Shown here: one piece after another, positions 1 to 64,000 of the stretch
How the letters are laid out: every line of letters starts with the position of its first letter
How positions within the stretch are numbered: the first letter of the stretch is position 1
NCBI GenBank assembly: GCA_964036195.1
Contig: OZ038457.1
Location: 23,277,147-23,341,146 of the forward strand
DNA length: 64,000 bases
DNA from: Sphaerolaimus hirsutus
Taxonomy: Eukaryota > Nematoda > Chromadorea > Monhysterida > Sphaerolaimidae
Reading direction: 5' to 3'
Notes under the pieces: generated by a model
Seen by the model: the letters and a program-made list of their open reading frames with translations, nothing else
Told to the model about the DNA's origin: nothing
The model's database searches: none
Made by a program: the position numbers and the translations under genes

Positions 1-1022
1 TTGCAGTGCATAAAAATGACATTTTTTTATTCCGTTCTAATTTACAGCATTTCGATGTGGAAACAGTGGTTTCCTTGTAAAATATTGCTTTTGCACTTGT
101 TTGAACCCCACATAACATCTGTGTATTCATTCAAGTGTTGAAAAAGTCTATAAAAATATCCACATCACAACACCAGCATCAACAAAATGCCCAGAAACGA
201 CAATTTACGCAGTATGTACTCCAAAATTTGCAATGGATGGGCACTGTATGGAAGACTACAGAAATTTATATGAACTACAGCTACACTTTAACATGTCAAA
301 ACTTAAATTGTCAAATCCACTAGGAGATGTGCATGCCATCTTTAATTTTATTTTTGTTACATAAAAAATATGAATAGATTAATACATATTTACATACTAA
401 ACGTGCATAGCTTATCTTGTTCAGTTTAACCGTGAATTCATGTGCATTCAACCGCTTCACTGAAAAAAAACTTAAAAAAACTCAAAAAACTTTTCTGTGT
501 TTCTGTGTTCTCCAAAAAAACTCATGTGAGTTTTGAGTCTTAAAATTTGTGAGTTTCTTGTGAGTAAGATTTGTAAAACAAAAACACAGAAACTCAATGA
601 GTTTCTGTGTTCAATTTCTGTGTTTTTTATATCGTTCGTTTCACTAGATGCCTACATACATAAGATAACCTGCTTAAGAAATAAAAAGCAATTCATTCAT
701 GTAAAAAAACGGTTTAAATACAAATACATACAAATGCATTCCCCTCATTATTTGCGATATTTTTAGTTGTCTTATTTAGCCATAAATACATTCTTTCGAC
801 TCAAACCACCCGTGGAAAAATTCAGAAAATAGATATATAAAATGTTAGCGTTTTCGAAGTTTCAAGTTTTTTTGCCATCGTCGACAAAAAAACTTTTAAA
901 TACCGCGCAGCAAAATAAACCAAAACAACGCATGGAGATATCTTCATTGAGACAAAAAAAGTTGATATTTTTAGTTGACTAATGGACTTGTAAATAAATT
1001 AGGCAATTAATTCAGAGAAAAA
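1..1022. other. Upstream spacer of the channel gene
   Basis: AT-rich and no gene seen. About 480-630 is a low-complexity block with complementary halves (CACAGAAACTC and GAGTTTCTGTG), probably a small inverted repeat. A promoter for the gene starting at 1023 should lie here, but no clear core element is recognisable. Confidence 0.4.
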
Positions 1023-4000
1023 ATGAGTTGGCCATTAATCAGTTATGTTGACTGTGTAGCGGTTTTCACTGGTTTTCTTATGCTTTCAGTTGTTTGTCAA
1101 GAGCAGAATATACAAGAAGATATCCAATCAACAGGTAAACATTTTGTAATTTGTCTTGATTGCACCATGTTAAGTGCCCTTTTAACTAGCAATATTTTGT
1201 TAATTATTTATTATTTATTTATTTTTAACCCACATTATTATCCGTTTTTACTTGATAGACACTTTGTTCGAAAAAATTTAACTTAAAATTGGCCCCACGC
1301 GCTAAATACCTAGTATACGAAATTATGAAAACTGATAAATCGACCTGAATTTACTGGAATAAAAAGTCTGTCAACCACAGTTGACGGGATGTAAAATATT
1401 GTGCCTACACACACTAGTTTTCACCGTGACTTCATGTGAAAACTGAAATTTTTTCAAATGCGAATAAATGAACACGGTTGAATGATTTAATTTAAATTAA
1501 ATTTGAATTTAAATTAATGAAAGTTAAAGTATGAAAATTTGAAAACTAGAACACATATAGCATACGTTAAGAGTAGGCTGAATGTCGCTATGTCGCCATT
1601 TCAGTTTTCACACGTATCATGGACCATGGTGAAAACTAGTGTGTGTAGGGCCAATATAGAAAAATAATATCTTGGTAAACTCAAATGTGTGAAAAACAGC
1701 TTCATTATTTCGAAAAATTCTGCCGTAAACTTAATAGTGTATAGAGCGACATAGTGGTAGTGTGTGGGACCGTAAATGTTTATCATTTTTAACTTCACAA
1801 CTAAGTTAATCAAGCCATGCTGGGTCCAAAAGTATAATGGACAATTGACAAAAGTAGTGACAAGTAGAGACATGTAAGTTGAATGTCAAGTGACATGTAA
1901 ACTTATGAGCATAAAGACAAGTAAATAAACTTAGAATTAAGTGACAAGTAAAAGAAAATGTAAAATCACTGCGACACTTACAATCACTTGACATCCCACT
2001 GAAAACTTCGGCACACACCACCAAAAACGCCACTTTTCCTATCACTTGTCAACTTGTCAAGTCGCCACCTGACCTGTCCGCGTACCCAATCATTGAGAAG
2101 GTAACTCAAGGTACCGCGAAGGTAACTCAACATTGAGCTTGAACGCCACCGATGGCGGCATTTTGTTGCTGCGGCGCAGCGCCGACGCGCGCGACTATGG
2201 CCTGAACATCACCTTGTATGAACCCTGCGAGGAATGGCGAGAGTTTTGGTCAGTTTTGAGAGTGTGAAGGACGTAGACACTGACCCTGGGAGGAAATTTA
2301 GTTCGACCTGAGGCTGAGGGTGATTTTCTGAAGTCAGACGTTTGTAAAATACTGGGCATTTTAATAGATTTTGACCCGAAACGATCTGCGATAAATCTCT
2401 CGATATCTCTACGTGTTATAAATATCTGTATGAATGTCTTAAAAAGTTGAAAAAATGTAAAGCGCAATAATTTATGTCATGAAACCTGTCAAACACTCGG
2501 TAAAATATTTTAAACATTTGTCATGTTACCGGCTTTGGAAGTATCACCAGCTGGGGGCACTCCCAGACCATGTAAAAAGCTCTGTAAAATGTCAAATGTC
2601 ATGGAAAGTGTCAAAAGTCATGGAAAATGCTCTGCAAAATAGGAAACGTACGCTTGCCATCTTGCAGGGCATTTTCCACGACTTTTGACATTTTACAGCG
2701 TCTGGGAGTGGCACCTGGTTGTACAACCAATTCCACGAGCGCAACCCCTTACCTACCCTCGCATTGCAATTTTCGAATTGCCCAAATTTCAGTGGCGCAC
2801 TAGCGCGCGTCCACTTTAACCAACACACCGCAGTCCAATGTAAATAAGCGAATTCAAGCCGCCCTGACCGCAGGATAAAGCACAGAAATGCGAGCGGCAA
2901 CGACACGTCCGAGCCGTACCCGCAGTGGGGCAGCTTGACGGAGCTGCAGCTGAACAACACCGACGACATGCCCCACAGGGAGGTGCTGCTCACCAGCCCC
3001 GAGCAGGCAGAGGACGTGAGTTACCGTATTTCTTATGATCGAAGAGCGTCGTTTTATTTTTTGTGTCTACTTTTTTAGCTGCCGTCATTATTTGGAGGTG
3101 CCGTTCTAATTTTGTCAGCAATTTTTCCACACATACCTACATATTTCATTTGAACATAGTGTGATTTTTATGGAACTTGAGCATTTGTTCAACGTCGCTT
3201 TCAAACCCTTTTTAGTGTCACATTTTTTAGTGTCACATTTGAGAACAATTTTCAAAAAATCTCCAGCAAGAAGTCGATAAATCCATGCTGTATCCAGAAA
3301 AAAGTGGATAAGTCCAAGCGTCAGAGTGTGCTAGCGCTGAGTCGAAACAAACAAAAATATCTATAACAAATGCAAACGGTCGTAGGCGGGATTGAACCCG
3401 GCCATCTTCAACGACTACGACGCGATCAAGTTGAACACGTTCGAAGTGTGCGGCGACCACCCGGAAACATTGTGGATAAACACGACCGACGCGGCTGCTG
3501 AATTCGGTTGGTCACGTTGTAATTTGAATCAAAGGGGCAGTCGTAGACCCTGTAGAATGCTCTGTAAAGTGTCGAATGTTTTGCAAAGTTTCAAAAATCA
3601 TGTAAAATGCCCACGAAAATGTGAAGTCTTGCAAAAAGGCAAAAGTCACCTAAAATTCCTTGGAAAATGTGAGTTGTCATGCAAAGTGTAAAACGTCATG
3701 TAAAATGCCCGGTAAAATGTCAAATGTCATGCAAAGGTTCAAATGTCATTTAAAATACACTGTCAATTGTAAAATGTCATGAAAATTCACAAGTTATGCA
3801 AAAACACCTCGAGAAAGGTCAACCAAACAATCACTCACACCACCCCAGGCGTAGTAGACAAAGTGTTCGACGAGTTCTGCCTGCCCTTCTCCATGTCGCT
3901 GGAGCCGAACGCGGAGCTGATGAACGAGCTGGAGGACCGGTTGCTGCGGCTGGTCGTGGCGGCGGTTGGAATGAACGCTTCCCACGCGGGTGCGCTTGAA

Positions 4001-7000
4001 TTGGGCGAGGGGGCGGCGGAGGGAAAAAACACCAGTGCGGAGAATGGGTGAGTGGCAAGGACGTATCCAGGGGGGGGGGGCGGGGGGTGCTGCAGCCCCC
4101 CCCCCTTCCCGGGGTGAGACCCAAAAAGTCCCGGAAAATGCAACTTTTCCCATATATTTTCCGATGTTTCTTAAAAATTGTGCGCGCAAGCGCGCAATTT
4201 CGTCCCCCCCCCCCCCCATGCATTGTATTTTCAGCGGATCGGCCCCTGTAAACCAATATACTCGGAAATAAAACCCATTTTTGCGATTTTCGCTGTATAT
4301 GTATGCATTTTACATACATTTAAAGCGGTTCCTGGCGTTGGCGCCAACGCCAATAGCGCCATGGAATGGTGCCTTTGTATGGCGCTAGCGCCAAAACGCT
4401 TTTCCGTCCCTATATAGGGAAAAATTTTAGGGGGGGGGGCTGAGCCCCCCCCGTTCGCCGGCCCCCGTAAACAAGCAGCCCCCCCCCGCTCAAAAATCCT
4501 GGATACGTCCCTGGTGAGTTGTCTGCCCCGCCTCAATTGGTGATAAGATGGCGCCATTGCAGGTTGGGGCCGCTTTTCGTGGTGCCATTGTCGCCAGGTG
4601 CCTTTTTTCTGGCGTTTTTCATTGACATTTTCGATACAGCGACACCCAACGTTTTGTCGCGGCTATCGTGCAGACTCATCAAATGTGGGCTGTAATTTGC
4701 TCGTCATGCATTTAATAAAATTATTTCGTTGCCTGGGGGCACTCCCAGACCCTGTGAAATCATAAATGCCCTGTAAACTGTCAAATGTCATGCAAAATGT
4801 CAAAAGTCATGGAAAATGCCCGGCAAAATGGGAACTCTGTTGCCATTTTGCAGGACATTTTCCAGGACTATTGACACTTGCATGACATTTGATGTTTGAC
4901 AGGGCATTTTACAGGGTCTGGGATTGGCAACTAGTTTGTGTCGCGGCCACGCATCACCCCCCTCACAGAACTGCGGCGACGGCCGGCAGCCCAGTTCAAC
5001 TTCGTGTGCGCGTCCGGCGACAAGCTGCAGAGGCTGAACACGAGTCCGAACATGAACATTCCGGCCTCGATTCCACTATCGAACAGGTGAAGAAGAACAA
5101 AAACTTTTTAGAAGTGAGAAGTAAAATGTTAAAAGTGGATTTGATTTAGAGATAAGGAGTCAGAAGAAAAGTTATGAAGTTTAAATACTTCGATTTTAAC
5201 TTTTAACCTCCCATTTCACTTTTCACTAATCGATTTGCTTCTTAAGTCGGTATTTTACTGTATCTTATCTCGATATTATCTCACTTCTCACTTTCCATTT
5301 TACTCCACTCTCAACTTTTTCATTCTCACCTTTAAACTGTCTTTTTTCTTCACTTCCCACTCGCATACGGTCATTAATTCCAGGAGGACTTTATGATCGG
5401 GGACTTGTCGGCGATAAACGTCACCCACGACGACAACAACACCAGGTGCCACTTCCATACCCTGTAAAAAGCCCTGTAAAATGTCACATGTCATGCAAAG
5501 TGTTAAAAGTGATGGAAAATGCCCTGCAAAATGGCAAACGAACGTTTGCCATTTTGCAGGGCATTTTCCATGACTTTTGACACATTTCATGACATTTGAC
5601 ATTTTACAGGGCTTTTTACACGGTCTGAAAGTTCCCCCAGCACGGACTTCCACATCGATCTGAGCAATTCCATCGAGCCCATATTTTACATTTACAATAA
5701 AGAGGCGACTAAAGCGCTGGGCTTGGAAAGCGGCAACGCGTTTGACAGATACCAAAGGCTTGGATTTCATATGGTCGAGATTTGCAAATATGTCGTGCCT
5801 CAGGTTCAGGAGGAGGATGAATTAATGCAGTTTACAGGTGGAAATAAATTTTTAAAATACATATGAGAATTTTTTCTGGCGAAAAATAACCCCCCTCGAA
5901 TAAGCCCAAAATCACAAACCGCGGTATTTCTCGTGTATTTACATTCCGTTTACACTCAATTCGGGTGGGGGCATTTCGAGGGGAGTGGTTTATTATTTCC
6001 ACCGCAAAATTTTAGGGGGTATGTCGAGGGGGGTAATTCCAGATAATACGGTGAATACAAAGTGCATCCAAATCCCAACCCCCTCCATCCCTGCAGACTT
6101 CGACTTGGCCGACAGCAACGTGGGCATCAACGTGACCTTCCTGGTGACCGAGCGTGGCCTGAACCTGAGCGAGATGGCCGAGGTGCTGCGCGACGACGTG
6201 GCCGTCGACGACATCTTCGACGCGCTGCAAGCTTTCCAGGTGCCAGTCCCAGACCCTGTAAAATGCCCTGTAAAATGTCAAATGTCACTCAAAGTGTCAA
6301 AAGTCATGGAAAATGCCGTGCAAAATGGCAACTCGGTTTTTTCCATGACTTTTGACACTTTGCGTGAAATTTGACATTTTACAGGTCACTTTACAGGGTC
6401 CGGGACTGCCCCCAGGTCAAGGCTTACCCGTCCAGCTATCTGGGTCCCCTGTTTGACGCGGTTAGGTATGATCCCCGCTCGCCGCCCACTATATTCAAGG
6501 GTGAGTTGTTGTGGAAATGGATGATGATGGAATGAAATTCAAAATTTTGAGTTGACACAAGTCCCTGGGAATGCATGACGGCGGGATTGAATTCAAAATT
6601 TTCACAAAATTTTGATAGAAAATGGAAGATTTCTAAATTCAAAAACTAATTTTGGAACAATTGTTGAAAACTCATTTTAGACAAAGGATAGAAAAACTTG
6701 ATTTGGTTTACATCTTTCAGCATTGTCATCTTGGAAACAGTCCCGCACCCTGTAAAGTGTAAAGTCAAGTGTCATGTAAAATGTTAATCAAAACAAAAAA
6801 GAGAAGATTTTATTACTGCACTTTGTATGAAAATTGGCAAATTGAATGACATTTCAAATGACATTTGATGCTTTACTTTTCACGATATTTGATGCTTAAC
6901 CTTACACTTTACAGGGCTTATCGACACCTGGATGCCACTCTATAACCCTAACACAGGCCTCTATTTACAGGTCAACCAATCATAGTAAGGACGGGCCTTT

Positions 7001-10000
7001 ACATCGAGTCATTGTCGCAATTCGACACAAAGTCCATGGTTAGCATTTGCGCTTTTGATGCAGCCCAATTGATCGATATTTCTGCAGGTCGTTGGATATT
7101 GCATCGCATCTACAGTATACCGCAAATCCTCGAATAAGACCCCCCCCCCTCGAATTACTCCCCCTTGAATAACTCCCCCCTGTTGGCGAGGTGAGGAAAA
7201 AAAACTCCCCCCTGTTGGCGAGGTGAGGAAAACAAAACTCCCCCCCCCCCTTGAATAACTCACCCCCTCCTGAATAACTGCCCAAGTGTATGAAAGAATA
7301 CAATACAAAATACATATGAATATTAGCCAACGGCAGCGACAGCAGATAAATACATGATGTGTATGCAGTGTACACACATCTTTTTGTTGTTGTGTACAGT
7401 TAAATACCTGAATGACATGAGTTGACAGACTGCGTCAGCAATGATTTGTGTCCAAGTTTTCTGAGGAAAAATAAGTCCCCCCTCAAATAACTCCCCCCTT
7501 TGAATAAGCCCCCCCCCCCCTCAAAAACATCTGACGACAAAATAACTCCCCTGGGGTCTTATTCGAGGATTTAGGTATACTCGAATAATTCCCTAGGAAT
7601 TATTTTTCGTCGAACTTTTTTGAGGGAGGACTATTCGGGGGGGGGGGTATTCAAGAGGGGAAATTATTCAAGAGGGGGGCATTACTCAAGAAGGGGAAGT
7701 ATTCAAGTAAATGCGGTAAATACCATATTACCTAGAAATACCCCGACTGGTTTTATTATTTCGCCAGCAAATTTTGAGGGGGGGGGTATTTCGAGGGTTG
7801 TTAATTTGGGGTGGGTAGGGAGTGGTTAATTCGAGGTAATACGATACTCAGGTATTCATTCACCAATCCAGGACTACGAAATGGACGTGCGGCTTCTAAT
7901 GTCGTGGCGCGACGTGCGTCTGAGAAACAATTTCAGCCACCCCATTCTGATCAAGGACGAGGACGATTTGGGCGGCATTTGGCGACCGGATCCGTTTTTC
8001 GTCAACGCCAAAGACGCCGATTATCACGACGTGACCTTCCTCAACTTCCTGGTGATAGTTTTCAGCGGCGGGGAAGTGTACTGGGACACGAGGTGGGTGG
8101 GGCTCTGTCTCGGTGACGCGTCGCTGTGACTGTTATGTAACTATGGCAAACCCTTTGGAAAAAGTGTTTAAGTTCTGAATTTTTTTAAAAATCGACTTTA
8201 ATAATTTTGAAATTTTGAAATTCGAAATTTTCTGGTGAATTTTGAATACACTTTCATGTTTTACAGCCTTCCAGGCTCATCGCAGATACACCTGCCTTCC
8301 ATGCGCAGATACATCTGCACATTTTTGTTCCGATGCTATACAAAAATCCATGAAAATTGACGTAAGCGTCACCTGAAATATGCATTTTCAACTTAACATA
8401 CAAAAGAATTTTCAAATTTTTGTTTGCCATTTTGCCATCACTAGTGTTATGCGCCGCGACCGCAGGATGCGCCTGAAGCCTTCGTGCAACCTGCTGCTGT
8501 GCAAGTACCCGCACGACGAACAAGTTTGCCTGCTCAAAATGTCCTCCTGTTGGTAGCAATGGTACTAGTTGACAACGACACCAAATGTCAACTGGTCCCC
8601 ATCCCAATTCAAAGCCCGTTCCCTTCGCAGACGCGTACCCAGAGCACCAAGTCAAGTTCAAGTGGTTCACGGACACGAAGCACGCGCTCAGGTCCAATCC
8701 CAAGATACAGCTGCCAGAGTTGGATTTGATCAAACATGACACTGAATCTTGTGATGGCATGAGGGAGACAGGTGTGCGCTGTTAATCTATTCTATTGGCT
8801 CTGCGCTTTGAAAGCGTTGAATTAATAAATCAGCTTTGAAAGCGTTTTGAGTTCACCAGAATCAGGTGTCGGTCAACTACAATGGAGCTAAAAAATAACA
8901 CGTTATTTTAAACTCAATTGCGTTTGAAAGCTGATTTATCAGTTCGACAAATTTTTAAAGTTTTTCGCAGCAAACTAGTGTGTGGAGCGTTGTAAAAAAT
9001 ACAATAAAAAAAGAGTAGAGAACTGTCCCAGAATTACCTTTGTTTCGCAGTGAACTACACTTGCCTCCAAGCAGTGATGTATTTAGAGAGGGAAACCGGA
9101 TTCTACATAGCCCAGACATACGTGCCGACTTCCCTGGCGCTCATGTTCAGCTGGGTGCGTTGTTGGTGATGTTGCGGTGCCATTTAAAGGGCCCAGATTA
9201 GTGATGGAAAAAGCGCCAGACTTTTGGCGCCAAGCGCCCAAAGCGCCATGGCGCTTTTCCGACCCCCAGCGCCAAGCGCCAATGGCGCCAGAGCAAAGTA
9301 GCGCCAAGCGCCAAAAGCGCCATGGCGCTTTTATGAAACTCGGCGCCAAGCACCAATGGCGCCAGAGAGTGATGGCGCCAAGCGCCAATAGCGCCAGCGC
9401 CAAAAGTTTTCTTCTGCAATTCGTTTGTAGAATAATCAATTCGTTATTGTGACATACCGCTGATGTCGCCGTAGTCGATTTAACTTTTGCCATTAAAGTT
9501 TAATCAACCACTACATCATTAAAATCCCAAGGGATACACCTATTTTTCTGCCAAACAGCCATACGATGATAGGTCCTAAATATTGTATCCCATTTAGTCA
9601 TGTTTATTACCAGTTATGGGTATGTAAATACTTATTCTTTACATGATACTTAACGAAAATTCCTGGCGAAATAATAAACCCCTCCCTCGAAATACCCCCA
9701 TCAAAATTTGCACTCGGATAAAAATAAACCCCCTGATGGTGTATCGACCCCCTTTTGCTTTGGCGCTAGCGCCAGGCGCTTTTCCATCACTAGCCCAGAT
9801 CCAATTTGGAGGGCACTGCAATTAACCCGTGTTCGGGCAGTGTCGAGCGGTTCATATCTTTTCAAATTAAATAGAATTAAAATTCATAACTTTTCAAATT
9901 AAAATAGAATTCAAGTTCATACGTTTCAAGTCATGCGTTCGTAAAATTCGATTGCATTATGTATTTGGCAACTAAAATGTGCAACATGTGCAAATAAAAT

Positions 10001-11701
10001 ATAATTTTACATTTTACATGGCATTAAACATAACTTTCAACACTATAAATGGCATTTGACACCTTACACAGTCTGGTAGTAGCACCAGGAGTGCGTCAAA
10101 TTTTGCCCTCCCAATTGGGTCTGGGCACAGCGGGGCAAGCCCTACAAAAACCCCTCACGCACTCAACTCCCCCCCCCGCAGGTGGGCGTGTGGCTGCCCG
10201 AGGAGTTCATGGAGGGCAGGATCGGGGTGGCCATCACCGTGCTGCTCACCTTGTCCACAGAGAGCGCCGGCGCCAGGGAACATTTGCCCGCTGTTTCTTA
10301 CATGAAGGTGGAGTTTTTGGGAGGTTTATGGTAGGGCATTGTCTGTGGGTATTGTATTGTATTGAGATTGGTTTCTGCGGGGTTGGGCTGAAGTGACTTT
10401 TTGTGGATGGAAGTTTGTCAGCGACTGCTCCTCCGTGTATTTGGGGGGGGGGGGGTATTTTTGCCCCAGCTGGTTAAGACCTGGGGTATTCCAAGGGGGG
10501 TCAATTACAGGGGGATAATTTGATGAAATACGGTAGTTACAAAGTTTGCATCTCGAACGCAGGCAATCGACATGTGGTTTGGAGTTGTCATTATTTTCGT
10601 CTTCTTCACGCTGCTGCAAACACTCTTTGTGATCGGATTCGATAGGAAGTCAGAAGTGCTGGTTAGTTTTAGGTACTTGGATGATGACAAATGTGCCGGT
10701 ATGTAATGGCGCCATTTTGCCACTTTTCTGTAGCTACAAAAGTGTTGTCAAGTCAAAGACTAAATTCAGATGAAATTATTTATATACTACATGCCACAGA
10801 CCTTGCAAAGAAATCTACCATTTTACCGGAACTCACTAATTAAATTTTAACTCCACTCTCAGAAACGAGCGGCGGGCAAGAAGGAGCTCAGTGAGGAGCT
10901 TCGTGCCAAGGTGCTCGCCAGGGCGCACAGGTGCTACTCCCAGACTCTGTGAAATACCCTGTACAATGTCTAATGTCATGCAAAGTGTCTAAAGTCATGT
11001 TAAATGACCTGGAAAATGTCAAATGTACGTCTGCCATTTTAGAGGGCATTTTACATGACATTTGTTGGATTTGAGGGTATAGTGGTTTTGGTTAGGGTGT
11101 CAAATTTCCGTTTTCCGTTTTCCGTTTCCACTTTCCACAGGCAATTTTTTCCGTTTTCCGTTCCGTTTTCCGGCAAGAGCAAAAAAATTTCCGTTTCCAT
11201 TTTCCGGCAAGTGCAAAAATTGTTCCGTTTCTGCTTTTCCGCAGGCAAAATTCTTTCCGTTTTCCGCAGGCAAATTTTTTTCCGTTTTCCGTTCCGTTTT
11301 CCGGCAAGTGCAAATATTTTTCCGTTTCCGTTTTCCGGCAAGTGCAAAAAATTTTCCGTTTCCGTTTCCGTTTTCCGTAAAAAATTTCCGTAATTGTTGA
11401 CACCCTAGTTAGTTAGTGCTTTATTGTGTCCTCTTGATGGCTGGTATCACACAGCTATATTGAATCAGATATGGAAGTGGGTGCACAATTCAACCATCAT
11501 GAATCCCAACACATTTGACATTTGACAGGGCATTTTACAGGGTCTGGGAGTGCCCCCAGATACCACAGCAACGCCAGGTTCATGGACAAAGTTTGCCGAC
11601 TGCTCTATCCATTGACATTCGTTATATTTTTGATAGCCTACTTTTTTGTAATCACCACTGGCGCCCAGAACTCGTGTACTTCGCAGTCGATTGACACATA
11701 A
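1023..11701 (+). CDS. Cys-loop ligand-gated ion channel (GluCl/GlyR-like), 19 exons
   Basis: Pentameric neurotransmitter-gated channel subunit of the plasma membrane. Exons: 1023-1134, 2101-2248 (start uncertain), 2874-3015, 3386-3506, 3849-4047, 4969-5086, 5384-5445, 5641-5837, 6097-6239, 6416-6500, 6971-7038, 7872-8092, 8466-8548, 8631-8771, 9051-9154, 10182-10307, 10563-10661, 10863-10930, 11560-11701. Phases agree at every junction and give 792 residues. The start has a signal peptide. The ligand-binding domain has WRPDPFFVNAK and a true Cys-loop (C, 13 residues, C, ending YPHDEQVC). A second cysteine pair (SCDGMRETGVNYTC) resembles loop C of glycine and glutamate receptors. Four membrane helices follow; M2 is GVAITVLLTLSTESAG with the 9' leucine. 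Oddities are an extracellular extension of over 400 residues before the binding domain, and EGR where anion channels have PAR. Introns 7, 9 and 18 are transposon copies. Ligand and ion selectivity cannot be assigned. Confidence 0.9.
1401..1653. mobile_element. TIR element, CACACACTAGTT family, copy 1
   Basis: Starts GTGCCTACACACACTAGTTT and ends with its complement (ACTAGTGTGTGTAGGGCC); the ends pair over about 45 bp with mismatches. A very similar copy lies at 28169-28415. It has no coding capacity. It sits in intron 1 of the channel gene. Confidence 0.75.
2554..2714 (-). mobile_element. Family A introner-like element, 161 bp, TSD CTG
   Basis: Left end GGGGCACTCCCAGACC, right end GGGAGTGGCAC, flanked by CTG on both sides. 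Relative to the gene it is reversed (a CAG target read on the other strand). It lies inside intron 2, so it is not itself an intron. The arms form a near-perfect hairpin. Confidence 0.85.
3537..3790 (+). mobile_element. Family A, one-ended and internally expanded
   Basis: Begins GGGGCAGTCGTAGACCCTGT and continues as several diverged copies of the family's internal unit (ATGTCAAATGTCATGCAAAG-like), with no recognisable opposite end. It lies in intron 4 of the channel gene. Confidence 0.6.
4056..4513. mobile_element. hAT-like MITE (family D), 458 bp
   Basis: TIRs CAAGGACGTATCCAGG and CCTGGATACGTCCCTG; the 8-bp duplication is GTGAGTGG (4048-4055) against GTGAGTTG (4514-4521). The CAGGG-type end and 8-bp duplication are hAT hallmarks. 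The ends are followed inside by poly-G/C runs. The target site was the splice donor of channel exon 5. A second copy of the same length lies at 53081-53539. Confidence 0.85.
4736..4931 (-). mobile_element. Family A element in channel intron 5
   Basis: Left end GGGGCACTCCCAGACCC after CTG, right end GGGATTGGCAAC before TAG (duplication decayed). Its right end is 38 bp upstream of exon 6. The central palindrome is visible near 4830-4860. Confidence 0.75.
5446..5637 (+). mobile_element. Family A introner forming intron 7 of the channel gene
   Basis: The intron 5446-5640 is one element (GTGCCACTTCC to TTCCCC) plus one copy of the CAG duplication (5443-5445 and 5638-5640). Donor CAG|GTGCCA comes from the element; acceptor CCCCAG comes from the duplication. 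Removing it rejoins AAC ACC AG|C ACG GAC in frame. The arms pair along almost the whole length. Confidence 0.92.
6240..6412 (+). mobile_element. Family A introner forming intron 9 of the channel gene
   Basis: Intron 6240-6415 equals the element plus one CAG copy (CAG at 6237-6239 and 6413-6415). Ends GTGCCAGTCCCAGACCC and GGGACTGCCCC. Excision rejoins GCT TTC CAG|GTC AAG GCT in phase 0. Confidence 0.93.
6733..6920. mobile_element. Family A variant (CCCGCACCCTG ends)
   Basis: Left arm CAGTCCCGCACCCTGTAAAG; the right arm is decayed around ACACTTTACAGGGC. The GCACCC subtype is also seen at 34325, 52925 and 58555. It lies in intron 10 of the channel gene. Confidence 0.6.
7118..7577. mobile_element. 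Family E TIR element (degenerate copy)
   Basis: Ends ATACCGCAAATCCTCGAATA and its complement TATTCGAGGATTTAGGTAT, with poly-C/poly-G blocks inside. A second E-like stretch follows to about 7850 (ends GAGGTAATACGATA) and a third degenerate one lies at about 5876-6052. They are non-coding and lie in introns of the channel gene. Confidence 0.65.
9199..9792. mobile_element. hAT-like GGCGCC-rich element (family F)
   Basis: TIR TAGTGATGGAAAA at both ends, with a perfect 8-bp duplication GCCCAGAT (9191-9198 and 9793-9800). The interior is mostly overlapping GGCGCC/GGCGCTT palindromes. About 9655-9755 is an inserted E-type fragment. It lies in intron 15 of the channel gene. Confidence 0.8.
10440..10537. 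mobile_element. Family E fragment
   Basis: Poly-G run followed by GGGGGATAATTTGATGAAATACGGTA, one family E end, 26 bp upstream of channel exon 17. Confidence 0.5.
10931..11556 (+). mobile_element. Family A introner with nested element, forming intron 18
   Basis: Outer element 10931-11556 (GTGCTACTCCCAGAC to GGGAGTGCCCC), duplication CAG at 10928-10930 and 11557-11559. Excision rejoins GCG CAC AG|A TAC CAC in frame. A 315-bp family O element (11093-11407) is inserted inside, enlarging the intron to 629 bp. Confidence 0.9.
11093..11407. mobile_element. Family O element (TTTTCCG-rich), nested
   Basis: Ends TAGGGTGTCAAA and TTGACACCCTA. The interior is a strand-asymmetric run of TTTTCCG/TTCCGTTTTCC motifs. 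It is the same family as 46645-47267 and a degenerate copy at about 28561-28753. Confidence 0.75.
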
Positions 11702-12126
11702 ATGAATTGTTGATGGATTTTTATTTGTTTTACTTTTCGACACTGGGCTGTTGACCCACACAAGCAAATCACAGGCAGAGCGCTCATTTTCTTTAAAGAT
11801 GGCACACAAAAACTAGAAAATTGGAACAATCAGAGGCCAAAATTCTAAAGAGAAAAACATAAAAAGAAGCAGTATCCGACAGACAAGTTGCTATCGATCC
11901 AGTGCATAGGCTCGCTACTCATCTAAACCCGCTACTCATCTAGACCTGTCACACATCTAGATATATCCACCCCCCTCATCTCTCTACCCATTGCTCATCT
12001 ATATACCTACCCCCCCCCCCTGCAGCCGCAGACGTCTGGGGGTGGGGTCTAGATGAGTAGCGAGTACAGATGGGTAGCGGTGAAATCCACATGAGAGGCG
12101 GGTCTAGATGAGTGGCGGGTCAAAAT

Positions 12127-12731
12127 CAGAGTTGTTAAAAGGTACGTACGCTTACTCGAAAAATACGCGTACGCGAGTACGTGGTAAATACAATTACATA
12201 TACTTTTCAAAAAAATAACGTACAGACTTGTACGCGTACACTTTCAAAGCGTACGCGTATGGAAAATGTATTTATGAAAATTCAATGTGGGACATGTTTA
12301 TAAAGTAACTACACTGCTATGTATTTACAGAAGTGGTTCCATTGAATATTTTAGATATGCGGGGGTAGTGCCTTCAAAAATTTCAAAATTCGCAACCAAA
12401 TCGAAATGGTTGTGGAGACAATGGATGTGGTAAACAAGTCGGGAGAACGATGATTTTTATCTCCTAGAAAAAAGAGACCTTGAAAACTATATAATCTGTC
12501 ATTTGCTTATAGAAAAACATACGTTGTGCTGTACACGTATGAAAAAGTGCCCACTTTTACACATTCTATGAAGAAAAGTAGTCGTTTCTACACTCACAAA
12601 AAAGTACCCACATTTACGCGTACGTACGAGTAAAAAAAAAGTATTTTACGTTTTCTATACTTTGTGGCGAGTAAAAAAAAAACTTTACGTTTACATATAC
12701 TTTTAAAAAAGTTCAGTAATTCTAACAACTC
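12127..12731. mobile_element. hAT-like element (family J), 605 bp
   Basis: Ends CAGAGTTGTTAAAA and TTCTAACAACTCG, flanked by GGGTCAAAAT on both sides (12117-12126, 12732-12741). The interior is rich in TACGCGTACG-like motifs. It lies between the channel and LRR genes. Confidence 0.75.
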
Positions 12732-12796
12732 GGGTCAAAATGAGTAGCGACACATGCTCGCTCCAGCTCCACAAATAATGTACACACAAACGTATT

Positions 12797-13256
12797 TACC
12801 GTATTTCCTCGAAATACCCCCCCCCCCCTCGAAATACCCCCCCCCCCTCGTTTGACCCCCCCCCCCTCTCGGGACCACTATGAAACAATCACCCCCCCCT
12901 CGAAATACCCCCCCCCCCAAATTGAGTGTAAAGGGAACGTACATGACAATTACTGTAGTTTGTGTTCTGTGTACTGCAGAACACACGTTAAAACAATGTC
13001 GGTGTCACGTGAGAACAGTGTACATACCATCTACATACTAATATTAGTCTACAGAACCTTATAAATGGCAGTTTTTGTTGCATTTTTCGACGTCTGCGTA
13101 CGTTTCAGACGACAATTTCGTACTTGGTTTTCAAAATTTTTCTTGTGAAACAATAACCCCCCCCTCGAAATACCCCCCCCCTCGTTTAACCCCCCCCCCT
13201 CTCGGGACCACTATGAAACAATCACCCCCCGGGGGGTATTTCGAGGAAATACGGTA
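12797..13256. mobile_element. Family E TIR element
   Basis: Ends TACCGTATTTCCTCGAAATA and its complement, with poly-C blocks and a unique core (GTTCTGTGTACTGCAGAACAC). The same core in reverse orientation occurs at 26429-26879. Confidence 0.8.
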
Positions 13257-13315
13257 TACACTTTCTGTCAATATACAATGCGTCACAATGCGCGGCCGAA
13301 CTGCCGACGGACTAT

Positions 13316-16300
13316 CTACAATGCTGAATGTTGCCGCACTGTCGTTTCGCAGTCAGCAACCGTGTCGTATTGCGGTTCTTCTGCGTGCGTTTGCGCACCC
13401 TCGTGAGCCATCTGCAGTTGTTGCCTCAGCGTGTTCACGTCCACCATGGCGTAGGGTCTGTGGTTGATCGAGAATACCGTATTTCTTCTAATAGAACGGC
13501 ATACCTCCAATAGAACGGCACCCTCAAAAGAACGGCAGGTTTTGGTTCATTTTTGCACTCATGAAAACAATAGAACGGCAACCTCCAATAGAACGACACA
13601 TCCAGTAGAACAGCGGGTAGAAGTTACTTTGGAGGAGTGCCAATATTAGAAAAATAGGTGGTGAGAATATCTAATGAGTTCAGAATTATGATTCAGGGTT
13701 GTTTTCACATTTGGCTTTGTTTGAATTGATGTTCTGATGTAAAAATGTTTTTTAAGTTTCATCAAACAGTATGTTCAACTGAAAAATGTGTGAAAAAGAT
13801 TGATGAAAAAATAGAACGGCAGTCTCCAATAGAACGGAACCTCTAACAGAGTGGCAGGTAAAAAGTTGACGAAAAAAAACAGAACGGCGCTCTTCTATTA
13901 GAAGAAATACGGTAACCGCAGTTTCAGTGTGAAAAATGAGAGAGAGAAAAATGGTTTTTCGAATTTTTACCGAATCAAATCAAATCAACTTTATTACCAC
14001 TCTGCCGGCGCGCGTCAAAAGGGTAATACCAAAATGTAAAAATAAGTCACTAGCGCGTAAAAACACTGTAACTTAGCACCAAAAAGTCCAGGGATCATAG
14101 TCGATAACACATTGAGAATAAAACAACTATATCAATATGAGAACTTTGCGGTGGGGACGAGAGCTCACGGTTTTTTAAGTGACCCCTCATTCCCCCTACA
14201 TAACATCATATAGTAAATACACGTAACAGTCAAATAGGCGATAACATTTATTGATCAAAAAGTGACTTCACATATTTTTATGTGTTTTTATTTCGCGGTC
14301 CGAAAATAAACGGCAAGCACTCAAAAATGTGAAATACTTACCATTTTTCTTCAAAAAAGTTCTGGCGAAAAATTACCCTCACCTCGAATAACCCCCTCCC
14401 TCGATTAACCCCCAAAAAATTTGCACTTCCGAAAAAATAACCCCCCTGGGGGTATTTCGTTTAAATACGGTAGTTCCCAAACACAACCAGATTAAACACC
14501 TGATAGCGGGCGGCGCGTGCAGTCGCTTGATGCTGGTGGGCAGCACGTGCACGGCGGACTCGAGCGCGCGCACCCGGTGCACCAGCTGGCCGCGCGTCCC
14601 GTCGCCGCACTGCCGCTGCGCCATGAAGTTGCGCCGCCGCATGTCGTGCCGCCGCCCGCAGCGCACCACGTGCAGCGAACACGCATACCTGGGGCGGTAG
14701 GGGGTGGGAGGTGTGTCAGTTCGGTTGTATTGAATTGACTGACTAGCATTGAAAAATAGGTGATTTTGAGAAAAGCTTTTTATCAATACTTATTTTCAGA
14801 AAATCTGCCAAAAACGAAAAATATGTAATTAAATCTCTCAGAGAAAAGCCGGGAAAATATAAATAGGTGTAAATCTCAAAATGTAAATCTCATATTTTTA
14901 TACTTAATGAGATTTTTTTTATTCAAAAAATAACTCAAAAATATAAAACTCAAGTAAAAATTTATATATTTTTAATGTATTCTGAGGGGCGGTATTTTAA
15001 ATTAATATATAAATATATATTTATTCATTAAAACCTAAGAAAATACAAAACAGATTTGAATCAATGTTGTCTTCGAAAGCAAATTAAAAAATATAGCATC
15101 AAATTTGTTTATATTCTTCCGGAGTTTTTTCCAGGGGCATATAATAATATCTTTTTGAAACTTTCCTATCTTACATTTAGTACGCATTTTGCCCTGTAAT
15201 CTAATCACCCATTTTTTTCCACCCAACTAAATATATATGGGCGACGGAACGGGGGGTGCACTGATACGCACATTTGTCCGTTTTTTTCACTTGACACTTT
15301 TCCAAGTGATTTTCAGATATGAGTGAAGTGAAAAACGCTGCGCAATGACATTAGTGAACTTTTTTCAAGTCACTCATATCTGAAAATCACTTGAAAAAGT
15401 GTCAAGTGAAAAAACGGGCAAATGTGCGTAACGGGCAGATGTGCGTATCAGGCCTGCCCCGACGGAACGCACCAATGGAAGTCGTCGTCGCAGCGCCGCT
15501 CTGCGTGGTCGCGCGTCTGCGGCAGGAAACTGCTGGTCAAGGCGAACTGGTCGCCCTGCGCCAGGCACGTCAGCGGCACGTGCTGCGACCTCTGCGTGTT
15601 GAAACGGGATTAGTAGACAAATAAATCGGCCTCGAACGCATTCCAGTTGACTGGAATGAGTTATTTTTACCCTCCGTCAAGTATAGTTGACGAACCAGTA
15701 CACTCAAATGCCGTTCAAACTGGATTTTGGTTTAACAAATTTTCAGCTACCGTATTTCCTCGAAATACCCCCAGGGGGTTTATTTTTTCAGAGTGGAAAT
15801 TTTGAGGGGGTATTTCGAGGGGGGGCTTATTCGAGGGGGGGGGGTTATTATTTCGTCAGAAGTTTTCGTGAAATTGGTACTAAAGATAACGTCAAAACGT
15901 GCCCAAAAGGGATAATACATGTGACGAAATAGAATATATGTGGGCATATTAACGTAATCGCCACTCACACTGGGTATATGTGTAGCTGCGGTGCGAACCG
16001 GCAGCAATAAATACATCATGTACGTTGCATACATGATGTACATCATTTCAGAGGGGGGGGATTTCGAGGTTGGGTGGTTATTTTTTTCCCCAGCTCGAAA
16101 ACTCCTGGACTGGAGGTATTTCGAGGGGGGGGGAGTTAATTCAAGGGGGGGGGGTATTTCGAGGAACTACGGTAGTTTAACAAAATCTAGCTTAACAAAT
16201 TTTCAGTTCACTAGCAATAAACTAATGTGTGCAGCGCCAACAAAGACCATCACTCAGATGCTTACCTGTTCGAAAGAGAGCCACAATGCGAGCTTGCCCC

Positions 16301-19300
16301 TGGCGGCGGGCATGCACAGCGACTGCGGCAGGCTGCACAACAAGTTGGCGCGCACGTCGATGCAGCTCAGCTTGGGCAGCTGGTGGAAGATGTCGGGCAG
16401 CTGGCGCAACGAGTTTCTCGACGCCGACAAAATGCTCAGCGACGCGCAGTGCCGCAGCTGTTTTTTTAGTAGGGCGGCATTTTTTTGGTGGCGAGGTAAT
16501 TTAGCTGCATGGTAAATAATACTGGGGCAGACCCGAGCCCTGTAAAGTCTACCTAGTGTCAATTGTCAAATGTTTTGTAAAATGTCAATAAAACAAAAAG
16601 AAAATATTTTATTACTGAACTTCGAACATTGAAAAATTGTAAAAATTGTAAATCATTTAACACTTGTTTGTCTTTACACATTGGGCCCACACACACTAGT
16701 TTACCAACATGAAATGCTCGACCATTTTGGTAAACTGTTTTGACAAAACAGTACGAAACACTGTACAACTCTGTACAGTGTTTCGTACTGTTTTGTCAAA
16801 ACAGTTTACCAAAATGGTCGAGCATTTCACGTTGGTAAACTAGCGTGTGTGTTGGCTTTGCGGGGTCGGGACTAGCCCCTGAATTCGTGAATTACCTCGC
16901 TGGGTAGTAGCGTCAACTGATTGTCGTCCACGAACAATTGCTGCAGTTGGAAAAGCGACTTAAAAGTGTCCCCTGCCAACTGCTCCAATCTGTTTCCCCT
17001 CAAACAGAGCTGTTTCAAGTTGGTCCACGTAGCGACGCACTGGGACAACTCGGTCAGGAAATTGTGATCCGCGTCGAGACATTCCAGCTCCGGCAGGTGG
17101 ATGTGCTCCATTTGGTTGATCTGGGGTAAAAAAATTAAATTTATAATTGAGAATACCTAAGTTAACATTTCAGTTTAAGGATAAGGTTAGGTGAAGAATG
17201 AATTCTGATGCCAGTTCCGAAAGTGGAAATTAAAAAACAACAACAATTTATAAATGGATAGGAAAAAGTCTAACGCGTATTCTTGTCACTCATCATTATT
17301 CTTCTAACTTTGTACTTGCCATTTTACTTCCCACTCATAATTTACTTTTCTTTTAACTTTTTACTTCTCACTTATAAATGGTCTTTGTTTGGCTACCTGA
17401 TTGTTGGCTACGAGCAGCCACTGCAACTTTGAGCAAATCTGCAGCGATCCTGGCAAAGTTTGCACGAAGTTACCGCGCAGGTCCAGGTATTCCAGCTTGT
17501 CTAAACTGCAAATTGCCTGTAAATACCCATAGGGGGGTTATTCAAGATGGGGGACTTATTCGAGGGGGGGGGGTATTTTTTCCTCACCTGGCCAACATGG
17601 AGGAGTTATTCAAGGGGGATATACGGTACCTGTATCTTACGCGCCAGTGCAACAACGCGATGTTTAGACACACTTTTCAAAATAAAATTTGAAAAAGGCA
17701 GAGTCGAGTAAGACAAACATACGTTTCATACACTATATCGTTTTTTATGGAACAATTTTTATTTTATTAATGATGACGTCATGCTGGAGTATTTCGTTCA
17801 GACAAATCCATAGCATGTGCTAATCCATAGTATAACATACTCTGACGTGAAGAAATGAATACAACCATATTGAAATGGTGTAAAATATACCTGAGGGATT
17901 TCTGTAAGCTCATTCCAAGCCATATCCACGTACGTTATGCTTTCACACTTGGTCAGTGCATTTGATACACATCTCAGACGATTTCTGTTGAGAATCAGCG
18001 TATGCAGTTTGCCCAATTTACTGATTGTCTGCGGTATTTCGCGCAATTGATTCTGGCCGCAATCAAGGTGCATCAAATTGCATAGATTTCCTGTGAATGT
18101 GGATAGAAATTATTATAGAAAGCTTTGTTGCTCTAAGTAAAGTGTAACGACAACTAACTGTTTTAAAAATTGTCTAAATTTCAGGGTGTTTTTTCTACAG
18201 TGAGTTTACGAATTTTCACCAATAAAATTTTCAAAATAAGAAAATTCAAACATCCAAAAATGGCCATTTCCCATCATTACTCGCAGTGAACTCTCAACTC
18301 CCACCAACAAACCTATAGCCTTGGGCAGGGCGGTGATGCCGCACGCGCACAGGTCCAGCTCGGCCAGCGCGGCCAGCTGCGGCACGCACTCCGGCACCGA
18401 ATTCAGCGGGTTTAAGGCCAGACTGAGCCGTTCCAGTTTGCAGCACTGCCGCACCCGGTCGCTCACGTGGCGCAGTTCTGTTGTTTTTTAGTCAAGTAGA
18501 AGCAGTTTGAAATGTGAGATTGTCGCGGTTCACGATTAGCGTTCCAAAACTTGGGTTTTTTCAGGAAATAAACTTGATTATTGAGTCAGAAGTTGTTGTG
18601 TTAGAGGAAAAAATCCTCAAGACAATAAAAGCGATATTTTGTATTTTCTCCGCAGAGTTGATCATCTGACTTTCTCCTAAAGATAACGAAATCGGATTTT
18701 AAACCCCCCCGGAAAAATACAAAAGTCACAAAATTATAGAATGCTAGCCACGGCGGAAGCCTTACCATTGGTGTGGGCGCACAGGGTGGCCAAGTGGCGC
18801 AGGGCGCCCATGTTGTCGTCGATGCACACCAGCTGGTTGTTGGAGATGTCCAGCACCCGCAGCTCGGTGTAGCCGTAGATGAACTGGGTGGAAATGAATT
18901 TGGATGCGAGTAAATATAAGTACCTAGATCGGTATGTAAATATAAACACTAATTTTTCACCTCGCAGGTCACACATGCCTAATGTCAAGGCTCCATAACG
19001 ATTATGCGACGATAGGGTCTGTGTTTTACGTTCGACACTTGATCCCCTGGTATTATAAAGTTACTCTAACGTTTCTTTCAAGTTATCACTTTCAAAAGTC
19101 TAACGTGAATACACTTCGCACCCACGAGTCATTCTACACTTGTGTAGTCGTTGATTGAACTGTAGCAAGTTCAATCAACTTCTACACTGTAAACCGATCA
19201 CAAACAACCGCACCAGCGGCAGTTTAGCCATCTGTCTGCCATCGAAGCGGACGCAGTGCGACTGCAGCCCGCCCAAGGGCTCCACGAGCGCCAGCACGCG

Positions 19301-19420
19301 CCCGCCCGCCTCAGGCTGCACCGACCGCAGGTTGCCGCGCGAGTGCGACCCGCCGCCGAACACCTTGTTGAGCAGTTTCGCCCAGCTGCCGGTGGCCGCC
19401 GGCGCCCGGCTCACTTCCAT
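13316..19420 (-). CDS. Leucine-rich-repeat protein, 10 exons
   Basis: Intracellular-type leucine-rich-repeat protein of about 565 residues; function not recognised. Exons in coding order: about 19420-19190 (donor uncertain), 18883-18766, 18477-18313, 18090-17891, 17516-17397, 17120-16896, 16457-16266, 15591-15473, 14688-14500, 13457-13316. Phases agree from exon 2 to the stop. About a dozen repeats are visible, for example LRVLDISNNQLVCI, LNRNRLRCVSNAL, LEYLDLRGNFVQTLP and LKQLCLRGNRLEQL. Exons mostly end at repeat boundaries. There is no obvious signal peptide or membrane helix. The last about 150 residues (exons 8-10) are Cys/His/Arg-rich and end YDTVADCETTVRQHSAL; I see no known domain there. 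PHLPP-like and Ras-binding LRR proteins were considered, but no phosphatase motif is visible. Every intron checked carries transposon sequence. Confidence 0.82.
13475..13914. mobile_element. Family P TIR element (TAGAACGGC repeats)
   Basis: Ends TACCGTATTTCTTCTAATAG and its exact complement. The interior has repeated CCAATAGAACGGCA motifs. The outermost TACCGTATTTC is shared with family E. It ends 17 bp from the last exon of the LRR gene. Confidence 0.8.
14366..14473. mobile_element. Family E short element in LRR intron
   Basis: CTCGAATAACCC/GGGGGTATTTCG arms ending AAATACGGTA, 26 bp from LRR exon 9. Confidence 0.55.
15261..15451. mobile_element. Palindromic element (family Q)
   Basis: Ends CTGATACGCACA and TGTGCGTATCAG, with an inner inverted repeat TTTTCACTTGACACTTTT...AAAAAGTGTCAAGTGAAAA. 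It lies 21 bp from LRR exon 8. A larger relative lies at 57010-57436. Confidence 0.7.
15748..16174. mobile_element. Family E TIR element
   Basis: Ends TACCGTATTTCCTCGAAATA and GAGGAACTACGGTA with long poly-G runs. It is in intron 7 of the LRR gene. Confidence 0.75.
16525..16878. mobile_element. Family A variant filling LRR intron 6, with nested element
   Basis: Ends GGGCAGACCCGAGCCCTGTA and GGGTCGGGACTAGCCC, duplication CTG on both sides. It occupies most of the 438-bp intron 16458-16895. A CACACACTAGTTTACC palindrome of about 170 bp (16683-16853) is nested in it. Confidence 0.7.
17520..17630. mobile_element. Family E short element in LRR intron 4
   Basis: Starts TAAATACCCATAGGGGGGTT and ends GATATACGGTA with poly-G runs; it begins 4 bp upstream of LRR exon 5. 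Confidence 0.5.
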
Positions 19421-19455
19421 GTTGCTGTGCTTGTGTGGCTGTGTTTTTTAAACAG

Positions 19456-19647
19456 TGGCCGGGCTTGATGCCCTAAAAAACCCTGTAACATGTTGAATGT
19501 CATGCGAAGTGTCTAAAGTCATGTAAAATGCCATGGAAAATGTCAAACTCCGTTTTTTTCCGGGACATTGTAGATGACTATTTGACACTGACATTTTTAC
19601 ATGTCCATTTGACATTTGACATTTTACAGGGTTCGGTAGTGGCCCCA
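19456..19647. mobile_element. Family A element 5' of the LRR gene
   Basis: AACCCTGTAACATGTTGAATG arm and ACATTTTACAGGGTTCGG arm, diverged ends, 36 bp upstream of the LRR start codon. It could lie in the 5' untranslated region or a leader intron. Confidence 0.65.
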
Positions 19648-19799
19648 GGGTGCGGGACATTCTAAGGGGCAAAATCACGAAAAACACAAAAGTGATCCAA
19701 AGATGAGTGGATCAAATCGAGTCGGTAATAATGTGCAAAAATAACAGGCGTAGCTCCGGGGGCGTGATTCAAACAGAACACAAGGCACCCGACACTAAC

Positions 19800-20240
19800 G
19801 ATCGAAAACGAAAATTCGAAAACTTGAAAGAGGTTTTCGAATGTTCGAATATGTGACTTTCAAGAATTTTTGCCACCCTAGGAAACACACTTTAGAATTT
19901 TGTTTCTAGCAAAATTCGAAAATTTGAAGTGTTCTACAATTTTTCACAGTATTTTTAGTTGAAATGCATGAATGAAATGCAGTAACACGATTCAAAACAT
20001 TTTAATTTCACATGAATTTATTTGTGGCAGCAAAAAATGTGCAAATGCATCGCAATGCAAAATGCACAGCAGCAGTTAGGATGGCTGCAAAACATAGATG
20101 CATTCAAAAACAACTATAAAATTTTGAAAATATTCAACTAGTGAGTTCGAAAATTATTACAGAAAAATTAGAAAAACGAAAACGAAATTCGAAAATTTAA
20201 AACTATTTTTTGAAGAAAAAAAATCGAATTTCAGCACTCA
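19800..20240. repeat. TTCGAA-rich low-complexity region
   Basis: Repeated AAATTCGAAAA/TTTTCGAATT motifs. Similar stretches occur at about 22,600-22,690 and 23,095-23,330. No coding potential; possibly an old TIR element. Confidence 0.4.
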
Positions 20241-20249
20241 CTTACGTTC

Positions 20250-20520
20250 GAATCAAATCCGGCCCCAGGCTCCAAGCGCGGCGGCGACCAGGTGCAAACG
20301 GGAATGCGTTACATCCCGTCGAAGGCCGCAAAAAGTGCACATGTTTTGGCACCCCCGCGGCGATCGCCCATTCGCGATAATTCATTCGACTTTACAACGG
20401 CGGCACTTGAAAATTTAGTGTTTCTCGACTCGGATCGAATGGCCGTGATTTGATTAGTATGCGCGTTGTCGTCGCGCCCGCTGGACATGTGTTTTTCACA
20501 CGTCAAAGTTTGAGTATCAG
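20250..20520. promoter_or_regulatory. GC-rich island upstream of the LRR gene
   Basis: CpG-containing, GC-rich stretch in AT-rich surroundings, about 0.85 kb upstream of the LRR start. It probably marks a promoter or untranslated first exon; a short minus-strand open frame here matches nothing I know. This is inference from composition only. Confidence 0.3.
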
Positions 20521-20529
20521 ATACTGTCG

Positions 20530-21390
20530 ATGCGGGACTGAGAACATCTAAGACCTGAGAGGGTTCACCCTGTTTTTGGTGTTACCAATTTATGGGCTGA
20601 TTTTGTCACAGAAAATATGTGGGTTGTGGGTCATAATAGCAACGGAACAGCGCCTACGCACACTACATAACCGTATTTCCTCGAAATACCCCCCTCAAAA
20701 TGGCCACTATGAATTTATAAACCCCCCTCGAAATACCCCCCCCCCCCAAATTTACTGTATAGAGAACACAATGCGGTTTGTGATCCGGGAAACGCAGCAA
20801 ACACGTATAGCGTATAGCATATTATTTATACATATCGCGTTGAGGGCGCTCATGTTTAATACCAGAGGTGCGGGTTCGATTTCCGCCTGAGGCAAGTGCA
20901 ATTTTGCACTCTTTCTATACCCAGGTATTTAAATGGATATTTGAATCGCGAGCCGACTTCTATCAGATGAACTTTACGTTGAATGAGCATAAAAATGTTT
21001 TTTTAACCCTTCTGTACACGATCAGTGCCTCAATGGTGGTGACCTTGAGAAAAATGTTAAATGAGTAGCGGCGCAGGTTTCAAATGGGCAAATGAAATTT
21101 ATGAATCATAAAAGAGGCATATCTACAGTAAGAAACGATGCTCTATGATGTTTTCATAAATTTATTGTAATCTACGCAAATAGGTATTGAAATAAATATT
21201 TACATAAATATCTGATATGTCAGACAGCACAACATAAATGTAACTGGGGTCAACTCTGCACGTGGAGAAGCGAAAACTTGAAAATTACTTTTCTTGTAAC
21301 TTTTTACGTCTCGCTTCCACATTGTTTTTTTACTTCTCCACTTGAGGAATTGGCACCAGTCCAGATAGCTCTGCTCTGCACTCTGAACAA
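20530..21390. other. Intergenic spacer between the LRR and UGT genes
   Basis: Holds a one-ended family E fragment (20,671-20,760, CCGTATTTCCTCGAAATACC) and a tRNA-like 3' half at about 20,862-20,891. The rest is AT-rich with no exon seen. Confidence 0.4.
20862..20891 (+). other. tRNA-like T-arm/acceptor remnant
   Basis: AGGTGCGGGTTCGATTTCCG followed by CCTGAGGCA has a plausible T-stem/loop with B-box-like GGTTCGATTTC. No matching A box or 5' acceptor strand (TGCCTCAGG) was found upstream, so this may be a tRNA pseudogene or the head of a SINE. Confidence 0.25.
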
Positions 21391-21391
21391 A

Positions 21392-24300
21392 TCACAAAAC
21401 ACAAATCGACAAAAGTCCAACGACCAAAAAGAGTACCCCCATCACATCTACGCAAAAGTACCGCGAGTACCCGGCGCGGGTACCCTTCTCAACTGCCAGC
21501 TGCCGTAGTTGGGTATCGGTTCTGCGTAAGGCGTACTGTAGCCAGTAGAAGGCGCGGTCGGTCTGGGCGAATAACTGCAATTCGTGGTGCAGCATGAGCG
21601 CCATTTTGCACGAGCGCTTGGCGAAACTGGGAGTTTGGAAGGGTAATTTGACCTTTTTGTGGGGATCTTGGATTTGAGGCGTCTAATTCTAAAAGTCGAC
21701 AAGTCCACAAAATGCGATTTTGAGTAAATCGCATTTTAAGTTTCCAATTCCAGGTCCGTGGTGCGGGTCCAATGGGGCTCTCTCATGCTCAACATTAAGT
21801 TCCAAATGTTAACAATAAAGTGTCAAATTTTCAGCCCCTGCTCTCAACGTATATGTGAAAAATTGGGTGCCCTTAATATTCTACGATGGCCCCAGATGCC
21901 CCAGATTCTAAAGCCCCAGATGACGTTTCCGGGCCTAACTCAAAGTTTTCATATTTTGGACTTGTCGACTTTTAGAATTGGACGCCTCATTTGTAAATAT
22001 TTATGATCGAAAGAGGAAAACTATTTATCGTTGGACGACAACAATCAAGCAAGTCGACAAAATGAACGTTTGAACATTCTAAAACTAATTAAAAACACGT
22101 TTTTTTGTGGTACTTTGGTACGAACACTATACTCCGTGGACCACAAGCTGTACATTATTCTGAAGGAAAATCATGACGTCATGTTTGACAAAATGAAAAT
22201 TGTTCCAACAAAAAATAAAACATCTCAGGAAAAGCATTTGTCGCTAGTACGCTTCTTTTTGAAATATTTTTGTTCGGTGAAAGTGTATTTATTCTGCTCA
22301 TCCGTCATCGACTAAGACATAAGTAATTTTGGACGCATACTTATCGCCCTCAGAGTATACTTATTGTCTCGAATTCGCGTTGCCACACTGAGGGGGGGGG
22401 TGGGAGGTGGGCGGAGTCAAAGCGCACCTATCGCTGTGCAGCACGAGCTGCCGCACGGCCGCTCGTATGTTGTCTGCGGTGGCCTGCGCCTTGGTCAGCG
22501 TCAAGCCGAGCCCCCGTGAAGCCACCTTGGCCCCGTTGTGGCCCTGGTCGAAGCCGAGCGGGATCACTGTGTTAGTGTGGATGTTAATGTGGATGAAGGT
22601 GGAAAATGAAAATTGGAAAATTCGAAAAATTTCCGAATTTTCGATTTTTTTTGAGTTTTCAGAATTTTTATTAAACTGCTCGATCTTTTTTTCTAGAAAT
22701 ACCGTATTTCATTGATCTTATTGACGTGTTTATTCACATTGGCTTGCTCGTTTACTTTGTCGGGTCTGAGGGGCATCCGAAAAATACATAGCCATGTTCA
22801 AATACATTGGCATATGAAATTATCCATATTAAGTTATCTGATAAATCCCTTTACGTTTGCCGCTCTAAGAGTCTAACAACTCTACCCCTGCGACAATTCA
22901 CCTATTATAAAATGAATTCGAGGTGGAGTTTTCATTACCTAAACATAATCCACATTCATATTTACTATACAAAAGCACATGAAAAATACGCTGGAATATA
23001 TATTGACATGTTCATTCACTTTGCCGTGCTCGTTTACATTGCCCCCAAAAAGATCTTATGAAACAATACATTGACGGTCAATAAAATCGAAGAAATACGA
23101 TATTCGAAAATTCGGAAATTTGAAAAGTGTTGAGTTTTTCGGTATTATTTTGGCTGAAAATGTTTCCAAAATGCAGAAACACTATATTGAACACTGCAAA
23201 TGTGTACTGATATACATTTAGGTAGGTATTTAACTATTACAAAACCAATACAAATCTATTTTAGAAAAATACGAAATCCGAAAGGTAATTTTAGAAGAAA
23301 ACACTTAAAAATTTAAACACCGTTTGCCATAGTCAAACGCCACAGAGCCGATCTTCACAATAAACTCAGGTCGCACAGCACCCGATTGCGAGCGGCGGGA
23401 AACTCACCCAAAAATGGAGTTGCATGAACGGCAGCTTCTATCAAGGTCTTGGCCCCGCCGTTGCCCATGATCAACTTTGTGTTCGGATCATCTGCACGAG
23501 AAGCGAGTCAGTTCTCTTTCAGATACAATCAGAATACAGTATTTGCTTTAAGGTACCCCTAGGGGGTTAGTATTTTGCCAGCAAATTTTGAGGGGGGTTA
23601 ATCGAGGGGGGATAATTCGAGGTAATACGGTAAATTCTTTATTTACCTGATTGCCACAGAGACAGAGGTTCAAATGGCGTTTCAACTGCACACACTTTAG
23701 TTTACCGCCAGTAATTAAAAAATTTGATACTCATTAATAACTTTTTATGGCATTCGAGTTTACTGGAATTCGGTATTTGTCAACTACAGTGGACAAAGTG
23801 TCTAAAATCATGTCAAATTCTCTGCAGAATGGCAGGGCATTTTACATGGCTTTAAACGCTTTGCATGAAATTTGACATTTTACAGCTCACTTTATAGGGT
23901 CTGGGATTGGCACCTGCACCACTGACCTAGCAACTGCTGCATGTGAATCCATTCGGTCGTGCGTATCCGACTGTATTTAGACAGCAGCGTTGAATTGGCG
24001 GCGGTGAACTGCGACTGGGGCGGGCCCCTGTTCCTCCACACCACCGACATGTTCAGCTGGTCGCTTCTGCGCGTCCATGGGGGGAATTTAATCTATTTAA
24101 GCACACAGCACTGGTTTTTGGATCGGTGCCAACTTTTACGCACACGGTGCCGAGCGCCTCGTAGATTTCGTCGCCGAGGAGGCTGGCCAACGGCTCCAGC
24201 TGCCCCATGGTGGTGGTGGTGTAGATGATGGTGCCGGGCGCGCCGCCGCTGCGCACCACGTCCTTGCACGTCGGCTGCGCGGACAATGGACGTGTGGAAA

Positions 24301-27300
24301 AGTTACAGATGAGTTGCTATGCAGCGTTTACAGGTTGACAGGTGAGAGGATAAGTGAAAAGTCACCGAAAATGTTTTTTTTTCATGTTTTTGAGTTTTTT
24401 GTTCAAGATTCATGTTCTAAAATCAATTTTCCTAAAAAAATGATTGTATGAGATATGTTTTCTTCCAAATTAAATGAAAAACATGTAAAATAGGCGTTTG
24501 ATTTTACGCTGACGCATTTTCCGTCAGTTTCTGCATGCAATGATCGACGGAAAATGAGTGAACGTAAGTATAATAAAACAGATTTTACATCGGCCCATTT
24601 TCAATATGCCTTCCCATTCAGATTAGAGAATAACATATCTCATAAAATATAGGTACCGTATGTCCTCGAAATACCCCCCTCAAAATGGGCACTATGAATT
24701 TATGACCCCCCCTCGAAGTATCCCCCCAATTGAGTGTAAAGGGAACGTCAAAGACAAAGGCTGCGGTTTATGACCCGGGCAATGCATAAAACACGTTAAA
24801 AACAATGATTGTGTCACGTTAGAACATGTTTTTGTTGCATTTTTCTACGTCTGCGTACGTTATTAGTACTGGGTGTTCAAAAAAATTCTGGCGAAATTTT
24901 TACCCCCCTCGAAATACCCCCTCAAAATTCTCACTCTAAAAAAATTAACCCCCAGGGGCCAGATTTAATACTCCCTACAGATTTGTAGGGTAGGGCGTAC
25001 GCCCGATAGATTTTTTAAAGTTCAGCCGCATCGACGCACATGCACCGAGAGCAAGGCTGTTCATAAAATACACGAAACTATCCCTTAAGGTCGCCGATAT
25101 TGCAATCGCAATCGCTTCGATTTTGGCTCGGAAATCACGATTTCGTCATTTCTCGGCCGTCTGCCAATTCGTTTTTATTTTATTTTGTCGGGCAGGTTAC
25201 TCGCATAAGTCGCGCTTTTGTACGCCCGTGCATGCATTTCTTTCTTGTCGACAACCCTCATGGTTTCGGTTGCAGACAGTGAACACTAAAAAAGTGACCA
25301 CCTGACTACACAAAAGCGTGACCTTTGCGAGTAACCCGCCCGACAAAATAAAATAAAAAACGAATTGGGAGACGGCCAAGAAATGACGAAATCGTGATTT
25401 CCGGGCCAAAATCGAAGTGATATACGTCATATTGCAATATCGGCAACCTTAAGGGATGGTTTCGTATATTTTACGAACCGCCTTGCTCTCGGTGCATGTG
25501 CGTCGATGCGGCTAAACTTTAAAAAATCTGTCGGGCGTACGCCCTACCCTACAAATCTGTAGGGAGTATTAAATCTGGCCCCTGGGGTATTTCGAGGAAA
25601 TACGGTAACACATTTGTAAGCAAAATTGAATTCTGAACATGAATTTTTCATAACCCCCCAACGGAAAAACAACAACTATTTTCCGGTGACGTTACATTTT
25701 ACGTTTCACCCGCCAAAACGTAAACTGCACCTTACAAATTGACACTTTACACCCACCTTCGTACGGTGCATGGTCTCGCCGCTCATCTGCCAGTGGTCGC
25801 GCGGCCGCGGCACGTCCAAGAACCGGTGCGTGGGGAACACGGTCATGGCCGGTCTGTAGCGCCAGTCGGTCGCCGCGGCGCCGCTGCGCGTCAGGGCGGC
25901 GGCGCTGTGCCACAGGGTCCTGTCCGTGTAGAACGTGAAGATGGACATGGCCCCGATTAGGACGGTGCCCTCGACGATCAGAGCGTCCCAGGTGTTCCAG
26001 ACCTGCGATCGATGCACGGTGGAATGTGGTTTTTGGTGTTTTTTTAATTTTTGGGTACCGGGTTCGTCACGCGCTAGTTGACCTCGCAAATTCATGTCAA
26101 CTGAATGTCAACTAAATAACACAAACATATTTTGAAAAGCATCACACTTAACAGACCAATGAAAATAAATGTCACAATATAAATATAACTAAATACTTAT
26201 GCTCTAGCACAAAGGGAAAGCTGAAATCACAAAGTTACCGTATTTCCTCGAAATACCCCATAATACCACCAATAACTTATAATTCCCCCCTCGAAATACC
26301 CCCCCTACCCTAATTGAGTGTAAAGAGAATGTATGTAGACACAGTTTGTGTTCTGCGTAATACAGAACACAGGTGAAAACGATAATTAAGGCACTTTAGA
26401 ACAGGATTCATACCATCTAAAATACATGTACCGTATTTCCTCGAAATACCCCCCGGGGGGTGATTGTTTCATAGTGGTCCCGAGAGGGGGGGGGGCGGGT
26501 TAAACGAGGGGGGGTATTTCGAGGGGGGGTTATTATTTCACAAGAAAAAATTTTTAAACCCAGTATGAAATTGTCGTCTGAAACGTACGCAGACATCGAA
26601 AAATACAACAAAAACCACCATTTATAAGGTGATGTAGACTAATATTAGTACGTAGATGGTATAAACACTGTTCTAACGTGATTCCGACATTGTTTTAACG
26701 TGTGTTCTGCACTACGCAGAACACAAACTGCAGTATTTGTCATGTACGTTCTCTTTACACTCAATCTGGGGGGGTATTTCGAGGGGGGGGTGATTGTTTC
26801 ATAGTGGTCTCGAGAGGGAGGGGGGTCAAACGAGGGGGGGTATTTCGAGGGGGGGGGGGTATTTCGAGGAAATACGGTACATACTTATAAGTCATATAAG
26901 TCTACATATATTAATATACCGTATTACCTCGAATTATCCCCCCCCCTTGAATTAACCCCCCCCCCCCCTCGAATTAACCCCCCCTCAAAATCGGCTGGGG
27001 AAATAATAAACCCCAGCCTCGAAATACCCCCCCTTCGGAATGATGTACGTCATGTACATAATAAATACGTCATGTATGCAATGTACATGATGTATATTAC
27101 TGTTTATTTGTATTGCAGCTACACATGGACATGTTTGTGTAGCTCATCTACGTTTTTATATCCAAATATATCTTGTTTGGACACATTTATTACCTGTTTT
27201 GGGCATGCAAATGCCTACTATTTACTACGATCCTTACGAAAATTTCTGACGAAATAATAAGACCCCCCCCCCTCGAATAAACCCCCCCCCCTCGAATTAA

Positions 27301-29860
27301 CCCCCCCTCAAATTTTGCTGGCGAAATAATAAACCCCCATGGGGGTATTTCGAGGTAATACGGTAGGTATGTCACTTATGGTTGCATTTTTCTACCTCAG
27401 CGTACGTTAACAACGACGAATTAGTACTGGGAGTTTTTGGCGAAATAATACCCCCTCGAAATACACCCCCCCCCGTTCAACCTCCCTCAAAATTTCCACT
27501 ATGAAAAATAAACGGTAAACCAAATTTAGTTGACACGAATATTGATGTCAACCAGTGTGTACGGGCTCGTTGACACAAAAAACTGACCCTGGACCAGAAA
27601 GACATGGCGCCGGGATGGGGGCCGTCCACGAAGGTGGTGCTGCTCGGCACGGAGCTCAGCGGCACGGCGTTCTTGCTCATGTAATGCGCCGGGTGGCACG
27701 CCGAGATGGACACGTACGGCACTCGCAGGGCGTTCGCCTGTAAGCCGTGTTTTTTAACACTTTGGGGTGCTTTAAGACACTTTAAAGTGTTGTGTTAAAT
27801 GTGAAAAGTAGTGTTAAGTGTGAAAAGTAGTGTGATGTTGTGTGCATGTAATGATTAGTGAGTGTTAGTTTGCGAAAATCTACCGAAGTCCGATTTAGGA
27901 CCAAAACAGAAGTCAAGTTGCGCTAGATGCACTAGATAAAGTAATTCAGGGTTGGTTCTGGTAAAATTCTTTTTACTAAAATTGTAGTGCAAAATGTTGT
28001 GTAAAATGTAAAATGCCCAGAAATCTTTCCTTTTTTTCCTGAAAATGTCATGAAATTTTAAGTAAAAAATTCAAGAAAATTTAACGTTTTGCATGACACT
28101 TCACATGACATTTTACTCATCACATGATATTTTACAGAGTGTGCGACCCAGTTGACAAGTGAAGTAATGTGCCTACACACACTAGTTTTCACCGTGACTT
28201 CGTGTGAAAACTGAAATTTTTTCAAACGCAAATTAATGAACACGGTTGCATGATTTTATTTAATTTAAATTTGAATTGAAATTAATGAAAGTTAAAATTC
28301 GAAAATTTGTAAACTAAAACAAATATAGCATACAACAAAAGTACGCTGGATGTCGCCATGTGCCCATTTCAGTTTTCACACCAGACACAGTGAAAACTAG
28401 TGTGTGTAGGGCCAATGGTGCAAACTGCACTAACGATGCGAACGGCACACGGGTGGTTGGAAACGTCCACCAGCAGTAGATCGAAATCAGCGCTGACTAA
28501 TTGTGCCGCCGCTGCAGACTGTATAAGTGAAATGTCAAAAGCATCAGGTATAATGGCATTTAGGGTGTCCAAAAGAATCTCACATAAATCGGAAAGTGGA
28601 AAGGTACAGTAGTGGAAAACTGTGAAAAAGGTGAAAAAAATTCAGTTACGGGAAAATGGGAACGAACAAGATTTCAGCTGTCGGAAAACAGAAAATAGAA
28701 AGGTGAAAATTATCCATTCAGAAAACAGAAACGGAAAACGGAAAATTGACAGACTCTGGATGAGAACAATGCTGCGCAACCGCTCAATCATCGACTGGGT
28801 AAAAAAACGTCGGAGATAAATATTCGGTGGCACTTTATAACGTAAAATAAAGTAACGCCATCTTCAACGGATCAGTTTTAAGTCATCTACAAAAACTCAC
28901 AGTGAGCGACCAACATGGGAACAGCCCGATGTTTTCCACAAAAAGTGGACTCGCCATGTGATAGTAATAATAGAGATTCGTGTAATTTGTCACTAGCAGC
29001 TGATCAATTCGTTTCAGAAGCCAGTCTTGTTTGTTCGCACTGGCAATATTTATCACTGAGATGTCTGAAAAAAGTAAAGCACTGTTTTTCGCAGTTATTT
29101 AATATTTATCAAGCTGATAATTTGGCTCACATGCATCATTTAATTTACACCATTTCACATTTTACACTGCAATATACCAACCATATCGCATATGAATCAA
29201 TCAAAAAATCATTCCATCACAATACATGTTTTCACCATGAGTTTATTGAGCACAGGATTTAACTTGACAGTTTTTCATCAGATTACAGTAGCATTCTAGC
29301 AAAGTTTTTTGCTAAGAAATTTAATTTGCATTCTACTCTACATTCTGATGAAAAAATAACTAATCCACTGGAATAACTCCCCAGTTCAAAAATCTCTCAG
29401 GTGATTTATTCAAGGTAACATAACTTAGCAAGTACTTATAACATTGTTTTTGTGATGTCACTGTATCTATGAAACTTTCCATTCTGTTCCCACAAATCAA
29501 ATGGGGGGAATTATTCAAGGTGTGAAAAAAATTTACCGGGCTCACAGGTGGACTATCCCAGGAAGAAGCACTTTTCAAAGGAGGGAAACTAACTCAGAAT
29601 TGATAGTAATCAAGTCCAATCAACCACCATCCAAGGAAAAAATCTTCAAAGAGCACAAAATCTGGCTGAAATTTCCATCACAGTGAACAAAAGAAGAAAA
29701 GAAACGCACCTGGGTGCTGGTCTAGGGTGTGTTCCAAATTGCTAAACATCTCCCATTGCAGAATGGTCACATTGTGCTTGGACACCGTGACCAGCTTGGA
29801 TGCCAGTCTGTTCAGGTATCTTGCGTGACTTGGCGCATATGGCATATTGATTACAAGTAC
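21392..29860 (-). CDS. UDP-glucuronosyltransferase-like enzyme, 5' end incomplete
   Basis: ER-membrane UGT that would transfer a sugar from a UDP-sugar to small lipophilic molecules (family knowledge). Exons in coding order: 29860-29710, 29064-28901, 28518-28435, 27737-27588, 26002-25757, 24274-24144, 24066-23927, 23491-23408, 22566-22428, 21626-21392, all phase-consistent. The N-terminal domain starts VLVINMPYAPSHARYLNRL with the expected acceptor-site His. The donor site has DDPNTKLIMGNGGAKTLIEAA followed by GFDQGHNGAK, matching the UGT signature order, but the usual THGG is GNGG and the WxPQ motif is absent. The C-terminus has the family's hydrophobic anchor (VMGVLFLVVGLLSICVL). No signal-peptide exon was found; the acceptor before position 29860 suggests one lies upstream. 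The altered donor loop may mean unusual sugar use or reduced activity. Confidence 0.88.
23538..23633. mobile_element. Family E fragment in UGT intron
   Basis: AAATTTTGAGGGGGGTTAATCG to GAGGTAATACGGTA, one clear end. Confidence 0.5.
23805..23914 (-). mobile_element. Truncated family A element beside a UGT donor
   Basis: Right end GGTCTGGGATTGGCAC followed by CTG. Read with the gene: exon CTAG|GTCAGTGGTG-CAG|GTGCCAATCCC, so the element starts 13 bp into the intron at a CAG and offers a second donor. Confidence 0.7.
24654..25607. mobile_element. Family E element carrying a nested foldback
   Basis: Ends TACCGTATGTCCTCGAAATA and GAGGAAATACGGTA. Its middle is occupied by the foldback element at 24952-25585. 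Confidence 0.75.
24952..25585. mobile_element. Foldback element with about 265-bp arms
   Basis: The left arm starts CCAGGGGCCAGATTTAATAC and the right arm ends with its complement. Matching blocks (TACAGATTTGTAGGGTAGGG, CGACGCACATGCACCGAGAG) run inward to about 25,220, leaving a spacer of about 100 bp. No open frame. Confidence 0.75.
26429..26879. mobile_element. Family E TIR element
   Basis: Ends TACCGTATTTCCTCGAAATA and GAGGAAATACGGTA; the core matches 12797-13256 in reverse. A separate one-ended E fragment lies at about 26,236-26,340. Confidence 0.8.
26917..27365. mobile_element. Family E TIR element (TACCGTATTACC subtype)
   Basis: Ends TACCGTATTACCTCGAATTA and TTCGAGGTAATACGGTA. Shares subtype ends with 30301-30724. 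Confidence 0.8.
28169..28415. mobile_element. TIR element, CACACACTAGTT family, copy 2
   Basis: Near-duplicate of 1401-1653 with the same ends and AT-rich core; it stops about 20 bp from the UGT exon at 28518-28435. Confidence 0.8.
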
Positions 29861-30001
29861 CTGTGAATTGATGGTTTGGGTCATGGTGAATTTGTGTGCT
29901 TGTATTGATGTGGCTTGACGTCTTGACATTTAATATGTGACATTAAATACTGTAAAATTACCTGGACATATTTTTTGTCATTTTCAAGCTGGAACTAGCA
30001 A

Positions 30002-30916
30002 CAGAGTTGTTAGAAGTGCTAAGAAAATTTCAAACTACACATAAATGTGAAGTATTTATTTTTTACTCACGCCCCCCCCCCCTGAGTACAGAAAACATAA
30101 AGTAATTTTTTTACACATGAGTAGATGTGAGTAACAAAATTTTTTTCAACATAAAACATAAAAGTGATTATTTTTGACAAACTTTTAGCAAATTTTCCAC
30201 TCAAAATCAATAATTTGCATCATTTTGACAATTTTCACCTTTTAAAGTTGCCCATTTCAGCTTTTTTGGGTATATATGGCCTTATGTACCCATTTTTGGC
30301 TACCGTATTACCTCGAATTAACCCCCCCCCCTTGAATTAACCCACCCTCGAAATACCCCCCCTAAATTTCGGCTGAGGAAATAATAAACCCCCCTCAAAA
30401 TACCCCCCTAAAATTGAGTGTAACGTGAATGTACATGACAAATACCGCAGTTTGTGATCTGTACAATGCAGAACACACGTTAAAACTGATGGTTAAGTGA
30501 CGTTAGGGAAGGGTTTTTGTGTATATACAGTTATATATGTCTATAAACACATATACATCTATGTAATTGTTTGATTTTTCTACGTCTGCGTATGGGGAAT
30601 TTTCGAAAATTTCTGGCGAAATAATAGACCCCCCCTTGAATAAACCCCCCCTCGAATTATCCCCCCATCAAATTTTGCTGGCGAAATAATAAACCCCCTG
30701 GGGGTATTTCGAGGTAATACGGTATTTATCCATTTTTAGCCTTTTGTCATGCTTCAAGCCTATCAGAAACACATTTTCTGTACTCAAGTACTTTCAAAAA
30801 GTATACATAAAAGCGAGTACAGAACTTTTTGGAGGAACTTTTTTTGTAAACTTATTTATTCTGTACTCAAGTATACGTATTTGTTGTGTAAAAGTAAATA
30901 CAGTTTAACAACTTTG
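30002..30916. mobile_element. Family J element with nested family E
   Basis: Ends CAGAGTTGTTAGAAGTG and TTTAACAACTTTG. A complete E element (30301-30724, TACCGTATTACC ends) is inserted inside. Confidence 0.7.
30301..30724. mobile_element. Family E element nested in family J
   Basis: Ends TACCGTATTACCTCGAATTA and GAGGTAATACGGTA. Its interior is closely similar to the E element at 41011-41397. Confidence 0.8.
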
Positions 30917-30955
30917 CCCCCGGATAACACTTTCTGCGCTCCCGCTAAAACTCAC

Positions 30956-31154
30956 CTTTTTGCATATTGTTGAGCAGGGAAAAATCGACATAAGAATGAC
31001 AAAAAAGCATGTTCTGAACAACATCCGACACTGTCGATTGGTCAAACGTGCAATGCCGAATCCATATGAATCGTGAATCAACATTTTGCAGGAATTGCAT
31101 CCAAAGCCAGACTGCAGCCAGCTGATCTATCGAAGCGGCGGGGCGGCACAAACT
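30956..31154 (-). pseudogene. Orphan UGT-like exon
   Basis: An open stretch of 66 codons with a good acceptor (CCACAGCAG) and a strong donor (AAAAAG|GTGAGT). It starts in phase 0 and ends in phase 1, the same end phase as the UGT exon at 24066-23927. It encodes FIWIRHC and SLLNNMQK in the places where that exon has VVWRNRG and HMQQLL. No matching upstream or downstream UGT exons lie beside it: the next exons on this strand are the N-terminal exons of the intact UGT. It looks like a remnant of a second UGT copy, although an unrelated gene fragment is possible. Confidence 0.4.
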
Positions 31155-31164
31155 CTGCTGTGGC

Positions 31165-32065
31165 AACACAAAACACCTGGGAGAGTGTTTTAATCGGTTG
31201 CCTGGATACTGGCACATAGCATAATTACGATACTTATCATTATCTATTACAGTGCCAGATAAACGTAATAGCAGTCGCCCCGGTATGATATGATAAGTCA
31301 TTTTTGTAAGTCATGGACCATGGTGCCAATGAGACGGGAACAGTTTATCACGATTAAAGCACATGGAAGTCCGTGCATTTTTAACAAACAGAGAAAACTG
31401 GACCGAATGTTTTAGGTAACCTACTCTGAGTATATCTTACACCGTTTTTTTTAATAATTACCCTGGAGACTAATTTCGTCAGACTTTTTGAGGGGGGGGG
31501 GGATTCGAGGTACGGATTTTTCTAGGGGGAGGGATTATTACTCACCACTTTTCTACTCGTCGTGAAATTTTCCAATTTTAACCATGATGTTGGGCTCATC
31601 AGTTCCGTTTCATGAGGAACCTCATTCACTTTTTAAACTCAAAACATGAAGGTTTTCCCAAGAAGAAAACATTGACATCTTGTATGTGGTCTTGGGTCAA
31701 AACTGTAAGCAGTATCCAAATCTGATTTCAATCTGATAGCGATAGTATCCTATTTGTGCGTTGATTTGAGGTTGCATATGAATATGGCATTGTTAATGAG
31801 ATTGCGCCCACGTATATAAATATTTATGTATCCATTTATGTACACACGTGCATTTGGAGGTATTTGTTGTGGTCGGATGACCCGATGCATGATGAAGGAT
31901 GGGCAGGAAGGGCTTCATAGAGCTAGAGTTGTCAATGTATAACACTATTTTTAGACCTGTATAAAAAGTATTTATTGTAATTTTTGAAATGCCCACTCAC
32001 CGAAAATGTTTTACTGTAGAAAAATATGATTAATTTTCATTTGAGTGTCAAATCACGTTTTCTGA
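31165..32065. other. Gene-free spacer
   Basis: AT-rich, with a family E fragment at about 31,447-31,540 and no supported exon. Confidence 0.4.
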
Positions 32066-32621
32066 TTTTCATTTATAGTTTCACATTGCAATTTTTTACT
32101 TTTCGGAACCCTGTTTTTCAACAGATGCAAAGTTTTAACACCGTCATCGGATATCCACAATGTTCTATTCCAAAATCTTACTTTTTACCGAATTTAAACA
32201 CCATCATTTGGTATATCCAACATGTCTCATATTCATATTTAGATGTCCAAATGATGTCCCAATTAGTGATGGAATGGCGCCATGGCGCTGGCGCCATTTG
32301 AGGGCGTCAAAGTGCGCCGCGCCATGGCGCCATTAGCGCTTGGCGCCCTTTTTCCTGTGGCGCCCTTGGCGCCTAGCGCCCACTTTCTAAAAGGCGCCAT
32401 GGCGCCATTGGCGCTTGGCGCCCTCTTTCCGTGGCGCCCTTGGCGCCTGGCGCCCACTTTCCGAATGGCGCCATGGCGCTTGGCGCCCTTTTTTCTGGCA
32501 CTTTTCCATCACTAGTCCCAATATTTCTGAAAAGATTCAAAAGATTTCATGAAAATGAAAAGTTCATTTTGCTGATGGGAACACACAAAATTTGCTCATG
32601 TAAAGTTCATTTAGCAAACGC
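32066..32621 (+). repeat. 556-bp direct repeat, copy 1
   Basis: Appears identical to 33290-33845 (offset 1224 bp). It contains a complete family F element (32264-32514). Confidence 0.9.
32264..32514. mobile_element. hAT-like family F element
   Basis: TAGTGATGG ends with a perfect 8-bp duplication GTCCCAAT (32256-32263, 32515-32522). The interior is tandem GGCGCC/GGCGCTTGGCGCC palindromes. The identical copy is at 33488-33738. Confidence 0.85.
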
Positions 32622-32777
32622 CTATTTTATTTTCCTTTATTTACTGAAGTTGTCCTTAAATTTTGGTTTTACTGCAGAGGTAACCGCAATGGTTTGCTGA
32701 TACACAACATCTGAGAAATTTCAAACACGAATTTCCTTTTCACAATATTATCCTGTATTTGATGCAGCCACTACCAG

Positions 32778-32946
32778 GTGCCACTAACAAACCCTGTGAA
32801 ATACCATGTAAAATGTAATGCCGTGTCAAAAAGGTCGTGTAAATGCCCTGTAAATGGCAAACATTCGTTACCCATTTTACAAAACTTTTGACACTTTGCA
32901 TGCCATTACATTTTACAGGGCAATTCACAGCGTCTGAGAGTGGAAC
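32778..32946 (+). mobile_element. Family A element upstream of collagen exon-1 copy 1
   Basis: CAG|GTGCCACTAACAAACCC to GAGAGTGGAAC|CTG. The orthologous copy in the duplicated block is 36101-36259, so the insertion predates the block duplication. Confidence 0.8.
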
Positions 32947-33090
32947 CTGACATCCCTACAAATATTATTGTTTCAATTTTCGGTAGATCATTTACAGCAC
33001 ACTGTATTGAAAAATACAGCCGCACAGCGGTCGCACACATTAAACCAAAACGACCAACCCCACCTCAACACACAGGCTTCCAAGTACAAA

Positions 33091-33276
33091 ATGGGCGCTT
33101 CAAGCGACAATCGCAGCGGCGGCAAGCCGCAGTGCGGCCACTCAGTCCTGCCGGTGTACATCGCGATCGGCTGCAGCGCGCTCGCCGCTCTGGCCATGGC
33201 GTGCCTGCTGCCCGCCGTCAACTTCACGTTGGGGCAGCTCAACGACCAGCTCAGGGTAGACATTGAGCAAGTCAGG
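33091..33276 (+). CDS. Duplicate first exon of cuticle collagen (copy 1)
   Basis: Encodes [20 protein letters not shown] and onward, 62 residues with a single membrane helix ([20 protein letters not shown]). The protein is identical to the exon at 36404-36589, and the donor GTCAGG|GTAGGT and phase 0 are also identical. The DNA differs at about nine positions, all synonymous. About 350 bp of upstream sequence, including a family A element, is duplicated too. Downstream it runs straight into the second copy of a 556-bp repeat, with no collagen exons until 36962. It could be an alternative first exon of the collagen gene or the remains of a tandem collagen gene. Confidence 0.65.
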
Positions 33277-33289
33277 GTAGGTGGTGTTG

Positions 33290-33845
33290 TTTTCATTTAT
33301 AGTTTCACATTGCAATTTTTTACTTTTCGGAACCCTGTTTTTCAACAGATGCAAAGTTTTAACACCGTCATCGGATATCCACAATGTTCTATTCCAAAAT
33401 CTTACTTTTTACCGAATTTAAACACCATCATTTGGTATATCCAACATGTCTCATATTCATATTTAGATGTCCAAATGATGTCCCAATTAGTGATGGAATG
33501 GCGCCATGGCGCTGGCGCCATTTGAGGGCGTCAAAGTGCGCCGCGCCATGGCGCCATTAGCGCTTGGCGCCCTTTTTCCTGTGGCGCCCTTGGCGCCTAG
33601 CGCCCACTTTCTAAAAGGCGCCATGGCGCCATTGGCGCTTGGCGCCCTCTTTCCGTGGCGCCCTTGGCGCCTGGCGCCCACTTTCCGAATGGCGCCATGG
33701 CGCTTGGCGCCCTTTTTTCTGGCACTTTTCCATCACTAGTCCCAATATTTCTGAAAAGATTCAAAAGATTTCATGAAAATGAAAAGTTCATTTTGCTGAT
33801 GGGAACACACAAAATTTGCTCATGTAAAGTTCATTTAGCAAACGC
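33290..33845 (+). repeat. 556-bp direct repeat, copy 2
   Basis: Starts 14 bp after the donor of collagen exon-1 copy 1 and shows no difference from copy 1 that I could find. Confidence 0.9.
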
Positions 33846-34108
33846 TCATGAGAACACACAAAATAATCAAATAAGAATTCTCTCAGTATTTCAAATTAAC
33901 TTAAAAGAGAAACATTTATTTCTTCATTTTTTTTGTGAGATGTATACAGCAGAGTATATGTGCTCTTTCGGGGGAAACAAAAACGTAATTTTTTATATTT
34001 TGAAGTTAAACTACCAACGTTTTATCATCACTGCGATCAGTTGCGTGCAACTCGATTCCATGAGACACAAACACCCTTTCACATAAAATATGTTTATAGG
34101 TTATTTAT

Positions 34109-34312
34109 TTGGAGCAGGTCGCTGCCGCCATGGGCACCTTTTTACCCAATTTGGGTACGTTTCACATGGGATTTTGGAAGGCCACGCGGCACAGGAAGTG
34201 CGGCCGCGGGCGAAAAATTAGATTTCCCCGACAAATGGTTGCGGGCAGCCCGACTTATCGGGCTGGGATTCATATTTGTGCCGTTGATGCGTGTACTTAT
34301 ATATTTAGGTAG
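34109..34312 (+). other. Possible coding exon between the collagen exon-1 copies
   Basis: A GC-richer stretch after an acceptor-like GGAGCAG and before a donor-like TTTAG|GTAGGTAAG. One frame reads WAPFYPIWVRFTWDFGRP and later LIGLGFIFVPLMRVLIYLG, which could be a membrane segment. A second frame has an ATG at about 34129. Neither resembles a family I know and no partner exons were found. Confidence 0.25.
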
Positions 34313-34324
34313 GTAAGTTGTTCT

Positions 34325-34492
34325 GGTGGAACCGCCGCACTCTGTGAAGTGTAAAGTCAAGTGTCAATGTCAAGTAAAATGTTATACAACTTGTCAAATG
34401 TCAAAGTTAACTAATAAAATTTTTCCCTGTTATTTTATTTGACAGCTTTCATGACGTTTGACACTTTACAGGGTGCGGGACTGCACCATGAT
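34325..34492. mobile_element. Family A variant (GCACCC subtype)
   Basis: GTGGAACCGCCGCACTCTG to CAGGGTGCGGGACTGCAC; arms of about 30 bp. Confidence 0.6.
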
Positions 34493-35925
34493 TGTCCACA
34501 AAAAAGCGTATTATATCGGTAATTAATTTGTAACCGGACACATCAATGACAGCTAAATTTACATATTGCATTTTCGTGACATCTTCAAGGGTATTCAAAG
34601 GTACCCTTCAAAGGTGACCCGCCATTCTTCGGACCGATCAAATTTCAGCCACATTTGCATTCCCAAAAATTCGAATGACGCGGCGAGTGATTGCACACGT
34701 TCCCCCGATAGGGCGTATTTTATTTATCCACTGACTCCCAATCTATTTTAGTAATTTAGCATCGCCGCTTGGACACACTTGTCTGTTTTGATTTGATCAG
34801 ATGAAACTGAAGCGACGGAACGCGGATTGACTTGTGCGCGTAACTTTGAATTGAAATTAGCGTTCCAAAAATCTCTGGGCGATTTTTATTTAAAAATCTA
34901 ATTAAATAAAAGAAATCTTATTTAATTATACTTTCTCCAGTTTCTTTTCCAGAGAGATTTAATTATATTTTATTTATGAGAAAAAAATATGATTAAATCT
35001 CTCATTTATATTTTCTCAGCGTTTTTCAGAGAGATTAAATTAAATCTTTTGAGAGATTTTCTGAGATGAAATTTAATTATATTTTTTGAAAATCACCCAT
35101 TTTTGGAACACTAATTGAAATTAACAAATTTGAAAGGCGCTCGCGAGCGGCCGAAACGAGTTTGCCGAAAAAATGCCGTCAAAGCGACTCGAGCGGCGGC
35201 GGGATCAATTTCTCGCCGAAGTGACACATGTAATCTTCGAGGGACACATGTAATCTGCGCGCGGAATGTTTGTTTTCGGACGGCGGCGAGATGGCAGCGG
35301 AGATAGTGACCAGACCGAACCGACGCAATGTCGAACGGCACTGGCGCTGGCAACGAGTATGGCGCCAAGCGCCAAGATAACGCCAGAAGTTGCGCTCTCG
35401 CGGTGCAGCGTGGCTGAAATATCACGATTTAAAATAAAATATGCTCTATCACATATAGAAAAAGTTGGAATTACATAATTAACCAATATTTAGTTGAACT
35501 TAGTTGACACTAATTTTGACGTCAACTAGTGTGTGTGGGCCGATTGGCGAACTGAAGCCGGGTATGGAAAGCCAAAAACATAATTTTAAGCTGGCAGTGC
35601 CATTCGACGCCACTTCAAAAAGTTCATGGCGTTGTGACCAATGCAGTCAAGTCCAGTCAGCGCAACTTACAACGCGCGGGCGCGAAAAATCGCCGAAATT
35701 CGGGGGCGACAATAAAACAAGTGTCAAATTATCGCCGCCGACATGCAAACGTATTTACGGAGGGCAGAACTTAACAGCTGCCGCTCGCTGGAGAACTCAC
35801 TCCATTTACGATAGTTCTCACATTTTCGCTTTTCTTCAGGAATCGGAATGATGCAAATTTTTGCGAGACATGAACAATGCTAAGGCTTTTTAACAAGTTG
35901 CTCCCTACCGTACTTATATTGTTTT
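34493..35925. other. Gene-free spacer with a GC-rich island
   Basis: No supported exon. About 35,125-35,440 is GC-rich against its surroundings and could be a promoter or untranslated first exon; a short ATG frame starts near 35,173 (MPSKRLERRRDQFLAE). About 35,490-35,545 carries one end of a CACACACTAGTT element (GTCAACTAGTGTGTGTGGGCC). About 34,870-35,090 is A/T-rich with repeated AATTAAAT(C/A)T motifs. Confidence 0.35.
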
Positions 35926-36100
35926 ATTTACTGAAGTTGTCCTTACACTTTGGTTTTACAGCACAGCTAACCGCTATGGTTTGTCTGATACGCAACATCT
36001 GAAAATTTCAGAAATGAAATTAGGTAGGCCAACTTTTTCTCGGCCAACTTTTCTCGGGCTTCTCACAATATTATCCTGTATTTGATGTAGCCGCTACCAG

Positions 36101-36259
36101 GCGCCACTCCCAAACCCTGTCAAAGCTGTCATGCCGTGTAAAAAGTCATGTAAACGCCCTGTAAAACGGCAAACGTTCGTTAGCCATTTTACAAAACTTT
36201 TGACACTTTGCATGGAGTTTACATTTTACAGGGCAATTCACAGCGTCTGGGAGTGGAAC
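36101..36259 (+). mobile_element. Family A element upstream of collagen exon-1 copy 2
   Basis: CAG|GCGCCACTCCCAAACCC to GGGAGTGGAAC|CTG, at the same relative position as 32778-32946. Confidence 0.8.
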
Positions 36260-36403
36260 CTGACATCTCTAGAAATATTATGGTTTTAATTTTCGGTAGA
36301 TCATTTACAGCACACTGTATTGAAAAATACAGTCGCACAGCGGTCGCACACATTAAACCAAAACGACCAACCCCACCTCAACACACAGGCTTCCAAGTAC
36401 AAA

Positions 36404-39325
36404 ATGGGCGCTTCAAGCGACAATCGCAGCGGCGGCAAGCCGCAGTGCGGCCACTCGGTGCTGCCGGTGTACATCGCAATCGGGTGCAGCGCGCTCGCCG
36501 CTCTGGCCATGGCGTGTCTGCTGCCCGCCGTCAACTTCACGTTGGGGCAGCTCAACGACCAGTTGAGAGTGGACATTGAACAAGTCAGGGTAGGTGCCTT
36601 TTGGTTGTTGGGGGGTTTTGTGGCTGTAACTTGACACTTTTCCAGGATATTTCAGTGATATTTATATATTTTATTGTAAACATATTTTCTGATATTTCAA
36701 AAATAATTGGAAAATATAAAAATGGATAGATATTGAGGATTGATATTTTCCAGCTTTTCAGATAAGTAGATTTTAAAAAATTAGGTATATTTTCGTTTTG
36801 ACAGATCTTCCTTCAAATTACCCATATTCTCTCAAAATCACCCATTTTTGAGAACGCAACACACCCAAAAATATCCATCACTATTTTTACAGTATCTAGA
36901 TAAATCTAAAACGCGACCAAAAAATTAAACCACCAACCAAACCACCCACTATTAATCCCAGGTGCTCACCGAGCACACCTGGTCCGACCTGATGACCATC
37001 CAGCACAAGCTCCCGTCGGACAAGTCGGCCGCCATAGCGACCCTGCGCAGGCAGACCAGACAGACGCAACTGCGCGACCTCCCCCTGTTCATGCAGGGCC
37101 TCAGCAGGGGCTCCAGGAGGGTGCAAGCCAGTGGGTATAGGGAGGAGCCTATAAGGGCGGGGCCTAATTATGGGGGTGAGTTGGTGTTTTGTTTGAGTTG
37201 TGGTGGCAGTTTTGGAGAGTGTAAAATGTCCTGGAAGATGTTAAATGGCATGGAAGGTGGTTTAAGTTAAAATTATGTCAAATGTCCTGGAAAATGTTTA
37301 ATGTCAGGCAAAGTGTCTATAGTCATGTAAAATGCCCTGTAAAATGTCAAATGTCATGCAAAGTGTCAAAAGTCAAGTAAAACTTCCTGCAAAATGGCAA
37401 ACGTACATTCGCCATTTTCCAGGGCATTTTCCACCACTTTTGACACTTAGGGACATTTCAAAGGGTCTGTGTATCCATGAATAGCTGCAAAAAACACTCC
37501 GCAGGCGCGCAAACGCGTCCGCCGACCGGCCCGGGCGGCTACGGCGAGTCGTTGCCGCCGTACGGCGAGACACCGGAACCCCCACCCTACGGGTCGTTCA
37601 CCACGCCGCCGCCGTGGGGCAGCACGTCGCCGTGGGACAGCATCGCGTCCACGTCGGAGGGGCCGGGACCGGGCGTGCAGACGCCGCCGCCGCCGCCGCC
37701 TCCCCCGCCGCCGCCGCCGCCGCACGGCGGCAGCACGCCGCTGCCCGGCAGGACGCCGCCGCCCGGCCAGCCGTGGAGCACCAGCCGCGTGCCGCCGTCG
37801 TCGCAGCGGACCACCACCGCCGCGCCGCCCGACGACGACTGCGGTCGGTTGGACGTACCTGGCAGTGTTGTAACCCTGTCCTTAATGATGGCTAACAAAA
37901 CAAAGTGGAATAATTTAGCGGGGAAAAATTCAAAAAGTTTGAAATCTATTTTTGGAAAAAAATCCGAAATTCGAAAGGTCATTTTAGAATAAAAACACTC
38001 AAAACTTTGAACAGTTTTTCGGAGGCTTTGCCACCGTTCAGCGTCCAGCGACCTTGACAAAAAATGGACACTTTCGCAGATGAATGCTGCAAGATGTGCC
38101 CACCTGGACCGCCGGGTCAACCGGGCATGCCGGGAATGGACGGCATGCCGGGCGACTCGGGCAAGCCGGGCGACCGCGGCGCAGAGTACCACTGGACTCC
38201 TGTCAGTTTGGCACTTTGACGTTGCTCAAACATTGCGAGTGAAATGATGATGACATGCCAAAAACACGTCGACTGCGCAGATATTCGCTTGCCCCGACTG
38301 TTACCCTGGTCCGCCAGGGCCGCCGGGCGCTCCGGGACTGCCCGGACAGCGCGGCGTGAAGGGCTGCACGTCGTTCCCCGGCACGCCCGGCATGCCCGGC
38401 AAGACGGGGCCGATGGGACCAGACGTGAGTTGTCTCCTATGTAGAACACCGTTGTAGAACATCTCGTACATCCAGAGTTTTACTTTTTCGAAAGTGTATT
38501 TACGTTTACCCAAAATACCCAAGTATTTCGGGTATTGATAATTCGGTCGTCTTTCAAAAAAATACTCAACATTCAACAACTGCGTGCGCACGTTCGCAGG
38601 GCGAGCCGGGCGGCGCGGGCAGCCCCGGCAACAGAGGACCGCCGGGCCCGCCGGGCTTGCCGGCCATCGCCTACAGACCCGGCTACCCGGGCGAGAAGGG
38701 CAACCCCGGCGAGCGCGGCAACCCCGGCCCCACGGGCAAGTGCGGCGACAACGGCAGTCCTGGTGCGTCGCTGCGCTGCGGCACTGTTGTCTTCACTGTG
38801 AACTGTAACACGTTTCCCTGCACGCAGGCGATTACGGCGACCGCGGCTACGAAGGCTTCGGCGGCGAACCGGTGAGTACCCCACGTCAACTGCGGCTCAA
38901 TGGCGGCCAACACAGTAGTTGACACATGTGTGTCAACTGGTTTGTGTAAACTCAGATTTCGGCTTCGCGTGTCGCAGAGCCATCTCCAACTGGACCTGCA
39001 CAATAAATATTTTGAAGCATTGGAAGATCGCTCTTGGACACGAAAAGCCGAAATCTGAGTTGACACAGACCAGTTAACACATGTGTCAACTAGTCAACCT
39101 GCTCGTGAGTAGACCGAAAAACACACGCGAACACGCACGCAGGGCACCGACGGGCGGCACGGCTATCCGGGCGAGCAGGGCAGGTCGGGTCCGCCGGGCA
39201 AGGACGCCAACTACTGCCCGTGCCCGGACAGGAGCGGCGCGCAGCAGGGCGGCACCAGCCAGGGCTACCCCAAGCCCGACCCGACGCCCGACGCAGGGCA
39301 GAACTATGCCGCCTGGGCTCAGTGA
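36404..39325 (+). CDS. Cuticle collagen, 8 exons
   Basis: Structural collagen of the extracellular cuticle. Exons: 36404-36589, 36962-37175, 37505-37843, 38080-38201, 38281-38424, 38600-38762, 38828-38871, 39143-39325, all in phase. The N-terminus is a short cytoplasmic segment plus membrane anchor, then a conserved non-collagen segment ([15 protein letters not shown]) like the nematode cuticle-collagen N-domain. Basic sites (LRRQTR, SRGSRR) could serve subtilisin-type processing. Exon 3 is Pro-rich with a run of 13 prolines. Exons 4-8 encode interrupted Gly-X-Y blocks separated by cysteines ([17 protein letters not shown]). The end has [13 protein letters not shown], the cysteine cluster typical of nematode cuticle collagens, then a non-collagen tail. 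A second, upstream copy of exon 1 lies at 33091-33276. Confidence 0.92.
37215..37470. mobile_element. Degenerate family A element in collagen intron 2
   Basis: Repeated ATGTCAAATGTCATGCAAAG-type units and a right arm ending AAAGGGTCTGTG; the terminal motifs have decayed. Confidence 0.6.
38910..39104. mobile_element. Palindromic element in collagen intron 7
   Basis: Arms TAGTTGACACATGTGTGTCA and CTCAGATTTCGGCTT on the left are mirrored by AAGCCGAAATCTGAG and ACACATGTGTCAACTAG on the right, about 60 bp each side. Confidence 0.7.
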
Positions 39326-39447
39326 TCGAAGGTGTGGGCGTGTGTGCGGCGTGGACTTGATCTATGTTTTGTTATTGTTTACCCCCTGGGTCTCTTCTTA
39401 ATAATTCAATCGCGGTTGAGTGATGGACGTTTTATGTGGACCCATAC

Positions 39448-39640
39448 TATACTCGGCGGACATCACACTTAGTATGGAAACCTACCACAACCGATCTGAA
39501 TAATGAACCAAAACTATACAGTTTTTTATCATAAATAATATTTCGTTTTTTTTTACTATGGAATAATAAATATTACGAAATTTTTCACAAGATTTTATTC
39601 ATCAAATTATGGTTGGATACTTTGCACTCCGCCGAGTATA
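39448..39640. mobile_element. Family H TIR element (TATACTCGGCGG)
   Basis: Ends TATACTCGGCGGACATCACA and ACTCCGCCGAGTATA. A related copy lies at about 49529-49724. Confidence 0.75.
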
Positions 39641-39988
39641 CCACATTGTTAATTGTGATGCAACTGTTTTACTTTTACATTGCATTTGTATTAGATATTC
39701 AAAATGTTCAGAATTCAGTGTGGACTTTGTTCAGTAGGCAGGGGGCCTTTCCTATTTCGGAACTTCCACACCAACACATACATTTTTCGCAAAACTACCA
39801 AATACAAATTTACGCGATACATAATGTTTCTTTTTACATAATGTACTTTAAGCGTCAAAAATAAACTTTATTACTTGACATTCACAAATCAAACAAGACG
39901 TCAAACTTTGGGCAATAAACATTTATCGGTAGACAAACTGAAAAAGTAAATACCGAAACCCACAGCTCAAAATAAACTGCGACTGCAG

Positions 39989-40176
39989 GTACCAGTTCCA
40001 GACCCTGTAAAGTGCCCTGTAAAATGTCAAATGTCATGCAAAGTGTCAAAAGTTATGGAAAATGCCCTGCAAAATGACAACTCGTTGCCATTTTGCAGGG
40101 CATTTTCTATGACTTTTGACACTTTGCATGACATTTTACATTTTACAGAGCTTTTTACAGGGTCTGGGAGTGCCCA
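39989..40176 (+). mobile_element. Family A element, intergenic
   Basis: CAG|GTACCAGTTCCAGACCC to GGGTCTGGGAGTGCCCA. The central palindrome GCCCTGCAAAATGACAA with its complement is clear. It lies outside any gene I can support. Confidence 0.8.
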
Positions 40177-40906
40177 CATCCAGGACGCTGATCTGTTGTA
40201 AACATTACATTCTTCTCGAAAATCATTTTTTTAGCCACAAATGTAAAATACCCAGGTAGGTGTCATTTAAAGACTAAAGACCCATACTCTTTCTATTAAA
40301 ACGTTACATAGTGTGAAAAATAAGCATAAATGCAGGTCTTAAGAAATGCCGGGAAAAACGCGGAATAAGTGTAACACATTTAAAAATATCTTCTTCTTTG
40401 TTTTTTTAAATCATTTATGCAACACACCTGCTTTAAGTATTTAAAAGGCAAATTGAATAGGTAGGACTTCACGCCATAAATAACTACTAGGTATTTTGAA
40501 TATTCCTAAGTAAATGATGTGTTTCAGCTTGTTATATGCATTGCCACAAAATCATTAAATGCATTTACATTTTTTTCCGAGGCAAGAATTTAGAGAAGCA
40601 TTTCAACAAAAATGCAACTATGCAAGTAATTTGAACTTAAACAGGTAGTGAATGAAGTTTGAGTGTTTTCAAGGAAAAATTTGGTCAGCTAATTCTTCAA
40701 ACAGCAATCATAAATACCCAGTTTTTTTCGGACAGGCAAACGCGAAAATACATATTATGCCAACATTTTTATCACTGTTTTTCAGACCAAAGCTGTGACA
40801 TTGTCGACGTAGTTACCCTTAAACAGTGGCTTTTAATAGCGCCGTGCCTGTTATTACACAGCGCTGCACAAAACACACACATATTTGCAAAAAGAGCGCG
40901 CTTCCA
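40177..40906. other. Gene-free spacer
   Basis: AT-rich sequence with no supported exon, RNA gene or repeat. Confidence 0.4.
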
Positions 40907-41766
40907 CAGTTGTTAAAATGTACACATTTACTCAAAAAATACGCGTAAGCGACTACGCGGTAAATAGATTTACTTTAAAAACAAGTAATGTACTCACTTT
41001 TACGCGTACCTACCGTTTTACCTCGAATCAACCCCCCCCCCCACACCCAAAATTCGGCTGAGGAAATAATAACCCCCCCCCCTCGAAATACCCCCCATAA
41101 AATTGAGTGTAAAGAGAACGTACATGACAAATACCGATGTTTGTCATCTGTACAATGCAGAACACACGTTAAAACTGATGATTGAGTGACGTGAGGGGCA
41201 GGGTTTATGTGTATATACAGTTATGTATGCCTATAAACACACATACATCTATGTAATTGTTTGATTTTTCTACGTCTGAGTATGGGTAATCTCCGAAAAT
41301 TTCTGGCGAAATAATAGAACCCCCCTCGAATTATCCCCCCTCAAATTTTGCTGGCGAAATAATAAACCCCCTGGGGGTATTTCGAGGTAATACGGTACAT
41401 TAAAAAGTACACGCACACATAGAAAATGTATTTTTTGTTGCTAAAGTCCCAATTTTCTGTTGCTAAAATAAGAAATTTTGAAGAAATCATGTCGTTTTTC
41501 TAAAAAATACTAAATAATCACAAAAAAACGACATCTATTTTGTCTTCCAGTGTTAGCTCACTCTCACGCATAAAAAGTAGTAGCTTTTACGTTTTCCGGG
41601 TGAAAAGCACTCGCTTTTACATTAACCTGGGAAAAAGTATTTTACTCACATTCACGCATGAGTACGAGTAAAAAAGTATTTTACATTTTCAATACTTTTT
41701 GGTGAGTAAAAAAATACTTCCATTTACATATACTTTTTAAAAAGTTCAGTAATTCTAACAACTCTG
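40907..41766. mobile_element. Family J element with nested family E
   Basis: Ends CAGTTGTTAAAATG and TTCTAACAACTCTG. An E element (41011-41397) is nested in it. The ACGCGTA-rich interior matches 12127-12731. Confidence 0.75.
41011..41397. mobile_element. Family E element nested in family J
   Basis: Ends TACCGTTTTACCTCGAATC and GAGGTAATACGGTA; the interior is closely similar to 30301-30724, though the flanking position in the host element differs. Confidence 0.75.
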
Positions 41767-41976
41767 CAAGCTTCCAGTAAGTTACATACGCACTGTAATC
41801 AGGTACTGTACGATTTGTTACAGTATTTATCTGTAATATAAAGCATTTTTGATGATGTTACATTGTATGGTTGTTCCGCCGCTTGTAAATATGAGCCATT
41901 GCGATATTATGTGACCACTGTAAATATTTTCAGTGACGCGTGCTCCATTGATTTCGTGTTCAGAGCTTTTGACCCG

Positions 41977-42144
41977 GGGGCACTCCCAGACCCTGTAAAA
42001 AGCCCTGTAAAATGTCATGCAAAGTGTCATGGAAAATGCCCTGCAAAATGACAAACGTACGTTGCCGTTTTGCAGGACATTTTCCATGACTTTTGACACT
42101 TTGCATGACATTCGACATCATTTTACAGGGTTTGGGAGGGGCAC
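41977..42144 (-). mobile_element. Family A element, TSD CCG
   Basis: CCG|GGGGCACTCCCAGACCC to GGGAGGGGCAC|CCG. This shows that the 3-bp duplication need not be CAG or CTG. Confidence 0.85.
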
Positions 42145-42505
42145 CCGATGGCGACCCGCACACTAGTTGGCACAAAAAATGAAGGCTGTTGTCAACTGCG
42201 AGCACGAGTACGCATTCTGTTGACAACACGCCGGGTTAGTACACCATTCGCGCATTATACTGCGATCATTTAGTTGACAACAGTACTCAGTGCTTTTTGC
42301 TTACTAATAAGTCATGGAATTTCCATGTGCGTGTACTAATTGAGTTGACAAAGGTATTCAAAAAAGTGTCCGTTTGCTCTGCTGAAAAACATGCGCAAGT
42401 GTAACATTTAGCCGTGTAAGACACTTTGTGTACAAGGTGTGAACACATGTATTATACAATGTTACACTCTAGTTTGACACCTATTTTAGCCATGCCATCT
42501 TCGCC

Positions 42506-42703
42506 GTGGACATTTCAGCCATGCCATTTCGGCAGCAGGACATTTTGGCCAGGCCCATTTCAACCGTGGACCGTTTAATAAGCCATGTATGCAACAGGTA
42601 CTACTGCATCCTTTTATGCGGCACATCTGAGGCACAACTGAAACAGCTGCAGACATGGCTGCGCCAAAATGGTGTGGTTGAAATAATTCCCGAGGTTCAA
42701 TGA
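42506..42703 (+). other. Short open frame of unclear status
   Basis: Open for 65 codons to TGA. The 3' two thirds (YYCILLCGTSEAQLKQLQTW) look protein-like and follow a possible acceptor (TATGCAACAG). The 5' third is a small imperfect repeat of CAGCCATG/CCATTTC motifs (42,487-42,575). It could be a last exon, a transposon remnant or chance. Confidence 0.2.
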
Positions 42704-42714
42704 TCAAAATGGGT

Positions 42715-43590
42715 CTGTACCTACACTCTGTTTTTTTTCAGTACACTATGCTAACCACCATTTTAAAACCAAGTTTATTGGATACAAAATTAAAATTTTT
42801 ATGATTTTTGGGGGTATATACAGTAAATGGTTGCACATCTCTTGGTGCACAGTCATTGAATTTGCTTAGGAAATTCAAAATTTAATTGTTTTAAAAACAC
42901 GCACAGGTTAATTGACAACATGTTTCCTGTAAACAAGCATTGTACACAAAATCAATTATAGGTGCTGTCAACATTTTTTTGTTTTTTAAAAGAATGTTTG
43001 AGATATGCAAATGTTAATGTAAAAATAGCAATGTATAACATATACACAGGTATATGTTTGAGCACAACACAGCAGCACAGCCTAAGAACAGATTGTGTGC
43101 AAAAATTTCATATTCAATAAAATTAGTGTCTAACAAAAAGTCAAGTTACAAGCACTTTCCGATGGGTAAAACTAAATGTGGTTAAATGCACAATTACTTA
43201 CCTTTACAGATTCGCAAAAATCAGCTTATATAACCGCACTCATCCATCCATCAATAAAATTAAAAAAATTGAAAAAAATATTTCATAACCAAATATTCCG
43301 TTTTAGTTTTACTTACTATGGATTTCAATGTCCGATAAGTGTTATTTAAGTTTCAATGATGATTTTTAAGTGCCCTGAATGTCAATAAATGAATAAATAA
43401 GAGCATATTTTTACATAAGAATTGATAGCTCTCCGCTATTCCAGTCATTTTAGGTATTTGAGCGCAATGTAGAAACTCATTACTACAAGTTCGGCGCGCG
43501 GCATTCAAATTTGCAAAAAAACACCTGCGCGGCCATTTCGCAGCCATAAACACGGTTGACACGTCGCAGGCGGAAATGTCCAATTAATTA
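42715..43590. other. Spacer upstream of PIGW
   Basis: AT-rich with no supported exon. About 43,480-43,600 is GC-richer and may hold the PIGW promoter or 5' leader. Confidence 0.35.
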
Positions 43591-43614
43591 CCAATTTCGG
43601 GGGTGCGGACCAAC

Positions 43615-46600
43615 ATGGATGGGATGTTGAACGTGGCGCTGGTAACGATGCAGGCGTTGTTCTGCGTGATCATCAGGGACATGCTGTTGCCGCTGCCTGC
43701 GACCACAGCCTGGTGCCAATCCCAGACCCTGCAAAAAGCCCTGTAAAATGTCAAATGTCATGGAAAATGCCCTGAAAAATGGCAACCGAGTTGCCATTTG
43801 GCAAGGCATTTTCCATGACTTTTGACACTTTGCGTGACATTTGACATTTGACAGGGCTTTTTAAAGGGTCTGGGAGTGCCCCCAGTAGTGTTTCAGCTGC
43901 GCTTGGGTTAGTGCCGCAGTCCGAATTTATCATTTTCCACCTTCGTCAACCGTAGTTGACGGATTTCTCATTCCAGTAAACTTAAATGATTTAAATGATT
44001 TATCAAAGCTGATTTATCAGTTTCCGAAATTTCGGATAGGTAAATATTCTTTTTAAGCTAGAGTACGTGGGGCTGGGGACATTAACTCAGAGACAACGAA
44101 AAAGTGTGCATACAGGTATTTGCTTGAATAATTCCCCCTCGAATAGCCATCCCCAAAAACTGTGGCAAAAAATAACACCCCAGGGGAATTATTCGAGCAA
44201 ATACTTTAGTTTCAGCGCAGGCCGAGCGTACTGCAGCTGGCGCGCGACGTGTTGCTGTGCGGCACGAGCCTCGTGTTGGCCGTCACGCTGCTGTTCGACC
44301 AGCTGCGCGCCCTGTCGTTTCTAGTCTTGCTCGCCGGCGCTTTGACAGCTGTCGGTTGGTTCGATCGAGTAAATTCGGTGTCCTTGTCAACTAGCACGTG
44401 TAGGAATTGCCATAGCAGCGACCTCGCAGGCCGCCTGTGCACGCTGGCGTACAAACTGGGGCCGTGCGGCGGCGAGCGTTCGCGCGGCCTGTGGGCGGCG
44501 GCTATGTCGCAGCGCTGCAGCGGCGGCAGGCGGCCGTACCACCTGACCGTGCTGCGGTCGCTGCTGCTGCTGATCACGTGCACGGTGATCCTGGTGCCAC
44601 TCCCTGACCCTGTAAAAAGCCCTGTTAAATGTCAAGTGTCATGCAAAGTGTCAAAAGTCATGGAAAATGCCCTGCAAAATCGCAAACGTGCAGGGCATTT
44701 TCCATGAGACTTTTGACACTTTGGATGACATTTGACATTTTACAGGGTTTTTACAGGGTCTGGCAGTGCCCCCTGGCCGTGGACTTCGTGCCGTGCTTCC
44801 CCAAGTCGTTCCGCAAGCAGTGGTCGTCGGGCTACGCGCTCATGGACGTGGGCGCGGCCAGTTTCGTGCTCATGGCGGGGCACTGCTCCAAGCTGGCCGC
44901 GCACGGCACCGGCTACAGGTGATCAATGGATTAAGGCATTGATAACAGCGTCCGCTGATTTTTTATTGATTTTTAAGCATTTGGCACAATTCCAGCATTT
45001 TTAGAGTCTTCTATTGGAGATCGCTTTATATTTATTTACCTATTTCGCCCAAAAGGTGTATCTTTTAGAAATACGGTATTTTGATAAGTTTCCGAAATTT
45101 GGGCCGCAAACTAATGCGCTAATAGTGACACTAATAAAATACCTAAATACCTATGTGAAATGCGCGCGTCAGGAATCTTCCCTGGCGACGGGGCGTGCGC
45201 AATGTGGCCGTGCTGTCCACCCTGGTGCCACTCCCGAACCCTGTAAAGTGTTAAATGACATGCATTGTGTCTAAAGTCATGTAAAATGTGATACAGTGTC
45301 AACATTCATGTACAATGTCATGTAGTATCAAAATTAATGTAAAATGTCCAGTAAAAAAGGTTGACATTTTACAAGGCATTTTACATGACATTGACATTTT
45401 GCGGAATCTGGGCGTGGCCCCTGGGCGCTTGCAGAGTCGCCCTGCTTTGGATCAGTGGAAAGCACGAGCACGAGATCGTTTATGGGAAGCACTGGAATTT
45501 TTTCTTCACATTGACCACTGTCGAAGTGCGTTGTATTTACGATGATTGGTTGAACGGTAGCAACGACTCACTACCATATATCCTCGATTAAGTCCCCCTC
45601 GAATAACTCTCCCCTGTTAGCTGACTGAGGAAAAAATAACTGCCCCCCACGAATAACCCCCCGAATAATATATGATAGGTCTTTTTCAGATAATGTCAGT
45701 GTCTGTCAACTGCTGTTGATGGAGAGTAAAAATAACTTATTACAGTTAACTCAAACCTCAAATATATGATCTATTGGTTTTCCAAATTTGTAATTTCGGC
45801 AGAAAACCAGTGGATTTCAGAGAAATGTGTTCAAATTACTTTTTCTGGTACAGGCTTCCGCCCACTTTTTGGCCATATTCATAAATTTGCGACGTTTCTG
45901 CGCAATAGCGGCACTTCTGCTGGCATTCTGCCAACAATATGCACTCTCTAATGGGCTGGGCGACGTGATCGTGAAAGGCATCGATGGAACCGACAAGTGA
46001 GCCTCCACTTTTTTCTAAAAAACAACCACAAAATGTTCAATTTTTCAAAAACCGCTCCAATTTGCCGACAACTTTGCACAGAAGAGAGTCATTCCTCGAC
46101 GCCAATCGGGAAGCGCTCCTAACCCTACCCGGAGTTCTATCGCTCTACTTTGCTGGCGTTTGCGTGCGCCGCTGGCTGTCGCCCGAGTGCCAGTCCGAGC
46201 CCAGACCCTGTAAAATGTCAAATGTCATGCAAAGCGTCAAAAGTCATGTAAAATGCCCTGCAAAATAGCAACTCGGTTGCAATTTTGCGCGGCATTTTAC
46301 ATGACTTTTGACGCTTTGCGTGACATTTGACACTTTACAGGGTCTGGGACTGGCCCCCGAGTCGTCCTTCGGCGGCACAGACTCGGGCGGCACGGGCGGC
46401 GCGGCAGAACTGGATACGATGCCGGCGCGGCTCTGGCAGCTTGCCAAGTGCGTCTGGTGCACGGCGGGCGCGCACTCGCTGTGCGTGTTGGCGCACCAGC
46501 TGCAGCCGGCCTCCAGGCGACTAGCCAACGTGACGTTTCTCTTGTGGATTGTGAGTGGACATGCGCCAATTTCGCAAGTGGAGACGTAAAAAAAACATTT

Positions 46601-48890
46601 TCGAACTGAGAAGGGAAATAGGAAGTGAGAAATGCCGTAACAAGTAGGGTGTCAAATTTCCGTCTTCCGAGGGCAAATTTTTTCCGTTTTCCGGCCGCTG
46701 AATTTTTTCCCGTTTTATGTTCCGTTTTCCGGCCACCAAATTTTTTTCCATTTCCGTTTCCATTTTTCCGGCTCATTTTCCGTTTTCCAGCTAAATTTTC
46801 AGTTTTTCCGGCTTTTTTACCGTTTTTCAGCTCAATTTTCTGTTTTTCCACCTTTTTTTTATTTTCCAGCTCAATTTTCCGTTTTTCCACCTCATATTCC
46901 CTTTTTCCGGCTCAACTGTCTGTTTTCTGTTTCAGCCAAACTGGAAAACATGCATGCAGGTTTTCAATTATGTCAATTTTATCCATTTTCCATCAAAATT
47001 TCAACAATTTTTACCATTTCCAGCAAATTTCAGCAATTTTTTCCGTTTTCCGGCAAAATTTCAGCAAGTTTTCTTTCTGTTTCCGTGCAAATTTCATTTT
47101 TCCGCTTCCGGTTTTCCAGCCTTGTTTTCCGTTTTGTTGGCCGCTGAAATTTTTTCCATTTTCCGTTCCGTTTTCCGGCTGCTGAAATTTTTTTTCCGTT
47201 TTCTGTTCCGTTTTCCGGTCGCTGAATTTGTTTTCCGTTTCCCATAAAAAATTTTTTTGACACCCTAGTGACAAGTGAAATCTGAAGAAAAAAAGTTAAA
47301 AGTGAAGTAATGATGAGATGTGAAATGAGGAGTAAATTTTTAATTAAACCAGAACGAACTAAACTTTCAACTTTTCATTTCACTTATCACTTCACAAATG
47401 TCTTTAAACTTCTCCACTTGCTGAATTGACCCCGGCTCAGTGACGCTGCAATGAGGGCCACGCGCAGGTGGCCACGTACACGCTGTGGCTGGCCGCCGCC
47501 ATACTGGTCGACCTGGTGCTCGCCGCCAGGATCGCATTGCAGCTGGTCGCCAGCGGCGAGGGGCAAATGGACGCTCGACACACGGCCGCGTCCATGGAGC
47601 AGGGCGACGCAGGTAGAATACATTGATAGATATTTGAGTGGCTCTGGGTGTCAACTGGTTTACCGTGTCAGTTCGGATTTAGTTGACGGGTCAATGGACG
47701 ATTTTCTAGTAAACATGCGACAATGACAGAAGGTCTTAATATCGGTTAGAAAAGTGCATTAGAAAAGAATCTGAAACTGGTCAGTCCAGTTGACGCCCGA
47801 CATCATGGTCAACTAGTGTGCATAAAGCCATACCTTCGGCCACAACGTCCCACACACATCCAACTTTTCATTCCACCACAAACCCAGGCGCAGCAAAAGG
47901 CAGCACGTGCAGCGGCGTCGTGTGCACGAGCAGCTGTTTCAGGGGCGGGTGCGCGCTGCACTGGATCAACGACAACGCGCTGGGCTTCTTCATCGCGGCC
48001 AACCTGCTCACGGGGCTGAGCAACCTGGCGCTGGACTTGCCGCGGCTGCCCTGCCCGCTGGCCGCCGTTTACTTGCTGCTGTACTTGGTGGCGGCGACCT
48101 GGTGCATCAAGGTATACTTCAGCGACATTACACGTTACAATGAAATCTACCATATACCATCTGAATAAAAGAACAAACAAAAAGTTTTTCATTATATTTA
48201 TCAAAGAAATTTGATAAATGATGAAATTCTTTTAACGTCTGTACCTTTATTCAGATGGGATATGGTAGATTTCGTTGTAAGGTGTAATGTCGCTGGAGTA
48301 TAATCGATGCGCTTGGGAGGGGGGAACAAATGCTTACAAAAAAAACTAAACAGATTAAACTCCGGCCACCGCTCGTTGTGAGCGTAGGGTTGAAAAAATG
48401 TTTTCTTTTTAAACGCCTATAACTCAATGTAAATTTTTTTGACGAGGGTCCCTCAGGTGCCAGCCCTGTCAAGTGTAAAGTAGTGTCATATTTACAAATT
48501 TTCAATTGTCATGCGGCATCAAAATTTCAGTAATAAGCCTTTTTTGTTTTGACAGGTTGCACTACATTTGACACTTTACTTCACAATTTACAGGGCTCGA
48601 GCCTAATGCTGATGCTGTCTGGAAAAACTGCGCTAATGCGCGCTAACGCTGTCTGGAAAACCTACAACCCTTAAAAAAAAGTCCCCCAAACTCTTCAGAT
48701 CACCAAAGCCGCGCCTCTGTCACGTTTGTGCCAGTCTTTAAGCGACCCGCTGCGCAAGTACCGAGCTGACAATTTGAAGCCACATAGATTTACCGAGTCG
48801 AAAAGCATTGCGTTGACAGCGGGTGGAGACCGCGATATTTACATGTCTACTGGGAAAAAGAGGCCATCGATACATAATTTTGCAAATTGA
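43615..48890 (+). CDS. PIGW: PIGW / GWT1 glucosaminyl-PI inositol acyltransferase, 12 exons
   Basis: ER multi-spanning enzyme that acylates inositol of GlcN-PI early in GPI-anchor synthesis. Exons: 43615-43712, 44221-44354, 44430-44593, 44767-44918, 45173-45224, 45424-45525, 45854-45996, 46082-46186, 46361-46550, 47468-47612, 47888-48111, 48699-48890. Family landmarks appear in order: ILAVDF and LMDVG (exons 3/4), YGKHWNFFFTL (exon 6), DANREALLTLPG (exon 8), SRRLANVTFLLWI (exon 9) and FIAANLLTGLSNLALDLPRL (exon 11). The protein is hydrophobic throughout. The start is uncertain: VRTN just before the ATG also resembles the family. Four family A elements touch or interrupt the exons (43713, 44594, 45225, 46187). 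The last three lie inside conserved coding sequence, and two of them leave no obvious clean GT-AG splice, so the protein from this allele may be altered. Confidence 0.9.
43713..43882 (+). mobile_element. Family A element at the PIGW exon 1 donor
   Basis: GCCTG|GTGCCAATCCCAGACCC to GGGAGTGCCCC-CAG. Its first two bases are the intron 1 donor in the phase needed for exon 2 at 44221. The flanks are CTG on the left and CAG on the right. Confidence 0.8.
44130..44207. mobile_element. Family E fragment before PIGW exon 2
   Basis: AATTCCCCCTCGAATAG and its complement CCCCAGGGGAATTATTCGAG, ending 13 bp before the acceptor. Confidence 0.5.
44594..44772 (+). mobile_element. Family A introner interrupting PIGW exon 3/4, TSD CTG
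   Basis: Inserted between ATC CTG and GCC GTG GAC of the conserved ILAVDF motif, with CTG on both sides (44591-44593, 44773-44775). The only in-frame acceptor seen is inside the right end: TCTGGCAG|TGCCCC. Splicing 44594-44766 would keep the frame but add Cys-Pro-Leu. Confidence 0.85.
45225..45420 (+). mobile_element. Family A element interrupting PIGW exons 5/6, TSD CTG
   Basis: Lies between ACC CTG and GGC GCT of a segment matching PIGW (VLSTLGACRVALL). GTGCCACTCCCGAACCC is at the left; the right end GGGCGTGGCCC lacks the AG present in other copies, and the inner ACAGGG is now GCGGAA. No GT-AG pair restores the sequence exactly. Confidence 0.85.
46187..46357 (+). mobile_element. Family A element interrupting PIGW exons 8/9, TSD CGA
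   Basis: Inserted in CCC GAG TCG TCC; duplication CGA at 46184-46186 and 46358-46360. The donor GA|GTGCCAG exists, but the 3' end is CCCGA|G, without AG, so exact removal would need a GT-GA or TG-AG intron. Confidence 0.85.
46645..47267. mobile_element. Family O element (TTTTCCG-rich), 623 bp, hAT-like
   Basis: TAGGGTGTCAAA ends; near-8-bp duplication GTAACAAG/GTGACAAG. The interior is long runs of TTTTCCG motifs with strong strand asymmetry. It is in intron 9 of PIGW. Confidence 0.8.
48113..48302. mobile_element. Family B TIR element at the PIGW exon 11 donor
   Basis: Ends TATACTTCAGCGACATTACA and TGTAATGTCGCTGGAGTATA, with arms of about 70 bp. Its first base supplies the T of the donor AAG|GTATAC. 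A second copy lies at 63514-63708. Confidence 0.8.
48455..48605. mobile_element. Family A-related element in PIGW intron 11
   Basis: GGTGCCAGCCCTGTCAAGTG arm and CACAATTTACAGGGCTCG arm; diverged ends. Confidence 0.5.
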
Positions 48891-49528
48891 TTTGAAAATC
48901 AGCCGCAATTGGGGAGGAATTGTGTGTGCTAATCCGTAATTCGGCTGGGATAATTTCTGAAATGTGATATAAATTTGAAAAGATGCTTTTTTGTTTGTCA
49001 ATGCGAACATAATGTATCAAATAATGAAATAGTGACACACGCTATCTGAATGTCACTTGCACTTGCAAACTGTGCCACTTGTCACTAAAAATAAAAAAAT
49101 GGAGACATGGGACATAACGGCGACATTATTTTACAGCTTTACTATTTACATGTTCTATAAGAAAAACACCCAAATCACACAATCAAAAATAGGAGATACA
49201 AATGGCTCTTCGTGGTAGGGATGGCCGAAGTGTTTTGAACGGGTTCGTAAAAACTTTTTTCCATGCCTACTCCGTGGAATGTTAACCTTTGGCACTACAT
49301 GCGCATTTCTCCGCCAATTAATGTCAAACACATAATTTACGTCATCACCATTAATTATTAATGCGTCATCACCATTAATTATTCGGCAATTCCGCAAGTG
49401 GACAAGTGACATAAACATGACAGAATAAATCTATAAATCAAAATACTTGCTACTTGTCCACAGAGTTTCACTTGACGCACCAACAAGCACTTTCCTGGAC
49501 ACTTTTCCACTTGCGAAATCGGCCCTTG
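48891..49528. other. Gene-free spacer between PIGW and NitFhit
   Basis: No exon or RNA gene seen; AT-rich with a short internal duplication (CATCACCATTAATTATT, about 49,344-49,383). Confidence 0.4.
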
Positions 49529-49724
49529 TAGAACTCGGCGGACCGCAAAGTATGTGCAGAATTCTACCATACTTTAATGAATGAAATCTCGTGATAAATT
49601 TTGTATTCGATATTGCATAGTAAAAACGAAACATCATGATGATGAAAAACTGTATAATTTTTGGTTCATTATTCAGAGGGGTTATGGTAGGTTCCATACT
49701 AAGTGTGATGTCCGCCGAGTGTAG
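49529..49724. mobile_element. Family H TIR element, copy 2
   Basis: Ends TAGAACTCGGCGGAC and GTCCGCCGAGTGTAG; arms include TTCTACCATACTTTAA-like and TTATGGTAGGTTCCAT segments. Confidence 0.65.
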
Positions 49725-50110
49725 CTTAAAGTTAAATTATCAGGTTCTGGACAATCAATTATAAGAGTGAAAAGGGCTAGATCCAGATAGCTAGATAGCT
49801 AAGCAATTTGCGGGTGGGGGGGGGGGGTTGTTCAGGGGAATGTAGCCAAAAAATTTGCGCCAGGGATAGATGGATATCTGGGCGGTTTGGTTTGGTGTTA
49901 CCCACCCCCCTTTCTTACCCCTGCAGGCATAATGTGTCTATAATGGGTCTACATGCGGAATGGGCTTTGATGCGGAATGGGCCCTAGCCCCCGGCCAGCG
50001 CCAGTGCGCGCATAGCAAACATCTAAACGTCTAACGCGCGATGTTCCAATTAATCAGCTGCACCATGCATTGTATGTACATGCTCTATCACAAGGACTGC
50101 AATACGATTT

Positions 50111-53100
50111 TTAATTAGGGTAGAAGTACTTTCTGAACTCTGTCGCTTCGTCTGCCATCTCAGCATTTGTGCGATCCACGCGACTCGAATCGTCTTTGGC
50201 AAGCTGCCAACATGCAAATAAATACATAGCAGACGGGCGTATTGGGATGATAAAATGTAACTGACATGCGAGTAGACGTCGTCGTTGTTCTCGAAGTCGC
50301 CCGCGCGCCGCGGCAGCACATGCACGTGCACATGCTGCGGTGCAAACACATGAATGCGTAAAATGTTTCATGTCCAATTGGAGTTATAGATAGAAACGAC
50401 TTGCAATGAGCACTATAAGCTCAGGCATTGATATTGCTCCGAGGACCATGAGAGTTTGGTATACTCCAGTGACTGACATGACACTCTGCATGGGCAGTTA
50501 CTTAGGCCTTACGTTGGAATCGTGCCAATGAATTTAAAATATGAAAAAATATCGCGGCGAATACGTTAATGTAAAACATTATAAATGTCCATTCAACTTA
50601 CGGGCACAGTTCTGCCGGCCAGGGGGCCGTCCTGCATGGCGATGGTGCACGAGTCGGTGCCAAAGTGCCCCTTGAGGAAGGCGACCACCCTCTGCACCAC
50701 GGCGAACAGGTCGCACGTCTCCGAGCTGGATAGGTGCTGCATGTCGGCGACCACTCGCAGCGGCGCCACGAGCACGTCTGCGAGGGTGTTGGGACTTCAT
50801 GTCGATGGAAACACATCAAAGGTTGCACTTGGCCGAGACACTTTTGAATGCACTTTCACAAAAACAATTCAAAAAAGGAAAAGGTGTAGTAGCGTACAAG
50901 CGACAAATATTTTTAGGACACCTTTCAAGTTTTATATTCTAAAAAGAAACAAATCTCAATGTGTCACGTCAGAAAAAATATGCCTATAAATATATAGCTA
51001 CTGTATTTCCTCGAAATACCCCCAGGGGGTTCATTTTTCAGGGTGCAAATTTTAAGGGGGGTTAATCGAGGAAGGGGTATTTCGAGTGGGAGTATCTTTC
51101 ATAAGCACGCTCACACCCGGGGGTATTTCGAAGAAATCAAGTGTACCCAAACATGTGCCAAGCTTCCAGAAGCCCACACAAAACCAACGTCCGATCAGCA
51201 CCGGTTTGATGTTGACAAAGGCGACGCTGGACTGCGTTCTGTAAAAAGCCTGCGCCCAGGGCAGCGCCAACTGGCCGAATTTGAAAGTGCCACTTTTGTT
51301 CAAGTAGAGCGGCTGCGGCTCTGTTTGGCTCGTGCCCACCTGCGAACGTGCCGCTACTGTAACTATTGACTTGACGCTACACACACTGTGTCAACTGGTT
51401 TCGATGTCGACTCAAATTTTAGTTGAACGGTCGCGGCACAATTTTCATGCGCACATTCGGCAATACCGAAATGGAAATAATATTGCATTTGAACGAGTAA
51501 AATCTGAATAGAAGCCAGTCGACCCAGTTGACACCTAATGTTTCTGTCAACTACGCAGGGGTATCTTGAATTTCGACCCTCTGAGTGGTTGGATAGATGG
51601 TGGGCTTTTGGGGGGGGGGGTTTGGGGGGGGGTTGTGGTGGTTCAATATATAGGTTTTTCGGGGTATAGAAGGAAGAAAAGGGAGAAAAATCGCTTAAAG
51701 TAGGTGTAAAATAGCTCAAGATGAGTATACAAGAGCATATAGTACTAAAAATGGGCAAACAGGAACCAGAACTATCATTTTGGAAGTGAAAATCTATAAA
51801 AAGGTATGAAAAATAGCGATTTTGAGCGAAAATTGGGGTTGTGTTTATCAAAAAAAAAATCGCTCCAGATAGGTAGATAGCTGGGCGATTTGGGGGGGGG
51901 GGTTTAGGGGGTAGTAGCCCACAATTTTGCCTCCGGGATAGATAGATAGCTGGGCGGTTTGGGGGGGGGGTAACCCCTTCCTCCCAACCCCCCCCCCCCA
52001 TTCGCGAACCCTGCAACTACGTATGTTGGGCCAATAAAAGAGCATGCCAAATGAACGAACATGATACAAATCATGCCGTCTGTGCTGCTGGCACGGCAGC
52101 CGCTGGCGCACGCGCTGCACCAATTCCAGGTCGATATCCGCGTAGCCGATCGCCTCCAACTGGTCGCCGCAGTCGGCCACCACGGCGCCGTTGGGGTCGA
52201 CCACCAAGGCGTGGCCCCAGCTGCGACGCTTGGCGCCGTGCCAACCGCACTGCGCCGCCGCCAGCACGTAGCACTGGGACTCGATGGCCCGGGCCGCCAG
52301 CAAAGTGCGCCAGTGGCCGGCCTCGCCGGTGGCGTGAGTGAACGCCGACGGGTAAAGGAGCACTTGGGCGCCGTTGGCACGTTGCCAAAGCGCCGGCTCG
52401 GCGAAGCGCACGTCGTAGCACTGCGGTCGAAAGGAGCAGTTGTGTGCGGTGAGGAGACAGATAGATGAAATTGCGGGTGACAGATAAATTCAAGTCAACT
52501 GTAGCGATTCGAAAGTTTAAAGAGTGCAAAAATAAAACGTGAAAAGTGATTACATTTTTAAATATTGTTTTTCTCACGACTTTTATTGTCACGTGTCTCC
52601 TCGCGACATTGGCACCAAAAATTCAAACGTTAACGCCAATAGATGCAAACCCCATTTTCCCACGCACAGTGTTCAAGCCTACAAGACCAAACGGTGTCTC
52701 TACAGGCGCGAGCAAACTGTCGCCGGGCTGCGTGAAGTCGGATTCGCGAATGGAGGTATTCTGCTCGGGCAGGTCGACGTCGAACAGGTGCACCTTCCTG
52801 TACACGGCGGCGATGTGCCCCGACGGCGACAGCAGCACGTGCGTGTTGTGCACTTTCGACTCGCTCGTCTGCGCGCAGTGTGCCGTTGACTGATAACATT
52901 AGGTTTGAGCTTCTGCTAGCTCACGGGGCAGACCCGCACCCCGTAAAGTGTAAAGTCGAGTGTGAATAAAATGACATGCAAAATGTCAATAACAACAACA
53001 GAATAAAAAATTTATCACTGAAATTTTGACACTGCATAGCAATTGACAAATCTGTATGCAATTTTACATGATATTCAACTCAAGGACGTAGCCAGGGGGG

Positions 53101-54839
53101 GGGGCGGGGGGGGGGGGGCGGCCGCCCCCCCCCTTCCCGGGCCGGACCAAAAAATGTGCCATAAATGGCACTTTCAGAAGACGATTTTGTCGACAGTTTG
53201 AAAAAATTTTGCGCGCAAGCGCGCATTTTCCCTTCACAACATCTATTTTTGGCTGACCGGTCACCGGTCTCCGCGGCCTCAAAGCCGGTGAAAATGGACA
53301 CAATTCCAGTCCATGTCGCACTATATGCCTGTAAAATACAGACGTATACTGCTGTTTTAGCGCCAATGCCAACGCCAGTGGCGCCATGGCGTGGCGCCTA
53401 CGAATGGCGCCAGCGCCATGGCGCCATTCCCCTGCTACAGGGGTTAAATTTTAGGGGGGGGGGGGGGCGCCGCCGTCCCGTTCGCCGGGCTCCGTATACA
53501 ATCCGCCCCCCCCGCTCAAAAATCCTGGCTACGTCCCTGATTCAACTCAATATTTGACACTTTGCCTGACATTTGACATTTTACAGGGTCTGGCAGTGGC
53601 ACTGGTGGTTGCTGCACAGAAAAAATGTTTGATCTTGTACATGGATATGTACGACATATAGGGGCGGGGTGAAGCGACAAAGCTCAAATTTCAAGTATAC
53701 ACGCTGTTGAATTTGTAAAACACATCATAGGGCACAATCTTACAAATAGTGTGTTATACATAGGTGTTACCGAAACGCCACAATCCATTCAAATACCCAT
53801 CCTGGCACTTAATCACAACATCATTCAACAATTACGCCGCGCCAACCTCCATGCGTTCGTGCATGCCGCCGAGCGACAGCCACACGCCCAGCCGACTGCA
53901 CAACTGGCTGTACTGGCGCACGATGGGGCCGTCGAGGCTGTGCGCCAGCGCCGCCGCCTCTCGCTTGCTCGCAGCCACGTAGTCGAAGCACTCTGGCAGG
54001 AATATTGCCTGGGGGGATTGGGGTGTGGTTAGGGGTTTAGTAGAGGGGGGTTAACCCGTCCCCAAATCCGCATTTATATGAACCCCCGCGGGGGTCCAAA
54101 TTTACAACGCCTGGTGGACGATTTGATTATTGAAATGCAAGTACCAGAAGTGAGTTTGCGTTTCTAGAAGATTAGTCGCGGATTTTACATCATATCAATA
54201 AAATAAAATGACACGCATTATAGCCATCAACCGCCCTACGCTGATTTTGCATAATTTTTCCATTCACGCCCCCACCTGCAGTCGTATCATAAATAGCGGG
54301 GGCAGCCAAACAGATATCGAACCCCGAAACGGACAAGCCAGCGGCGCGCTAGCAAACATTCATTCTGATAGTCGATAACATGGATCGCGATATCGACGGA
54401 GCCACCGCGAAAAACCACACAACAACCCAAAAACCAGCCACAAAACAACACCCCAAAAACACCTGCGCCCCGTTAGCGGCCGCCCGCTCGACGAGCGAGC
54501 AGCCGGACTGCAGGTTGGCGTCGACGTCGGGGCCGCAGTTCATCTGGCACACGGCCACCTTGTGCATGGTCGCCGAGCCGCTCTGTGGGCAGTCCAAGAA
54601 CCTGTAAAGTGTAAAATAAAGTGTGAAATGTCATGTAAAATGTCAATCAAAACAAAAAAGATTTTATTACTGAACATCCATAGCACGACAATTCACACTT
54701 TACTCTACATTTGCCATGACATTTTACATGAAATTTGACACTTTATAGGGTCTGGGATTGGCACCTGGCGTCGCGAGCAATAACGGCTCACGGCAGGCCG
54801 CACTGCAAACTGCAACAGTCGTGAGCCGCGCCAGCGCAT
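50111..54839 (-). CDS. NitFhit: NitFhit: nitrilase-FHIT fusion protein, 9 exons
   Basis: Fusion of a NIT1-type amidase, which acts on deaminated glutathione, with an FHIT diadenosine polyphosphate hydrolase. Exons: 54839-54765, 54582-54463, 54008-53847, 52868-52668, 52420-52061, 51339-51189, 50777-50602, 50334-50266, 50203-50111, all in phase to a TAA stop. The nitrilase triad is visible: Glu in FLPECFDY, Lys in YRKVHLFD, Cys in CYDVRFAE. The FHIT half has FVNIKPVLIGHVLVAPLR, AMQDGPLAGRTVP and the histidine triad HVHVHVLPRRAGDF. Residues 1-30 are Arg-rich without acids (MRWRGSRLLQFAVRPAVSRY), a likely mitochondrial presequence, with an internal ATG at MHKVAVCQM that could give a cytosolic form. 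Intron 1 is a family A element. A hAT-like element nested in another repeat sits in intron 3. Confidence 0.94.
51000..51142. mobile_element. Family E fragment in NitFhit intron 6
   Basis: CTGTATTTCCTCGAAATACC at the left and GGGGGTATTTCGAAGAAATC at the right. Confidence 0.5.
51590..52010. repeat. Poly-G/GATAGATAGCTGGGCG repeat in NitFhit intron 5
   Basis: Repeated block GATAGATAGCTGGGCGRTTT followed by long G runs, present at least twice here and in related form at about 49,780-49,900. The long minus-strand open frame across it is a composition effect. Confidence 0.5.
52925..53602. mobile_element. Family A variant with nested hAT element, NitFhit intron 3
   Basis: Left end GGGGCAGACCCGCACCCC, right end GGTCTGGCAGTGGCAC. 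The flanking triplets do not match (CAC, TGG). It is split by the hAT-like element at 53081-53539. Confidence 0.65.
53081..53539. mobile_element. hAT-like MITE (family D), 459 bp
   Basis: TIR CAAGGACGTAGCCAGG with complement CCTGGCTACGTCCCTG; perfect 8-bp duplication ATTCAACT (53073-53080, 53540-53547). Same length and structure as 4056-4513. Single ends of this family occur at about 56,458-56,490 and 59,380-59,418. Confidence 0.88.
54586..54764 (-). mobile_element. Family A introner forming NitFhit intron 1
   Basis: On the gene strand: CGC CAG|GTGCCAATCCCAGACCC ... TGGACTGCCCA-CAG|AGC GGC. CAG duplication on both sides. Intron 54764-54583 (182 bp) is the element plus one CAG; excision joins RRQ to SGSATM in phase 0 within the presequence. 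Confidence 0.92.
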
Positions 54840-54840
54840 T

Positions 54841-55075
54841 GTCCACACACACACTAGTTGACATCGCAAATTCGCGTCAACTCAGTGTCAATTGAATAAT
54901 ACAAGAAGTTGGTAAAAAGCATCACACGTAACAGGAACAATGAAAATGAAGTGTCATGATGTAAAATTAACTATGTTCTATCAGATAGATAAGTTGAAAT
55001 CACAGTATCACTTAAATTCAGTTGACATTTAGTTGACACGAATTCAGTTGACATCCAGTGTGTGGGGGCCCATTG
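54841..55075. mobile_element. CACACACTAGTTGAC palindromic element upstream of NitFhit
   Basis: Ends CCACACACACTAGTTGACAT and ATCCAGTGTGTGGGGGCCC, with internal GTCAACTNAATGTCAAC motifs. It begins within 2 bp of the NitFhit start codon region, so it may contain or displace the promoter. Confidence 0.65.
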
Positions 55076-56666
55076 TGCCGCGGCTGCGCACGCGGGTCTG
55101 TTTGACGATATCGAGGGCACCATGCCGATGCAAATACCGGGTTGAGCGAAACCACACGCTGGGATTGTAAATGTGATTATGAATACCACAAGGGTCAAAA
55201 TCAACGTTCATTTTTTGATAGGACTATTAATTTAAAACATTAAATGATGAAAAGACAAAGACAACAATGAATAGACAGTGCGGGGTTCAAGTATTATACC
55301 AAAGCTTCAACGCTCATTGCTTCAAGATACCTTTATATTTTAATGTAATAAAATTTGAGCCAGAAATATTTTAACGGCAGCTTGTACTCTCGCACCGTAG
55401 AATCAACAAACCAACGACAATAAAAAAGCGCCAAAAATGGCACTGTTTTCAATAAAGCAGCATCGATAATTCCACAAGTTTGGCTTGCAACTGCAAACTC
55501 AATGTACACAGCGCACATTTCCGCTTCGAAAACGGTGCAATGTCCAGTCTCGAACCCTGTAAAGTGTCGTTATCTGTCAGACAAAACTCACAATGCCTGG
55601 TAAAGTCTCAAATAAAATTTAGAAAGTTCTTACACTTGACAGGGCTTTAGTATTTTTGTGTGGAATCGGACACTTTACAGTGTTTGGAGACATGCATTGA
55701 TCAGGTGAAATTTTGGCTTTACCCAGAAAATCCAGATCTGTGGAAAATCGAAAACACTAATTATATTGGAAAACACCACGACAGCAAAATATTGGTATAA
55801 TAGGAGTCAATATTATATTCAAGAGGAAAACGAAAATTGATAGCTGTAAGATTCAATGCAAATATAATACCTTCTTTTTCATCAAAATGTTGACCTACCA
55901 AACCACCAACTTTCAAAAAATCTATGCAACCATAGCGAAAACACACTAAAATATGAATTGTTCGAAATTTCCGAACTAACAACGGAATAAAAAAAGTCAA
56001 AATACTGCTCGATAAGTAGTGTCAGTGCAGCGATAATTCGACAAAACTTAATTTTTTATTTAAACTATTTTAATTTCAACTGCAACTCTACCGATCCACC
56101 GACATGACACTATTCAAAGACACTGACTATTGCGACTACCAAAAATCACCGAGTGCATGGATGCCATGTCCCGGCGTCGCGGCAACACAGACTAGGCAAC
56201 GTTTCGCAAACAAAGAAAAATACCACTTAAATTCAAAAACAGTTTTTAAAACTAGTTTTTGATTTTGTTCCTGTGCTCCTGTTGTTTTTTTTGTGCTTTT
56301 TCAGACATCGAAAAATCACAAAACATTTTATTCGAATTTTCGATTTACAGCGTTTTGTATTTATTTAGAATTTCCGCTTGCCATCGTTAGGGGCCAGAAT
56401 GACCTAAACCCCGTGCTCATGTAAACCCGGTGCTCATGTAGCGCTAACCGGTAGTCAGGGACGTAGCCACGATTTTTGAGCTGGGGGGGGCGACACTACT
56501 GAAACGTATGTACATAACAATAAGAGAGTGTGACGTGCGGTAATGCATGTACCGGGCATACCGTACATCATGCAGCACTTAATGGGCCTACATGAGCACC
56601 GGGATTACATGAACACAGGCCCACAGAATCATCCCTTGGTTCAACGGCACAGAATCATCCCTTGGT
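55076..56666. other. Gene-free spacer between NitFhit and FAM210
   Basis: AT-rich, no supported exon. It holds an A-like element with AACCCTGTAAAG arm at about 55,545-55,695 and a single family D end near 56,458. Confidence 0.4.
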
Positions 56667-59600
56667 TCAACGGCGGGATCCCTTGCCCACAGTTTTGTCG
56701 ACGCGCTTGCGCACCCGCTCGTAGGCGTCCTTGACGCGGGGGTTCTTGTCCAACACGTTCCGCCGCTGCGCCCGCAGATCCGCCGCCTTATCTTCTAGGT
56801 AGTCCTGCGATGTGTTGATTATTTTCAACCATTCATTTTAAACTGAGAAGTAGAAATTTGAGAGAGAAGTAAAATCATAAGTAAAAATGAAAGTGAAAAT
56901 ATAAACCAAGTAACATGACAGTAAAAAGAAGGCACTTTTAAAGTTTTTACTTATCTTTTAAAACGTCATGTGGTAAGTGTAAAAGACCACGTAGTGTCAA
57001 ATGGGGCCAGGCCTCCTACGCACAAATGCCTGGTACGCACAAACGCCCGGTACGCACAAAATTGTGCCCGCCACGCACATCTGCCCGGTACTTACATGCT
57101 CAGATGGTCACTAATGTTATTGCACAGCTTTTTTCACTTCACTGATATCTGAAAATCACTTGAAAAAGTGTCAAGTAAAAAAAACGGTCAAAAATAGCCA
57201 TTATCCACCATTTTTTCACTTGACACTTTTTCAAGTGATGTTCAAATATATGTGAAGTGACAAAAAGTGAACTAATGTCATTGCACAACTTTTTTTCACT
57301 TCACTCACAAGTGTGAAGTGAAAAACACGGTCAAAATGTAATGTAATGTTTTGTCGTATCGGGCAGATGTGCGTGGCGGGCACAATTTTGTGCGTACCGG
57401 GCGTTTGTGCGTACCAGGCATTTGTGCGTACAAGTGCACCGCCGTCAAATGTCATGTAAAAAGACCACGTGAAGTATCCAAATCTTATGTTTTGTACAGC
57501 ACGTCCAAAGGTAAAATTTGGATACAAAAACCTGAGATTTGGATACGAATCAATAATATTTGTATACATATGACACTTTACAGGGTATTTTACATGACAT
57601 TTGACAATTCAAAAGGTATTTTACATGACATTTGACAATTTAAAGGGTATTTTACACGACATTTGACACTTCAAATAGTCTTTTACACGACATTTGGCAG
57701 ATCACAGGGTCTTTTACATAACACACGACACTTTACGGGGTCTTTTACATGGCACCTTTAATTTTACAGGGTCTTTTACATGACAAACGATACTTTAGGG
57801 TATTTTACATGACACACGATACTTTACAGGGTCTTTTACATGACATCTGACATTTGACAGCGTCTTTTACATAACACTCGACATTTTACAGTGTTTTTTA
57901 CATGACATCTGACATTTTACAGGGTCTTTTACGTGACACATGCCATTTTACAGGGTCCGCGACTGGCACCTGCCCACTCACCTTGACATCCGTCCTGACC
58001 TGCTGCGCGGTGGGCACCCAGCCGCCCCTGCTGAGCACCTTGATGCTGAGATGGGTGGCGCCGATGGTCACGGCGTACCTGGCGGGCGTGAAACACTTGT
58101 ACAGGGCGTAGGCCACGGCGATGTTGCCCGCCGCAGGCGCCTTCTTTAACAGCTCGATGCCGTACTCGGGCATGATGGGGATGGACGACAGCAGCGAGAT
58201 CACGTCCACGCCGCTGGGCGAGATTAATAGTGTAGGTTTTTTGGGAGGGGATAAAGTCAGGGCACATATTTACACTAATCAAAATCTGAAGCATTCACGG
58301 GTGCTTACCAACTTTCACTGTGCCTCGACCCCCCAGTTAATTACGCGTTGGATGACTCTTATGAGATTCAAACGTTGGATTGAAAGCGCTGAAATTAACC
58401 AAATAATAATCCAGTCTCTTCTTTAATAAAATATATGGGATAAAAACTAATTTTCAAACAAAAGCTTTCATTTTTGATGGTGTAGATAAAAATATTTGAG
58501 TGAAACTCATATTTACAGCATCATATTTGATGGCACCAAAAACTGTAGGGCACCAGGTGGCAGTCCCGCACCCTGTAAATTGTAAAATGTCATGTAAAAG
58601 TCATACAAATTTGTCAAATAAAAAATGTCAATTTTTCAGTAAATTTTTTTTCTTTTTACTTTTCACTGACATCTTACATGACATTTTGCACATAACTTTA
58701 CACCTTACAGGGTGCGGGTACAGCCACTGGTAGATCCCTCAAACGCCCCAGCGAACGCACCTGGCTGCCACGAACCAAAAGGCGGTGATCCAGCAACAGG
58801 AGGTGGCCACGTGCACGGGTATCACGATGTACCAATACTTTTTCCACAGGTACTTGAAGCGGGGCCACAGCTGCCGCGGCTCTTCCTCGTAGACGGGCTG
58901 GGAAAGTCATTGGAAGCATGCACATTGACTATCAAACAGTATAGTCGGCGGATCTGATACTCTGCACTCGAACAGATTTATGTCTCATTTTGGAACCGTG
59001 CCAATGATAATTAAAGCATGCGACGCTTGTAGAAAGATGAGAAAATGCATCGTTGGGAATACACTGATATGTGTAATGTTATTATAACAGGAATCATTTT
59101 TCAACTTTTTATCAAAATCTAATACGTTATATATAGTTGGCACCGTTCCAGCGTGAACCACGCGTGCAAGGTGTAAAGTCACTGGAGTATAATAGGTTGA
59201 CCAAATTAGGGATCACCGGAAATAGGCCAGCTTTTTGCGGGAGAACTCTCAGTGCATGTAAACTCTCAGTGCAATTTTTCAGCCTTTTTCAACGTTCATA
59301 CTTTTTGACTATATCGTGCTGACTGCACGCCTTACGTGTGCCGTATCCAGGTGATACATAAGCCGGGCTCCGTTACAATCCGCCCCCCCCCGCTCAAAAA
59401 TCCTGGCTACGCCACTGCAAACCAGCCACAGTGTCCAGATCTCAGTCACCCCCGATCAAATGTAAAACGCACCCTTGCCCGCGGGGGCCATTTGGGCCGG
59501 TCGGTCTGTTTCGAGCGGTCATCCAAACAGCAGCCGCTCGTAGCCAGGCTTCTGCTCAAAGTTGCCGCGCCCGTGTCCAGCGCGGCGGCCGGCTGCGGCG

Positions 59601-60254
59601 CCGCCGCCCATTCAGGCGCGCTGCGAAGATTCTTTGGTGATTTTGTGTGAAGTGTGAGCGATTGTGAGGTGAGGGTGAAGTACAGAGCCAAGGGTAAAGT
59701 GCCATTTTATTTAGTTAATCAATTGAATGAGGTCAAAAATTTTATGTATTCGATTCGGATATTTTCTTACGAAAGATTCGATCTTTCGATTCCTTACGAA
59801 ACACGAAAAAAGTGGCTTTTCTTATATTGCACTTTCACTATCTTTAGACACAAGCGGTACCCAAACTAGGCTTCAAATATGACCGACTACTCTGGATTAC
59901 GATTGGGGAAATTTATCGGGATTTGAAAATTTTTGGGATCGGGATTGACATTTTGAATTTTCGGGATCAGAGTCTCGGTATCTGAACCTCTCAATAAACT
60001 AGATTCTGGGTTCCGCCCAACCCCTCACACAAAACCACGCCTTTTCCCAAAATACCAGCCACCAACCAAATCCCAGCGACCAACAAAGGTCCAAATCCCA
60101 AATCCCAATTCCCAAACCTGGCGCGTCTGCCGAGCGGAATAGCTGGCACGCCGCCAGACAACATGCAGCGGCGGCCGGTCAGCGCAGCCGAGCAGCAGGG
60201 CAGCGCGCCGCCCACGCGCAGCACCGTGCCGCCCAGCCTCCCGATGGAGCACAT
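56667..60254 (-). CDS. FAM210: FAM210 (DUF1279) mitochondrial protein, 5 exons
   Basis: Mitochondrial membrane protein; FAM210A/B act in mitochondrial protein synthesis and metabolism in vertebrates (family knowledge). Exons: 60254-60118, 59620-59473, 58897-58761, 58213-57982, 56804-56667, in phase, 263 residues. The N-terminus (MCSIGRLGGTVLRVGGALPC with later RRCM and LGRRA) is a good presequence. DUF1279 is read from KYLWKKYWYIVIPVHVATSC through IELLKKAPAAGNIAVAYALY to FTPARYAVTIGATHLSIKVL. The tail is a charged helix (DYLEDKAADLRAQRRN) as in FAM210A. Which paralogue it is cannot be decided. A family A element sits 9 bp inside intron 4 and has grown a tandem array. Confidence 0.9.
57010..57436. 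mobile_element. Long palindrome (family Q) in FAM210 intron 4
   Basis: The left side (CTACGCACAAATGCCTGGTA, then CGCCCGGTACGCACAAAATT) is mirrored on the right ending ACCAGGCATTTGTGCGTA. The centre repeats the TTTTTCACTTGACACTTTTTC palindrome of 15261-15451. Confidence 0.7.
57571..57957 (-). repeat. About 12 tandem copies of a 31-bp family A unit
   Basis: Successive units of the form GACAYNYGACANTTTACAGG plus GTCTTTTACAT, each about 31 bp and diverged from one another. The array ends in an intact family A terminus (GGGTCCGCGACTGGCAC at 57953-57969, then CTG). Confidence 0.8.
58555..58733. mobile_element. Family A variant (GCACCC subtype) in FAM210 intron 3
   Basis: CAGGTGGCAGTCCCGCACCC at the left and AGGGTGCGGGTACAGCCAC at the right; AT-rich middle. 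Confidence 0.65.
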
Positions 60255-60346
60255 CGACACTCGAGGCACGGCGTAAAGCTGCTTCGGGAGGAAAGGCACG
60301 TGCGAACGGGACACTGACTCAATGTGAAGCGGCTTGATATTTCGGG

Positions 60347-60476
60347 GACACTCCCTGACCCAGTGAAATGCCATGTAAAGTGTCAATTGACAAGTTCAGA
60401 GAAATTTTGACATTTGACAGGGCATTTTATATAATTTTTGACATGGAACAGCATTTTACAAGTCTGGGAGTGGCAC
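60347..60476. mobile_element. Short family A element upstream of FAM210
   Basis: GGGGACACTCCCTGACCCAG to AAGTCTGGGAGTGGCAC; about 130 bp. Confidence 0.65.
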
Positions 60477-60785
60477 CTTGCCATTCAAAAGATATTTGGG
60501 AAACGCAATACCCAACCACCGTCCACCACTTACATTTAATGTTGCTCGTACATACATAAACAATCAGAAATACATACATAGTTCATTAACATACACATAG
60601 ATAATTAATAAGATTTAATCACCTTAGATCAAAAAAAGGTTAATTTACAAGGGTGCTTTTCTGAGTAAATAGTGAACCCGATCAAAAAATACATGCACAT
60701 CAACGCAGAATAAAACAAAAACAAGAAGCGAGTCAACAATAATCGATCACAGACAATAAAATCAATACCAACACCTATCCACCAA

Positions 60786-62170
60786 TCACGACTGCAGCTG
60801 CGCCTTCCAGCTGAGCGCGGCGTAGAGCAGGGCGGCGGACACGAGCAGCGCGGCCGTCTCCATGGACAGCCAGGGGCCGGTGGACGCGCCGCCGTGATGC
60901 ACAACCGTGGACACCAAAGGCGCCACCGCAGAGACGTCGCCGCTGTTGCGTTGAGCCTGTAAGGGGGGGGGGGTTGTTGGGACGTTTGGGGGTAGTGGAG
61001 TGTTTTGGATCGATTGTGGAAAGACATGTGTGGTCATCAGGGGGCGGTCCCAAACCCTGTAAATTGTCAAATGTCTGCAAAGTATGAAACGTCATCTAAA
61101 GTGTCAACAAAAAATTTACTGGTCGCTTGACATCTTTCAGGGCATTTTACATGACTTTTGACAGTTGACATTTGTTGGTGGTGTTCGTGAGTGAGTCGCC
61201 AGGGTTTCCTGTAGGATTGCCAAGTTCCCTGCAGGGAAGTCGCAAAGGGATGAAGATATGCATGGTCGCATAAGCAGCAAATAAAAAAGGAGAAAAACAA
61301 ATAGAAAATAGTAGAAAAAACTTAAAAACTGTTATAAAAGCGGGATTTTGGTAAAAATAACACACACACAAACACACATAAACTTTCATATAGTGGTAGT
61401 TGAATATCACCCAATTATGAAAGTTAACCCGCTCATACAGTACCAAACAAGTCTACCCACCTTGCGCAGCTGCGCATAGCCATCCTCGTCGAACACGCGC
61501 ACGGTGTACTGGCCCTTGGCAATCTGCGTGTGGGCGCCGGCGCGCGTCACGCTGTACACGCCCGCCGTGGGCAACAGCGCCACCGGCGTCACCTCGCCCA
61601 TCAGCTCAGCGTAGAGAGCCAGATCCTGTAAGAATGACATAACTTTTCAGGTCACTTTCCGTCACTGACATGCTTGGGATTTTTCCAAGGAAAGGTTAGA
61701 TTATTCCCAGAAAAAGTTTCAAATTCAGACTCATGTGGTGAATAGTTAAACTGCACTTTTCGTTTCATTTTGCAGACTCCTGCAACGCGAACAACTTGGC
61801 AATCAGCCAGTCAAAGGGTCAGTGGGCGAAGGTTCATTTACCAAGCGCACAGAAACAAAACAGGTCACAACGAAAGTGGTTCATGCATGCAAATCAACCG
61901 ACAGTGGCACCGTTGGCGCAGTCGAGCTTGAACTGGACGATCAGCGTGCTGGACTGCATGAAGAACGCGTCGGTGGTCACCCAGTGCGACCACTGCGCCG
62001 TCGGCCGATCACATTGTGTACCTGCAAACATTTGGCACTGTTCCAACTGCTAAAAACAGAGTATGGTAATGAAAAGTGAGCTTTTAAGTATGCTGTATGA
62101 TAATACCCAAGTTGCACTCACCTAAGCAAACAGCGACACCGAATAAAAGAAGCACCAGTGACCGATACAT
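60786..62170 (-). CDS. SSR4: SSR4, translocon-associated protein delta (TRAP-delta), 4 exons
   Basis: Subunit of the TRAP complex beside the Sec61 translocon. Exons: 62170-62122, 62021-61903, 61625-61461, 60956-60786, giving 167 residues, close to the family length of about 170. It begins with a signal peptide (MYRSLVLLLFGVAVCLG). The lumenal domain has LIVQFKLDCANGATDLALYA, with the same spacing as the vertebrate Cys-to-ALYA segment, then GQYTVRVFDEDGYAQLRKAQ. The end is one membrane helix and a short tail (YAALSWKAQLQS). The exon 2 donor was set at ACT|GTCGGT because it restores family spacing and phase. It is divergent from the gene starting near 62.6 kb, so 62171-62628 may hold a shared promoter. 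Confidence 0.93.
61038..61180. mobile_element. Truncated family A element in SSR4 intron 3
   Basis: GGGGGCGGTCCCAAACCCTG at the left, inner units ATTTTACATGACTTTTGACA at the right, no terminal motif on that side. Confidence 0.55.
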
Positions 62171-62628
62171 GCTTGCAGTAGGAAATATCCACAGTCGGAG
62201 TCACGAAATATTTATTTCTTTTACAAATAAATTGGAGATATGCCAAAATTTTCAATGCCGTCGGAATAGGTCATTTCTCACTTATGTTGGTCACTATTTT
62301 TAGCACACAATTTTTGCTACAAAATTATGTATGTCAAGGAGACTAGGTTTGAGTGTAATGGCCTCCATAGGTTTCAGACAGGAGGGATTGTTTAAAAGGA
62401 ATTGATTTCAAGCGTATTTTTCAGCTACGAATTGGATAAACGATGCGGCAGCCGCGAATTGAAAGTGTTTTGATTTGCAATTATAAGTGCTCGAGAACTT
62501 ATGTTTGTGGTAAAATTGCCACCGGATGTCATAACTTTGTGGACAAATTCGATACTATCTAAGCTGAAAATCTAGTCCGGCAACGGACAGATGAAAAAAA
62601 CTGCCTGATTGGGTTGATTTACTTTCAG

Positions 62629-62934
62629 TATCCGCGACCACCTTTGTTTCCCCAACAAGTTGAATCTGCGTGCAAATGCGAAATCAGCGAGAAAAAAGAA
62701 AAGTTACTGCAGTTGTTTGGCACTGAGCCAAGTGGTCCACCGTACAACATTAGAATGTCGCTGTACGAGGGCATCGACCCTCCCGAAAAGGGCGCAGGTA
62801 CGTATGCTGCATGATTTATTTCCTGGCTCCATTTTATGCGTTCGGTGCTCGCAGGCGGTTCGTGGTCGTCGCAGGGACTCAAGTTGCTGCAGTCGCAGAT
62901 AGCTTTGAAGAAGGCCCAAGCAACCCAAGCTATG
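62629..62934 (+). CDS. Unrecognised gene, two internal exons, continues past the window
   Basis: Exons 62629-62797 and 62855-62934 have good splice sites (ACTTTCAG, GCGCAG|GTACGT, GCTCGCAG, GCTATG|GTAAGT) and agree in phase. They encode YPRPPLFPQQVESACKCEIS, then a Lys/Glu-rich stretch, SGPPYNIRMSLYEG, and an amphipathic helix GLKLLQSQIALKKAQATQAM. A short first exon such as ATGTTTGTG|GTAAAA near 62.5 kb would fit phase 0 but is unproven. No family was recognised. A family A element begins 17 bp after the last donor and the rest of the gene lies beyond the window. Confidence 0.5.
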
Positions 62935-62951
62935 GTAAGTGAACTGCTCGG

Positions 62952-63215
62952 GGCACTTCCAGACCCTGTAAAATGTCATGCAAAGTGTCTGAACTCATGT
63001 ATAATGGTAAATATTATGCAAGTGTTAGAAGTGAAGGTGAAATGTGAAATGTCATGAAAAGTGTCAAACGTTATGTAAAAATCTCTGTAAAATCACAAAT
63101 GCCGTACAAAATGTAAAATGTTATGTGAAATGCCGCACAAAATGTAAAATGTTATGTGAAATGCCGTGTAACATGTAAAAAGTCATGTGAAATGCCGTGT
63201 AAAATGTAAAAAGAG
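62952..63215 (-). mobile_element. One-ended family A element with 31-bp tandem units
   Basis: Starts GGGGCACTTCCAGACCC, then about four to five units of AAATGCCGTGTAAAATGTAA type with period near 31 bp; no opposite end. Confidence 0.65.
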
Positions 63216-63217
63216 TT

Positions 63218-63372
63218 AGGGTTGGGGAACCGAACCGAACCGAACCGAGAACCGAGCATTATTTTGGAACCGAGAACCGAGAACCGGAACCGAGCTTGAG
63301 AACCGAACCGGAACCGAGAACCGGCACTTATACCCGGAACCGAAGTAAATACCCAAAAGAACCGAAATTTTC
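63218..63372. repeat. AACCG/ACCGAG low-complexity repeat
   Basis: Starts GGTTGGGGAACCGAACCGAA and continues with GAGAACCGGAACCGA variants. Confidence 0.7.
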
Positions 63373-63513
63373 TAGGAATCAAAGTTTTTAAACAACGTTT
63401 CTTCAACACCTACATCTGAGCCTTTAAACAGCAGCTGAACATATTAGTGCTTATTCAGTAATGCAAAATTCATCTGTTTGCAAAATGATTGCGCGGGAGC
63501 GTGTAATTTCACA

Positions 63514-63708
63514 TATACTCCAGCGGCATTACACCTTACAATGAAATCTACCATATCCCACTTGAATAAAAGAACAAACATAAAAAAATTTCATCATATT
63601 TATCAAATTGCTTTGATAAATATGATGAAATTTTTTATGTATTTATGTTCGTTTATTCAGATGGGATATGGTAGATTTCATTGTAAGGTGTAATGTCGCT
63701 GCAGTATA
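63514..63708. mobile_element. Family B TIR element, copy 2
   Basis: Ends TATACTCCAGCGGCATTACA and GTCGCTGCAGTATA; arms of about 70 bp and an inner palindrome TTTATCAAATTGCTTTGATAAA. Confidence 0.8.
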
Positions 63709-63773
63709 CACATTATCACTGGTAGTAGTTTTCATTGGTTTTGTGGCAGTTTTAATCGTAGTTGGCAAAAGTT

Positions 63774-64000
63774 ATTTATGTTTGTACTCAAAATAATACG
63801 CGTACTCACTCGCGTACTACATAAATACATTTACGTTTCCTCCAGAAAAAAATACCAGTACTCATTTACTCGTGTACTTTTTGAAAGTACGCGAGTACAG
63901 AAAACGTATGTTTGCTTTGACACTTTTTTTAATACCAGTATTTTTTAACAACTAGGGTTGGAAAAAAACGTGTTTTTTTTAACTTTATGTTTAAAAAAAA
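63774..64000. mobile_element. Family J-like element at the window edge
   Basis: ACGCGTACTCACTCGCGTAC motifs and a right end TTTTTAACAACTAGGGTTGG, like the J elements at 12127 and 40907. It may be cut by the window end. Confidence 0.45.

Follow-up and report, generated by a model that had tools for sequence, protein, structure and literature searches.

A palindromic element with CNG targets that probably functions as an introner in a nematode

The window is the whole stretch of 64,000 nucleotides that was analysed, and its main features are given in Table 1. An LGC-45-type ligand-gated ion channel gene is spliced in our model from 3386 to a stop after 11698, with every phase in register; the 5' part of the gene is outside the model. 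Two of its exons match the Pfam ligand-binding and membrane domains of neurotransmitter-gated channels. A search of 5.8 billion proteins, with 7994 candidates scored, gave 37 matches. Nematode names are attached to 34 of the 37 (two names are incomplete), and the other three are unnamed metagenome proteins. One homologue is called LGC-45 by its source, and those covering 98-99% of the query are 39-43% identical. In a tree of 26 rows the window sequence falls outside Plectus and the other main-group nematodes with support 96/93, but its place within the nematodes is unsure because of a long branch and a program warning. A nematode-type cuticle collagen lies at about 36.4-39.4 kb; it is marked by CCxxCPPGPPG ... 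YCPCPDR, which we take to be the motif of such collagens. The preliminary description suspected a nematode host, and the channel homologues, the cuticle collagen and the tree all agree with it. No tRNA was found in the window.

The other genes that matter here are a PIGW gene, a leucine-rich repeat (LRR) gene, a FAM210 gene and, at about 50600-54840 on the minus strand, a gene whose nitrilase and HIT domains come in the same order as in the nitrilase-FHIT (NitFhit) fusion gene. There is also a duplicated segment, 32627-33283 and 35914-36596, with 86% identity. Within it are exon 1 of a cuticle-collagen-like gene and a single divergent copy of the element described below, and the open reading frame is retained in both copies. 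The element is common to both segments, so its insertion predates the duplication.

Table 1. Positions of the channel gene, the probable introner copies and other complete element copies in the window (a slash marks the join between two exons or two parts of a motif)
Feature	Positions	Strand	Remarks
LGC-45-type ligand-gated ion channel gene, modelled part	3386-11701	+	676-aa model, 16 exons
Target CAG, left copy	5443-5445	+	Closing 3 bases of upstream exon
Probable introner copy 1	5446-5637	+	192 bp palindromic element; GTGCCA start (predicted 5' splice site), TTCCCC end
Target CAG, right copy	5638-5640	+	Gives AG of predicted 3' splice site; exon restarts at 5641 (CACGG)
Probable introner copy 2	6240-6415	+	Element 6240-6412 plus CAG 6413-6415 equals whole modelled intron; ..QAFQ/VKAYP..
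Probable introner copy 3	10931-11559	+	Element ends at 10931 and 11556, plus CAG 11557-11559, equal whole modelled intron between M3 and M4
Probable introner copy 4, NitFhit	54583-54764	-	Element 54586-54764, divergent, plus CAG
PIGW exonic copy	44594-44775	+	CTG duplication; GT start, CTG end; splits conserved IL/AVDF
PIGW exonic copy, divergent	45225-45423	+	CTG duplication; splits L/GxxR; no simple in-frame AG at end
PIGW exonic copy	46187-46360	+	Target CCG or CCGA; no simple in-frame GT-AG at element ends
PIGW copy	43713-43882	+	First base is modelled 5' splice site of longer intron; flanks CTG and CAG
Complete copy	41977-42144	-	Apparently non-coding DNA; CGG duplication on both sides, own strand
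Complete copy	2554-2714	-	Outside modelled exons, antisense to channel gene; CAG on both sides, own strand
Complete copy	4736-4930	-	Within ordinary channel-gene intron, antisense; flanks TAG and CAG
Complete copy	39989-40176	+	Downstream of collagen gene; flanks CAG and CAT

The preliminary description counted more than 20 copies of the element in the window, and this holds up. With the copies at 5446 and 6240 as queries BLAST gives 34 merged regions, and a single copy sometimes accounts for two of them. A 23-position end motif matches 44 sites at 18 or more positions, and none in 20 Markov resamplings. Both ends can be paired in 16 copies, of which 15 are independent because 32778 and 36101 share the duplicated segment. 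Regions among the 34 that are interrupted or have one recognisable end were left out of the counts of complete copies; examples are 3534, 6734, 10010, 19467, 23794, 34438, 37219, 48547, 52925-53602, 57559-57969, 60345, 61041 and 62950. Two of the regions, 57559-57969 and 62950-63214, are element copies that have apparently expanded into internal tandem repeats, as their BLAST matches overlap.

Fourteen paired copies were aligned in one direction and a consensus was built from nine core copies. It measures 189 nt and is nearly palindromic: over 181 nt its two arms show 96% complementarity. The symmetry ends four bases short of the termini, leaving GTGC at one and GGGG at the other. The element is short and without coding capacity, and it has terminal repeats and a target duplication, which are the marks of a MITE. 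Identity to the consensus is 87.6-94.9% for the nine core copies, 87% for 46187, 78-80% for 32778 and 36101, and 63-64% for 45225 and 54586. The more divergent pair, 32778-32946 and 36101-36259, has two ends that are alike (GTGCC or GCGCC...GGAAC), while core copies read GTGCC...GCCCC. The C-rich right end, which suits a 3' splice site well, may have arisen later. The family was at first called active or recently active. We do not find this shown, given the divergence of the core copies and the fact that no transposase was noticed in the window, short of a full scan with transposase models. The short copies themselves encode no DDE transposase or Myb/SANT protein. No exact match to the pattern of the element ends turned up in a collection of prokaryote genomes. 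A single match in a viral contig lacked any surrounding similarity and was taken as chance.

The flanks of the paired copies support the earlier claim of CNG targeting. Identical 3-mers flank 8 of the 15 independent copies (p = 2e-11). CAG or CTG is duplicated on both sides of seven, in line with a CWG target, and CGG on both sides of one; the remaining seven have unequal flanks. The CGG and CCG targets fall outside CWG. It is tempting to argue for a target duplication from the intron flanks, but this argument is confounded and we reject it. CAG also stands on both sides of 3 of the 11 ordinary introns of the channel-gene model, so flanks of this kind are weak evidence alone. The better evidence comes from the copies that are not GT-AG introns, where the 3-mers on the two sides agree in 4 of 11 (p = 1.8e-5). 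At three independent copies, 32778, 43713 and 58557, the flanks differ in the middle base only, with CAG on one side and CTG on the other. This is either mutation or a mismatch tolerated at integration.

The introner argument begins with copy 1 in the channel gene. Read directly, the intron 5446-5640 consists of a single element and a single duplicated CAG and nothing else, as the preliminary description had it. The site reads ..AACACCAG/GTGCCACTTCC....AAGTTCCCC/CAG/CACGG.., with the element running from GTGCCACTTCC to AAGTTCCCC. Excision joins ACC AG/C ACG in phase 2 and the frame is kept. If the copy were retained there would be an in-frame stop 19 nt into the element. Folded together with the right CAG, the RNA is predicted to form a hairpin of -125.7 kcal/mol (z -20.6), and none of 200 shuffles was as good. 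Among 19 homologues the downstream side of this junction aligns (IDxxD). Upstream of it lies a linker whose length varies, with a gap in one homologue (P0017), and conservation is absent from the residues immediately before the junction. The exon preceding 5446 was for this reason tested by profile. Scored against 14 homologues as a profile, the model that includes the exon reached 751.3 bits, the best of five variants. The four variants that omit the exon or shift the frame of the preceding one were rejected, since they scored 737.7-743.4 bits, 8 to 14 lower. In the places of VRVRRQ and EDFM in the model, relatives have a basic stretch (RVxxRR) and an acidic one (DW).

Copy 1 is not alone. 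Four of the 15 independent complete copies coincide exactly with a whole canonical GT-AG intron, in frame, and in the channel gene, where three of them lie, the protein predicted after splicing aligns with its homologues, as the introner claim would have it. At 10931 the exons read ..LARAHR/YHSNAR.., which is the position of KAxRYHKTGRYLD in most relatives. The alignment there is gapless in all 18 rows that reach the junction, out of 19 homologues (P0030 ends earlier). Nested within copy 3, at about 11065-11510, is an insert of roughly 450 bp that is unrelated to the element. At 6240 (QAFQ/VKAYPSSYLGP) the rows of the 19 homologues vary in length by one or two residues next to the junction. 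The predicted protein matches its homologues across the three junctions, very clearly at 10931 and less so at 5446. Removal of copy 4 joins MRWRGSRLLQFAVRPAVSRYCSRRQ/SGSATMHKVAVCQMNCG in frame, with an ATG at 54839, in what would be the N-terminal leader of NitFhit. Most of 14 aligned homologues have such a leader but its sequence is not conserved, which makes a coding role at copy 4 less sure than in the channel gene.

Three channel-gene copies begin exactly at a donor, of seven counted in the region, and p = 4e-7 under a null model in which copies are placed at random in the gene's ordinary introns. Retention of the exonic copies would bring an in-frame stop in 7 of 7 and a frameshift in 6 of 7; the surrounding exons are nevertheless open. 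The GT end is upstream in all seven exonic copies (sign test p = 0.008), with the caveat that an antisense exonic copy might be missed because exonic copies were recognised by their reading frames. All 8 exonic or donor copies begin with GT, and so do 5 of the 7 others, a difference that is not significant (p = 0.2).

We argue that the element is very probably a nonautonomous MITE, NuwaI-like in its end structure, that functions as an introner. A transposase encoded elsewhere would insert the palindromic element of about 190 bp into CNG, mostly CAG, and duplicate the target. After a sense insertion the upstream target copy and the GTGCC end would make CAG/GTG, a 5' splice site, and the CCCC end with the downstream target copy would make CCCCCAG/, a 3' splice site. 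Splicing would then take out the element with one target copy and restore the original mRNA exactly. Only the sense direction puts GT at the edge, which fits the orientation of the exonic copies. The long hairpin may also draw the exon ends together, as parts of PMC7789003 propose for the introners of Amoebophrya. From the sequence we infer, and strongly, that the RNA is spliced at the element ends and that the exon was formerly uninterrupted. The enzyme that moved the element was presumably a transposase of the NuwaI type.

All ten modelled exons of the PIGW gene are open and the joined protein matches Pfam GWT1 (2.4e-65). The motifs split by 44594 and 45225 are uninterrupted in 16 of 16 aligned PIGW homologues, and exact removal of these two copies yields the conserved protein. 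The targets of 44594, 45225 and 46187 are CTG or CCG and so supply no AG. To be spliced, these three copies would need a shifted or non-canonical 3' end. A canonical exit at 44594 pairs the GT at the start with a GGCAG ending 9 nt before the end of the duplication, and adds CPL in frame. The frame-keeping canonical pairs at 45225 and 46187 gain or lose more residues or lie off the element ends. The idea that other targets are generally rescued by an additional GT or AG lying 6 nt in from the ends was rejected, as it fits 44594 alone. In humans, TG does serve as a 3' intron end, but according to part of PMC2374985 it was found in no case without an alternative AG within 28 nt. One can imagine that certain of the exonic copies, the PIGW ones in particular, are unspliced and damaging insertions in a broken allele or gene. 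This would be compatible with an introner elsewhere, and the want of a clean AG at 45225 and 46187 speaks for it. A broken gene sits badly with ten open exons and a joined protein that still matches GWT1, and 45225, at 64% identity to the core consensus, is probably no fresh copy of that subfamily. We regard the idea as possible but doubtful.

Another scenario is that the introns are old. A CAG-preferring MITE would have hit the intron edge, and the original intron sequence would have been lost later, so that the element is now the intron. Copies do occur inside ordinary introns of the same genes, some of them tens of bases from a donor: 3534 sits 27 nt from the homology-supported donor at 3507, and by eye 16524-16878 in the LRR gene sits 17 nt from its donor. 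The first base of 43713 even coincides with a modelled donor, that of a longer intron. However, four independent introns would each have had to shed all of their original sequence, on both sides and to the base. Against it, too, are 44594 and 45225, which interrupt motifs that all 16 aligned homologues have intact, and whose CTG duplication is no ordinary GT-AG intron end. We think an old origin of these introns quite improbable. Spread by reverse splicing at the RNA level, as proposed for fungal introner-like elements, rather than by a DNA transposase, would account for element ends that equal intron ends in four cases, but it is hardly credible for a family that has long terminal inverted repeats, duplicates 3 bp of its target and has inserted in either direction, with some copies outside introns. 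That such copies exist had been noted before and is confirmed, for example by 41977-42144. Their ends are of the same type as those of the intron copies, and this speaks for a DNA transposon.

It is worth comparing the element with known systems. Huff, Zilberman and Roy in 2016 reportedly described MITE-like introns in Micromonas and Aureococcus that have target duplications and terminal repeats, as here; the duplications are said to be longer than ours and the hosts are algal. The introners of Chrysochromulina are alike in that the element carries the 5' site and the target gives the 3' site, as the legend of Fig. 2C in PMC9860276 puts it. They differ, to judge from the same parts of that paper, in 4-bp duplications, no evidence of inverted repeats and an algal host, against 3-bp CNG duplications, very long inverted repeats and a nematode here. 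Amoebophrya introner elements, as parts of PMC7789003 describe them, share inverted repeats, short direct repeats at the intron edges, hairpins and partly non-canonical ends with ours. That system has many splice-site types and no family-specific inverted repeats, whereas here there is one main family, and the clear cases are GT-AG.

The element also resembles NuwaI, a PHIS (PIF/Harbinger-like) group of animal transposons, in its end structure. Parts of PMC4482050 give it a 5'-CWG-3' duplication and ends that are usually GGG. The element here shares the CWG duplication; one of its ends reads GGGG and the other GTGC, and its targets also include CGG and CCG. The hosts listed in those parts of the paper are 16 genomes of fish, beetle, crustacean, mollusc and anthozoan; the stem 'nematod' is absent from its main text, and those parts name no introner function. 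By its ends and target our element is placed next to NuwaI, as a candidate member of that group.

The origin of new introns is an old question, and introners are the answer for algae, some other protists and fungi. Among animals, parts of Gozashti et al. 2022 (PMC9860276) report introners in only two groups, and the stem 'nematod' is absent from the main text of that paper. Literature searches on introners and on intron gain in nematodes listed no nematode introner, and a larger 2025 survey by Gozashti, cited in PMC12768974, may include one. A Meloidogyne paper was dropped as a source on 'intron creation' since the phrase is confined to its reference list. A survey of 168 introns gained in Caenorhabditis found no source for them, according to part of PMC9169325. 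At the present locus the probable source of the introns is visible, and there are several events in one gene. What would make the insertion spliceable is the transposon's own target preference, and the case would show in an animal how new introns arise. CAG, CTG and CCG targets within one family also offer graded cases for testing which insertions the spliceosome removes.

A bolder reading can be put forward as a tentative one. CAG is both a favoured last exon triplet and a favoured intron end, so a CWG-targeting transposon of the NuwaI type would be ready-made for intron creation. This nematode lineage would then be gaining introns in bulk. CTG insertions might be spliced at TG or at a nearby AG, in which case any sense CWG insertion would be tolerated. 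If this is true nematodes would have a visible source of new introns.

Two further copies were considered as introners and rejected. The copy at 3534 in the channel gene would have its donor 6 nt inside the element, but homologues end the exon at 3506, 27 nt ahead of the element. The first donor of the 676-aa model is probably wrong, with about 11 extra residues near 3534. In the LRR gene the copy at 16524-16878 (minus strand) was rejected because GAG/gtaatt and acag/CTGCGG give regular repeat spacing by eye; precise excision would nonetheless preserve the frame. At 57969 in the FAM210 gene, on the minus strand, an element begins by eye 12 nt past a good donor (AAG/GTGAGTGGGCAG/GTGCC), so that two nested donors may compete. 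Two other kinds of repeat were seen by eye. One, at 5900-6060, 7130-7830, 17540-17620 and elsewhere, has TCGAATAAC-like phrases followed by long C runs, and inverted forms of it occur too. The other consists of degenerate arrays around TTTTCCGTTTTCCG at 11090-11400 and 46640-47270, one of which is nested in copy 3.
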